From: Vigna angularis
Lineage: Eukaryota; Streptophyta; Magnoliopsida; Fabales; Fabaceae
Direction: 5' to 3'
Length of the DNA: 64,000 bases
NCBI RefSeq assembly: GCF_016808095.1
Contig: NC_068973.1
Span: 26,392,077-26,456,076, forward strand
Shown here piece after piece: positions 1 through 64,000 of this stretch; the stretch's first letter is position 1, and the number at the start of each line of letters is the position of its first letter. Under the pieces are notes generated by a model. The model was not told the DNA's origin. It did no database searches and was given only the letters and a program-made list of their open reading frames with translations. Position numbers and translations under genes: made by a program.

Positions 1-219
1 GATTGCTGCGCTTGTAGAGGCGAGAAGAGGGAGAAGTGGACTGTGCATATCGAAAAAATAAAAAAAAACACGTTATTGCCTCGATTATCTAAGAACCGAG
101 GCATAATCCTATCTCGTTTTAACCCGGTTCAGAACCGAGGCATAAAACCACCCCTTTTTACCTCGTCCGTATATGCTTCGGTTGCAGAACCGATGCCATA
201 ACCCCGTACTGCACTAGTG
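1..219. mobile_element. CACTA-type transposon end, truncated by window edge
   Basis: The segment ends in CACTAGTG at 212-219, the terminal motif shared with the other CACTA elements of this window. Inside it are short subterminal repeats in both orientations built on the motif GAACCGAGGCATAA (about 91-144), typical of the transposase-binding arrays at CACTA ends. The rest lies left of the window, so size, coding capacity and TSD cannot be judged. Confidence 0.7.
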
Positions 220-389
220 AAATGAGGTCTTTGGTGGTTTGGAGGCACAACTTTGCTCAAAGGAGAGCTAGGAAGGCTGCTACAACTCGTGGGAACACTC
301 CTTTCTTCCTCTTTGATTCTCCTTCTTCTTCTTTGGCCATTTTGTAAGCTTAAAGCTCTCCATGGAAATGGAGAGTCAAACCCATCTTG
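220..389. other. Unclassified flank between two transposons
   Basis: No gene is seen. This stretch is continuous with 1472 onward once the hAT-like element at 398-1463 and one TSD copy are removed. It may be part of an older repeat. Confidence 0.4.
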
Positions 390-397
390 TTGGGGAT

Positions 398-1463
398 TAG
401 GGATGGCAACGGGTTGGGTCGGGCACGGATAGTGTGATACCCAAACCCGACCCGCATATAAAAAATGTATTCGTTACTCACCCCGCTACCCGCCAGATAC
501 CCGCATTAAAACACCCGTCGATTTTTTCTTACCCACGGATACCCGTTGGATACCCATTTTCTTCTGTGTATTATTATCCAAGCTTAGGTGCCAAAAGCAA
601 AAATAGAAAAAACAAATGCAGCGGGCTGGCCCATTTTCTCTTTTTCAGATCCGAAACCACTAGGGTTTCTTCTTCTCAAACAAATGGGAGCAGCCTCCTT
701 CTTCTTCTTCCTGCCCCTGGGTCACACGCTCCCTGGTATCTTAGATCTGCACCACATCATCTCATATCTACACCAAAGCATCTCAGATCTGCACTAAAGC
801 ATCTCATATCTGCCTCTCGTCGTGGTCTCCTCACGTCGTCGACCACTTCGTCCACCACCTCTGCCGTGTTGCCGCAGACTAAGTCGTCACTGTCGCGTGC
901 GCCTCACTCGAGCTCTAGACTGCACTCAAAGCCTCTAACCCGAAGCTCGTGCCTGTCTTCGTTTCCTCCTCCACTAGCGGCAGCCGACTGTCCTCCGTCC
1001 ACCTAAGATGAGTCTGTTTCTGTTGCGGTTGTAGAGGTCGAAAGCATCGCAGAACTCTTCAGCTCCACCATCTGCGAAGTCAGAGCAACAGAAGGTGGCC
1101 AACTCGATGAGGAATGAGGCATTCTGATTTGAAGAAGAAACCCTAAAGATGGATGTTATTCTAATTTGGAAAAAAACCCTAAAAAGGGATTTGGGCTTGG
1201 CCCAATTTTACAGCAGATTATAGAAAAGAAAGCTTAATTGAAAACTTAGAAAAAAGCACTAAAGGATAAAATTGTAATTTCATTTTTCTAACGGGTAGCG
1301 GATACTCGCGGGTATTGAAAGTGTGATAGCCAAACCCGACCCGTTAACAAGCGGGAATTAAAATACTCGCTACCCACGGGTACCTTTTATCCGCGGGTAT
1401 TAAATACCCCTAGCAGATTTTATCCGCAGATACCCGCAGGTACGGGTTTCTTTGCCATCCCTA
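398..1463. mobile_element. Non-autonomous hAT-like element with 8-bp TSD
   Basis: The ends are inverted repeats: TAGGGATGGCAA at 398-409 and its complement ending at 1463. Direct 8-bp repeats TTGGGGAT flank it at 390-397 and 1464-1471, the TSD length of hAT elements. Subterminal regions (about 410-560 and 1290-1450) carry many diverged copies of a GGGTA/TACCCG motif in opposite orientation. No transposase is visible. A 190-codon open frame at 434-1006 is low complexity and Ser/Pro-rich, and I do not take it as a gene. The element would need a transposase in trans. Confidence 0.85.
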
Positions 1464-1471
1464 TTGGGGAT

Positions 1472-2342
1472 AGATGTAGCTCTTGAACTATCTTGTATCT
1501 TGTGAATGTTTTGATTATATACACATGCCTCTTTCATTAAATGTCAATTTCTTCTTTTCGCTTTTAATGCTTGCATGTAATGGGGACATTCATGACTCGA
1601 TTTGTAGATTCGTTAGGTTTTGAGAAAAATCTAGTGAACCCTAGGCTTGAAACAAGAGATATAGTGGGAAATTGTGTCTAAGGATGGAACATGACCCATT
1701 AGTTTTCTAAAATCCTAGGTCCTAAGTGGGTTAGCTTCTTGAGTGATCAAGGGCACGCTTAGTGAGAAAACCTAGGCTCTTCCACCTAAGGGATTAGGGC
1801 TAAAGCGTTTTAGTGGGTTGACATTAGTATTTGATGAAAATGAGAGGATTCTATGTGTGCAAGAAAGTGGATTCGGTAAAATCTACCCCTAACAATGTCA
1901 TTTCATACCATTTCTGAGCTTTCTTCGCTCCTAAGTGTCTCCATATGCCAAAGACCATCTTTATTCTTTATGTATTTATTTACTTACACATTTCAAATCA
2001 ATCTTTAGCCTAGATGAATTATTAATCATACAATTCTTAAATATTACACGAGTCTCTTGAAAAAATGACATCTAGTCTTACCATGATTTTATGTATGCTC
2101 GTGAAATATCTAACAACTGAGTTGGTTGTTTTTGTAAAAAAAATAATTACTATGAATAATATGTAGAAAATGTAATAAAAATTATGAAAATATATAATAA
2201 GAGTTATTAAAACATTATTTTTTTAAATATCAGTTTAATCTAAAAGTATATGTATATATTATTTGTATATACAAAATACATTTATACAATTATATAACAT
2301 TAAGTTCTCGTAACAATATTTATAACATAATATATTTCTACA
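1472..2342. other. AT-rich intergenic DNA, no gene seen
   Basis: From 1472 to about 1980 the sequence is of ordinary composition and continues the flank at 220-389, perhaps an old repeat I cannot name. From about 2040 to 2342 it is AT-rich with TATA-type simple runs. I see no coding potential. Confidence 0.4.
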
Positions 2343-2945
2343 CACTAGTGCAGAATTACGCTTTAACGTCACCCTGTAGATGTCGGACCACAAAATAACC
2401 AACGTAAATTATTAACCGGTGGCATTTTCGTAAATAAGTGGGCATATAAATGTCTGTTAAGAAGGGCCCCGACGTCTATAATATTATAGACGTAAGGGCC
2501 CCTCCTAACAAACGTCTATATGCCTGATTAGTAGGTGAAAAGTCATTTTTTCCGCCTTAGAGACGTTCGATCCCGTCACCCCGACGTCTATAATATAGAC
2601 GTCGGTGTCCCTCCTAACGGACGTGTATATGTCTGACAGGTAGATGAAAAGTTATTTTTTTCCACTGTCAGACGTCTAAATGGCCTAACAGGGTAGGTGA
2701 AAAGTTGTTTTGAACGTCATATTAGTGAGGGCCCCGACGTTTAGGCCAGAATAGACGTCGGTCCACCTGGGGAGCCGAAGTCTATTTTGCTGTTAAATTA
2801 GACATCAAACCCGCAGTTACGAGCACTTCATCGTCTTCCTTCTCGCCTTTTTCTCTCCGCGGTATTGCTTTTTCAGGTGCGTTTTTGTCTCTTTTGAACC
2901 GTTTAAACGTACTTTTATTACGATTATATTAAACTGGTTCAAAAA
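2343..2945 (+). repeat. Left subterminal repeat region of outer CACTA
   Basis: This stretch has repeated GACGTCTATAA-type and TAGGTGAAAAGT-type words in both orientations. It matches, inverted and almost throughout, the region at about 7190-7873 of the inner copy. Near 2825-2880 both copies share a CT-rich stretch followed by CAG/GTGCGT, which looks like a transposase 5'-UTR exon and splice donor. The motif TTTGAACCGTTTAAACG occurs at about 2897 and again at about 2949, near where gypsy sequence begins. Confidence 0.7.
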
Positions 2946-2956
2946 TTTTGAACCGT

Positions 2957-4230
2957 TTAAACGCACTTCATGTAGAGGAATACTTTGAGTGGGAAATGAA
3001 GGTTGAACAAATTTTTGAGTGTTACCACATAGATGATAGGAGGATAGTGACCATGGCCACCTTGACCTTTCAAGGTGCAGCTCTCTATTGGTGGATCTCT
3101 ATAATTAGAGATCAAAAGATGCATGGCGACTACACAATACAATACTGGAATGAGTTAAAGGCAGCCTTGCATCAAAGACATGTTCCAGCATACTAGGGAG
3201 GTCATGGACAAGCTCCATCAACTCCAACAAAGAAACATGAGTGTCGAGGAATATCGACAGAAATTAGAATTACTCATGTTAAGAGCTAGAATCAAAGAAG
3301 AAGAGAGATTCACCATAACTAGGTTCCAAAGCGGCCTTAACTATGAGATCAGAGATAAGGTAGAGCTTTTACCTTATTTAGATCTCAATGATTTTGTTCA
3401 GTTATGTGTGCGAGTGGAAGAGCAGTTTAAACGAAAAGCTTCCACTAGAAGGACTTCCCGTACCACCTCCATGTATAGGAAAGATCCTAAGAGGGAGGGT
3501 AGTCCAGCGAGGTATTCAGAATCTCGCAACAAAGAAAAAGAAAAAGAGAAAGAGAGAGGGAGAGGAAAAGAAAAAGAAAAAGAGCGATAAAGACATACCT
3601 CTCACAAAGAATCTTCAAAAGAAACAAGGGGTAGAGAGACCAAATGCTTTAAGTGTGGAGAGAGAGGACATTATTCTTCTGAGTGTCCTCTCAAAAGGTC
3701 TACTTATCTCTTAGACCATCAGAGTGACAATGAGGATTCTTCAAGTGAATCAGGTACTTCCATATCTGAGGAAGAAGCCTTACCTTGTGAAGGAGAGTTA
3801 TTATTGGTTAGACGACTTCTTGGAAGTCAAACCAAAGAACTAGAACAATCCCAAAGGGAGAACCTATTCCGCATAAGATGCAAAATTTTTGAAAACACTT
3901 GTTCATTAATTGTGGATAGTTGTTCTTCTTGCAATTTTTTGTAGTTCTAGAGTGGTGAACAAATTGACCTTACCTACTATTCCTCATCCCAAGCCTTATA
4001 AGCTTCAATGGATAATAGAGGATGAAGAAATAGTAGTCAACACACAGGTAACCATACCAATATCCATTGACAACTATGAAGAAAACATTTTATGTGGTCT
4101 TGTTCCAATGGATATTGGGCATGTATTACTTGGTAGGCCATGGAAATATGATCATAACTCCACTCATGATGGTTATACCAACAAAATAACTTTCCTCCAT
4201 AAAGGAATAAAATCACATTGATTCCTCTTA
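2957..4230 (+). pseudogene. Truncated Ty3/gypsy gag-protease remnant
   Basis: Open pieces at 2948-3196 and 3180-3590 encode a retrotransposon gag domain, including GAALYWW and a helical stretch FTITRFQSGLNYEIRDKVEL. A frameshift separates the two pieces. A highly charged Lys/Glu-rich tract (about 3520-3590) and a zinc-knuckle-like stretch near 3640-3690 follow in another frame. The piece at 3910-4221 resembles the aspartic protease region, with conserved HPKPYKLQW and LLGRPW motifs, but the catalytic stretch just before it (about 3900-3945) is frameshifted. Reverse transcriptase and integrase are absent: the sequence passes from protease straight to a 3' end. The start at about 2957 is abrupt with no 5' LTR. 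Confidence 0.75.
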
Positions 4231-4675
4231 CACCTGAACAAGTGAAAGAGGATGAGATAAAAATCAAAGAAAAAAATTGAAAAAGAAAGAAAACAAGAAA
4301 ATAGGTTGGAAAAACAACCTTCTCAAGAAAAGAAGAAGGAGAAAAAGGTATGCATGTTGTTAACTTCTTCATTAACAAGTAAAAACCTTGATTCTTCTTC
4401 TCAAGAACATCACTTTGTTTCTACATTTCAACATGGGGAATGTTCCAAATAAAGTGAAACGAAAAATAAATTAAAGGCCAAGACTTCTTCTCATAAAATT
4501 TTTGTCCAAAGGCCTTTATTTTATCTTCTTATCTTTGCATATATCTCTTTAATCATACTAATTTTTACTATCTTTTGTAGATATATTTTTGATCCAGGAG
4601 GAAAATAGAAACGAAAGTTGTGCTTCTTTCTTTATTCCCGATTTGAGGACAAATCGTTTTTAAAGAGGGAGGGAA

Positions 4676-5343
4676 TGATGGCAACTCCTTTAAGGATTTC
4701 CCATCCAAAGAAGTATCAACTTACACTAAGACTAAGAAAGAGAAGTGAAATAAAGACTTTCAACAAAAGTACTTTCCTTATCTAAGTCTTAGATAGATAT
4801 ACTTTGCTAAATAACATTTGTATTATTTTGTAGGTCAGCAATAAAGGTGGGAACCCATGCATATACATCTTAGAAGGTTTGCCAAGCAAAGGAGAGAAAA
4901 GAAAGCAAGTAGGAATGCATGTTTCAGCCAAGCCGTGCATCTTCTTGTCTTTGAAGCATATTTTACATATGTATCTTGTGAAACACAAACCAACCGTGTA
5001 GCTTCTTCTGTTTCAGCACGTTTTCAATAAGTTGCACATGGAACACACGCCCTGGAAGCATTTCCTGCACACGTCCAGTAGCTTCATGCACATTTCAGCT
5101 TGATAGCCATGCTTCTCTTACTCTATAAAAGAGAGCTCCTTATTCTTGTAAAAACAACTTTAATTGATATAGTGTTATGCTGTTGAATTGCATTCAGCCA
5201 CTACTTCTTCGAGTTCAAAACTTAGAGTTGCTTTAGCTTGTTCTTCCTCTAGCTCCATTTCCCGTTGGAAGGCTATCTGAGTTAGAAACTCCACTTACAC
5301 ACTTCCAAACACCAAAATACATTTTCACAAACACCTTGCATGC
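4676..5343 (+). mobile_element. Probable 3' LTR of the truncated gypsy element
   Basis: A purine tract AAAGAGGGAGGGAA (4662-4675) precedes TGATGG at 4676, the arrangement of a polypurine tract next to a 3' LTR. A TATA-like CTATAAAAG sits near 5122 and is followed by a CT-rich stretch, as in an LTR promoter. The right boundary is uncertain, and no second LTR is present for comparison. Confidence 0.5.
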
Positions 5344-5400
5344 ACCAGATCAGCCATCAACTTCTCCCATTCCGCCGCCGGTTCGAGGAGCTGCTCAGTC

Positions 5401-6250
5401 TTGAAGATTGAAGCTGCTTCCATCAAGATGCTTCAAGAAAATAATACTCTACCTATTTGTCATTACGAGGCCAAGAAAATTTTATGTCCAATGGGACTCG
5501 AATATCAAAAGATACATGCTTGTCCTAATGATTGTGTTTTGTACATAAAGGAGTTTGCTTCGCCAAAAGTATTGTTCAAGGTGTGGTTTATCCCGTTTTA
5601 AAAAGAAAAATGACAAAAACACTAGTGATGAAGGTAATGATGGTGCACCTGCTAAGGTGATGTGATATTTGCCTATAATACCAAGGTTCAAACGTATGTT
5701 ATCTGTTAAAGAAGATGCAAATAACCTTAAATGGCACGCTTCCGGAAAAAAGTGCGATAATCTTCTTCGACACCCAACTGATTCACCACAATGGAAGAAG
5801 ATCGATGAAACATTTCCATAATTTGGTGCAGATTCAAGAAACTTAAGACTTGCACTTGCAACTGATGGTATGAATCCTTATGGGAACTTAAGTAGCAAAC
5901 ACAGTTCATGGCCAGTTATGTTGATGATATACAATATTTCTCCATTGTTGTTCATGAGGAGAAAATATATGATGTTGTCCATGATGATATCAGGTCCTAA
6001 ACAACCTGTAAATGACATTGATGTTTACTTGAAACCTTTAATTGATGATTTGAAAATGTTATGGGAAGGAGGGGTCGAAGTGTTCGGTTCTGATGTTCAA
6101 GAAACTTTTCGTTTGCGTGCAATGTTGTTTTGCACTATAAATGATTTCCCAACATATGGAAACTTAAGCGGTTATAGTGTAAAAGGTACATGGACACAGT
6201 CATTGTGGACCAAGGTCGGTCTTCCATGTACGGATTTGTTGAATCTCAGA
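5401..6250 (+). pseudogene. CACTA TNP2 transposase remnant
   Basis: Frames at 5401-5601 and 5870-6373, and pieces between them, give the TNP2 domain typical of plant En/Spm transposases: HYEAKKILCPMGLEYQKIHA, then ACPNDCVLY, then HSSWPVMLMIYN, then IDVYLKPLIDDLK and INDFPTYGNLSGYS, in the expected order. TNP2 binds the terminal and subterminal repeats and catalyses excision. The frame is broken by stops and shifts around 5600-5870 and again after 6180. The N-terminal part before 5401 is missing or replaced by the gypsy insertion. It is not expected to be functional. Confidence 0.85.
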
Positions 6251-6535
6251 CCATCCAACCTTCTGGTAACACAATTGAGAGCAAACAAAAGCATTTGGAA
6301 ACATGGATGGCTGAGTCAAACAAAGACATATACTTTGTGCCATACATTGATGGGTATGGGTTCCTTGATGTAAAATTTCATAAAAGTTTTCTTAATTAGT
6401 TTACTAACTATTTATGAATCATGATAGTCATTGGCAGCTGATGATCATCATTCCCAAACAATGTAAAATTGTATGGTTTTGTTCGCTACACAGAAAGATG
6501 AAAAATGACTTGAGAAACCTGCTTCGAGGGTAAGT
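6190..6535 (+). pseudogene. CACTA Ulp1-like protease remnant, N-terminal exons
   Basis: The frame at 6190-6399 contains YGFVESQTIQPSGN and HLETWMAESNKDIYFVPYID, the segment that precedes the Ulp1-like C48 cysteine-protease fold encoded by many plant CACTA elements. A following exon at about 6430-6534 reads HWQLMIIIPKQCKIVWFCS and ends at a GTAAGT donor. The His and Trp of the family motif are visible. Continuity with the C-terminal exons was broken by insertion of the inner CACTA element at 6657. Confidence 0.75.
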
Positions 6536-6656
6536 GTTTCTCTTTTTATGTTTCAAATTCATTTTGACCTTCGCATTTTATGATAAATATAGTTATATTA
6601 ATATTACCTTGTGTTTTCAATGTAAATAGAGTAATGGGTAAAAACCGAGGTCAGCT

Positions 6657-7873
6657 CACTAGTGCAGAAAGGGCTTTAGACGTCTGTTATTTTTGGTTTT
6701 TAACGTCAGATCCCGATCCGACGTCTTTATGGGTGACGTTAATGGGACGTTAGAGTCTGACGTCTTTACAGACGTCGGATTACACCAAAACCGACGTCTA
6801 AGGGCTCTACAAACGTCGGACATGACATTAACTAACGTCTATTGCAGCTCGTGTCTTTGGGTAGCATAGTAAGACCTTCTTCCTTTGCTAGTTTCGACAT
6901 AAGAAAAGCTTGTGTCTTTTGGATCTCTTATGGCATTTCAACCGAAAACCGAATTTGGGTTCTTGCCTAGTTCCATTCCAACCGGCAATGAAAACGAATA
7001 TGGTGACATGAGAATTAGGCAAGGACCCAGGTTCAGTTTTGGGTTGAAATGCTATAAGACATCCAAAAGATGCAAGCTTTCCTTACGAGGAAACTAGCAA
7101 CGGGAGAAGGTGCTACTACGCTACCCAAAGACACGAGAAAAATTGCACCAAAACACAATGAAAACTCATTTTCATCGTTCAAATGGAAGATAATCCATCA
7201 AAGACTAATTTAATCGGAGTAAAAGTAAGATTAAACAGTTAAAAAGAGATAAAACACACCTGAAAATGCAATGCCGCGGAGAGAAAAGGCGAGGAGGAAG
7301 ACGATGAAGTGCGCGTAATCGCAGGCTCGCGATTTCTGATTTAATAGGAATCAAGACATCGGTGCCCTAGTGCCCGAGATCTACTCTCGACTAGACGTCG
7401 GGGACCTCACTAATATGACGTCCATTCGATTTAAAAATTAACATTCGCGGTGTATATAGACGTCGAACATAAGGGGAGCCGATGCCTAAAAGAACTTTTC
7501 ACCTACCCTGTCAGGCCATTTAGACGTCGGATGGTGGGATCAGACGTCTATATGGCAGAAAAAACAACTTTTCACCTACCAGTCAGGCATATAGACGTCT
7601 GTGATAGGGGGCCGACGTCGATAATCGTATATATACGTCGGGATCAGACGTCTATATGGCGGAAAAAAAGAACTTTTCATCTACTTGTCAGAAATATAAA
7701 CGTCTGTTAGGAGGGGCACTGACGTCTATAATATTATAGACGTCAGGGACTCCCTTAACCGACGTCTATATGCCCAACTTATTTACGAAAATATCACCGG
7801 TCAATCATTTACGTTGGTTATTTTGTGGTCCGACGTCTACGGGGTGACGTTAAAGGCCAATTCATTACTAGTG
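6657..7873 (-). mobile_element. Inner non-autonomous CACTA copy, reverse orientation, TSD GCT
   Basis: It begins CACTAGTGCAG at 6657 and ends TACTAGTG at 7873 (one mismatch to the terminal motif). The trinucleotide GCT flanks it at 6654-6656 and 7874-7876, the 3-bp TSD expected of CACTA elements. Its 7873 end matches the left end of the outer element and its 6657 end matches the outer right end, so it lies on the minus strand relative to its host copy. It is 1217 bp, has no transposase, and contains a long foldback at about 6846-7140. It interrupts the Ulp1-like gene of the outer element. Confidence 0.8.
6846..7140. repeat. Long imperfect inverted repeat (foldback) inside the inner CACTA
   Basis: The left arm (about 6846-6982) and right arm (about 7003-7140) are reverse complements for most of their length. 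CTCGTGTCTTTGGGTAGC at the start pairs with GCTACCCAAAGACACGAG at the end. TCTTTTGGAT, GCATTTCAAC and TTGCCTA also pair in order. By eye roughly 85% of positions match. A transcript would form a hairpin with arms of about 135 nt and a short loop. It does not belong to the terminal repeats of the element. Confidence 0.75.
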
Positions 7874-7982
7874 GCTAGTATCTCGTCCTGTATCCAAAGG
7901 TTGTAAGTCATTTATAGTTCTAATTTATTTTACTAGTTATTGAATGGTCTAAATGCTTGACTATTTAGTTTGTCATTTTAGT

Positions 7983-8259
7983 GTAACAAGCTGCTAGATT
8001 CATGGGAATGTGGCTACTATGTCATGTCTTGGATTAAGAGCATCATTCGAACTGTCATTACAGATGACTGGAATGAGGTAATGATGCTTAACTTATTTAG
8101 ATTCTTTGTTTCTAACAACTTAACTTTGTTGTAAGATAAGTACATAATGCATCTTTCTTCATTTTGCAGCGCTTCAAGAGTACATCTATTATAGCAGAGG
8201 ACGCAATTAAGAAGATAAGACAGGAGTGGACAACTTATCTTCTACAAAGATGGACTTAG
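7983..8259 (+). pseudogene. CACTA Ulp1-like protease remnant, C-terminal exons
   Basis: One exon (about 7983-8078) reads LLDSWECGYYVMSWIKSIIR and carries the WECGYYVM signature with the catalytic-type Cys of the Ulp1 C48 family. It ends at a GT donor. The last exon, after an acceptor at about 8168, reads RFKSTSIIAEDAIKKIRQEW and ends TTYLLQRWT with a stop at 8257-8259. This is the usual C-terminus of plant CACTA Ulp1-like proteins. Both exons are open, but the upstream part is disrupted, so the whole is scored as a remnant. Confidence 0.8.
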
Positions 8260-8684
8260 ATAGGAAGATTTATTATTGTTGTTCAACATATTTAGATTTA
8301 GTTTAACTTTAAATTTTGTTAGTTTAGGTTTTGGATTGTTTTTTAGTACTTTGTTAACTTCAAACGAGTTGATATATAATATTATAATATTCTGGGACAA
8401 TTTTCTGCTTTTCAGGTGTGATTTTATTGCAAAAATAAATAATTTTTTTCCAAAAATAATACCCCCTAGACGTCTGTTAATGCCACATCGGACGTCTATA
8501 AACGTCTGTCAGTGTATACAGAGACATCCAATGAATTACAGAGGCCAAACTTGTTTCATGATCTTAGACGTCTGACCTGTAACAAATCGGACGTCCCATC
8601 AACGTCACCCATATAGATGTCCGATATGAATCAGACGTAAAAAACTCAAAATAACATACGTCTAAAGTGATTTTTGCACTAGTG

Positions 8685-9514
8685 AATACAAATGCATTAT
8701 TTAACACTCTTTCTTTTAATGAAACAATTTTGATGAGGATAAATAATCATACTAGTAATTACCGGAAGCCTAGTTAAATTTTTTTTAGAGATTTTAAAAC
8801 AAAAATTAGTCACTGCTATAGAACAAAAATCAATTATGTTATGTTCCGTTAACTTTAGGAATAAGAGAAATAATATTTAAATTCATAAAAAAAAAATTCA
8901 ACCTTGTAAAAAGAATTGTTGTACAACTTTACAAACATCAACATATCAACAATATTTAAAAAAAGAATAATAAAAACATCCAAAGTTATTTAAATAAAGA
9001 GCACAAGAAAAAAAATCACATGTCTCATGAATTAGCAATCCCAATGACATGAATAAACAATCAATATCCACCACCAAATGTACATTTCCAAAATCATTTT
9101 TATTCTACTCTTTCAAAAACAACTTTAAGACGTTATAATTTCTTTTGCAAAATCAAAATAAAACGACGAGAAATAGTAACATTCCAAGAATTATTAATTA
9201 GAACTTTAGAAACTGAAAATAGATGGTTTGAAATATTATTTACTAAGTTAAATAGTATTACTATATTATATACTTTTATTATAAAAGAATTAAGAGTTTT
9301 GAAATTATGATTTACGTGGTTTTTCTCAACGAAGGATGAAATATAGAATTGTTACGTAAACATCACTGGATGTGACAGAAGTTGACGATGAGTTGATTTC
9401 TTTCTTTTCACCAACGGAGACGAAAGAACGAAGAGATGCAAGGAAGAATTGGTCAATACAGAGTAAGGTTTAGTGATCCACAAACATCGTTTTCCCAATT
9501 ATCTTAATCTCTGT
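8685..9514. other. AT-rich intergenic region upstream of the secreted-peptide gene
   Basis: No coding signal is seen. It is AT-rich with A/T homopolymers and presumably contains the distal promoter of the gene at 9591. Confidence 0.4.
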
Positions 9515-9522
9515 TATAAATA
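9515..9522 (+). promoter_or_regulatory. TATA box of the secreted-peptide gene
   Basis: TATAAATA lies 69 bp upstream of the start codon at 9591, with a C/A-rich leader between. This spacing fits a short plant 5' UTR. Confidence 0.65.
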
Positions 9523-9590
9523 CCACTTCTTAGAGACTGATGTACTCACACTTCCATTCCATACTGAAACTTAAGAGAGTATAGTTGAAA

Positions 9591-9932
9591 ATGGCGATCC
9601 TGGGTACCTCCAAATTCATCTCATTTGCTACCTTTTTAGCAATACTTTTACTACTCCTCACCTCTGCTTTGGGAGCTGCTGCTGCCCATCCTACCATTAG
9701 ACACGGTATTTTTTACAATTATATAGTCTGTAATTAACCTGTAACATGTCTTCTTTTTTCAGTTTCATTTATTTATTTATTCACCTTTTCTGACTGATCA
9801 GGACGAAAACTTCTTCAGCCTAAAGGTTATGCTTCACATTACTTACCCATACCAAAACCAAACCCAACACCATCTTATGGATATATTCCAGGATATCCTG
9901 GTGGCGGAGGATATAACTCCCCAAGACCATGA
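9591..9932 (+). CDS. Small secreted Pro/Gly-rich peptide, two exons (81 aa)
   Basis: Exon 1 is 9591-9705, the intron is 9706-9801 (GT...AG), and exon 2 is 9802-9932. The joined frame encodes 81 residues. Residues 1-29 form a classic signal peptide: MAILGTSKF, then a long Leu-rich core ILLLLLTSALG, then small residues. The mature part has no cysteine. It starts HPTIRHGRKLLQPKGY and ends in a Pro-, Tyr- and Gly-rich tail with SYGYIPGYPGGGG. The RHGRKLLQ segment just after the signal could be a processing site. A TATA box at 9515 and an ATG in AAAATGG context support the start. I recognise no named family. It could be an apoplastic structural peptide or a signal precursor, and the extracellular location is inferred from the signal peptide only. 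Confidence 0.75.
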
Positions 9933-10881
9933 AACTATAACCACGACGACGTCGCATAAATAAGAGGATGAAATATTAAAGATGTTAGCATTGGTCTTTA
10001 AAATTATGATTTTATATAATAGGAGGTAGTGCCAGAATATTAATATATATGTGATGTACTCAATTTCATTTCGACGAATGATTTGTACTACTGCAATGGG
10101 CCACAACTACTGAGTGAATAGACCTGTATTTCAATCTGCATCAGCGAATTAAATAATTGAGTAATTTATTTATGGTGTACATGTGTTCAAGAATATTTTT
10201 TAACTTACTTTTATTTATTCTCGCTAACCTCGCTTAGGCCTACATGGTGAAGCAATATAACTAAACCCAAGTATTCGTTATTTCACCATTTCTCAGTGTT
10301 AGCCTCGCCTCACCGCTAAAACTATATTCTTACACTTGGATAAGCTAATTTAAAAGAATAATTCAATAATTTGAAGAATTCAAAATTTTTATATTAAAAT
10401 AATTCGTTTGAATAAAATAATAAAAATTTATTAACATATTAAAAAAATTTATTTCCAATAAATAAAATAAAATAACTTTAAATACTTCAAAACTACAAAA
10501 AATTTGAAAATTTATTTCGTTCACATAAGATAATTATTGATTCAGACCAAAGATTCAACCGAATTGTCATGTATCAAAATTCAAAATTCAATCCAGATTA
10601 AAGTTTGAGATGAGTTGGTCTGAAAAAAGTTATAATCAATCTAGATTGGTAGTAAATTTAAAAAATAGCCTCAACCAAAAGTCGAATTGATTTGGTCAAG
10701 TCAAAAATTAAATTAATTCCACTCATGTCAAAAATTAAACTGATTTGTTCTAAATGAAATATAAACCAAGTCCACAGTGTCCAAAAATTAAGATAAAATT
10801 AAAACTTATTTATCAAGTTAAAGGTTGTAATGTTATATTTTTCTTTAAATTTAAGTTAAAATATAAAATACGTAGTATTAG
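9933..10881. other. 3' UTR and AT-rich intergenic DNA
   Basis: The first ~200 bp after the stop codon is probably the 3' UTR of the secreted-peptide gene. Beyond that the DNA is AT-rich, with repeated AAAATTAAA-type and GGTCAA-type words and no gene signal, up to the Tekay LTR at 10882. Confidence 0.45.
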
Positions 10882-13399
10882 TGTCAGACCTCATTAAAAA
10901 CGTACCCAAAACCCCTCTGAACGGATGCCAAGTATCAAGCAACGAAGATTTGGAAATCAGATAGTGGAATACAGGTGTCAGCAGATGAGCGGGCGTTCGT
11001 TTTAACGTGGGAAGCAAAACTGATTTTTCTGAAAAACCCATCCCACTCTCTCTACATGCACCCTTCTTCTCCAAAACTCCGATTTTTCATTTCTCCTTCT
11101 TCTCTCTAAAAACTCTCCCTTCTCTCTACCAAAACTCACCCTTTCTCTTCTCCGATCTTCATTCAGACACCGTAGAGGCACTTCCGGCGTCAAGAGTTTC
11201 AGTTTGAATCGATCAGTTTCGAGTTCTGAACTGGTAAGTTTCCTTGTCCTTAGCCGTTCGTTCTCTGGTACATGCAAATCAAGTTCTGGTTGCATGCTGT
11301 CATCTTGTCTGAGCCATTATTGGTTTTCTGTTGTTTGGTTTAGTTCGAAGAGTTGTTGAGCGTTGAGAGTAGAAGGAATTGTAGTCAGACGAACCGTACA
11401 TCTGTCTCTAGGACGTTCGTTCACGCTCAAAGGTAAGGGAAGCTTATTTAATTTAATTTGTATGTTTACTGTGCTGTATGAACGTTCACTGGTTGACTTA
11501 ATGAATATGATGCATGATGATTGATATGCTTGGATTGTATGAACGTTCGTTAGTTGACTGAATGAATATGATGCATGAGGGTTGATATGCTTGGATTGTA
11601 TAAAGTATGAAAAGTGATTAAGAGATGAATGTATAAAGTTATGAAACTATATGTTAAGAAATGAATTGGAATATAAATGATTCTGATATGAAATTTCTAT
11701 ATGAAAGAGTACTTCGTCATCGAATGGTCATCGACCGTTTGGTATTTCATAGTGATTTTGGTTAGACTTGGATTCTTTCAGTTGGGAAGAATCTTAGTTG
11801 AGGACGGTCGTTTTCTTTTCGAAATACTGTGCATGAACGATCGTCTGAGTAGTGCTTGGTCTTACACCAAGCGATCGTCTGAATGATGCTTGGTCTTACA
11901 CCAAGCGATCGTCTGAATGGTGCTTGGTCTTACACCAAGCGATCGTCTGAATGATGCTTGGTCTTACATCAAGTGATCGTTTGAATGGTGCTTGGTCTTA
12001 CACCAAGCGATCGTCTGAATGATGCTTGGTCTTACACCAAGCGATCGTCTGAGTGGTGCTTGGTCTTACACCAAGCGATCGTCTCATTCCTTTTATAATA
12101 TATCTTGATGAAATTAGCGTTCTTCCAACTTCAATAAAATTTTCCTTTACCGTGTTCGGTCATTGACTAACATTCGGTTTCTTCATGTGAATTCTTCTAA
12201 GTATTTTCTTTGAAGTGTCTGTAGTTATCGATTCCGGCCTAGAGCCTTAGTACTTGACATGGTCTTTTCGGTGTTCGGTTAGAACTCTCAAGGGTCAGTT
12301 CATCTAATTGGATCACTGATTAAGTAACGATCATTCTAAGTCAGTTCATCTAATTGGCTCAAGGGGAGCCTTAGTACTTGACATGATTATACTCGGTTTC
12401 TTTCTCAAACCAATAGTAGTCACCTTTGTCTTATTCTATTATGGAACGGGAGACTTCTCAGTCTCGTTCCAAGTGTTCGTCCTCGTTCTGAGTGAGGATT
12501 GAACGTTCGGTATCGAGTATCCGTAAGAAGCTTTGAACAAAGATGAAATTTAACTTATTGGTAATGAAAGATGAAATTGAGAAAATTGATAATGAAAGAT
12601 GAAATTGAGAATGATTATGAATGAAATATGAAGAGAATATTGGAATTTGTAAAGTATGACTGTGGTTCTTCTAATACTGGCAGTTCATCTTGATGTTTCA
12701 TGAATACTCGTCCTCACGTAGAGGAGGGTAGGTCATGTGTGGAAACGGCAGGAGGTCCGAGTCCTTAGGGGTACTTTGGACAGATAGGATTAACCTCAGG
12801 TGGCAGCTGATGAGGACATGCCAGTTACTACATCACCCGGGTGCAAGAACGCCTGTAGCTACACAGATTTCATACAGTCCGGACAGTCAGTCTAGTATTA
12901 GGCTTGGTATGAAGGAACTATGAATTATCTTGTTTGTTTGATTTTGTGAAATTTATGTTTATGCATGAATTAAATTACATAAGCTTACCCTGTGTTTTTC
13001 TTGTCTTGTCTTGTTTCGTACGTCCGTCCTTGTCATTGCAATGATCATCCACGTGGATGTGAGCAGAAGGAGACGAGCTGCTGGAAGAAGCGCTGGAAGA
13101 AGAAAATTTGGTAGAGGTAGAAGTGAAGACCGAACAATAGGACATTCGGTCAGTAGTGTAGTATAGAAAGGTGGTCGTTCGATCACCTTCCCTTTTGATT
13201 TCTTTTTGATCGTTTGGAATGAGTTTTGTAAACCGTTCGGTTAAACTTTCTTAACCTGTTTAGTTACTTTTATAACTCTTTTATGTAAGGTCGTTCGACC
13301 ATGACCGTTCGCTCTACTTTAGTGTAAGACTGAACTGAAATATTATTAAATGTAATTATTCTATTATATATTTTATTGCCGTATTTTTGGGATGTTACA
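10882..13399 (+). repeat. 5' LTR of the Tekay-like element
   Basis: It is 2518 bp, bounded by TG and CA. Compared with the 3' LTR it keeps about 196 bp (around 11178-11373) that the 3' copy lacks; short GTAGA repeats flank that segment, suggesting deletion by microhomology. It contains seven copies of a 34-bp tandem repeat (11839-12076) and many CGTTCG words. Confidence 0.9.
11839..12084 (+). repeat. 34-bp hairpin tandem repeat in Tekay 5' LTR
   Basis: There are seven units starting at 11839, 11873, 11907, 11941, 11975, 12009 and 12043, plus a partial unit. Each has the palindrome GCTTGGT...ACCAAGC around TCTTAC, next to a GATCGTCTGA word. The 3' LTR has the same seven-unit array at 40720-40965. 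Confidence 0.9.
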
Positions 13400-13403
13400 T
13401 TAG

Positions 13404-13415
13404 TGGTATGAGAGC
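13404..13415 (+). other. Primer binding site (initiator-Met type) of the Tekay element
   Basis: TGGTATGAGAGC lies 4 bp after the 5' LTR. It matches the usual plant tRNA-iMet primer site with one substitution at the seventh base. Confidence 0.75.
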
Positions 13416-13550
13416 AGTTTTTTTCCTTAAGGAACACTGTAGGTTATGAGTACACTATGTTTTTGCTGTGTGCTTAACGTTCGTTTGATGAGTTATTTTA
13501 AACTCTTTGAACTTAACTAACGATTGTTTTCTCTGCTTCTCAGAGAACAA

Positions 13551-14819
13551 ATGGCACCAAGACCTCCTCCTCAACCTACTGAACGTGATGCATCCGACAA
13601 CACCAGGTTGTTGGAATCAATATTAGAGGCTCTACAGCAGCAGAACGCTGCCTTAGTACAACAGAACACGGCCGCTTTGCAAAGTCTAGAAGCCGCTCGT
13701 GCAAACTCTGAAGCGACCCAGCGACCCAGCGACAACTAATGGAAATTATCGCAACCACAAGGAACACGTCCAGAGCGTCCACTTCCAATGCTACTCATCC
13801 GACCGAGTGGAGCTTAGATAGTTTCTTACAGCATCACCCATGACGAGGCAGATCAATGGCTGCGCGGCATGGAAAGAATCTACAATGCCAAAAGGTGTCC
13901 GGACGACAATCGTTTGGCATTCACTAAGTATTTGCTGACTTGGGAAGCCAGTCATTGGTGGGCAAGTATGAAGGCGATATTAGCGGACGCTCAAAGTCCC
14001 ATTTCATGGGAAGTATTCAGAAGTAAGTTTTATGAAGAATACTTCCCAGATAGCGTTCGTTTTGCCAAAGAAGTAGAGTTTCTACAGTTTGTTCAAGGTG
14101 GAATGTCCATGTCGGAATACACCAACAAATTCAAACACTTGGTGAGATTTAACACTATGACGACCAGTGAAGAATGGCAGTGTAGGAAGTTTGAAAATGG
14201 ACTGAGGAGTGATTTGAAGCTACTGATATCCAGCCTATGTATTAGGTCATTTCCTGCCATGGTTGAGAGAGCTAAGGTATTGGAGAAGAATGTGGAAGAG
14301 GTGGAACAAAAGAAGAAGCAACAACAACAAGCAGTAAGAGGACCCATATCTTCAAGGAACAATGTTAATCGAAGGGGGACGCCGTACGCTCGTCCAGCAT
14401 TGCCTTCAAATGCTGGTGGGTCTCACACTCAAACAGTGAGTGCTGTCGGACAGTCTGGGCAGCAGGGAATGTTGAAGTACTTTCAGTGTGGGGGACCCCA
14501 CTATCGATCGTCGTGTCCTCAACTGATGGGAACAAAATATTGCACTCGTTGTAGGAGAAGCGGGCATGTGGAGAACGAGTGCAACATGGGAGGACGAGCA
14601 GTGTTGAGGCCACCAAATGCTGGAAGAGGTCAACAAGGAAGAGGTGGCCGAGCACAAGCGGTTGGACGCGTATATGCTATAACGGGCGCGGAAGCAGCAA
14701 GCTCAGGTAACCTCATATTTGGTGATTGCTTGCTGTATGGTAAATCTTGTTGTGTGTTGTATGACTCGGGGGCAACACATTCTTCATCTCGAAGGCGTGC
14801 GTTGAGAAACGGGGTTTAG
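13551..14819 (+). pseudogene. Tekay gag and protease start, frameshifted
   Basis: ATG at 13551 begins a Pro/Gln-rich N-terminus (MAPRPPPQPTERDASDNTR) that ends prematurely at 13739, next to a duplicated ACCCAGCG word that probably caused a shift. The gag core resumes at 13869 and runs to 14819, with FTKYLLTWEASHWWASMK, a helical gag domain, a Gln/Lys stretch and paired zinc-knuckle-like motifs (YFQCGGPHYRSSCPQ; first Cys of the canonical pair altered, and YCTRCRRSGHVENEC). The protease catalytic motif YDSGATHS sits at about 14759-14782. A frameshift right after it gives a false end at 14819. Gag would form the virus-like particle. The copy is not functional. Confidence 0.85.
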
Positions 14820-15388
14820 CTGAGAGCAAGATGCAGTTCGACTTGGTGGTGTCAACCCCAGCAACTAGTGAAGTTAGGACGTCTACGGTTTGCGTCAGAT
14901 GTCCTATAGAAGTTGAGGGGCGTAAATTTAAAGTTAACCTCATTTGCTTACCTCTTCAAGGTTTGGAGCTGATTCTAGGGATGGATTGGTTGAATGCCAA
15001 TCACATTATTTTAGATTGTGGAGAGAAGAGACTAGTGTTCCCTGATGAAGATGAAGAAGAGTTACCTGTGACGCTCGGTCAGCTAAAGGAGGACATCATG
15101 GAGGGCGCCAATTGTTTTCTGATAATGACGCACGCAGACAAGGAGTTCAGAGATTTGAGACAAGAACGATCGTCCAGTAGCAAGTTCAGTGGAGGACGAT
15201 CGGTTGTGGACGAATTCCCAAACGTCTTTCCGGATGAAGTACCTGGACTACCTCCCTCTCGCGAGGTAGAATTCACTATTGATTTGGTGTCGACAACAGG
15301 ACCCATTTCTATTGCGCCCTATCGGATGTCGCCAGCAGAATTGGTTGAACTCAAGAAGCAGATTGAAGATTTGATGGATAAGAAGTGA
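14783..15388 (+). pseudogene. Tekay protease C-terminus and RT N-terminus
   Basis: The frame entered at about 14783 encodes the remainder of the aspartic protease, including LELILGMDWL, then a linker, then the N-terminal RT segment with DEFPNVFPDEVPGLPPSREV and PYRMSPAELVELK. It stops at 15386-15388. Directly after the stop the sequence matches the region downstream of the RT active site, so the RT palm with its catalytic Asp pair is deleted here. Confidence 0.85.
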
Positions 15389-15869
15389 GTTTTGGATGAA
15401 GGGCGTACAGTTCTTGGGGAACGTAGTTTCTGCTGAAGGCATCTCAGTAGATCCGACTAAGGTGCGAGCGGTGTTGGATTGGGAGAGTCCGCGTTCGGTC
15501 ACTAAGGTCCGAAGTTTCGTGGGGCTTGCGGGCTACTATAGGAGCTTTATTGAAGGATTTTCTAAGATAGTAGCTTCGCTAACTCAGCTGACCAGAAAAG
15601 ACCACCCGTTCGCGTGGATCGATCGTTGTGAAGCTAGTTTCCAAGAACTGAAGCTAAAGTTGACGAGCGCTCCAGTTTTGGTCATTCCTGACACGACCAA
15701 ACCATTTGAAGTCTACTGCGATGCTTCTTATCAAGGTTTGGGCTGTGTGCTTATGCAAGAGAAGAGGGCAGTCGTGTACGCTTCTCGGCAGCTGAAGATC
15801 CACGAGAAGAACTACTCGACGCGCGACTTGGAATTAGCGGCAGTCGTCTTCGCATTGAAGATTTAGAGG
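15389..15869 (+). pseudogene. Tekay RT thumb and RNase H N-terminal part
   Basis: It reads [18 protein letters not shown] (RT connection), then [16 protein letters not shown], then [16 protein letters not shown] (the first catalytic Asp region of RNase H) and [17 protein letters not shown]. An in-frame TAG at 15864-15866 stands where the family has a conserved residue, so RNase H was already broken before the Ogre element inserted at 15870. The frame resumes at 38182. Confidence 0.85.
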
Positions 15870-15979
15870 TGTCAACACTCAATTTCGTCCGGATTGAGTA
15901 AATATTTTTGTTTTTTTGTATTCTCCTCATAAAAGGAAAAATTAAAAAAAATGTATATTAAAAAATAAAAAAAAAGAGG

Positions 15980-16820
15980 ATGAAGCGTTCGTCCTCAAGT
16001 GACCGTTCGTCTTCCCACTGTTGCTGAAACCGTTCGTCCAAACAGTAACCATTCGTCCGTCCCCACTGTTGCTGCGGCCGTTCGTCCTTTTGCACTATTC
16101 GACCGTTCGGCCAGTATTCAAACTTGCGAGCGTTCGTCCTCTTTGATCAAGCGTTCGTCCTTTTGCACTATTCGACCGTTCGGCCAGTATTCAAGCTTGC
16201 GAGCGTTCGTCCTCTTTGATCAAGCGTTCGTCCTCTGCCGTTCGTCCTTCCCCAATGTTACTGTGGACGCTCGTCCAAACAGTGACCGTTCGTCTTTCCC
16301 CATTGTTGCTGTGGCCGTTCGTCCGAACAGTGATCGCTCGTCCTTTCTCACTGTTACTGAGGCCGTTCGTCCGGACAGTAACCGTTCGTCCTTCATTGCT
16401 TCAACCGTTCGTCCTATACCGTTCGGCCTTTTGTAATTTGGACGTTCGTCCTCGCTGCTCAACGTTCGGCCTCTACTTTTTGAACGTTCGTCCTTAATGT
16501 GGTTTTGTTCTCAGATGAGCGAGCGTCCAAACCGAGCGTTCGGTCTGAGTTATATTTCGAGCGTTCGTTTCGTTGTGTTTTAGTGATCGGGGAGCTCGTC
16601 CTTTGGTTTTAACGTTCGCTTTTGATTCTGTATTATTAACTGTGAACGTTCACTATTCGACCGTTCGGCCATTCATGCTTGTTTGAACGTTCGTTCTTTG
16701 CAACTATTTGCGTTCGGCCTGTATCAGATTGTTTTACCGCGTGAGCGTTTGGTTTGAGCGTTCGTTCATTTAATATGAAGGTTCTCTCGTTTTCGGCATA
16801 CTGACCGATCGTCCAAATAG
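15980..16820 (+). repeat. CGTTCG(T/G)CC-rich block in Ogre 5' LTR
   Basis: Dozens of copies of CGTTCGTCC, CGTTCGGCC or close variants occur at irregular spacing, together with GAACGTTCG. An internal duplication of about 70 bp is visible (units near 16092 and 16160). The 3' LTR carries the same block at about 33086-33925. CpG is far above that of the surrounding DNA. Confidence 0.85.
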
Positions 16821-16962
16821 TGGTGGCTGGGTTTTAAATTTGGTCTGAGCGTTACAGGGAAGATTCTTACCTTCGGCTGCCGCTTCCCGCCATTAGCCAT
16901 CTGAAGAACCACTTACTGTATGGGTCTCTGGAGATTTTAAAAGGAGATGAACCAGAGAATCT

Positions 16963-17463
16963 TTGAGCTGGCACTTGAGTCTGCCTCCCACTCACCTTCC
17001 ACTTTCCTTCAGCACCCTGGTTTCCACTCAACACCCAGACGGCAAAGCAATTGCTGGTAGTATATCCAACAGCAGCTGCGATCCTCTATCCACAGTTTGG
17101 AGAAGCACGCTGATGGCTGGAGACGGAGATAGAATCCAGCAGCACCTGACAGAAGCAGCACAACAGCAGCTCGTTGGAGGGTTGTTGTGCTTGAGAGAGA
17201 ATGGTTCCATCTGTTTGAAAGAGGGAGGCTTTCACGTTGGAGGGGTGCTGCACTTCACACTACAGCTTCGCTCAGCCAACTCCATCAACACGGTTCAGCA
17301 GAATGATGAGCACGAGATGGAAGCATGGGCAGCTGAGTTGAATATTAAAATTGAAGAGAAGCTCATGGTGTCTTCAGTTTTCACGTGGGCAGGTGGTGGA
17401 GCAGAATTTTGGTCAGCAAAAACATATGAGGGGAATGAGTGGAGCAGGAGGTCACGGCATTGA
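16963..17463 (+). other. 166-codon open frame in Ogre 5' LTR, function unknown
   Basis: The frame has mixed, non-repetitive composition, including AGDGDRIQQHLTEAAQQQ and HEMEAWAAELNIKIEEKL. The only difference I see in the 3' LTR copy (34069-34569) is a synonymous CTG/CTA change, so the encoded sequence is the same. I recognise no family. It may be chance coding or a leader ORF, and I do not call it a gene. Confidence 0.25.
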
Positions 17464-20030
17464 TACAAGAAAAGCTGAAAGCACATGATGATGATGAGTG
17501 GAACGCTCAGAGAATGGAAGTGCATGTTGGTAGCACATTTACAGCGCACATGGAGAAACACTTTTAGGAAGAAGATGCTCTGTGAAGTGATAAAGAATTA
17601 TGAAGGAGATTTTCCCTGATTTAAAAATGGCAAGGGTTCTGGGCTTGGTCTCCCACGAGCTCCCACATGATGCATCTGGAACGGCTGCCCTGGCAACTCT
17701 GTAATATCAGACTCCACTATCTCCACCTCCCACTGTCGCTGCCCACCACTAACAGTCTGACAAGCCACTCACAGTATGGGTTTCTACAGAAGAAGAGAAT
17801 GGTCAGGAGCACTCACATTTTTGGGTTATCATCCATGAGCTGGCATGTCAGATTTCAGGGGACACCACTTGCTATTGTCCTCCACCAGGCAACCCTTCAT
17901 GGGAGAGACTTTCTCTGCTCATCGGGGGGATTAACTTTGGTTCCCACTCACCTTGGTCCAAAAAGCTCCAGTATCCATACCTCAACATTGACCCGTTACC
18001 AGGGAACCACCGGGATCACACAAAACCTGCAAGAGATACAGGAGGCAACCCCACCCCTCTCACTACTCACCGGTATTCACTGGAAACCATCAGAGACCAC
18101 CATTCAACCCAATCTCATCGTCCATACACCATCTCGAATACCCGAAAACCCACTTCGCCTTCACCTCACCACCGCAAGCCACCGTGAAGCTTCCATCAAA
18201 CACCACTACGTTAAAACTCTGCATGCAGTAGTCTCCATCACAGCCTCATCCACCGCCACACAAACTCACCATTTCCTCCTCTTCATTTTTTTTTATTATC
18301 ACCAACACCCACCACCAGCCCTCCATTTTCATCCTCACTTCCAGCAACTATCCTCACCCAGTCATCACCTTCATCCCCAACACCTGGAAACTCTCTTCCA
18401 CCGTAGCCACACCAATCCCAAACTTTGACTCCTCTCGCCCGTAACCACTTCACCTCCTCTTCATTTTTTTTATTATCACCAACACCCACCACCAGCCCTC
18501 CATTTTCGCCTTCACTTCCATATTCATATCCTCACGGCCCACATCACCACTTTCAACATCTTAACTTCACGGGTTTCGTTTCCATATTTAATCCTTGTCA
18601 TCAAACACCTCTGGCCTTCATCTCCACCCAGACTCACTGCTATACTTCCCTTTTATTTTTCATCCCTACCCTTCGGCCATCACCCTCACCTCCAATACCC
18701 ATCATCCTCATCCCTCTTCATTCTCTGTCAATACCGAAGGGCCCCAAGAAACAACTCACGGCCTAATCTCCGAACGACCAACATCACCACCAGCCACCGT
18801 GCGTGTCACCAACATCCCTATAGCGCCTCCACTGTCAAACAACAGAGACTCCAACTTTTGTTTCCCTCCCTCGCAAGCCACCATCTCCGGCACCTCATCC
18901 CCATCCTCACGACAATCACTAACTCCATTGCTTCCAACCCATACTTGACATTCACTCACTACCTCCACTACATTTCCCGATACCATCTCCAGCCTCATCA
19001 TCTTCATTTTTACTTCCCCATCATTTTCCAACCTCTGCATATTCATCTCGGGAACACCCCTCATTACCCCTCACCTCCAGCCCATCATCTTTATCTCACT
19101 CTTCATTCATCTCCAACACTGCTACGGACCAGGGACTGAACCTTCAAGTTTCCATTCATCCCCCATCACCAACACGCCCACGGCTACCGGCAAGAGCTGG
19201 GGAGAAGCACCTTATCAAAAAAAAAAAGGGAAAGCCAGCCACGAGGGAAGCCATCTGACGCACGGGATTAGCAAGGAGTGAACCAAGCTTCAAGAGGTAA
19301 GTAATGAATCCCATTCTATGTTTTACTGAGTTTGGTTAATTGACCTTGAACATGCCTTCGTTACGTTGTTGTTAAGTTTGCATGTGTTAAATTTACGTGT
19401 GTAAGTTTGCATGTGGTGCTGTTAGATAGATGCATAGCGTTGTGAATATTCGTACATGGCTGTTGTTACCAAACAATCATCACACCCAACCATCTTGGAC
19501 ATCCACGGCCACTGCTAACACACACGGCCAGACTCCCATATTCAGCCACTCCAACACCCATCATCTCTACCCCGTTTTTCTTCTCCATCATTTTCAACAC
19601 CCAAATCTTCAACTATATTCACTTCAGCCATCACTCTTACACCACCACGGCACCACCAAAAACCCATCTTCGAGTCATAGCCATTATTATCTTTCCATCA
19701 CCATTGCCTCTGTCAGCCACCAGCTATCACCACCAGCCATTGTGAGTGCCACCAACATCCCATTCGAACTCTCATTTTCGTTCCCTCCTCTGTGAATGCG
19801 AGCTCGTGAAACTCCCTATCACCATCTTTCCTCCCAGCCAATATCGTCACCTTCACCGTTACCTCTCACCAACGACACAACCTTATTTCCATCTTCAACC
19901 TCTCACCATTACCCCTTTGATTTATTTGTATATAGTAAGCTTATTTGTATTGTTTTGTATAAAAATTATAAAAATCGTAAATAATAAAAAATATATATAA
20001 AACGTTAAAAAACATTTAATGTAATAAATC

Positions 20031-20430
20031 GGTATGAGTACTCGTGCGATCGTACGCATCAGCCTAGTACTTATTGCCCAAATATAAGATAAATAAAAGC
20101 CGTGTGAGTGCTCGTGCGATCGTACGCATCAGCCTAGTACTCATTACGCAAAACAATAAATAAAAAGCCGTGTGAGTGCTCGTGCGATCGTACGCATCAG
20201 CCTAGTACTCATTACGCAAAACAATAAAAAGAGAAAGCCGTGTGAGTGCTCGTGCGATCGTACGCATCAGCCTAGTACTCATTACGCAAAACAATAAAAA
20301 GAGAAAGCCGTGTGAGTGCTCGTGCGATCGTACGCATCGGCCTAGTACTCATCACGCAAAACAATAAAAAGAGAAAGCCGTGTGAGTGCTCGTGCGATCG
20401 TACGCATCAGCCTAGTACTCATTACGCAAA
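20031..20430 (+). repeat. ~68-bp tandem repeat array in Ogre 5' LTR
   Basis: There are six units starting near 20031, 20101, 20166, 20236, 20306 and 20376. Each holds GTGCTCGTGCGATCGTACGC and CAGCCTAGTACTCATTACGC separated by short A-rich spacers. GCGATCGTACGC is nearly palindromic. The 3' LTR has the same array at 37133-37532. Confidence 0.88.
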
Positions 20431-21076
20431 AAATATAAATATTACAACAAAAATACCAAAAAAAAATATATAAAAGTCTTCAAAAACCAAAAACGTCTAC
20501 TTTTCAAAACAACAAACAATATCGCCTTGCCAGAACTACGTGATCCTTGATTCTCCATCAAAAGTGGAGATACGTAGGAGCAAGGCCAGTCCTTGTCAGG
20601 CTCATTCTCCCAAAAATCCAAATCATTTTCCAAACAAATTCTCAAACAATTTTCAAACAAATTTCCAAAGCAGTTTTCAAATGAACTACGGAACCCTGAT
20701 TTCTCATTCTGCATGAGAATACGTAGGAGCAAGGTCAATCCTTGTCGGGCCCCAAAAAGCTAAAAAATATTGTTTGTTTCTTTAGAGTTTTATTTCAAGG
20801 GAATGTTAAACACTTTGAAAACCACATCTACATTCGCGCATTTAGTTAAAGGTACTGCCTTAGGGCAGGCGTTGTAGGGTGCTAATACCTTCCCTACACG
20901 TAACCGACTCCCGAACCAAGAATCTGGTTCAATTTGACCATGCCTTATCATTTTATGGTTTTTTCCGTAGTTTTCCAGAATAAACTATGGTGGCGACTCC
21001 AAAATCTCTTTTCAAAACCTTTTTATCTTTCTTTTTTATTGGATCGTCGTCCCGTCGCGATTCCGGTTGCGACAGA

Positions 21077-21094
21077 TGGCGACTCCGCTGGGGA
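21077..21094 (+). other. Primer binding site of the Ogre-like element
   Basis: TGGCGACTCCGCTGGGGA begins two bases after the 5' LTR. It is the type of site reported for Ogre elements, which use a tRNA-Arg primer. The tRNA assignment is from family knowledge. Confidence 0.75.
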
Positions 21095-21910
21095 ATAACA
21101 GAGAGTCAGGCCATTTAATTAGATGTGCGAATTCAATGTGGTTTTTCTTTGTGTTCTTCTTCCCTTTTTTCTTTATCCTTATTTGATATTTGTCATAATT
21201 GTATGTGTGTTTGTTTTGATTATATTGAACCCTAGGATAGAAAACATGTTATATCTGCCTGGGAATTTTCTGGTTGTTTTGCAGGTGAGGGTTTGGGGTG
21301 TATAATTACATTCTCCCTTCACACACACACAATATGCATATCATGAGTGAGGCCCTATACCCGGGTCTGAGCGCAACTTAGAAATAGAGGGGTTGTGTAG
21401 CGGTGTCACTCTGGGATGTACTTCCTGTTTGGCTATCGTGAGAACCCCAGCCAGAGTCTGTTCTTTTCATTTGTGTCTCCACACCTAGTTGATTACTCTG
21501 ACTGTTGTGGAGAAACAGTGAAAAGAGCCATAGCTCTGGTGGCCTGATTTAAGCATTAGGAAGCTATCCTTGTGAGTGCATATATTTGGCCTTAGAACTT
21601 CAGTCATCCAACCTTTGATAAGGCACAAAAGGGAGAAATGTGTATTCCTGTAACCCTCATGTTCGCTTAATAAAAATCACGCACCTTGTACATACCTCTC
21701 TATCCGTTGTTTTTCTTTTTACTTTTTCCTTCTTTCTTAGCTCATGTTTTTTTATAGTCTTGTCACGTTTTACGGATTCTAGTCAAAATTATAAAGTTGT
21801 GATTAAGGCCTTAAGCTAAAAAGGGGAATTAACATGGAATTTTGAGTCAAGAGGTATTCGAGTTCATACATTTTGACGAAAAGATGCACGTCGAGTAAAG
21901 GAGGATAATA
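21095..21910 (+). other. Ogre 5' untranslated leader
   Basis: No long frame with coding character is seen. The stretch lies between primer site and ORF1 and contains T-rich runs and short unique sequence, as expected for the leader of the genomic RNA. Confidence 0.5.
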
Positions 21911-22900
21911 TTGGTGGGGTATAAGAATTTGTTGAGTCTGTTAGAGGTGGAGGTCCAAACATCAGCAATTACTACTTTAGCCCAATACTATGATCCACCA
22001 CTAAAGTGCTTCACTTTCCAAGATTTCCAACTAGTACCACCGGTGGAAGAATTCGAGCAAGTCTTAAATATGGAAAAGACTCCATACAACTACCTTGAGC
22101 AGTATATCCTTGTCTTGCAGTTAGCGAGGATCAGGAAAGTACACCCAATGAAGTTGGAAAGCGAGTTCACAATCAAGGGCAAAGTGAGGGGCCTTCCTCA
22201 AAGATACTTATAGGAATACCTACGTCGTTTGGCTTAAGAGGAAATTTGGGAAATGTTTACAGATGTATTAGCCTTTCTCCTCTATGGTGTCATGCTTTCT
22301 CCTAAAATGTTAAGAACCTCGTCAATTATGCCGCTATGAATGCATTTGTGGGAGACAAAGAGCGCTGTGAGAATCTAGTCAGTGCCATCCTGGCTGAAGT
22401 TTATGGGACCCTTAATCGTTGTTACGAACTTAAAAGGGGAAAGATGTTATGTTGTCTACCAGTGTTTTATTTGTGGTTCATTTCCCGTGAGACTAGAGAC
22501 GTGCCTAAAATTCCCTATACCCCATGGACGAATTATTGTGGTATATAATCGATTACAAGGACATTGTAAACGATTACCCGAGAGAAAGTTGGATTTTGTA
22601 CAAAAAGTTCATCACAGGTACTCAGTCAGGTGAACATGGGTCACCATTGGAAAAAGAAGTGACTTTTAGGCACTTTTGCACTTGTCTTGGGCTGTTCCTT
22701 GTGAACCACATGTGAAAAGAGTAAATGAATGGGCGCAACTTTGTGCAAGTTTAAATGAAGAACAAGTTAAATGGTGTGTCCCTTGGCAGCATAGATCGCA
22801 TATCACATATCATTGCAGGAGGTATCCTAATGTACCCATCATGGGTATTAGGTGTTGTATTAATTGCAATCCTATGTTAGCGCAAAAAATAATTTGAGTA
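21911..22900 (+). pseudogene. Degenerate Ogre ORF1
   Basis: Overlapping frames at 21911-22213, 22382-22633, 22524-22715 and 22676-22897 together give the protein encoded upstream of gag in Ogre elements. Visible pieces are KNLLSLLEVEV, AQYYDPPLKCFTFQDFQLVP and PRESWILYKKFITG, with CINCNPMLAQ near the end. Stops and frameshifts near 22214, 22550 and 22715 break it. Its function is not established even in intact elements. The contrast with the open gag downstream suggests ORF1 is not needed in cis for movement. Confidence 0.7.
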
Positions 22901-23740
22901 TCCTGAGAGGATCGCTAACACCTGCATCTCTCGCCACATTGCGGATCATATGAGGAATGAATCTTCGCTGAAATGTTCCAACAAGTTAAAGACAATTCGG
23001 GGAAATGTTGTTCGCTTCAAAGAAAGGCCCAAGATCATGGACTGTTAGTGGAAGTTTCCCTTAGCCAATGGATCGCAAAAAGGGTTAAGACAATCAAGTT
23101 GTAATTCACATTAATTTCCCCTACCCAATTTGTGAAAAGAAATTTCAAAATGATGAGCAGTGGATAGAAACAACAATGACAAAACTAGAGAAGGAATGTT
23201 GCCATTCAGCTAAAAGAGGACATAAAAGATTGATGAGTCGGATGAAGGAATATGTCGTTGAATAAGGACAAGTTAAAAGAATTGGAGGAGAAGTCTCTCA
23301 TAGCTAGCTTCCCTTGCCAATGGAGCCATTGAAAACGTCCTTAAGTTCTTAGTTGATGCTAATGTCAATCATCAACCCGCCTAAGGGGATTGAAACATTC
23401 CTCGATTGCTGCGAGAAACTGATCAGACAAATGAAGAATGTGATGACTAAAGCCTGCGATGGTTGACCAAGAATTCCTATGTCTCGCATTTTGGGGATTT
23501 CTGAATGATGAACCACCTTATTGACTCTGTTTCGTGTTAATTTCCAAATTATATTGGGGCAAACATTTTCACAGCTTTATAGTTTCTGACTAGAGAATTT
23601 GAACTTTGTTTTTTTTTTCTTCTTTTCTTTTCTTTTTTATTTTTATTTTTCTTTTTTTTTTCTTAATTTGTTTCACAAAAAAAAAAAAATACAGTTAAAC
23701 ATCTAAGACACCCTAAAGGACACGAACCAGTGGCAAAATC
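22901..23740 (+). other. Degenerate linker between ORF1 and gag
   Basis: Short broken frames with Lys/Glu-rich character suggest the decayed C-terminal part of ORF1 up to about 23500. A T-rich run (23609-23668) followed by A-rich DNA precedes the gag start. No intact gene. Confidence 0.45.
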
Positions 23741-25210
23741 ATGGAGAACCAAGTAGAAGTTCAAGAGGGAATGAAAGCCGATATCCAACAGCTGAAGGAA
23801 CAAATGAGACAAGTCCTAAAGACCCTGGATGCCTTACAAGATCCTGGATGTTTATGCACGCAACGATCACAACAAGGAGCTCCAGAAGCACGAACTTTCC
23901 CTTCCTATGGTCTTCCCCCGAATTATCCTCCACCCTCAGGAGTGGACTCGAGACATCTTGACACTCAAAAGGCCGAAGGTAATGCAGTTGAAGTAGAACA
24001 CGAGCCTGGGGCAACCACTTTCACAATTCCTGGGCAGACGATCCAACCAGGTATTGAGAGCACGATAATGAAAAAACAACTTGAGACGAAGTCTCCATCT
24101 TCTGTCATTACACCAGCAGATTTTAAGGATGATAAGAGCATATTAGAAGTCCTTGAAAAGAGGTTGAGAGCCATAGAGGATGAAGGAAGTTTTGAATTTG
24201 GAGATGCTAAAAAACTATGTTTAGTTCCTGATGTGGTGATACCTCCAAAGTTCAGGCCGCCAGAGTTCGAGAAATATCGGGGAAATACTTGCCCGAGGGG
24301 CCATATAAGCATGTACTGCAGGAAAATGGCAGCTTATGCCCTCGATGAAAAACTTTTGATTCATTTCTTCCAAGAAAGTTTAACTGACGAGGCTCTAACT
24401 TGGTACATGCACTTAGATACTACTCACATCTACTCATGGAAGCATCTGGTTGAGACATTCCTAAGGCAGTATGGATATGATAAAGATTTGACACCTGACA
24501 GAGCACAATTGCAGAACATGGTGAAGAAAGAATCTGAATCATTCAGAGAATATGCCCAAAGGTGGAGAGAGATAGCTGCTCAAGTAGAACCGCGTCTGAG
24601 CGACAAGGAGATGACTACCACGTTTTTGAGTACTCTGCAACCACCATTTTATGAGCACATGTTAAAAATCTCAATTTCCTCAAGTTTTACTGACATAGTA
24701 ATAATTGGAGAGAGGGTTGAGAGTGGCAAAAGAAGTGGAAAAATTGCACTAGGCCCAGAGCTAGTAGCCAGTTTAAACGATTATGGTCCTGGACATGAGA
24801 AGGATAAGAAGCGAAGAGCTAATTCCCATTTTACTGCCTATCCTCAAATGTCACATTCCTATGGGTCCAGTCGAGCCATTGAGCGAAGAAATTACAATCG
24901 CGATAAGAGGGTCGCCAACTTCACTCCTATCCCCATGACCTATACAGAGCTACTACCAGATCTTCTCCGCAGAAACCTCATAAAGATTTGTCCAACCAGG
25001 CCTATACGACCTCCGTATCCAAGGAGCTATGACGTAAATGCCAGATGTGATTATCATGGAGGGGCGTGTGGACATTCAATAGAGGCATGCAAGGCTCTGA
25101 AACGTAAAGTGCAATCTTTGATCGATTCAGGATGTTTAAAGTTTGAAGAAATGCAATCCAGCACTGTGGCAAGACTTGAGTTCACCTCTACAAATGCCAT
25201 GGACGAGTGA
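23741..25210 (+). CDS. Ogre-like Gag protein (489 aa, intact)
   Basis: This is an uninterrupted frame from ATG at 23741. Residues 1-35 are Gln/Glu/Lys-rich and probably coiled coil (IQQLKEQMRQVLKTLDALQD). The retrotransposon gag domain spans about residues 180-330, with ALDEKLLIHFFQESLTDEAL, TWYMHLDTT and SFREYAQRWREIAAQVEPRL. A Cys/His cluster near residue 435 (CDYHGGACGHSIEACKALK) resembles the zinc knuckle that binds genomic RNA. Gag forms the cytoplasmic particle in which reverse transcription takes place. The frame ends in a stop at 25208-25210 and no protease follows in any frame, whereas in complete Ogre elements protease and RT come next. An intact Gag could help this pol-less element package its own RNA. 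Confidence 0.85.
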   Translation: MENQVEVQEGMKADIQQLKEQMRQVLKTLDALQDPGCLCTQRSQQGAPEARTFPSYGLPPNYPPPSGVDSRHLDTQKAEGNAVEVEHEPGATTFTIPGQTIQPGIESTIMKKQLETKSPSSVITPADFKDDKSILEVLEKRLRAIEDEGSFEFGDAKKLCLVPDVVIPPKFRPPEFEKYRGNTCPRGHISMYCRKMAAYALDEKLLIHFFQESLTDEALTWYMHLDTTHIYSWKHLVETFLRQYGYDKDLTPDRAQLQNMVKKESESFREYAQRWREIAAQVEPRLSDKEMTTTFLSTLQPPFYEHMLKISISSSFTDIVIIGERVESGKRSGKIALGPELVASLNDYGPGHEKDKKRRANSHFTAYPQMSHSYGSSRAIERRNYNRDKRVANFTPIPMTYTELLPDLLRRNLIKICPTRPIRPPYPRSYDVNARCDYHGGACGHSIEACKALKRKVQSLIDSGCLKFEEMQSSTVARLEFTSTNAMDE

Positions 25211-25961
25211 AGAGGACTCTCGGATTATTTAGGAAAGCATAAGTTATTGTAAAAGTTGGAACTGAAGTTGTTTTGCTCAAGCTTTAATTTGTCTCACTAT
25301 GAGGTTTATGCTCATTGATATCACGCTTTCATCCATGAATTTTAATGTGAAATTTCATTACTTGGTATCTCCAAGGTTTACTGGAAATCATGTCCTAATA
25401 GGGTGTCGCCAAACAAAAAAAAATGATGATATATATATAAAAAAAAAAGGGGGTTTGTCTAAATTTCAAATTGTGCAAATTTGTTTACGAGTTCTTTGTT
25501 CTTCTCCTCCCATTTCTTTGTCTCATATGCATAATGATTTCAAAATTGTGCTCATGGCGTTCATTTCATTTGAAGTCTTTTTTCCGTTTTTTCTTTGTAA
25601 ATAATTTTATTTTCTTTTGAACCCAGTTTTCCATCATTTTGTTTAAATTAGAAATTTTGTTTAGACTGAAATAAAAAGAAAAAAAAAACCATAAAAATAT
25701 ATTTCATTTCATCATTGGAGCAGAATTACAGTAAGGTCGGATACACTCATACGATCTTAACATTTGATAAATAAAATAAAAATGCATAAAAAAGAAAAAA
25801 AAAGCAGATATAACAAAAGAAGTGCAAAGTCATAATTTCAAATAAAAACAAAAAAAAAAGGGGAAATAAAGCAGATAGCAAAAGCAAATAAACAATGTTC
25901 GGGGTTCGATCACTGGTGATCGTTAATTTTACAGACCATGAAAAAAAAAATAAAGTGAAAT
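25211..25961. other. AT-rich spacer, includes 3' flank of the antisense homeobox gene
   Basis: No protein family is recognised. On the minus strand, the stretch below 25962 is T-rich and would be the 3' UTR and terminator of the antisense gene. I did not find a clear polyadenylation signal. No pol remnant is visible. Confidence 0.45.
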
Positions 25962-26201
25962 TCAGCGAAAAAATTCCCGAGCTGGTTGCGGTGGTCTGAG
26001 GGAGAGCTCCGTCGAGGGAGCTCTGGTCCGGAATGTGAGAAGCATGGGTGGAGCGATTTGTCGTCCGTCCCTGTCGTCGTCAATGATGATCGGAACGGGG
26101 AACAAGTTCAGCAGCCTCGGCGCCCTCATGATCACCCAGTCGTATTCTTTCCAAAAAAACAGTAAAACAAAAAATTTGTCAATAATAAGATGAAGAAGGA
26201 A

Positions 26202-26233
<32 letters not shown>

Positions 26234-26531
26234 GATGGAGGTGATCAGGGTGCTTACCGTACATGTATAGCGGCAGTTGTGAAAACTGAGTGCCAGTAGG
26301 GTCTATCTCCGCTTGCCAGCGCCTGACCCGATTGCCGTGGTTGTTAAACCAGCAGTGCACATTGTATTCAGTGGCATCTGCGAAAGCCCTTAGTCGAGAT
26401 GCAATCTCGACGACTTGGGCTCTACTGGGATGTGTGACCCCGTAATTATAGATATGGGTCATCATTTTGACCTGATCTTCAGTAGGTCTCCACCGCTGAC
26501 TGGTGTACCTCTCCATCTCCATCTCGTTCAT
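25962..26531 (-). CDS. Antisense WUSCHEL-type (WOX) homeodomain protein inside the Ogre element (152 aa)
   Basis: Read on the minus strand: exon 26531-26258, intron 26257-26147 (GTAAGC...GGAAAG, T-rich before the acceptor), exon 26146-25962. The joined frame is open and encodes 152 residues. Residues 11-73 are a homeodomain of WOX type: QRWRPTEDQV at the start, GVTHPSRAQV between helices, and recognition helix NVHCWFNNHGNRVRR with the invariant Trp61, Phe62 and Asn64. The 50-residue spacing from RW to WF is exactly that of WOX proteins. HGNR replaces the family's usual basic residues just after the Asn, so DNA specificity may differ. Exon 2 has LNLFPVP, which recalls the WUS-box, and ELSLRPP, which recalls an EAR repressor motif; both are weak matches. 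Three early ATGs (residues 1, 4, 6) all precede the domain. Nuclear DNA binding is inferred. Confidence 0.72.
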
Positions 26532-26540
26532 CTTTCCTCT

Positions 26541-27541
26541 CTAAGTTTTCAAAAAAAAAAATATAAAAATAAAAAGAACAAAAACATAACGAAAGCATAA
26601 AACAACAAAAAAAAAAGTATTTTCAAATGTTTTCTTTTTCGTTTTTATTTCCTTTTAGTTTATTTTGTCCGGTCAGTCTTTGTTATTTCAGGTTCTGGTC
26701 TCGGATTTGTTTCACGGTCCTTGCAAGAGGGTCCTAAACGGATCTATGTCCTTTTGTCCTCGTCCTTTTGTCCTTGTCCATTTGGTCCATGTCCGGTTTA
26801 TACAAATCATTTATCTTTTTAAATTTTCTGATTTTATGGGGTACGTGGCGTTGTTCTACCCGATTGTCTCTGCCATACCTTCAATCGAAGGGAGATTAAC
26901 GTCTGGTTTCCAGCCTATATACCCCTTAAGTTAAGACAGTTGTGTTTTTAAGTGTTTTAAGTTTTTAAAATTAAAAAAAAAAAAGAGAAAAGAGAAAAGA
27001 AGACTCAGAAAGAAAGGCAGAGAAAGGCGAGAAAGAAATAAAAGCAGACAAAGCGGAAAGCAGAAGAAAATAGAAGAGCTTGCAGAAAAGAAAGCAGAAA
27101 AGAAAAGCATAAAGGGGAGAGGGGAAGTAAAGCAAAAATGGAAAGCAAAAGCATAAAAGGAAAAGCAGAAGCAGAAGGCTAGAGAGTAAAGAATAAACCG
27201 GAAAGCATAAGAGAAAAGAAAAATGAATAAAAACAGAGAAGGAAAGATCGAAAGAACAGAAAAGCAGAGAAGGAGGGATGGAAGGAAGAAAAACAAAAAG
27301 GAAAAACTTAACGGAAAGAAAGAAGATCGAAGAGCTCAGAAGACTTACCTGGAAGTGAAAGGGCTTACAGAAGCTCGTCGCAGCACAGGGACGCCTCCGA
27401 AAGCACACGGGGGCAGAGGCTCCTCTCAGAAATCCAGACGCTCAAGGAGAGAAGAAGAGAGAGGAAGAGAGGAAGGGAGAAGGATAGAGAGAGAGCGAAA
27501 TCAGAAAATGTCGCCCAACGCGGAGGAACTCTCGACTTATA
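26541..27541 (-). promoter_or_regulatory. Putative antisense promoter, CT-rich 5' UTR and 5'-UTR intron of the WOX-like gene
   Basis: On the minus strand, TATAA at 27541-27537 is followed by a CT-rich leader (about 27510-27425, with CTCTCTCTCTATCC-type runs). Then comes CCAG/GTAAGTCT, a near-perfect plant splice donor with exon end at 27349. A matching acceptor AACTTAG/AGAGG ends at 26541, nine bases before the ATG at 26531. This predicts an 808-nt 5'-UTR intron that is pyrimidine-rich throughout, so the plus strand is a polypurine stretch from about 26970 to 27520. The arrangement is that of a typical plant gene leader. Transcription is not shown by sequence alone. Confidence 0.5.
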
Positions 27542-27549
27542 GCTGAGCA

Positions 27550-30500
27550 AATCCACTGTAGCTACAGTTCCGGTCACTACAACCGTCTAGTGTCGGTCCC
27601 GGTCTTTCTGAGTTCAAAAAAAAAAAGCAAAAAAAAAAAGTAAAAAATAAAATTTGAAAATCTGAAAACGGGTAGGGTTTTGTTGGGTCGATCCGGCCCA
27701 ATTCAAGACTTCTTGGATGATCTGATTTCACCAAAAAAAAAAAAATAATAAAACAAAATATAAAAAATTTGATAAATAGAAAATTTTTCCAAAAAAAATA
27801 AGAATGAGTGGAGTGTGTAAATTTTGAAGTGTTCAAAATTGTTTTTCATTTGCATGATAAAGGACATTTTCAGGTTCATTGGGCCTCATTACCATGTTAG
27901 CTTTCTTTGAACCCAATTCTTCTGAAATATAAATTTGAGTGAAAAATTATTTTGGCATGTTTGTAATTTCACATCACACCATTTTGTTTGTTTTTATTTC
28001 TTCTTCTACATTTTGAATAAATCTAAGAACAAAAATATTGAAAAAGGAACAGTGCTCGAGCCCATTAGGCCCAATGGCCTTCGTGGTTTTTCTCTCGAGT
28101 ATACTTCTTTTGGAAATATGTCAAAAATATTTTGTTTTCACATTTTTGCTGTTGAATGATGTTTTGTACATTTGTTCAAATTCTCTTCTGTGATTTTCGT
28201 TGAATTTGTTGTAAAAAAAAAAAAAAAAAAATCTGAGAATGAAAGATGAACAGTTTTGAGCCCATTAGGCCCCGTTGTCATATGTGGTTTCTCTTAAACA
28301 GTGCATCTGAATTTCTGGAAAAAATAAAAAGTGCATGTTTATGTAGGTTTTGTGTTTTCAATTCATGATTTCCCTTTCATTTGTATGAACAAGTATTTGT
28401 GCAAAAACAAAAAAAAATGTGTTTTCTTTGTCATCTTCTTGTGACAAGTTCACACGGCTCAGGTCATCTGATCCATTGGGTCAATGTACCTGGTAAGTCC
28501 AACTTCCTTCTTTGTTACTTCTCCTCAGAGCTGATCCGATCTGGATTTTCCCGTGTCAGAAAGTTGAACAAAAAAAAAAACATTTATTTTTCAAACGTTT
28601 TTTCTAAATCAAGTTTTCTCATATCAATTTTTGCATTGCTCACCAAGCCTAGTTTCTGCACTGGTTCCCAAGCCCTTGTTTCCATTTTAGCTATCAAATC
28701 CTGTTTCCCATACTGGCTTGCAAAAGCCCAGCTTCCATGCTGACCCGCAAGGCCCAGTTTCCACAATGGCCGAAAAATATCAATTTCCACATTAGCTCAG
28801 AATGCCCATTTCCCATACTGGCTTGCAAAGCTCAGTTTCCATACTGACCCGCAAGGCCCAGATTTCTGCAAAGGCCAAAATCTCTCAATTTCCACAACTC
28901 ATAAAATTCCATTTTCCATTGGCCAAGAAATCCCATTTCCCCAATGACCAAGAAAGCCCCTTTCCCATGCTGGTCTGCAAAGCTCAGTTTCCATACTGAC
29001 CCGCAAGGCCCAGATTCCAAAAAATCCCAATTTCCCCAATAGCTCACAAAGCCCATTTTCCATATCGTCCCTTAAGGTCCAGTTTCCAGGCTGGTCCGCG
29101 AAGCCCAATTTTCAAAAAAAAAAAAACAAAAAAAAAAAAAGAATCTGTTTTTCAATTAGCATCATCATTTTCATTTCATATACTTTTCTTCATACATAAA
29201 ACCAAAAAAAATACGCAAAAGTTTGAGTCATTTGTTTTCGATGCAAATCATCCATTTTATGAGATTTCAAAAAAAAATATAATGGATGTCATAATCTCCT
29301 GGAGTCAAATGATCAAATCACATTCTTAGGAGATATTTGTGTGTGCATTGCTTGAAATCATCGTCCTTCAACCTTCGCTATACCAATAGATTGGCCCAAT
29401 CATGTTCTTGAGCCCAATTTATAAATACCAAGTTTTACACTGGGGCAGATTTTTCATTACCTCCACTGCTTTCATTTGGGAGATCCTGGAATCCGCTATA
29501 AAAAAAATGAAATAAAAAAAAATGAAAAAGAATGAAAATGACTCTGTTGAGATCATTTAGTCTTTGTCTCCTAATTAATCTTTTGAAAATAAAGCAATCA
29601 AAATTTGAAATGATGTGTGGCCATCTTTCTTCATCCAAAAAAAATAATACATCCTTTGATACCCAATTTGAGCCAATAAGAAATTTCTTTTCAAATTTTA
29701 CCCAAACAAGAGTTACCATCACAGTAGAAGTCGACTCAAATTGTAGGAAGAACACACTTAGTGATCAAATGAAGTAAATTCCTCAAAAGTGAAGCAAAAA
29801 TACAAAGAATCACAAAGTGATGGCAAGCAAAGAATGAAATTTGAGAAAGGGCAAAGTAGTCAAAACAGATTTGACAAATAACTCATACAAGCGCAGATGG
29901 TAACCCTTGTTTTTTCAAAAAAAAATACCCACAAAAATTTATTTGAGCCTTTATATCCTTTCTTTCAATACCCCTTAGCCCAAGCCACATTACAAGCCCA
30001 ATAAAAGTCCACACAGATTGAATACTGGTTGCTTAATTTTTCATAAAGCTTAATTTTGAGACAAGACAAAAAATGACCAACAATGCAGTCAAAAAAAAAA
30101 AAATGATGATGAAAAATAATTGTCCACGGATGAAGGGAACTCCCTTTTGATTAAGATTATACAAAGGAAAATCAAACCTTTTGGGGCAATCTTTTCAAGC
30201 CAATCCTTTTCATATCCATCACAAATTCCTGAACACATTCAAATCCCCTTCAAACTCTTCCTCCGGGTCCCTAACTTGGGGCAACTTTGTAAGCTCTTCG
30301 TAATTTTTCCGCCTGTTCTTCAAAACCGGGGCAACTATGTGAGTTTCATATGTTTCGGCCCGGCCCATTCAGAATATTGGACGACTTTGTCAATCTCACA
30401 TTTGTTTCATCTGTATATTCAAAGTTCGTACCAAGACCGGGGCATCCCTTGTTGGGCCTCTCAGATTTGTCCGTACTGAAATTCATAAATACACCCTCAA

Positions 30501-31687
30501 AACAGGGGCAGACACTTTGGGGCTTTGTATGATTTTGAGTCCATCTTATCATTCATATACCCAAAATGGGGGGCAACTTCTTGTGGAACCTCGCTTAATT
30601 GACTCATACCCAAAACCAAGGCAACTTTGTGACTTTCAAATGTTTCGACCCATTCAGAGTATTGAGCAACTTTGTTAAATCTCAAAAATTTTCATCTGAA
30701 CATTCAAAGCTCATACAAAGACTGGGGCATCTCTTGTTGGGCCTTGCATGATTTTGGTTCGCCCCGAACTTCAAAGATCTAAAAACCACCAAAATTGGGG
30801 CAATTTGCAAATCCCACATGATATTCTCACTCCTTGATTCCTGACTTATTCCCTCTCAATTCACAGATACATTTGTCCATACCAATACTTTTACCATGTT
30901 CCAGAACAGCTTCTGGGTATCTACTACCTCACATTGGCCTTTGTAGCCATTTTAAGGAGTAAGAGACTCAAGTAGTCAACCCGGTACTCTCCAAATCCTT
31001 CCAATCATCCTCCACATATTTTTCCAACCCCTGATATCAAGCATGTACACACTAGTATCTCGTCAAGAAATGCGTAGCACACAAGCTCTATTTTGAACAG
31101 TTGACTTTAGAATTGGACGTCCATTGAAAGGAAATTGGAAGTCTATATCGTCGTAAGTTGGATGATTTCAAAGGAAACAAATTGACTCTCAAAAAAAAAA
31201 AATGTCATAAGTTCATAATCTTCCGATACATCATGTACATATTTTCATAACTTTGATTTTGCCTCCATGTATTCATCAAATTTTCTTCTTCAAAAAAAGA
31301 CAAAAAAATATGCATCAAAGTTTTCCTCTCCAATTTCAAATATTCAACAAATTTCCTTCCTTCAAAAAAGACAAAAAAATCAACATGCATCAAAGCTTTC
31401 TCCTTCAATTTCAAAATTACATGTTTTCACCAAATCTTCTTCCTTCAAAAACACAAAAAAATCAACCTTCATCAAACTTTTCTTCTCCAAATTTCAAAAT
31501 TTTCATCAACCAAGTTTCTCTTGCATATCAAGATTCCATATACTTGTACAAAAATGCAACACCTTGTTTCTTAATTTCAAAATTTTCAAAAAAAAAAAAT
31601 CAAAAATCAAAAAAAATTTCTCAAAATTTCAACCAATTCCAAATTTCAAATTCAAAGCAATCAAACATTTTTCTCTCTGCCATTTTT
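27550..31687 (+). other. Long non-coding 3' region of the Ogre element
   Basis: It is A- and T-homopolymer-rich with no protein family in any frame. It holds two sets of imperfect duplications: units with GACCCGCAAGGCCCAG and AAAGCTCAGTTTCCATACTG at about 28640-29110, and a ~290-bp duplication with GGGGCAACTTTGTG and TTCAAAG words (about 30318-30470 and 30606-30755). A third group of short duplicated stretches with TCCTTCAAAAA and CATCAAA lies at 31265-31480. Confidence 0.6.
28640..29110 (+). repeat. Imperfect tandem repeats in Ogre 3' region
   Basis: Sentence-like repeated words (TTTCCATACTGACCCGCAAG, GGCCCAGTTTCC, GGCTTGCAAAGC) recur at about 160-180 bp and shorter intervals. One clear pair is 28805-28863 and 28967-29020. 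Confidence 0.7.
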
Positions 31688-32420
31688 ATCTCGGCCATCT
31701 GCTAGATAATGGTCGAGCGCACTTTTCTCTTGTTTTATCTCGGCCATCTGCTAGATAATGGTCGAGCGCACTTTTCTTTTGTTTTATCTCGGCCATCTGC
31801 TAGATAATGGTCGAGCGCATTTTTCTCTTGTTTTTATCTCGGCCATCTGCTAGATAATGGTCGAGCGCACTTTTCTCTTGTTTTTATCTCGGCCATCTGC
31901 TAGATAATGGTCGAGCGCACTTTTCTCTTGTTTTTATCTCGGTCATCTGCTAGATAATGGTCGAGCGCACTTTTCTCTTGTTTTTATCTCGGCCATCTGC
32001 TAGATAATGGTCGAGCGCTTTTTTCTCTTGTTTTTATCTCGGCCATCTGCAAGATAATGGTCGGACGCACTTTTCAAATTTTGTTTTATCTCGGCCATCT
32101 GCAAGATAATGGTCGGACACCTTTTCAGTTTTGTTTTATCTCGGCCATCTGCTAGATAATGGTCGAAAGCACCTTTTGTTCTGTTTTTTATCTCGGCCAT
32201 CTGCTAGATAATGGTCGAAAGCACTTTTCTCTTTTTTATCTCGGCCATCTGCAAGATAATGGTCGAAAGCACCTTTTTGTTTTGTTTTATCTCGGCCATC
32301 TGCTAGATAATGGTCGAAAGCACTTTTGAATTCTGGTGTCTCGGCCCTCTGTAAGACAATGGTCGAGCCCATTTTTTTACTTTTTTCAAACGACCCTCTG
32401 CATGGCAATGGTCGAACCCA
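31688..32420 (+). repeat. ~50-bp tandem array in Ogre 3' UTR
   Basis: About thirteen good units plus two degenerate ones start near 31688, 31737, 31787, 31838, 31888, 31938, 31988, 32038, 32087, 32137, 32189, 32237 and 32289. Each holds CTCGGCCAT and ATGGTCGAG around CTGCTAGATA, an almost perfect hairpin, followed by a T-rich spacer. Hypervariable tandem repeats just before the 3' LTR are a known feature of Ogre and related elements and a known source of satellite DNA. Confidence 0.9.
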
Positions 32421-32582
32421 ATCAAATTCAAATTTCTCATTCACTTAATCTCTTTCAAAAAAACAAAAAAACAAAAAAACAAAAAAAAACAAAAAAACAA
32501 AAAAAAAAACAAAAGAAATTTTTTAATTCAAAAAAAAAAAAAAAAAATGAAAAAATTCCATGTTTGATCCTGGTTCCTTTTC
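32421..32582 (+). repeat. A-rich simple sequence
   Basis: Runs of A broken by single C or G, with CAAAAAAA-type units, lie between the tandem array and the duplicated 3' edge. Confidence 0.6.
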
Positions 32583-32975
32583 ATTGAAATCCGAACGAAA
32601 TTAATATTTCTATCTTTACTTATCTTTTACTTTGATAATATGAAAACATTGTTTATCATATGATCTAGTAAAATCTAAGTAAAGAGGGGCATCACTCAAT
32701 TTCGTCCGGATTGATTAATAAATTTTACTTTCATCAAAAAATAAAAAAAATATATATTTCCTCGTTCACTGCATCTGTAGCATTGGTGGACCTTCCACGG
32801 GGTTGTCACACTTCAATTCTCAGTTTTGTTTGTTTGTTTCATTCTCTGTTTGTTTCTTGTTTATCTTAAAATCCAGACGAAATTAGTATTTCTATCTTTA
32901 CTTATCTTTTACTCTGATAATATGAAAACATTGTTTATCATATGATCTAGTAAAATCTAAGTAAAGAGGGGCAGC
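32583..32975 (+). repeat. Duplicated polypurine tract and LTR edge
   Basis: About 120 bp ending in AAGTAAAGAGGGGCA occurs twice: 32583-32694 and 32868-32973. After the first copy comes a short LTR-start-like piece (CACTCAATTTCGTCCGG at about 32693), then T/A-rich DNA and a unique stretch. After the second copy comes the real 3' LTR. The first copy looks like a leftover LTR start or a duplication of the priming site. Confidence 0.75.
32960..32975 (+). other. Polypurine tract of the Ogre-like element
   Basis: AGTAAAGAGGGGCAGC immediately precedes the 3' LTR start at 32976. It is the expected second-strand priming site. Confidence 0.75.
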
Positions 32976-35900
32976 TGTCAACACTCAATTTCGTCCGGAT
33001 TGAGTAAATATTTTTGTTTTTTTGTATTCTCCTCATAAAAGGAAAAATTAAAAAAAATGTATATTAAAAAATAAAAAAAAAGAGGATGAAGCGTTCGTCC
33101 TCAAGTGACCGTTCGTCTTCCCACTGTTGCTGAAACCGTTCGTCCAAACAGTAACCATTCGTCCGTCCCCACTGTTGCTGCGGCCGTTCGTCCTTTTGCA
33201 TTATTCGACCGTTCGGCCAGTATTCAAACTTGCGAGCGTTCGTCCTCTTTGATCAAGCGTTCGTCCTTTTGCACTATTCGACCGTTCGGCCAGTATTCAA
33301 GCTTGCGAGCGTTCGTCCTCTTTGATCAAGCGTTCGTCCTCTGCCGTTCGTCCTTCCCCAATGTTACTGTGGACGCTCGTCCAAACAGTGACCGTTCGTC
33401 TTTCCCCATTGTTGCTGTGGCCGTTCGTCCGAACAGTGATCGCTCGTCCTTTCTCACTGTTACTGAGGCCGTTCGTCCGGACAGTAACCGTTCGTCCTTC
33501 ATTGCTTCAACCGTTCGTCCTATACCGTTCGGCCTTTTGTAATTTGGACGTTCGTCCTCGCTGCTCAACGTTCGGCCTCTACTTTTTGAACGTTCGTCCT
33601 TAATGTGGTTTTGTTCTCAGATGAGCGAGCGTCCAAACCGAGCGTTCGGTCTGAGTTATATTTCGAGCGTTCGTTTCGTTGTGTTTTAGTGATCGGGGAG
33701 CTCGTCCTTTGGTTTTAACGTTCGCTTTTGATTCTGTATTATTAACTGTGAACGTTCACTATTCGACCGTTCGGCCATTCATGCTTGTTTGAACGTTCGT
33801 TCTTTGCAACTATTTGCGTTCGGCCTGTATCAGATTGTTTTACCGCGTGAGCGTTTGGTTTGAGCGTTCGTTCATTTAATATGAAGGTTCTCTCGTTTTC
33901 GGCATACTGACCGATCGTCCAAATAGTGGTGGCTGGGTTTTAAATTTGGTCTGAGCGTTACAGGGAAGATTCTTACCTTCGGCTGCCGCTTCCCGCCATT
34001 AGCCATCTGAAGAACCACTTACTGTATGGGTCTCTGGAGATTTTAAAAGGAGATGAACCAGAGAATCTTTGAGCTGGCACTTGAGTCTGCCTCCCACTCA
34101 CCTTCCACTTTCCTTCAGCACCCTGGTTTCCACTCAACACCCAGACGGCAAAGCAATTGCTGGTAGTATATCCAACAGCAGCTGCGATCCTCTATCCACA
34201 GTTTGGAGAAGCACGCTGATGGCTGGAGACGGAGATAGAATCCAGCAGCACCTAACAGAAGCAGCACAACAGCAGCTCGTTGGAGGGTTGTTGTGCTTGA
34301 GAGAGAATGGTTCCATCTGTTTGAAAGAGGGAGGCTTTCACGTTGGAGGGGTGCTGCACTTCACACTACAGCTTCGCTCAGCCAACTCCATCAACACGGT
34401 TCAGCAGAATGATGAGCACGAGATGGAAGCATGGGCAGCTGAGTTGAATATTAAAATTGAAGAGAAGCTCATGGTGTCTTCAGTTTTCACGTGGGCAGGT
34501 GGTGGAGCAGAATTTTGGTCAGCAAAAACATATGAGGGGAATGAGTGGAGCAGGAGGTCACGGCATTGATACAAGAAAAGCTGAAAGCACATGATGATGA
34601 TGAGTGGAACGCTCAGAGAATGGAAGTGCATGTTGGTAGCACATTTACAGCGCACATGGAGAAACACTTTTAGGAAGAAGATGCTCTGTGAAGTGATAAA
34701 GAATTATGAAGGAGATTTTCCCTGATTTAAAAATGGCAAGGGTTCTGGGCTTGGTCTCCCACGAGCTCCCACATGATGCATCTGGAACGGCTACCCTGGC
34801 AACTCTGTAATATCAGACTCCACTATCTCCACCTCCCACTGTCGCTGCCCACCACTAACAGTCTGACAAGCCACTCACAGTATGGGTTTCTACAGAAGAA
34901 GAGAATGGTCAGGAGCACTCACATTTTTGGGTTATCATCCATGAGCTGGCATGTCAGATTTCAGGGGACACCACTTGCTATTGTCCTCCACCAGGAAGCC
35001 CTTCATGGGAGAGACTTTCTCTGCTCATCGGGGGGATTAACTTTGGTTCCCACTCACCTTGGTCCAAAAAGCTCCAGTATCCATACCTCAACATTGACCC
35101 GTTACCAGGGAACCACCGGGATCACACAAAACCTGCAAGAGATACAGGAGGCAACCCCACCCCTCTCACTACTCACCGGTATTCACTGGAAACCATCAAA
35201 GACCACCATTCAACCCAATCTCATCGTCCATACACCATCTCGAATACCCGAAAACCCACTTCGCCTTCACCTCACCACCGCAAGCCACCGTGAAGCTTCC
35301 ATCAAACACCACTACGTTAAAACTCTGCATGCAGTAGTCTCCATCACAGCCTCATCCACCGCCACACAAACTCACCATTTCCTCCTCTTCATTTTTTTTA
35401 TTATCACCAACACCCACCACCAGCCCTCCATTTTCATCCTCACTTCCAGCAACTATCCTCACCCAGTCATCACCTTCATCCCCAACACCTGGAAACTCTC
35501 TTCCACCGTAGCCACACCAATCCCAAACTTTGACTCCTCTCGCCCGTAACCACTTCACCTCCTCTTCATTTTTTTTATTATCACCAACACCCACCACCAG
35601 CCCTCCATTTTCGCCTTCACTTCCATATTCATATCCTCACGGCCCACATCACCACTTTCAACATCTTAACTTCACGGGTTTCGTTTCCATATTTAATCCT
35701 TGTCATCAAACACCTCTGGCCTTCATCTCCACCCAGACTCACTGCTATACTTCCCTTTTATTTTTCATCCCTACCCTTCGGCCATCACCCTCACCTCCAA
35801 TACCCATCATCCTCATCCCTCTTCATTCTCTGTCAATACCGAAGGGCCCCAAGAAACAACTCACGGCCTAATCTCCGAACGACCAACATCACCACCAGCC

Positions 35901-38176
35901 ACCGTGCGTGTCACCAACATCCCTATAGCGCCTCCACTGTCAAACAACAGAGACTCCAACTTTTGTTTCCCTCCCTCGCAAGCCACCATCTCCGGCACCT
36001 CATCCCCATCCTCACGACAATCACTAACTCCATTGCTTCCAACCCATACTTGACATTCACTCACTACCTCCACTACATTTCCCGATACCATCTCCAGCCT
36101 CATCATCTTCATTTTTACTTCCCCATCATTTTCCAACCTCTGCATATTCATCTCGGGAACACCCCTCATTACCCCTCACCTCCAGCCCATCATCTTTATC
36201 TCACTCTTCATTCATCTCCAACACTGCTACGGACCAGGGACTGAACCTTCAAGTTTCCATTCATCCCCCATCACCAACACGCCCACGGCTACCGGCAAGA
36301 GCTGGGGAGAAGCACCTTATCAAAAAAAAAGGGAAAGCCAGCCACGAGGGAAGCCATCTGACGCACGGGATTAGCAAGGAGTGAACCAAGCTTCAAGAGG
36401 TAAGTAATGAATCCCATTCTATGTTTTACTGAGTTTGGTTAATTGACCTTGAACATGCCTTCGTTACGTTGTTGTTAAGTTTGCATGTGTTAAATTTACG
36501 TGTGTAAGTTTGCATGTGGTGCTGTTAGATAGATGCATAGCGTTGTGAATATTCGTACATGGCTGTTGTTACCAAACAATCATCACACCCAACCATCTTG
36601 GACATCCACGGCCACTGCTAACACACACGGCCAGACTCCCATATTCAGCCACTCCAACACCCATCATCTCTACCCCGTTTTTCTTCTCCATCATTTTCAA
36701 CACCCAAATCTTCAACTATATTCACTTCATCCATCACTCTTACACCACCACGGCACCACCAAAAACCCATCTTCGAGTCATAGCCATTATTATCTTTCCA
36801 TCACCATTGCCTCTGTCAGCCACCAGCTATCACCACCAGCCATTGTGAGTTCCACCAACATCCCATTCGAACTCTCATTTTCGTTCCCTCCTCTGTGAAT
36901 GCGAGCTCGTGAAACTCCCTATCACCATCTTTCCTCCCAGCCAATATCGTCACCTTCACCGTTACCTCTCACCAACGACACAACCTTATTTCCATCTTCA
37001 ACCTCTCACCATTACCCCTTTGATTTATTTGTATATAGTAAGCTTATTTGTATTGTTTTGTATAAAAATTATAAAAATCGTAAATAATAAAAAATATATA
37101 TAAAACGTTAAAAAACATTTAATGTAATAAATCGGTATGAGTACTCGTGCGATCGTACGCATCAGCCTAGTACTTATTGCCCAAATATAAGATAAATAAA
37201 AGCCGTGTGAGTGCTCGTGCGATCGTACGCATCAGCCTAGTACTCATTACGCAAAACAATAAATAAAAAGCCGTGTGAGTGCTCGTGCGATCGTACGCAT
37301 CAGCCTAGTACTCATTACGCAAAACAATAAAAAGAGAAAGCCGTGTGAGTGCTCGTGCGATCGTACGCATCAGCCTAGTACTCATTACGCAAAACAATAA
37401 AAAGAGAAAGCCGTGTGAGTGCTCGTGCGATCGTACGCATCGGCCTAGTACTCATCACGCAAAACAATAAAAAGAGAAAGCCGTGTGAGTGCTCGTGCGA
37501 TCGTACGCATCAGCCTAGTACTCATTACGCAAAAAATATAAATATTACAACAAAAATACCAAAAAAAATATATAAAAGTCTTCAAAAACCAAAAACGTCT
37601 ACTTTTCAAAACAACAAACAATATCGCCTTGCCAGAACTACGTGATCCTTGATTCTCCATCAAAAGTGGAGATACGTAGGAGCAAGGCCAGTCCTTGTCA
37701 GGCTCATTCTCCCAAAAATCCAAATCATTTTCCAAACAAATTCTCAAACAATTTTCAAACAAATTTCCAAAGCAGTTTTCAAATGAACTACGGAACCCTG
37801 ATTTCTCATTCTGCATGAGAATACGTAGGAGCAAGGTCAATCCTTGTCGGGCCCCAAAAAGCTAAAAAATATTGTTTGTTTCTTTAGAGTTTTATTTCAA
37901 GGGAATGTTAAACACTTTGAAAACCACATCTACATTCGCGCATTTAGTTAAAGGTACTGCCTTAGGGCAGGCGTTGTAGGGTGCTAATACCTTCCCTACA
38001 CGTAACCGACTCCCGAACCAAGAATCTGGTTCAATTTGACCATGCCTTATCATTTTATGGTTTTTTCCGTAGTTTTCCAGAATAAACTATGGTGGCGACT
38101 CCAAAATCTCTTTTCAAAACCTTTTTATCTTTCTTTTTTATTGGATCGTCGTCCCGTCGCGATTCCGGTTGCGACA
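32976..38176 (+). repeat. 3' LTR of the Ogre-like element (5201 bp)
   Basis: It is almost identical to the 5' LTR and four bases shorter through homopolymer indels. Substitutions I noted lie near 33199, 34254, 34793, 34997, 34999, 35199, 36729 and 36850. It carries the same CGTTCG block, 166-codon frame (34069-34569), G-poor block and tandem array (37133-37532). Confidence 0.92.
37133..37532 (+). repeat. ~68-bp tandem repeat array in Ogre 3' LTR
   Basis: It is the six-unit counterpart of the array at 20031-20430, with the same order of variant units. Confidence 0.88.
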
Positions 38177-38181
38177 AGAGG

Positions 38182-39924
38182 CACTATTTGTATGGATCTA
38201 CATTCCAAGTCTTTAGTGATCACAAGAGTCTCAAGTACCTCTTTGATCAGAAAGAGTTGAATATGAGGCAGAGACGTTGGCTGGAGTTCTTGAAGGATTA
38301 TGATTTTGAACTGCTTTATCATCCGAGAAAGGCTAATGTGGTGGCAGACGCCTTAAGCAGAAAAGCAGTTCATGTCTCGGTTATGATGGTAAGAGAACTC
38401 AGTCTGGTTGAGAGCTTTAGAGATCTAAGGTTATAGTTCGACTTGGAACCAAACAGTATCAGATGTTGTAACCTTAGAATATCCAGTAACGTTTTTGACC
38501 GAATCAGAGAAAAGCAGTCAGCGGATGAAGACTTGGTGAAAATTTTGGGCGCGCTTGGTACAGACCAAGCAAAGTACTTCAACACTGGAACAGACGGTCT
38601 CTTACGCTACAGAGATAGGACGTGCGTTCCTGACGATGGCGAGCTGAAGCGGATTATTCTTGAGGAAGGTCATCATAGTCGTCTTAGCATGCATTCTGGC
38701 ATGACTAAGATGTATCAAGACCTCAGGAAGTCCTTCTGGTGGCCAGGAATGAAGAATGATGTCGCTCGTTTTGTGGCATCATGTCTAACTTGCCAACGTG
38801 CGAAGGCGGAGCATTAGAGGCCGGGCGGTCTACTACAACAACTTGATATTCCTGAATGGAAGTGGGACAACATTTCCATGGACTTCGTGACCCACTTACC
38901 CCGTACGGTCAAGAATCACGATTCCATCTGGGTGATAGTGGATCGGCTGACGAAGAGCACTCACTTCTTAGCTGTCAACTTGAAGATGTCCATGACGAAG
39001 CTTGCACAACTCTACATCAACAAGATCGTTCATTTGCATGGAGTGCCATCCAGCATCATCTCTGACCGAGACACAAGATTTACGTATCGGTTTTGGCAGT
39101 CCCTGCAAAGTGAATTGGGTAGAAAACTGCAGATGAGTTCAGCTTGTCATCCTCAAACGGACGATCAATCTGAGAGGACCATCCAGACGCTTGAAGACTT
39201 ACTGAGGACGTGCGTCCTAGATCACATGGGCGTATGGGATGAAGTCTTACCACTAGTGGAGTTCACCTACAACAACAACTTCCAGTCCAGCATCGGAATG
39301 GCTCCGTTTGAAGCTCTCTACAGGAGGAAGTGCCGAACGCCACTATGTTGGTTCCAGGAAGGAGAGAAGGTGTTGACGGGACCTGAGCTCATTCAGCAGA
39401 CAACCGAGAAGGTGAAGTTGATCCAAGAGAGGTTGAAGACGTCAAGGAGCCGACAGAAGTCGTATGCAGACAAGAGGAGAAGGCCCTTGGAATTCACTAC
39501 AGGAGAGCACGTCTTCCTTAGACTAAATCCAACCACTGGAGTGGGCAGAGCCGTTCGTCCCAAGAAGTTGTCTCCCAAGTTCATTGGGCCTTATCAAATT
39601 CTAAGAAGAATTGGACCAGTGGCGTATGAGTTATCCTTACCTCCTCAACTGTCCAATCTTCATCCAGTCTTCCACGTTTCTCAACTCCGGAAGTATATAG
39701 CTGACCCTTCTCATATACTGGAGTTAGAGAACGTCCATATTCGTCAAGACTGAACGCTGAAGATGCAACCTGTTCGTGTTAAAGATAGTCGCACCAAGTA
39801 TTACAAGAGGAAAGCCATCCGACTGGTGAAAGTGGTATGGGACGAGAAGACTAGCGACTCTACATGGGAAGTGGAGGATGCTATGAGGGACTTGTATCCC
39901 CACCTATTTTCAGGTAAGATTTAA
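38182..39924 (+). pseudogene. Tekay RNase H C-terminus, integrase and chromodomain-like tail
   Basis: It continues the frame interrupted at 15864. RNase H ends with [20 protein letters not shown] and [11 protein letters not shown]. Integrase follows: an HHCC zinc-binding domain (HHSRLSMHSGMTKMYQDLRK, then CLTCQ) and a DDE core with MDFVTHLP, IISDRDTRF and SERTIQTLED. The tail LVKVVWDEKTSDSTWEVED resembles the C-terminal chromodomain of chromoviruses. In-frame stops are at 38434-38436, 38815-38817 and 39751-39753; the natural stop is at 39922-39924. Apart from the stops the frame is continuous, consistent with decay by point mutation. Integrase would insert the cDNA into chromatin. This copy is dead. 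Confidence 0.9.
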
Positions 39925-39948
39925 TTTTCGAGGACGAAAATTTTTGTA

Positions 39949-39959
39949 GTTGGAGGGAA
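39949..39959 (+). other. Polypurine tract of the Tekay-like element
   Basis: GTTGGAGGGAA directly precedes the 3' LTR start at 39960. Confidence 0.65.
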
Positions 39960-42319
39960 TGTCAGACCTCATTAAAAACGCACCCAAAACCCCTCTGAAC
40001 GGACGCCAGGTGTCAAGCAACGAAGATTTGGAAATCAGATATTGGAAGGCAGGTGTCAGCAGATGAGCGGACGTTCGTTTTAACGTGGGAAGCAAAAATG
40101 ATTTTTCTGAAAAACCCGTCCCACTCTCTTTGCATGCACCCTTCTTCTCCAAAACTCTGATCTTTCATTTCTCCTTCTTCTCTCTAAAAGCTCTCCCTTC
40201 TCTCTACCAAAACTCACCCTTTCTCTTCTCCGATCTTCATTCAGACACCGTAGAAGGAATTGTAGTCAGACGAACCATACATCTGTCTCTAGGACATTCG
40301 TTCACGCTCAGAGGTAAGGGAAGCTTATTTAATTTAATTTGTATGTTTACCGTGTTGTATGAACGTTCGTTAGTTGACTGAATGAATATGATGCATGATG
40401 ATTGATATGCTTGGATTGTATGAACGTTCGTTAGTTGACTGAATGAATATGATGCATGAGGGTTGATATGCTTGGATTGTATAAAGTATGAAAAGTGATT
40501 AAGAGATGAATGTATAAAGTTATGAAACTATATGTTAAGAAATGAATTGGAATATAAATGATTCTGATATGAAATTTCTATATGAAAGAGTACTTCGTCA
40601 CCGAATGGTCATCGACCGTTTGGTATTTCATAGTGATTTTGGTTAGACTTGGATTCTTTCAGTTGGGAAGAATCTTAGTTGAGGACGGTCGTTTTCTTTT
40701 CGAAATACTGTGCATGAACGATCGTCTGAGTAGTGCTTGGTCTTACACCAAGCGATCGTCTGAATGATGCTTGGTCTTACACCAAGCGATCGTCTGAATG
40801 GTGCTTGGTCTTACACCAAGCGATCGTCTGAATGATGCTTGGTCTTACATCAAGTGATCGTTTGAATGGTGCTTGGTCTTACACCAAGCGATCGTCTGAA
40901 TGATGCTTGGTCTTACACCAAGCGATCGTCTGAATGATGCTTGGTCTTACACCAAGCGATCGTCTCATTCCTTTTATAATATATCTTGATGAAATTAGCG
41001 TTCTTCCAACTTCAATAGAATTTTCCTCTACCGTGTTCGGTCATTGACTGACATTCGGTTTCTTCATGTGAATTCTTCTAAGTATTTTCTTTGAAGTGTT
41101 CGTACTTATCGATTCCGGCCTAGAGCCTTAGTACTTGACATGGTCTTTTCGGTGTTCGGTTAGAACTCTCAAGGGTCAGTTCATCTAATTGGCTCACTGA
41201 TTAAGTAAGGATCATTCTAAGTCGTTTCTGTTATATATGATTATACTCGGTTTCTTTCTCAAACCAATAGTAGTCACCTCTGTCTTATTCTATTATGGAA
41301 CGGGAGACTTCTCTGTCTCGTTCCAAGTGTTCGTCCTCGTTCTGAGTGAGGATTGAACGTTCGGTATCGGGTATCCGTAAGAAGCTTTGAACAAAGATGA
41401 AATTTAACTTATTGGTAATGAAAGTGGAATTTGAGAAAATTGATAATGAAAGATGAAATTGAGAATGATTATGAATGAAATATGAAGAGAATGTGATGTG
41501 GATTGAAATGTTTGGATTTTGAACGAGCGTTCCGAGGAGGAACGACTCATGGATGAATATTGGAATTTGTAAAGTATGACTGTGGTTATGCTAATGTTGG
41601 CAATTCATCCTGATGTTTCGTGGGTACTCGTCCTCACGTAGAGGAGGGTAGGTCATGTGTGGAAATGGCAGGAGGTCCGAGTCCTTAGGGGTACTTTAGA
41701 CAGATATGATTAACCTCGGGTGGCAGCTGATGAGGACATGCCAGTTACTACGTCACCCAGGTGCAAGAACGCCTGTAGCTACACATATTTCATACAGTCC
41801 GGACAGTCAGTCTAGTATTAGGCTTTGTATGAACGAACTATGAATTATCTTGTTTGTTTGATTTTGTGAAATGTATGTTTATGCATGAATTAAATTACAT
41901 ATGCTTACCCTGTGTTTTTCTTGTCATGTCTTGTTTCGTACATTCGTCCTTGTCATTGCAATGATCATCCGCGTGGATGTAAGCAGAAGGAGACGAGCTG
42001 CTGGAAGAAGCGCTGGAAGAAGAAAATTTGGTAGAGGTAGAAGTGAAGACCAAACAATAGGACACTCGGTCAGTAGTGTAGTATAGAAAGGTGGTCGTTC
42101 GATCACCTTCCCTTTTGATTTCTTTTTGATCGTTTGGAATGAGTTTTGTAAACCGTTCGGTTAAACTTTCTTAACTTGTTTAGTTACTTTTATAACTTTT
42201 TTATGTAAGGCCGTTCGGCCATGAGCATTCGCTCTACTTTAGTGTAAGACTTAACTGAAATATTATTAAATGTAATTATTCTATTATATAATTTATTGCT
42301 GTATTTTTGGGATGTTACA
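39960..42319 (+). repeat. 3' LTR of the Tekay-like element
   Basis: It is 2360 bp. Relative to the 5' LTR it lacks about 196 bp near 40251, has an extra ~65-bp piece near 41490-41555, and carries many transitions. It contains the seven-unit 34-bp array at 40720-40965. TSD ATTAG follows at 42320-42324. Confidence 0.9.
40720..40965 (+). repeat. 34-bp hairpin tandem repeat in Tekay 3' LTR
   Basis: Seven units start at 40720, 40754, 40788, 40822, 40856, 40890 and 40924. Each carries the GCTTGGT...ACCAAGC palindrome. Confidence 0.9.
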
Positions 42320-42324
42320 ATTAG

Positions 42325-43389
42325 TCTAATTATCAAAAATTCTACAATCAATTAATAAAAATATTAAACCAGATTATCTATTTATATGTAGAAAATTTAT
42401 GTATAACTAACTTAAAAAAATATAAAAGAGTGAAAGTAAAAGAACAATTAATAAAAAGATAATTAACAAAAAGTAAAGTAATTTTGTTCCGATTTTATTA
42501 AAATGAACACATTTTGAAAAAATTTACTTACATGACACGTCTTCATTATAGAAAAGTTATATTACTCAAACATTTTTGTGTTTTTAAGTGAAATTTGATT
42601 GACTTTTAATATGTTGGAATTGTTTACTCATATATGGAAAAGAAATAGTATATATTAGCTGTTACACAATCTATATAAAAAGAATTGTGAATTTTTTCAA
42701 CCCACAATCTCAGTCTCGTGAATATTTAAAAAATATATTTTATAAATTTTTAAATAAGGTCAAAATTAAATTAAGAAAAAATATTTAGAATATATATTTT
42801 AATAGAAGTTAATGTACAACTAAATAAAAGTTAACATAAATTCAAATTAATTATACCTAAAACATATACCCAAATAATTTAACAATAATTCTATTAAAAA
42901 TGAAACTCTAAAATCGATGTTTCATCTTCAATATCTTTATTTTGACTACTTAATTGCTAAAGCAAATAACACACAAGTCAAGTCACCAACAAAATGACAT
43001 AGTAACATTATTAGTAAAATTAGATTAAAATATTAGAAAAAACCTACTAATATCTTCATCAATCATCTCTATTGTATTAAAATCTGTTTCATCTCCAATA
43101 TCTTTATTTTGACTATTTAATTCCTAAAACAAATAACACCCAAGTCAAGTCACCAACAAATATATAGTAACACTATTAGTAAAATTATATTAAAATATTA
43201 GAAAGAAAACTAATAATATCATCATCAATTATCTCTATTGTATTAATTTCATGTTATCCACTTTCAATTTTGAAGAACTTGAAAAAGGAAAATCAATTCA
43301 TCTGCCATAGCGAATCAATTGAATGAATATAAATATATAATTTGAAGTGTTCATTTAATTACTTTCTATGTCAGTCCATAATCAATCTT
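42325..43389. other. AT-rich DNA with a ~170-bp tandem duplication
   Basis: No gene is seen. Two adjacent diverged copies of a ~170-bp unit lie at 42910-43078 and 43079-43248, each with TTCATCTTCAATATCTTTAT-type and CAAGTCAAGTCACCAACAAA words. The right part may belong to the terminal region of the hAT remnant that follows. Confidence 0.55.
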
Positions 43390-44600
43390 GAACATACATA
43401 AATGTTTCTAAAGTGTTTGGATGTAATATACTACGATATGGAATAAGAAATCGACTATCAATACTAAAAGAAGATTCAAAAGAAATTGTTCTAGAAAATT
43501 TCTTATAATCATTTGTAAGATTGAATATTTTAACCCATTAGCCTTCCATCAAACTAAAATGTCAAATTTTTCATTTGAATCGAGTAGTGTCGATTCCTCC
43601 AAGTAATAATCAAGTTTCAACTTAAATTTGATGGTTCACTTTTCTTTTGAATCTTATGTTTTGCAAAATCTCTCCTCGAAGCATCTTTTCATCCATCAAC
43701 AATTTGGCCTACAATTAGGTTCAAATTTTAACATGAAGAAACTAACTTCTTATCATTTCATACTCTCTTAGCAAGTCCTTAAAAAGAATCTTCAAATTTT
43801 CAATTTCACAATAATAGATTCATAACCAAATATCGAGGGAAAAATAATCAAATTAATCAATTTTATACCTGGGTATAACACAATACCTATAGCTATCACT
43901 CCACCGATCACACTCAAATACTTGTCAAATTTTAAAATCATAGATGCAAGCATTATAAAATTGAAAGAGTTAAGTCATTACATTAAAGCCGACTTAAGTT
44001 GGATAACAAGTACCAGAAACAAGAGTGTTACATTATAAAATATTTCAACTTTTGACAAACTTCATTTGTCATTTGCCAATCATGTGTGTTGGGAAAATTT
44101 TTATATTGACTCTCTTGTTATGATAAAAGATCAAATACATCTTTGTATTGTAGGCTACTTGAAACATTAAAAATGTATAATTCTACCTAGTTCTACAATA
44201 AACATCTAAATTTATTTTGAATGGAATATTCAATTGAGGACATGTGTCTATAAACTTCTCTTCTCTTTTAGGTGTAGTCGTTCAAAAATTTACATTTTCT
44301 CTAACATCTTCATTAACATTATAGCAATTATGGACAAATCATTCTTCCCAATCAAATTCAATATTATATGTGCACAACATAGCATATAACAATTAGTCAC
44401 CCAAAATAATAAACCTAAGTAAAATCTTATCTAAAATATTACGAATAATAACATCGTTTATAGTGTAATTATTAAGTGCCAAATGTGACTTATCTCGTCT
44501 TGTATTACCCAAAAGACTTTTGACACAATAATTACATACGTCTTTCCATTTTTCATCTACATTTTGTCCCTTATGATTTTAAAGATATGAAAGTAATCTT
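43390..44600 (-). pseudogene. hAT (RICESLEEPER-type) transposase remnant
   Basis: Read on the minus strand through many stops and shifts, the order of a hAT transposase is visible. A BED zinc finger piece lies near 44560-44450 (EKWKDVCNYC, then RDKSHLALNNY). LQYKDVFDLL and ESQYKNFP lie near 44200-44080, KFDKYLSVIGGVIAIGIVLY near 43940-43870, and the C-terminal dimerisation region LDYYLEESTLLDS then WKANGLKYSILQMIIR near 43620-43500. No terminal inverted repeats or TSD could be placed. It is clearly non-functional and older than the neighbouring elements. Confidence 0.75.
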
Positions 44601-45206
44601 CTTGAATTCATAATTGGAGTTGAACTTTCGATTTTATATTGAATCTATACAATTATAATTTTGATTTGAATATCATAAATTTGGTTCTACAAATTATCCT
44701 TATGGATCATTATTCATAAAAAAAAATATCTTGAATAAACATTCTAATAATGAAAACAAAGCTGTTATATATTCTAAAACCATCATGCTACCTAATTTTA
44801 TATATTCTAAAATCATCATGCTACCAAATTATAATTTCTATCAAGCCTGTGACAGTCAACTGAACTAATATGCTGTAATTATGGCAAATAATCGTCCATA
44901 TATCTCTTTGCATACAATAATAAATGGTTAATAGCTAGGGTACCAAGACAATTGTAGGAAAGAAGATTGCAAGAGTAAACTTCACAATTGAAAAGCTCTA
45001 AAGCTAAAAGTCAAACTAAACAGCAACTGAGATATCACAATAAAAAAAAAGATCAATGCCTGATTTGCATAGTTTCACAAGAACTCAACAATTAGTATTC
45101 AAGTTTTCAAGAGATCTTCCGTTTTTTGGTAACTGACTTCACACATGTAGAAAAAAATAGCTTCCATTGTTATCATTGAATAACACGACACTCCCAAACC
45201 ACAAAA
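44601..45206. other. AT-rich intergenic DNA, no gene seen
   Basis: Nothing recognisable apart from a short local duplication (TATATTCTAAAACCATCATGC near 44766 and 44803). Confidence 0.4.
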
Positions 45207-45520
45207 CTAGCTCCAAAAACAATTCCCAAACTCAAATACAGGATGTGTTACAGCAGAGTAGAATGCACCAGTAGCGAGTTCGAGATATGACTTGGGGTTC
45301 CACCAGTAGTTAGGGTAGGATGTGCTACAACAGGCACACAGAATGCACTCATACATCCCGTCGAGCTTTTTGCGGTCCCTCTTGCTTTGCAAGATCTCCT
45401 TCCTTGGCACCGGTGGCAGGTTCTTCTGCTTGAGCCGTCAATGTTTGGCGCAACAGCCGCAGATCCCCTCGCGGCAAGAGGGGCGGAAGGTGAGGTTGGG
45501 ATCGATCTCGTTTTTTATCT
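45207..45520 (-). pseudogene. Fragment of succinate dehydrogenase iron-sulfur subunit (SDH2)
   Basis: The minus strand reads [11 protein letters not shown] then [11 protein letters not shown] (45513-45440), the [2Fe-2S] cluster loop of complex II subunit 2. After a stop and an internal deletion it reads [20 protein letters not shown] and [13 protein letters not shown] (45425-45300), the C-terminal Fe-S cluster region, then [12 protein letters not shown]. One cluster Cys is replaced by Tyr. About 100 residues between the two regions are missing, with no intron where they were, and the C-terminus is replaced by unrelated or locally duplicated sequence. The intact protein carries electrons in the mitochondrial inner membrane. 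This piece cannot. Confidence 0.8.
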
Positions 45521-45669
45521 TGTGTCGCGGAAGGTGAGGTTGGTATCTGATTTCGAAACTTGAGTTGAGATTCTTCTGCTATGGAGCCCCAATCTCGGAG
45601 GTCTGGTTCATATTTAACTAGAGGTTGACCACGATTTAGAATGGGGTGGAAGATTATATTGAACAATAC

Positions 45670-47890
45670 TAAACTTTGTTTGGTGTGCTGGTGGTCTCAT
45701 CCAGACAAGAATCAATTTCATGATCGGTTTCATCTAAATTAGTATCATCAAGAGAAACAAGTTCATCATTAGTATCATCTACATTAGTATTATCAGAGAT
45801 AGGATCAGAAGGTACCTTTGAAGAGTCAAGTCAAACCTGTGGAGAAGATTGAGCCAATTGGTTATTATTAGAAGACATTGTATTATCCAAAAAAGAAGTG
45901 TCCATATTTAGGATTGGCTCACTTCCTATAGAATGATCCTCACACGATAATTTATCTTCACGATATAATTTTATATCTGAGATATCAAACATACTAACAT
46001 TATGGTTATGAAATTCACTTTCATTGCCCCCTTGAAGTGTAGAATCAACATAAAAAAATGGCTTAAATGCTTACTTCGTCCCCATGTTAAGAGGTGAATT
46101 TTTGTTTAGTACCCGGTTTTAAAAATGAAGACATTGGGTCCCTATGTTATGAAAAATATATGAATAAGGTCTACAAAGAAAGAACAAGTTCAACAAATTA
46201 TCAAAGAAAAAGCTTAACAAGAGAGAGAAAAAGCTTAACCGTAGAAGAGAGAAGAGAAAAAGTACGGTCACGTTAGCATGGACTTAACGTCGTTGCTATC
46301 AACTTAACGGACAAGACCTTATTCATACACTTTTCATAACATAGGGACTCAATGTCTTCATTTTTAAAACCGGGTACTAAACAGAAATTCACCTCTTAAC
46401 ATGAGGACAAAATAAGCATTTAAGCCTAAAAAAATTTATGCCCATTAAATATCAAATCCATAGAGATATAAAATTTCTTTAATGATGGATGGTAAGCATG
46501 ATAACCCTTTTGAGTTTATCCATACCCAACAAAAATACATTTGATAGCTTGTTCTTCAAGATTTGTACGTTGATGTGAGTGTAAGTGAACATATATAACA
46601 CATCCAAAACGATGAAGGGGTAAATATACCATGGAAGGAAGGATACAATGATCAAACAACGCATCTAAAGGCCTTCGAAAGTTAAGCACACTATAAAGGG
46701 TTCGATTAATTAAATAAACTACACAACTCACAACCTTACTGCATAAATGAGATGGGACATTATCATCTATCTAAAGTGATCTTGTCACCTATAATATATG
46801 TTTATTTTTCCTCTCAGCCATTTCATTTTGTTGCGGTGAATAAGAACATGTAGTTTGAAGCAAGATGCCTTTAGAGTTCATGAACTCTATTAATTCAATC
46901 TTAAAATATTCCCCTCTATTGTTTGATCAAATGACCTTAATAAATGTCTTAACTTGTGTAACGATCATATGATGGAAGGAACAAACCACATCATACACAT
47001 CACTTTTATGTTTAAGAAAAAACACCTAGATTACCCTAGTACAATCATCAACAAAACTGATAAAACAGTTTTTTTTCATTATGTGTAGATTGTGCGGCAA
47101 AACCCTAAACATGTGTGAATTAATGAAAAAGGAAAATCAGTTTTTTTTATTGCTTAAAGGAAACACAACACGATGACTTTTTGCCATAACACAAGTTTCA
47201 CAAAGAAAATCATAAATATTGCATGTATGAAATAACGATGGAACTATATTTTTTTTAAATAACCAAAATAGGATCTAACTGTCTATGTCATAACAAAATT
47301 TCCTTTTTGTTTTTATCTTGTATGCGATCATTCGCAAGACAGGCCAACACTCTTTTATCGGTTTGTTGTGAGATATTTTCAAGATAATACAATCCTTCAC
47401 TCTCTTTACCATTTACAATCTTCTCCTTCGAATGGATGTTCTAAAAAAGACAATGGGTTGGGTAAAATAAGGCAACTCAAGAATGTGATTTGGTTAACTT
47501 GCTGATGGAGATAAGATTACAATTCAATGTAGGAACAAATAAAACATCAAAAATTGATAAGGAGGGTGAGAGGGATATAATACTTACACCTTCAATAGGA
47601 GATGAGACTCATGGAAATTAATAATATCAGTTTTAGAACATTTAGGAAAAAAAATAGTAAATGTATGAGGATCATAAGCCATATGATTAGTAGCACCTGA
47701 ATCCATTATTCAATCACTACCCGTAATAACAATAGAAAGATTAAGGGCATAGTTAGATATAATTGACTTGGTCACAAGTTCGTCAGCAGTAGAAATATGA
47801 CTCTTGGAAGCCATGAAAGTCCCAAAATCATGTTTTTGTGATTGATTTTTATCGGAAGAGCCATTAGAAATATTTAATAAAAAAAACACT
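45670..47890 (-). pseudogene. Degenerate Ty1/copia gag-pol remnant
   Basis: On the minus strand the order is: protease motif IMDSGATNHMAYDPHTFTIF (about 47710-47640); GAG-pre-integrase with CETCVMAKSHRVVFPLSNKK (about 47210-47150); integrase core with SFVDDCTR, NNRGEYFKIELIEFMNSKGI and TCSYSPQQNEMAERK (about 47070-46810); VVYLINRT and FGCVIYVHLHSHQRT (46725-46570); then YHPSLKKFYISMDLIF (about 46490-46440). The Ser/Asp-rich linker before RT continues to about 45675. RT and RNase H are absent. Several stops and frameshifts exist, and a MITE at 46060-46426 is inserted in the linker. No LTRs were found. Confidence 0.8.
46060..46426. mobile_element. Mutator-type MITE with 9-bp TSD
   Basis: Long terminal inverted repeats of about 110 bp start GGCTTAAATGCTTA at 46060 and end with the complement of GGCTTAAATGCTTA at 46426. 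Direct repeats TAAAAAAAT (9 bp) flank it at 46051-46059 and 46427-46435, the TSD length of Mutator-like elements. The 367-bp element has no coding capacity. A short 60-codon frame inside is not a gene. It sits inside the copia remnant. Confidence 0.88.
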
Positions 47891-48289
47891 GATTCCTATA
47901 TTGTAAAAGATATCAGTATTTAGCTCTTGATATCATATGAACAAGTTTAAAGAATAATTTTAAAATATTATTTCAGATATTAATATACAATGTGATTCTT
48001 CATCTATTTAAAAAATGACATCTGTACAGATTATAATAATATCTAAATTATAGCTAACAAAATATTTTACGTATCTTAACAAATATCACTCATACCAATA
48101 ATATAATGTTTGTTCAATTGAAAAAAAAAATATAAATCGAACTGCATGAACTTAATTATATCCTGTATGAAATTAAAACTTTATAAATTAGATTGGAATT
48201 TAGATTAAACCATATCATTATAATATTGAAATAAAAATACTCTATAATAAAATAAAATAAGTAATGATTATAAATCAATATTATAACAG

Positions 48290-48725
48290 ATACTTGAAAT
48301 ATCATAAAATATTTAAAAGCATCAATGAATTTGGGTTAATTTCTATAATATAATTTTTTTTTCATATGTAAATATTATAATCACCAAACAAATGTAAAAT
48401 AAATAAAAATAAACTTAGTAGTTAATATAAACAATACTAATACAGTATACACAATACAAATAATATTAAAGTGAGTATAATCTTTAGAAAAAACGAAGCG
48501 TTTCAGATAATAGTCTAAAACGAAAAATAAATTGCAACAGTGAATTGCTACTCTTACTCTTATATTAAAAATGAAAAATAAAATACAATAAGATTAGAAA
48601 TACAAGTAGATTGCAGAAAAGAAAGTTTGTTAGGGTAAATGACTGATACACATGACTCGTTTTTCTATTCTATTTTGACACGGTCTTTTCGTTACAACTT
48701 GGCGGAGACTCTGAGTAAACGCAAA
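48290..48725 (+). repeat. First copy of ~1-kb-spaced direct duplication
   Basis: It shares with 49322-49795 the words AAATATTTAAAAGCATCAAT, CAGTATACACAATACAAATA, CGAAGCGTTTCAGATAATAG, GTAAATGACTGATA and CGGAGACTCTG, in the same order, with substitutions and indels. Confidence 0.8.
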
Positions 48726-49321
48726 CGGTGTCGGGCACTCGAATATAATTTTTTGAGTATTTCATAAAATATAAGGACAAAAATTTAAGAGAATCCTTTT
48801 ATTGAAATCACTTATTGAAAATATGAAAACTGAATAATAGAAGTTACATATGTTTAATTACAATGTTTGAATATAAAAGAAAAATGTGAGTAATACAAAA
48901 TTTAACCAAAAACTTAATAAAAATTCATAACAGAAAGTTATAATAGAAAATTAAGAAAGAATATTAGAAAATATTTTTAACATTTCTCTTAAATTGGATA
49001 TAAAGATTATAAAATTCCAAGTTAAAAGTAACATTTGGAAGGTAGTAAGAAGAAGAACTTAATAATATTATTTTTTTATGGATAAACTTGAAAAATGGTG
49101 AAAAGAAAATAAAGACGAAAAGTGTGAAAATTGATTAATATAATACTATATGAATGTTTAATAAAACACAAGTGAAAGAAAGTTTGAAAAGAATCTTTTA
49201 TCAAAAATATAAAAACTAAATTATTTTACATAAACATGCTTGAATATAAACAATAAAAAATTATAATAGAAAACCCAACGTAAAATCATAATAGAAACCT
49301 TATAAAAGAATCATAAAATAT

Positions 49322-49795
49322 ACTTAAAATATTATAAAATATTTAAAAGCATCAATAAATTTCGGTCAATATCTATAATATAAATTTTTTCATTTGTTAA
49401 TATTATAATCACTAAATAAATGTTAAACAAATAAAAATAAACTTAGTAATTAATATAAAAAATACTAGTACAGTATACACAATACAAATAATATTAAAGT
49501 GAGATAATATTTAGAAAACGAAGCGTTTCAGATAATAGTCTAAAACGAAAAATAATTTAAAATGTCGTAAAACAATTATAGTAAAAGATAAACTTCAATA
49601 ATAAATTGATACTCTTATATTCAAAATTAAAACAAAAAAAAAAACAAAATTAGAAATAGAACTAAATTGCATAAAAACAAAGTTTTGTTGCGTATATGAA
49701 GGGTAAATGACTGATATGGACATGACCCCGTTTTGTATTCTATTTTGGCACTGCCTTTTGTTACAACTTGCGGAGACTCTGTGTAAACGTGTGGG
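49322..49795 (+). repeat. Second copy of ~1-kb-spaced direct duplication
   Basis: It is the partner of 48290-48725. It ends about 550 bp upstream of the receptor-kinase start codon, so it may overlap that gene's distal promoter. Confidence 0.8.
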
Positions 49796-50287
49796 ACGCT
49801 GGAATACAAATCATGCAAGAACTAAACATTTTCCCAACTAAACAGTTCAATCTAAGACAAAAAAAAAAAAAGTACACTTCAAAATTAGAAATTTTTTACA
49901 AATATACTTTTTTCTTGAGAAATATTCCGACAACACCCACGGACTAAATCATGAAGAAAATTTTCTATAATTATTCGTTATAGAACTATATCCTTTTTTC
50001 CAGGTCATAATTCAGCTTCAGGGGCCTGAATTCTGAACCCGGATTTACGTTCACCATGCTCAAAACATGGTTGGATTTACTCTCATCCGAAATCAATAAA
50101 AAGAAAAACAAAAAGTAGATAAGCTGTAGCAAACAATGCATACATGATAGCCCTCTCATAGACAAGGACTGTGTTGAAACAATCAACCAAAAAGTGAACA
50201 AGAGAGGTCCAGTTGACTGGTTCCAAAGCAAAGTTCCTTCACCTCACATGCACTATCAATAAATCTGAACCAGCATTTCGTTTGTAT

Positions 50288-50295
50288 TATAAATA
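50288..50295 (+). promoter_or_regulatory. TATA box of the LRR receptor kinase gene
   Basis: TATAAATA lies 66 bp before the ATG at 50354. The leader between is C/T- and A-rich. Confidence 0.6.
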
Positions 50296-51800
50296 TCTGC
50301 ATGTTCATTCAGTTCAACATAACACTTGCCCACCACTGTCTACTTTACTCATCATGACCCTATTGAGACTCATTTTGCTCTTATGTTTCCTACTTACTCA
50401 TTTTCATCACATCCTATGTGACAGTAACACAGACAGAGAAGCCCTTCTTTCTTTCAAATCTCAAGTCACTGACCCTAAAAATGCTCTCTCTGGGTGGTCC
50501 ACACACTCCAATCACTGCACCTGGTATGGTGTCACATGCTCCAAAGTTGGAAACAGGGTCCAATATCTTAATCTACCAGGACTTTCCCTCTCTGGCAAAC
50601 TCTCCCCTCACCTTTCCAACCTCACTTTCCTACACTCACTCGACCTTTCCAACAATACTTTTCATGGCCAAATTCCTCAATCATTTGGCAATCTCTCTCT
50701 TCTCAGTACCATTCTATTATCTTCCAACAATCTCAGTGGTACAATTCCACCACAACTGGGTTATCTCCACCGTCTACAAAGTTTAGACTTTTCTGTCAAT
50801 AATCTCACTGGTCAGATTCCTCCATCATTTGCCAATCTCTCTTCTCTTCAGAATCTTTCCTTGGCAAGAAACCATTTGGAGGGGGAGATTCCAACTGAAC
50901 TTGGTAATCTCCGCAATCTTTCCTTTCTTCAAATCTCAGTAAATAATTTCTCTGGCAAGTTTCCCACTTCTATCTTCAACATGTCTTCCTTAGTCTTTTT
51001 ATCCGTGACAGAAAACAATCTTACAGGTGAGTTACCACAAAATTTTGGCCATTTTCTTCCAAATTTAAAGATTCTATACCTGGCAACTAATATGTTTGAA
51101 GGAGTAATTCCGAATTCCATATCCAATGCCTCACATCTTCAAGAGATTGACTTTGCCAACAATATGTTTACTGGGCCCATACCTCTATTCTGCAACTTAA
51201 AAAACCTTACCCGCCTCATTCTTGGTAATAATTTTCTCTCTTCCACAACTTCGTTAAATTTTCAGTTCTTTGATTGCCTTAGAAACTCTACCGAGTTGCA
51301 GCAACTCCGGATCTATGGAAACCACTTGACTGGGGAGCTTCCAAAATCTTTTGCTAATCTGTCATCAAATCTCCAACATTTATGTGTTGCTGATAACTCT
51401 TTTTTTGGCAGCATTCCTCAAGGAATGAAGAAATTTGAAAATATCATATCCTTGTCCTTTGAATATAATTTTTTCACTGGGGAGTTACCATCAGAAATAG
51501 GAGCACTAAACAATCTACAGCAACTTGTGATAAACAACAACAGATTGTCTGGGCACATTCCAGACACTTTTGGCAATCTAACAAATCTGTTTAACCTTGC
51601 AATGGGAAATAACCAACTCTCGGGTAGAATACAACAAAGTATTGGACAATGCAAGAGATTAAATTATCTTGACATGAATATGAATAGATTTGGTGGGACC
51701 GTACCAGATGAGATTTTTCAACTTCCTAGCTTAATTACGTTGTATTTAGCAGGAAACTCTCTGCAGGGTCCGCTACCTCCTATGGTGGGCACCATGAAAC

Positions 51801-52064
51801 TGTTAGAAGTTTGTCTTAGAAGTCCCACATCTAAAGTGGGCAAAGACTTTCCTCCCTCATTTGCATATAAATAGAGGTGTAAGGGAAGGTGTAAGATGCA
51901 CCAAAAATTACTTGTATCCTCCTTGCTCTAAAGAGAGGGTGTTGTAATCTCTTCTATCTAGTAAATATTTTTCTTGACCTTGCCCTTGGTCTTGTGTTAG
52001 TTATAAATTTTCTCATCTTTAATTTTAGTTGTGTGTGCTTGTGTTGTATGACTGATACCCAACA
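51801..52064 (+). repeat. 5' LTR of the copia element
   Basis: A TATA box TATAAATA at 51866-51873 would drive element transcription. Readthrough translation of the kinase gene into this LTR ends at a TAG at 51872-51874. Confidence 0.95.
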
Positions 52065-52065
52065 G

Positions 52066-52077
52066 TGGTATCAGAGC
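52066..52077 (+). other. Primer binding site of the copia element
   Basis: TGGTATCAGAGC, one base after the 5' LTR, is the standard plant initiator-Met tRNA primer site. Confidence 0.9.
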
Positions 52078-52387
52078 TTTCGGTTTGTATTCCGCTGCTA
52101 TTGTCATTAGAATAGTATTGGTAAAATTCTGAGTATGCTCTGTGGTTGCGGTTTAATCCGATCTTCCGCATCAGAAAAGAGTTATTACTGGAAACGTTTG
52201 GTAGTGTGAAAGTGCGGTCTGAGAAAGTTCTGGCTAGGAAAGACTTGGTACTTAAGAGTGTCCATTTGTGACCCACCTCTCTTTCCTGGGAACTTCTTGG
52301 TGCTTTACTTCACAGTCTACCTGTACTGTACCAGTAGACAATACTATTCATAGTGAGAAGTGCATAAGCCGGTTCAAGAGTGAAACC

Positions 52388-55300
52388 ATGACAGCAAAAT
52401 TTGAGATAGAAAAGTTCAACGGAAATAATTTTTCCTTGTGGAAACTGAAGATAAGGGCAATTTTGAGAAAAGACAACTGTCTGGATGCAATTGAAGACAG
52501 ACGTGCAGAAATTTCTGATGAAAAATGGAAAGAGATGGATGACAACGCGGTTGCCAATTTGCACCTAGCAATGGCAGATTCAGTTCTGTCTAGTATAGCA
52601 GAGAAGAAGACTGCAAAGGAGATTTGGGATACTCTCATTAAACTGTACGAGGTCAAGTCACTTCACACTAGAATTTTCTTAAAAAGAAAACTCTATACTC
52701 TTCGAATGAGTGAGTTCACGCCAGTGACGGAACACATCAACAATCTGAATACATTATTTGCTCAGCTCACCGCGTCAGATTTCAACATAGTAGAAAATGA
52801 ACGTGCAGAGCTACTACTTCAGAGTTTACCAGATTCATATGATCAACTCATCATCAACATTACAAATAACAACATTGTTGGTCGTTTATCCTTTGAAGAT
52901 GTTGCTGGAGCTATTCTTGAAGAAGAATCCAGGCGAAAGAATAAGGAAGACAGGACAGAAAGTTCGAAGCAAGTAGAAGCTTTAACGATGATGAGAGGAA
53001 GATCAACGGAACGTGGCTCCAGTGGGAGTCAAAATCATGGTAGATCAAAGTCTCGAGGAAGAAAGAATTTTAAATGCTACAATTGTGGCATGAGGGGGCA
53101 TCTGAAAAAAGATTGTTGGCACAAGAAGAGTGGAGGAAAGAACTTCGAAGCATCAAGCTCTCAAGGCTGTGTTGCAAAAACTTCTGAAGATGGAGAAATC
53201 CTGTATAGTGAAGCAGAAGGTAGTTCTAAAGGCAGAAGACAACTTTCTGATGCCTGGATAGTAGACTCAGGCGCGACATGGCATATGACTTCACACCGAG
53301 ATTGGTTTCACACTTATGAACCTGTCTCAGGAGGATCTGTGTTCATGGGGAATGATCATGCCTTAGAAATTGGAGGGATTGGTACCGTCAAAATCAAAAT
53401 GTATGATGGTACAATACGCACTCTTCAAGGAGTTCGACATGTGAAGGGATTGAAGAAGAACCTCTTGTCTGTTGGACAATTGGATGACCTTGGGTGCAAA
53501 ATTCACATTGAAGGCGGAATCCTAAAAATGGTGAAAGGTAACCTCATTGTGATGAAAGCAGAGAAGATCGCAGTAAATCTATACATGTTGTTGGGAGATA
53601 CGTTGCAAGAAGCAGATGCATCAGTTGCAACAACAAAAGAAGAAGAAGCAACGATGATGTGGCATTACAGACTTGGTCACATGTCAGAACGAGGCTTGAA
53701 AATTCTTGCTGATCATAATCTCCTGCCGGGGCTCAAAACAGTTAACTTACCGTTTTGTGAGCACTGTGTGACTAGTAAGCAACATAGATTGAAGTTTGCT
53801 AAAGTGACTGCTAGAAGCAAGCACATACTTGACTTAATCCATTCTGATGTCTGGGAATCACCAGAAATATCCATGGGAGGAGCAAAGTATTTTGTATCAT
53901 TCATTGATGATTATTCCCGAAGATTATGGGTGTACCCAATCAAGAAGAAGTCAGATGTGTTTCCAGTATTCAAGGAATTCAAAGCACAGGTAGAACTTGA
54001 AACTGGAAAAATGATCAAATGCTTGAGGACAGATAATGGAGGAGAATATACTGATGGTGATTTTCTGGCATTCTGCAAGCAAGAAGGTATTAAGAGGCAA
54101 TTTACAGTTGCTCATACACCTCAACAGAATGGTGTAGCAGAGCGGATGAATAGAACTCTTCTAGAAAGGACAAGGGCCATGTTGAAAACTGCAGGATTAG
54201 CCAAGTCCTTCTAGGCAGAAGCAGTCAAAACTGCTTGCTATTTGATAAATCGCTCGCCATCAATAGCAATTGGTGTAAAGACACCAATAGAAATGTGGAA
54301 AGGAAAACCAGCTGATTACTCTTCTCTGCATGTATTTGGTTGTCCTGTGTACGTGATGTACAACTCCCAAGAAAGAACAAAGTTGGACCCAAAATCCAGG
54401 AAATGTATATTCTTGGGTTATGCTGACAATGTTAAGGGGTATCGCTTGTGGGATCCCACTGCCCACAAGATTATTGTTAGCAGGGATGTAGTTTTTGCAG
54501 AAAAATTGCAAAGTGAGCAGAAAAATGTCAGCACACCAATAGACATTACTTCAATACAGATAGAGGAAAAGTCAAAAGATAATGATTCCTCTGAAACAGA
54601 ACCAGAGCACGATGAACAAGAACCAAATGAGGTCAATGATGAAGATGCTCGACGAACAACACGTTTGATGAAGAAACCATCTTGGCACTCAGACTATGTT
54701 ATGGCAAACCATGATGCGTACTGTCTCTTAACTGAAGAAGGAGAACCTTCAACCTTTCAAGAAGCGTTGAGGAGTTCAGATGTTTCTCAATGGATGACAG
54801 CAATGCATGAAGAAATAGAAGCCTTACATAGGAACGAGACATGGGAACTTGTTGAACTTCCAAAAGGTCGAAAAGCAATTGGAAACAAATGGGTATACAA
54901 AATCAAACGAGATGGCAATGAACAAGTGGAGCGATATCGTGCAAGACTGGTGGTCAAAGGATATGCTCAGAAAGAAGGTCTTGATTTTAACGAGATATTC
55001 TCACCAGTTGTTAGACTTACCACTATCAGAATAGTGCTGGCAATGTGTGCTGTAGATGATTTACATATGGAACAGTTAGATGTAAAGACTGCTTTTCTTC
55101 ATGGAGAACTTGAAGAAGAAATATATATGCTCCAACCAGAAGGTTTTGAAGAACAAGGCAAAGAAAACTTGGTTTGTAGGTTGACCAAATCTCTGTACGG
55201 TTTAAAGCAGGCGCCAAGGTGTTGGTATAAGAGATTTGATTCTTTCATTATTAGCCTCAGATACAACAGATTAAGTTCAGACCATTGTACGTACTACAAG

Positions 55301-56302
55301 AGGTTTGAGGATAATGATTTCATCATTTTGCTGTTGTACGTGGATGATATGTTGGTGGTAGGCTCCAACAAAGTTCGAGTCCAAGAATTGAAGGCACAAT
55401 TGGCTAGGGAATTTGATATGAAGGACTTGGGACCTGCAAACAAGATTTTAGGGATGCAAATTCACCGAGACAGAAAAAACAGGAAGATTTGGCTTTCACA
55501 AAAGAATTATTTTCGAAAGGTCTTGCGGCGCTTCAACATGCAAGATTGCAAGCCAACTTCTACCCCACTTCCTGTTAATAATAAATTATCCTCAAGTATG
55601 TGTCCTAGCAATGAAGCAGAGAGGATGGAAATGTCTCGAGTTCCGTATGCATCAGCAGTGGGAAGCCTAATGTATGCCATGATTTGTACAAGACCAGACA
55701 TTGCACATGCAGTGGGAGCAGTTAGTAGATTTATGGCAAATCCTGGTGAAGAGCATTGGAATGCTGTTAAGAGGGTCCTTAGATACATCAAAGGAACCTC
55801 AGATGTTGCGTTATGTTTTGGAGGATCAAAATTTATTGTCAGAGGTTATGTCGACTCAGATTATGCAGGTGATCTTGATAAAAGAAAATCTACTACAGGC
55901 TATGTGTTTAAACTTGCAGGAGGGGTGGTAAGCTGGTTATCTAAACTACAAACTGTTGTAGCTCTATCCACCACAGAAGCTGAATACATGGCAGCTACTC
56001 AAGCATGCAAAGAAGCAATCTGGATTCAAAGGTTATTGGAAGAACTCGGGCACAAGCAAAACAAAATTACTGTATATTGTGACAGTCAGAGTGCTTTGCA
56101 CATTGCAAGAAATCCAGCCTTTCATTCCAGGACAAAGCATATAGGGGTTCAATATCATTTTGTCCGAGAAGTAGTAGAGAAAGGAGATGTAGATTTGGAA
56201 AAGATCTGTACCAAAGATAACCTAGCAGATGTTATGACAAAGCCGGTCAATACTGACAAGTTTGTATGGAGTAGATCCTCTTATGGTCTATCAGCAACGT
56301 AG
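52388..56302 (+). pseudogene. Copia gag-pol polyprotein with one premature stop
   Basis: The start is ATG 52388 (MTAKFEIEKFNG); an upstream in-frame extension to 52268 lacks family similarity. Order by codon: gag ~1-230; zinc knuckle CYNCGMRGHLKKDC ~229; protease WIVDSGATWHM ~290; GAG-pre-integrase with HYRLGHMSERGL and CEHCV ~425-465; integrase core HSDVW ~484, RTDNGGEY and HTPQQNGVAERMNR; RT with YGLKQAPRCWYKR and the catalytic YVDDM ~983; RNase H with CDASxx-like CDSQSALH and STTEAEYMA. A TAG at 54212-54214 (codon 609) lies near the integrase C-terminus; the same frame then continues to 56302. Without the stop, gag-pol would be 1304 codons, normal for this lineage. As it stands, RT and RNase H would not be made except by readthrough. 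Confidence 0.93.
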
Positions 56303-56361
56303 CATGAAACTGATAAGGAAGACAAAGTATTGTGAAGACATGATTGATTCAATCAAATCTT

Positions 56362-56374
56362 CAAGTGGGAGAAT
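56362..56374 (+). other. Polypurine tract of the copia element
   Basis: CAAGTGGGAGAAT directly precedes the 3' LTR. Confidence 0.75.
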
Positions 56375-56638
56375 TGTTAGAAGTTTGTCTTAGAAGTCCC
56401 ACATCTAAAGTGGGCAAAGACTTTCCTCCCTCATTTGCATATAAATAGAGGTGTAAGGGAAGGTGTAAGATGCACCAAAAATTACTTGTATCCTCCTTGC
56501 TCTAAAGAGAGGGTGTTGTAATCTCTTCTATCTAGTAAATATTTTTCTTGACCTTGCCCTTGGTCTTGTGTTAGTTATAAATTTTCTCATCTTTAATTTT
56601 AGTTGTGTGTGCTTGTGTTGTATGACTGATACCCAACA
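56375..56638 (+). repeat. 3' LTR of the copia element
   Basis: It is 264 bp with no difference from the 5' LTR on direct reading. Its TATA box at 56440-56447 points into the 3' half of the receptor kinase gene. Confidence 0.95.
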
Positions 56639-58289
56639 GAAACAGCTTGAGACCATGGATATTTCTGACAACCAGTTGTCAGGGAACATTCCTGTGGAAA
56701 TAGGGGGGTGTTTGAGCTTGAAGTCGCTAACGATGGCAAGAAACAGATTCAATGGTTCGATCCCCACAAAAATTGGGAATTTAGCATCCCTTGAGACTTT
56801 GGATTTATCATTAAACAGTCTCACTGGTGCTATTCCTGAAAGTTTAGGACAGCTCGAGTATATACAGAAATTAAATTTGTCTTTCAACCATTTGGAAGGG
56901 GAGGTTCCTATGAAAGGTCTTTTTACGAACCTTACCAAATTTGATCTTCGAGGTAACAATCAACTCTGTAGCCTTAACAAGGAAATTGTCCAGAATTTTG
57001 GAGTACTCCTGTGTGCTGTTGGCAAAAAGAAAAGAAAGATTTTACTGCCTATCATTCTTGCAGTCGTTGGTGCTGTTGCTTTGTTCATTTCAACGCTCTT
57101 TCTATTTTGGACAATGACGTCAGGAGATAAGAAAAGAAAAGAAGGGAAAACTAGTGTGTCATCTGCCCCTCTTAAAGGGCTGCCTCAAAATATTTCTTAC
57201 GGCGATATTCTCACTGCCACAAACAACTTTGCAGCTGAAAACTTGATCGGAAAAGGAGGCTTTGGTTCTGTGTATAAGGGTGTGTTCAGGTTCAGCACTG
57301 GGGAAACCGCCACTCTTGCTGTCAAAGTCCTGGACCTGCAGCAAAGCAGAGCTTCCAAGAGTTTCGTTGCTGAGTGCGAAGCTTTGAAAAATGTCAGGCA
57401 TCGGAACCTAGTAAAGGTTATCACTTCTTGCTCCAGCCTTGATTATAAAGGAGAGGAATTTAAGGCCCTTGTCATGCAATTCATGCCCAATGGCAACTTG
57501 GACATGAAAATACACCCGGAAGATGAAGAGTCGGGATCTTTTCTAACCTTGATGCAAAGACTGAACATTGCCATTGATGTTGCTTGTGCTATGGAGTACT
57601 TGCACCATGGCTGCGACCCACCGATAGTTCATTGTGATCTGAAACCTGCCAATGTCCTTCTCGATGAAAATATGGTGGCACATATTGCAGATTTTGGATT
57701 AGCAAGGTTTCTCTCCCAAAATACATCAGAGAAGCAAAGCACTCTAGGGCTGAAAGGATCAATCGGCTACATTGCCCCAGGTACAAATTAATCGACTTTC
57801 CTTTTTCTCTTGCAGTTTCCTTTATTTGTTATATGTACATAACTAACATACGCTCATAAAATATGGGGATGATATGCTTCAGAATATGGTCAAGGAGGCA
57901 AGGCTTCAACTGAGGGCGATGTGTACAGCTTTGGGACTCTTCTGTTAGAGATGTTTACGGCCAAAAAACCAACTGATGAAATATTCAAAGAAGGATTGAG
58001 CGTAAGCACATTTTTGTCAGCCATGGATAAGAATGAAATGCTGAAAGTCGTTGATAGAAGGCTTATTGATGGTTATGGATATTGGAAACAAAGCTCAAGC
58101 AGTGAGGATTATAGCGATGAACTTAACGGAAAAACAGATTGGATGCATAATGCGGAGGAGTGCATAGCTGATGTGATAAGACTTGGGTTTTGTTGCATGG
58201 CTGATCAACCCAAAGAACGATGGAGCATGAGAGACGCCTCATCAAAATTGCAAACAATTAAGCACTCTATGCTGCCCTTTCAACTTTAG

Positions 58290-59238
58290 TCCTATGCCAA
58301 CTGCATGCGTCCTGCAATCTTTTAAAAGGAGAATAACCAGTGAAAAATGATGCACTTAACAAAATATAGATATTATAGATGTAGTATAAAAGAGGTATGA
58401 AAGATAAATAAGTAAATCAGTTTCGAAAATATAAGTGTTGCCTAAGTTCATTTTTCCTTCCTCTCAGTTATAGTGGAAACACTGGCTAAACGCAAAATTA
58501 AGTCGAATGACCATATGAATGTTTTCTTTTCTATTGGTAAAAGGAAAAGTGAACATCCTTGAGGTTACGACAAATCAACATGTAGCCTTTGATATGGTGA
58601 ACCTCTAGCCATCTCGCATTTCCCACTACAAAACATTGCAGCCTTTGATCTGGTGACCGAGCCAAATGAGATTCTTTTATGCAAACTACTGGGATTGTCC
58701 TGCATAATTTTAAAGGCTTGGCTACAAGTAGCCTAACAGAGGTTAAAATTGAAAACCAGCATTTCATCAAGCATTTATGAGTTATCCACTAATAAGATTA
58801 AGCACACAATGACTGCATGATTCTATACCAGATCTGGGGCAGTCACCAAGTTCAATATGTGCTCCTCACCCTGTCGGATACCTGCTACCATCATCCCTTG
58901 TTAAAAAATCTAAGCCATCTATCTAGACAGCACCATTTCACTGTACCCATTTCCACTGTACAAGATAAAGTGCATTTTGGCACAAAGGAAGGAAGCATAT
59001 TAATGTCACAACAGTACTATTAGACCACAAATTTTATACATACTATTGGATTCAAATACCAGCCTTGACCTGAATATGTGAAATTGGTTTCTTGATGTTT
59101 ATCCATGCCCAAACTTTTATTTGAGGTAAATTAAGGATCTTCTACGTAACAGGTTTTCCACTTAAAATTTATATTTCTTTCTTTGATTTCAAGTTGTCTA
59201 TACGATTGTCATTAACATGCTCTTCCATATAATCAACA

Positions 59239-59288
<50 letters not shown>

Positions 59289-59641
59289 GTATGATCTAAA
59301 TTAGGTATGTAATTATATACATATCATAATTATTTAATAACTTATATCATAATTATTTAATAACTTAATTATAAGGAATCAATTAGTTTAGTTACAAAAA
59401 AATAATATAGATTCTATCACACTCCCGTAGTCTAAGTGGAAGGTTTGTGCACTATTTTGTGTACTAATATTTTGTGCATAATATTGCACAAAATATTTTG
59501 TGCACAAAGAGAATATCTATCTCAATATATTTTGTGCACTAATATTGCACAAGATTATCAGGCAGATAAATGACACTAACATTATCATAATATACCAAAG
59601 TAGCTTGAAGGAAAGAGAGATTATGGAGCCAACAAGATCCT
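58290..59641. other. Intergenic DNA downstream of the receptor kinase
   Basis: It includes the probable 3' UTR of the kinase gene (to about 58450). A 79-codon minus-strand frame at 58531-58770 is unrecognised. A (TA)n run lies at 59241-59281, and short repeats of TTTTGTGCAC(TA) occur at 59450-59545. No gene can be supported. Confidence 0.45.
59241..59281. repeat. (TA)n microsatellite
   Basis: About 20 uninterrupted TA units. Confidence 0.95.
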
Positions 59642-60916
59642 TGATGAACAAATCTTCAATCCCTGAAAACGGAGTCAAAAACTTGTTAACCCTTGGCAAG
59701 TGTAATCGAATCGTATCAAGTAATAAACTTAGTAAGACCAAGTATCGTTCTCCCAAAGGACTCACGGCCTACACAGTTGTGTGATTCGTTGATTATCTAA
59801 AACTTGTGAACAAATTCTTATAGGATTAAATGCAAAATATTGAAAAGTAAATATGTATGCATGTATTGATCAATGGGCAAGAAGAAACAAAACACGTGAT
59901 TTGATTTATATGAATGAATATGTTGTTGGGGTTTATCAATTTCATCCTATCCACTATCTTGTATTTAGGAATTCATCATTCTTTTCATTAATGTTAATGC
60001 CACTTTCTAAATTACTTTAAACCCGATGTCTCGACGAAGAAAGCCAAATCATAATCACTAGTTTACAATGTCTTGTCTCCCTAGCAATTAATCATGCATT
60101 ATAGTGAACAGAAGCTTAAAGGCAACCAACCATCATACTCCTATGTCTAGGTTTGTAATATACTGTTGGGAGAGATTCCCCAGATCTAGATTTCCCCGTA
60201 TGTGTCCATATCGACAAAACCAATAATCATGACATCGAATGAGTTAAACAATGCATGCTTTGAGCAAGAGAGTTTCTAAGGATTTACATTGATTCCCCCA
60301 ACAACAAAATAAGTTTAGTTCACCATATTCATGGTAAAACTAGATGAAATACAATGGAAAAGTGAAGGATAGAACCCTAGAAAGTTGAGAAAGGAGCCTT
60401 AGCATCCAAAATCCTCTTCCAAGGGGTGAAAGAGTGCGTTTTTGCTTCGTCCCAGCCAAAGATACGAACCCTAGAACGTCCTAAAACTTATATATTATTC
60501 TAAAAAATACAGAAAATTAGGTCCAATCCCATAAAAGTGCCACTCAGCGGTACATACCGCTCAGCGGTAATAGCGCGTGACCAAATCTTCCCCTCAACGA
60601 CATTTCTCCCCTCAGCGGTGCCAACGGGTCTTTGAGAGTGCCGCTCAGCGGTAATTTGCGCTGAGCGGTACTTGCGATTTCTCTTCTTTTGCACTTTTTG
60701 TGTCCTTCTCTTATTCCATCTCTATCCCTTTTCACTTCTTTCATCAATTTCATCTCAAAACCTGCTAAAACAAGAAAATCAAGCATAAAACCTGTCTAAC
60801 TCTCTTATTTCCAACAATTCAACAAAATCATGAGTTCAAGCTAATTTCTAAGTCATAAAAGTTGTAATTGAAGTCAATTTTAAGTATAAAAATAACAGTT
60901 TTTCAACTGTTATCAC
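59642..60916 (-). repeat. Probable 3' LTR of the Athila-like element
   Basis: On the minus strand a purine-rich AGTTTGGGGTTG (60928-60917) precedes TGATAACAG at 60916, consistent with a polypurine tract and an LTR start. The lower boundary at about 59642 is a guess: no second LTR or TSD is available. A cluster of CCGCTCAGCGGTA-type words at 60543-60673 includes the palindrome ACCGCTCAGCGGT. Confidence 0.4.
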
Positions 60917-60928
60917 AACCCCAAACTT

Positions 60929-62159
60929 AGAACTTTGCTTGTCCTCAAGCAAATAAGATGTAACTCAATCTTCGACCAATCCATACAATGGTTCATCACA
61001 TTCAAAAATCCTTCTTTCAAGACAAGTAAATACTCAATTTAGCTCATCACCAAGACTTCAATCAAGATGTGCAGATGCTTTTAGTGTTCACTCAATCACA
61101 TAATATCCAACAAATGCTATTATCATGAATGATCAATCAACTAAGCAAAGATGTTCTAATGTGTTCATGGAATCTATCCTCACTAGATAAAGTGTTTCAC
61201 TCAAACACACAAGTGTATAGGAGATATTTACTTATTCACTTTACTATCACAATGTCACATGAATCAACTTTTCCTTTCATTTAACCATAATCAAAAACAC
61301 TTACAAGCAAGCATCATCACAAGGACTTTTCAATGGCTTATAATGTGGCTGGGCTAACAATAACAATTGGTTTTTCTGGATCACAAAACCCTTGAGTTAA
61401 GAAAATCATCTAAACACAACCATTCTTAATTATTCCCAACTTTCTTTTGCATTGAACTTTTCTTTTCTTTTTTTTCTTCTTTTCACATGCTTAACTTTTG
61501 GCTCAATGCTTTTTATTTTCCCTTTCTATTTTCTAACAACCCCAAACTTGAACATTTATCAATACCACAGAATATTTTCAACTTAACTCAAGGTAAAGCT
61601 TTTCAAATAGGGTTTTCTATCTTGTTCAAGATTACGGGTTCAAAGGATAGAACACACAGTGTTCTCTTTTGATTGGGATACAATCATACATTTGGCTAAT
61701 AAAAGGATTACCAACAAATGGCCTTGATCATATGATGCAAACAAACAAGTGATTCAATCATAGAAAACCTGGGCAAAGTCATTCATGCTTTCAAAGTAAT
61801 AACATTCAACAACAACTCTGAAGCTCAAAATCTCACATATAAGCTCATTCACATTCCACATGCACATCCTACTTAGCATCATAATCACAATCATAACATC
61901 TTGCATTTGTTCACAAGGCTTGTGAACCACCTGTATAAGCATATAATGTGCACATTCTCAACATCAATCAAGATCAAAACACATCAAGCATTACTTATCA
62001 CACAATAGTCACAAAAAAACCATCAAAACAGACAAGTTTTAAATTGAGTACATCAACCCTATTCTAAAAATACAGAAGCAAATAAGTTCAATATTACAAA
62101 ACACTAGGTTGCCTCCCAGTAAGCGCTTGTTTAACGTCACGAGCCTGACCCAAAATAGT
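60929..62159 (-). other. Athila-like element, non-coding 3' region
   Basis: This region lies between the integrase C-terminus and the probable LTR on the minus strand. It contains no intact frame. Athila elements often have an env-like ORF or a long spacer here. I see no env-like frame. Confidence 0.5.
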
Positions 62160-64000
62160 TCAAGGATTCGCCAACTTCATCACTGTGGATAATTGCTCTA
62201 CTTCTCCTCCTAAATAATGCTTGAGACGTTGACCATTCACCACCCAGCTTCTTTGTTGATCACTAGCAGCTGGATCAGCTAATTCAATTGCTCCATGTGG
62301 ACGCACATTCTTCACTATGAATGGCCCGGACCATTTTGACTTCAACTTTCTAGGAAACAGCTTCAATCTTGAATTGAACAATAGCATCTGTTGTCCTGGA
62401 TTGAAAATCTTCTTTATCAACTTCCTAACATGATAGAATTTTACCTTTTCTTCGTAGTTTCTAGATGAATGATATGCATGCAACCGCATCTCTTCAAGTT
62501 CCAACATTTGCCTTCTACGCTTATTTTGAGTTTCAGAAGGATCAAAATTCAGAAATTTAAGCGCCCATAAGGCTTTGTGCTCCATCTCCACTGGTAATTG
62601 ACATGCTTTCCCATAGACAAGCTGATAAGGTGATAAACCCATAGATGTCTTCATTGTAGTCCTGTATGCCCAGAGAGCATCATCAAGTTTATGTGACCAA
62701 TCCTTTCTTGACGTAACAATTGTTTTCTCCAATATATGTTTGATTTCTCTGTTAGGTACTTCAGCTTGCCCATTAGTTTGTGGATGATAAGGTGCAGCTA
62801 CCTTATGTCTCACACCATAATGTTTGAGTACCTTATGTAGCTGATAATTGCAAAAATGAGATCCTCCATCACTAATAAGTACTCTAGGAGTTTCAAAGCG
62901 TGCAAAGATTTGCTTCTTTAGAAATTTAATCACAGTGCTTGCATCATTTTTAGGACACGCCAATGCTTCTACCCATTTACTCACATAGTCTACTGCCACC
63001 AAAATGCATTCATTGTTGAAAGATGATGGAAATGGTCCTACAAAATCAATGCCCAAGCAATCAAAGATTTCAACTTCTAAAATGCCCTATAATGGCATTT
63101 CACGACGTCTTGAAATATTTCCAGTTCTTTGACACTTGTCACAATTCCTGGCATGATTATGAGCATCTTTAAATAAAGTAGGCCAATAAAAACCTAACTG
63201 GAGAACTTTTGCTGATGTTCTTTCTCCATTGAAATGTCCTCCACAAGGTGAATCATGGCAATGCCAGAGAATTCCTTCAGCTTCTTCATTTGTAACACAT
63301 CGCCTCAAAAGATTATCTACTCCAATTTTAAATAAATAAGGGTCATCCCAGATAAACTGCTTGGCATCATGCAAAAATTTCTTTCTTTGTTCCCAATTAA
63401 GATCTTTTGGAATTACCCCTACAGCTTTAAAATTTGCCATATCAGCAAACCACGGCCTCTTTTGAATATACATAAGTGTTTCATCCGAAAAAGATTCCCA
63501 AATTTCTATTTCTTTGCTAGTAACCTCAATATTAACTAGCCGGGATAAGTGATCACCAATCAAATTTTCACTCCCATTTTTATCACGGATTTCTACATCA
63601 AACTCTTGCAATAGCAACACCCATCGAATCAGACATGGTTTAGAATCTGGCTTTGTCAACAAATATTTTATAGCTGAATGATCTGTGTAGATAATCACCT
63701 TAGACCCTATGAGATAAGATCTAAATTTCTCTAAAGCATAAACTATGGCTAGAATCTCCTTCTCAGTGGTAGCATAATTTAACTAGGCATCATTCAACAC
63801 TTTGCTAGCATAATAGATAGTATGAAATACCTTCCCTTTTCTCTGACCAAGGACGGCTTCTATTGCATAATCACTAGCATCACACATTAATTGAAAATTT
63901 TGATTTCAATCTGGGGCTACAATCACTAGGGCCAAAATCAATTTGCTTTTCAATGTATCAAAAGCTTTCAAACATTCCTCATTCATCACAAGAGGTATAT
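62160..64000 (-). pseudogene. Athila-like Ty3/gypsy RNase H and integrase, cut by window edge
   Basis: Minus strand, one frame from 64000 down to a stop at 62160. The RT-RNase H junction reads LMCDASDYAIEAVLGQRKGK, then [20 protein letters not shown] and [11 protein letters not shown] (63800-63660). The HHCC domain is [12 protein letters not shown] and [13 protein letters not shown] (63290-63100). The integrase DDE core has GIDFVGPFPSS, LISDGGSHF and TNGQAEVPNREIK, and a C-terminal FNPGQQMLLFNSRLKLFP segment follows. In-frame stops at 63906-63908, 63783-63785 and 63087-63089 make it non-functional. RT and gag lie beyond the right edge. The motif set is that of Athila non-chromoviruses. Confidence 0.88.

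What the first reader, a model, noticed from the sequence alone, without database searches (positions are those of the whole stretch)
25962..26531. WOX-type homeobox gene carried antisense inside a recently moved Ogre element
Seen directly: a two-exon frame of 152 aa with clean GT/AG splice sites, whose residues 11-73 keep the WOX-specific homeodomain spacing (50 residues from RW to WF with no gap) and the invariant Trp, Phe and Asn of helix 3. It lies between gag and the 3' repeats, where pol should be, on the opposite strand. Known: Tat-lineage elements can carry extra ORFs, some antisense, but I do not recall one described as a WUSCHEL-type factor. Inference: a captured developmental regulator maintained by, or hitchhiking on, a non-autonomous retrotransposon. 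Because it is antisense, its introns are not spliced from the genomic RNA, which explains why they survive retrotransposition.
Basis: partly seen in the sequence, partly recalled or inferred. Interest (0 to 1): 0.93.

Follow-up and report, generated by a model that had tools for sequence, protein, structure and literature searches.

The report
WUSCHEL-like gene inside bean retrotransposons
A jumping element in a bean genome (by its matches adzuki bean) carries, on its reverse strand, a spliced gene descended from the WUSCHEL family of plant stem-cell regulators; related LTR-borne WOX genes were already reported in wild Vigna beans, and the copies examined here add that selection has preserved the protein sequence although this element has lost its own replication enzymes.

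Summary
The 152-aa two-exon frame is exactly at 25962-26531 (-) with GT/AG borders. It is a WOX homeodomain: best PDB matches WUSCHEL and STENOFOLIA; exon 2 adds WUS-box-like and EAR-like motifs. It lies in a 22.3-kb gag-only element with near-identical LTRs and TSD AGAGG. Named close relatives are all Vigna angularis. In the window's own genome 150 of 150 scored hits (of 621 candidates) match exon 1, 148 without a stop. I read 48 copies: all keep ATG, GT, AG and exon-2 frame; pN/pS is 0.17 overall, 0.23 for exon 2 in the 39 copies picked by exon 1 alone, and 0.01 in helix 3. So it is a maintained accessory gene, not a passenger. Prior report: PMC10714607 describes LTR-flanked WOX amplification, over 1000 copies, in V. 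riukiuensis, and in V. marina; the carriage is therefore not new. New here, as far as I saw: antisense spliced layout, selection on codons, fixed changes in the recognition helix, and a 98.6% conserved noncoding island. Transcription, and whether selection acts on element or host, were not testable.

The parts
15865..15869 (.). 5' target-site duplication AGAGG
15870..21074 (+). 5' LTR (TGTCAACA...GCGACA), near-identical to the 3' LTR
21077..21094 (+). primer-binding site TGGCGACTCCGCTGGGGA (tRNA-Arg type, recalled)
   Evidence: tRNA-Arg PBS typical of Ogre per PMC9289625 passage
21899..22894 (+). broken ORF1 upstream of gag: three pieces match DUF7745 (PF24924)
   Evidence: 7.2e-30, 3e-14, 1e-15; DUF7745 is listed together with a gag domain in P0210 and P0222
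23741..25207 (+). gag ORF, uninterrupted, 489 aa
25962..26146 (-). WOX-like gene, coding exon 2 with stop: WUS-box-like LLNLFP, acidic stretch, EAR-like STELSL
26147..26257 (-). intron of the WOX-like gene, GTAAGC...AG; 78-136 nt in the 48 copies
   Evidence: printed lengths are one short
26258..26531 (-). WOX-like gene, coding exon 1 with the homeodomain (residues 11-73)
26532..26540 (-). 5' end of the coding exon after a TTAG acceptor (inferred untranslated)
   Evidence: motif found at -13/-14 in 29 of 48 copies
26835..26950 (.). conserved noncoding island, mean identity to the window copy 98.1% over 44 of 47 other copies (core 26838-26925 98.6%); a predicted 36-nt 5' exon (26879-26914, - strand) lies in it
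   Evidence: exon use only from the public gene model P0047, compared by eye
27349..27541 (-). inferred antisense promoter (TATAAG 27541-27536) and first exon ending CAG|GTAAGT
   Evidence: motif counts 43 and 39 of 48 copies; not tested by RNA
31666..32416 (+). tandem repeat array, about 50-bp unit
32963..32975 (+). polypurine tract AAAGAGGGGCAGC
32976..38176 (+). 3' LTR
38177..38181 (.). 3' target-site duplication AGAGG

Best explanation
This is a WOX-derived transcription factor that became a resident accessory gene of a group of Ogre/Tat-type retrotransposons in Vigna, here in the genome whose matches name V. angularis. It is encoded antisense to gag, so its introns survive the sense RNA intermediate (inference). 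The coding pattern across copies shows that a spliced protein has been under strong purifying selection during the spread of the elements (shown at the level of sequence). Most likely mechanism (inferred): an antisense promoter about 1 kb upstream makes an mRNA; the protein enters the nucleus, reads DNA with the retained WUS triad R38/N90/R94 and, through its WUS-box-like and EAR-like motifs, recruits TOPLESS-type corepressors, acting as a repressor that favours transcription or transposition of the elements in meristematic or embryonic cells. Gene identity and selection: about 0.9. The repressor-for-the-element mechanism: about 0.3.
For: WOX homeodomain by profile, PDB sequence and predicted fold (Foldseek ranks 1-11 are all STENOFOLIA or WUSCHEL, one of them under E 0.001). 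48 of 48 copies keep ATG, GT, AG and exon-2 frame; reading through the intron would keep exon 2 open in only 11 of 48. pN/pS 0.166 (codon bootstrap 0.122-0.215), helix 3 0.009, exon 2 0.223; in the 39 copies picked by exon 1 only, exon 2 0.231 (0.154-0.330). Third codon positions of exon 1 84.9% identical to the window copy, first and second 97.2%, introns 75-84%. Protein-level pattern agrees: helix 3 0.31 and EAR-like 0.23 of neutral expectation, loop 49-55 2.75. WUS-box-like and EAR-like motifs in 38 and 37 of 58 main-family models and 8 of 9 of a second subfamily. The gene stays open in two copies whose gag is truncated or was not found (L071, L074).
Against: No RNA evidence; the upstream exons rest on motifs and one public gene model. 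Copies were picked by exon-1 protein similarity, which lowers pN/pS for exon 1; the DNA-picked control never ran. Terminal and internal branches have the same ratio (0.170 and 0.191; 0.174 and 0.194 on a noncoding tree), so element-level and host-level selection are not separated. A trans-acting protein should be as dispensable per copy as pol. TGAA sites are not enriched in the LTR (76 seen, 70.5 expected), while the unrelated outer LTR taken as control is (49 seen, 29.8 expected). Three backbone contacts of WUS are lost (K82 to Y, Y86 to C, K92 to G). AlphaFold was confident only after true WOX sequences were added (mean pLDDT 39 without; homeodomain blocks 80-95 with). In the protein-level test the strongest CpG model reached the observed 64 unchanged sites in its best of 2000 draws, though not the observed site-to-site spread. 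The second subfamily has pN/pS 0.44 and stops in 6 of 20 loci.
Confidence: 0.78

Rival explanations
1. Passenger: a WOX fragment captured once and amplified with the element, with no function.
For: Gene capture by transposons is common and often gives non-functional fragments (passages of PMC13317346); no transcription shown.
Against: pN/pS 0.17 and helix 3 near 0; splice sites kept in 48 of 48 copies with variable introns.
Confidence: 0.05
2. Host-level selection: the plant uses products of some copies, and most conservation reflects recent descent from those loci. The meeting report PMC10714607 leaves a role in coastal adaptation of V. marina and V. riukiuensis open.
For: Terminal branches are as constrained as internal ones; public annotation treats copies as genes, some named WUSCHEL-related homeobox; amplification reported in two salt-adapted species.
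Against: Constraint runs across diverged copies on contigs C1 to C11, hard to explain by a few host loci; V. angularis, the species named by the matches here, was not one of the two coastal species.
Confidence: 0.15
3. Element-level selection, but on a cis role: the antisense transcription unit (promoter, island, splicing) matters, for instance by controlling sense RNA or silencing, with the protein secondary.
For: The noncoding island is more conserved (98.6%) than the coding exons (93%) and is present in 20 of 20 second-subfamily loci; review PMC7264820 discusses dsRNA roles (passages).
Against: Selection is clearly on amino acids too: third positions vary, helix 3 does not. The island was not found in 3 of 48 main-family copies (L056, L060, L061), whose frames show no stop.
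Confidence: 0.15
4. Competitor of host WOX proteins: the protein occupies WOX sites or corepressors and derepresses meristem programmes or the element (dominant-negative).
For: Base-reading triad kept, backbone clamp changed; small protein with WUS-box-like and EAR-like motifs.
Against: No binding data; the motifs could equally give an active repressor.
Confidence: 0.2

Closest known systems
LTR-flanked WOX genes amplified in Vigna marina and V. riukiuensis (K. Naito, reported in PMC10714607; section read; the cited preprint 10.1101/2022.03.28.486085 is not held)
   Same: WOX family genes, many copies (more than 1000 in V. riukiuensis), mostly surrounded by identical LTRs with target-site duplications, in Vigna
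   Different: The report gives no orientation, splicing, selection or protein detail; sequences could not be compared, so identity of the family is likely but untested. V. angularis is not named there as amplified
WUSCHEL-related homeobox (WOX) proteins, WUS/modern clade (WUS 6ry3, STENOFOLIA 6wig)
   Same: Homeodomain spacing and fold, docking Trp, base-reading R38/N90/R94, a LxLFP WUS-box-like motif and an EAR-like motif
   Different: 33-43% identical by local alignment to the 56 WOX-type proteins listed after the Vigna copies; Q89 to N, K82 to Y, Y86 to C, K92 to G in 48 of 48 copies; own clade in a homeodomain tree; mobile
Antisense accessory ORFs of Tat/Retand elements (Grande gene23, RIRE2, Retand; TRP28 domain)
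   Same: Antisense to gag-pol, before the 3' LTR, retained in many copies, nuclear or DNA-binding role suggested (PMC11963269, PMC7264820; passages)
   Different: Domain is a WOX homeodomain; no TRP28 (PF04195) match; the gene is spliced
Orchid Ty3/gypsy elements with an acquired AlkB-type m6A demethylase (PMC9289625)
   Same: A Tat/Ogre-related element that acquired a host-derived gene and kept it through replication (passages)
   Different: An RNA-modifying enzyme rather than a developmental transcription factor
TR-GAG non-autonomous LTR retrotransposons
   Same: Two LTRs and gag as the only replication gene; such an element has been seen to transpose (PMC8704663 passages)
   Different: 22 kb long with an antisense cellular-type gene

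Membership tests
LTR-borne WOX genes of Vigna (as in PMC10714607) | WOX gene between identical LTRs with TSD, many copies | tested here: met
   LTRs and TSD shown for the window copy only
LTR-borne WOX genes of Vigna (as in PMC10714607) | Same element and gene family by sequence | not testable with these tools
   V. marina and V. riukiuensis sequences not held; preprint not held
WOX transcription factors | WOX-type homeodomain | tested here: met
WOX transcription factors | Base-reading residues R38, N90, R94 of WUS (PMC7203112 passages) | tested here: met
   R13 in 47 of 48, N64 and R68 in 48 of 48 copies
WOX transcription factors | Q89 and backbone contacts K82, Y86, K92 | tested here: not met
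   N, Y, C, G in 48 of 48 copies; the second subfamily keeps Q89 in 9 of 9 models. These are contacts seen in WUS, not a family definition I tested across WOX
WOX transcription factors | WUS box TLxLFPxx (modern clade; motif recalled) | tested here: inconclusive
   LLDLFP/LLNLFP lacks the leading Thr; L.LFP occurs in 1375 of 200000 shuffles of exon 2, L.LFP followed by ELSL-type in 0
WOX transcription factors | Placement inside the WOX tree | tested here: inconclusive
   59 unique homeodomains of 73 sequences given, 64 columns: own clade; midpoint rooted, ancient-clade WOX not deliberately included
Ogre (Tat clade) retrotransposons | RT/RH/INT phylogeny with aRH | not testable with these tools
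   no pol found in the element
Ogre (Tat clade) retrotransposons | Long LTRs, tRNA-Arg PBS, ORF1 upstream of gag | tested here: met
   5.2-kb LTRs, PBS (tRNA identity recalled), broken DUF7745 ORF1
TR-GAG | LTRs plus gag, no pol | tested here: met
   (12 internal pieces scanned)
Retand-type TRP28 antisense ORF | TRP28/Transposase_28 domain (PF04195) | tested here: not met
   only PF00046 matches

The most novel reading that the evidence does not exclude
A Vigna retrotransposon group turned a plant stem-cell regulator to its own use, the reverse of the usual exaptation: it keeps an altered WUSCHEL-type repressor under selection to reshape the state of host meristem or embryo cells, so that cells of the germ lineage permit transposition, with a highly conserved control island driving it. 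Pol could be discarded, this gene could not; this would explain bursts of more than 1000 copies in some Vigna species.
Probability: 0.2. Interest if true: 0.95.

Novelty: new member of a known kind. Interest (0 to 1): 0.76.

Why it matters
Antisense ORFs of Tat elements are widespread and unexplained, and the LTR-driven amplification of WOX genes in Vigna has been reported without a mechanism. Here the gene has a solved homologous structure with known DNA contacts and a codon record of selection, so what such genes do becomes directly testable. It also means that WOX counts from bean annotations include transposon genes: some copies are named WUSCHEL-related homeobox 2, 4 or 8-like in public records, and an expansion of this family was reported for V. 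reflexo-pilosa (PMC10357499 passage), which may have the same cause (inference).

Tried and rejected
PMC10714607 had been in the listing; reading it showed LTR-flanked WOX amplification in two Vigna species. I lowered novelty and interest for that reason. Self-binding of the element: TGAA, TGAATGAA, TTAATSS and G-box counts in the LTR are near shuffle expectation, in the internal region near or below it, and TGAA is enriched only in the control LTR. The island as a known RNA: the only Rfam match in the region (CrcZ, E 0.55) is chance and lies elsewhere; fold z -2.1 on the sense strand and -0.8 on the antisense; on the sense alignment 1 of 17 consensus pairs shows a two-sided change and the covariation term is +0.31; the antisense alignment was not folded. 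Branch test to separate element-level from host-level selection: uninformative with 48 copies. First AlphaFold job with family sequences only: unusable. pol remnants: no match in the pieces tried. First protein-level calculation had an off-by-one exon border and was redone. Intron lengths printed are one base short and are given here as 78-136; one search tallied mod 3 from the uncorrected list, so I cite only its read-through count, which was computed afresh.

Full report
What is there. The stated frame is exact: exon 1 26531-26258, a 111-nt GT-AG intron, exon 2 26146-25962 with the stop, all on the minus strand, 152 aa. Pfam gives Homeodomain at 1.7e-6 and the PDB sequence search gives WUSCHEL 3.4e-10 and STENOFOLIA 4.7e-10, with the next chain at 0.28. 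An AlphaFold model built on 49 sequences is confident over the homeodomain (10-residue means 80-95 for residues 11-80), and its 11 best Foldseek matches in the PDB are all STENOFOLIA or WUSCHEL chains, E 2.2e-4 to 1.7e-2. That alignment contained true WOX proteins; with the family alone the model failed, so the fold is supported mainly by homology.

The carrier. LTRs at 15870-21074 and 32976-38176; the alignment shows 9 substitutions and 4 gap columns, 5204 letters compared, one of the substitutions lying just outside the LTR; the 5-bp duplication is AGAGG. It sits in an older gypsy element with LTRs near 11369-13404 and 40250-42325 (92% alike). Inside: PBS, a broken ORF1 with three DUF7745 pieces, an intact 489-aa gag whose nearest database relatives are Vigna proteins, the antisense gene, tandem repeats and a polypurine tract. 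No pol domain was found in 12 internal frame pieces. The layout fits a non-autonomous Ogre/Tat element; without RT the lineage cannot be proven.

Relatives. A search of 5.8 billion proteins found 58 matches among 66 candidates; every name shown is Vigna angularis. A profile search with WUSCHEL and STENOFOLIA added returned 2716 matches, 120 listed: 55 of the same 58, nine more Vigna angularis proteins (P0059-P0067, 37-50% identical to the window protein), and 56 further proteins, whose names where given are WOX, WUSCHEL or homeobox proteins or uncharacterised proteins of other plants. P0059-P0067 keep the glutamine of helix 3 that WUS has; P0059-P0066 read LLDLFP (LLSLFP in P0063) and STELSLRL, so both short motifs probably predate the split of the two subfamilies. 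In a tree of 59 unique homeodomains the two subfamilies form one clade apart from the sampled WOX-type proteins; 64 columns and midpoint rooting give no firm source gene.

The window's own genome. G000 has 448,266,875 bases; the window lies on C4. With exon 1 as query 621 candidates were found, the best 150 scored, all 150 matched at 90-100% identity, 148 without an internal stop. I read 48 copies: the tool's best eight (the window copy among them), 31 more from that list chosen by hand across its range and including both copies with stops, and nine divergent ones from the search with P0059. All 48 have ATG, a GT donor and an AG acceptor at the same place; the exon-2 match starts in frame in all 48, ends before its last residue in 8, and a stop follows the aligned end within 0-7 codons (0 in 37); three copies carry a stop inside (L039, L040, L047). 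Intron length runs from 78 to 136 nt and reading through would keep exon 2 open in only 11 of 48, so a spliced product is what selection has seen (inference).

Selection. Pooled pN/pS is 0.166 for the whole frame (codon bootstrap 0.122-0.215), 0.132 for exon 1, 0.223 for exon 2, 0.009 for helix 3. The copies were found through exon 1, which biases exon 1 downward; exon 2 was not in that query, and in the 39 copies found that way it still gives 0.231 (0.154-0.330). Third codon positions of exon 1 are 84.9% identical to the window copy, first and second 97.2%, introns 75-84%. A protein-level test on 27 of 59 models gave the same picture: 64 unchanged sites against 32 to 48 expected, depending on the mutation model (under the strongest CpG model the best of 2000 draws also reached 64), with site-to-site spread beyond every draw in all four models, replacements concentrated in loop 49-55 and the tail, few in helix 3 and the EAR-like motif. 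Terminal and internal branches do not differ (0.170, 0.191), with inferred stops only on terminal ones. A search for copies by noncoding DNA, which would remove the remaining bias, did not complete.

How it may work. Of the WUS residues that read bases (R38, N90, R94; PMC7203112, passages) each is kept in at least 47 of 48 copies, while Q89, K82, Y86 and K92 are replaced by the same residues in all 48. I infer a DNA-binding protein with related core preference and changed affinity or flanking specificity. Exon 2 has a WUS-box-like motif and an EAR-like motif under constraint (0.135 and 0.136, wide intervals); in WUS-type proteins such motifs mediate repression through TOPLESS (recalled). Together this suggests a repressor. 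The element's LTR is not enriched for TGAA sites, while a control LTR is, so simple self-activation through that motif is not supported. Upstream, a TATAAG and a CAG|GTAAGT donor suggest a promoter and first exon near 27541-27349; related motifs occur in 43 and 39 of 48 copies, and the public model P0047 has a start that resembles translations of these upstream exons (by eye). No RNA was examined.

The island. Between the inferred first exon and the coding exon lies 26835-26950, on average 98.1% identical to the window copy over 44 of 47 others (core 98.6%), against 76.9% and 83.8% in the introns around it and 93% in the coding exons. A match was found in 45 of 48 main-family copies and 20 of 20 second-subfamily loci, there at 83-93% identity, although the proteins are only about half identical. 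It matches no Rfam family and shows no covariation on the sense strand beyond one pair in one copy; a DNA control element or a regulated small exon are both possible.

Context in other copies. Six larger stretches were read. L072 has the same gag beside the gene. L071 has LTR, ORF1 and only part of gag. L074 has LTR sequence and a piece of the ORF1 region in reversed orientation, no gag found. L073 has a different gag (8e-6). Two second-subfamily stretches (L069, L070) show no match to this gag within about 7 kb. The gene thus outlasts gag in some copies and occurs beside more than one gag type; six stretches are too few for rates.

Other species. Mean dS near 0.40 implies a family far older than its youngest insertions. 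No named protein of another Vigna species appeared or among the 120 rows, whereas the gag family is present in V. radiata at about 70% and V. unguiculata at about 56%. Yet a meeting report states that V. marina and V. riukiuensis carry many LTR-flanked WOX copies (PMC10714607, section read), so absence in the protein collection is probably an effect of annotation or of what is held, not evidence of a single-species family. V. reflexo-pilosa is also reported with an expanded WUSCHEL-related homeobox family (PMC10357499 passage).

Known or new. LTR-driven amplification of WOX genes in Vigna is known from that report, which cites a preprint I could not see. Antisense accessory ORFs with DNA-binding features are established for Retand and related elements (PMC11963269, PMC7264820, passages), and a Tat/Ogre-related element with an acquired enzyme gene is published (PMC9289625, passages). 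I saw no account of the antisense layout, splicing, codon selection, helix changes or the island: paper searches were judged by titles and abstract starts of the rows listed (one search listed 15 of 1,016, 12 of 42), apart from the papers opened, and subscription papers, preprints and supplements were not searched. I call it a new member of a known kind, with new evidence on what maintains that kind.

Noticed in passing
window 26835-26950: Noncoding island more conserved across element copies (98%) than the protein, shared by two diverged subfamilies; nature unknown.
   Followed up: partly
window 15870-21074 and 32976-38176: The LTR holds many CGTTCGTCC-type motifs: 14 exact copies on both strands against 0.0 expected in shuffles.
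   Followed up: partly
window 32584-32699 and 32866-32981: The polypurine tract and LTR start are partly duplicated (93% over 116 nt) just upstream of the true 3' LTR.
   Followed up: no
window 50198-57791: A leucine-rich-repeat receptor kinase-like gene appears split by a Ty1/copia-type element with long open frames at 52256-56302 (translations, by eye).
   Followed up: no
window 11369-42325: Older gypsy element that hosts the insertion; its LTRs are 92% alike and its frame has a TAG next to the insertion site.
   Followed up: no
P0046, P0059, P0062, P0066: Public records name some copies WUSCHEL-related homeobox 2, 4 or 8-like, so WOX family counts in this species may include transposon genes.
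   Followed up: no
L073:1747-3234 (-): A different gag-type ORF next to a main-family WOX gene, hinting at exchange of the gene between element families.
   Followed up: partly
window 62160-63782 (-): Open pol frames of another gypsy-type element near the window end (by eye).
   Followed up: no
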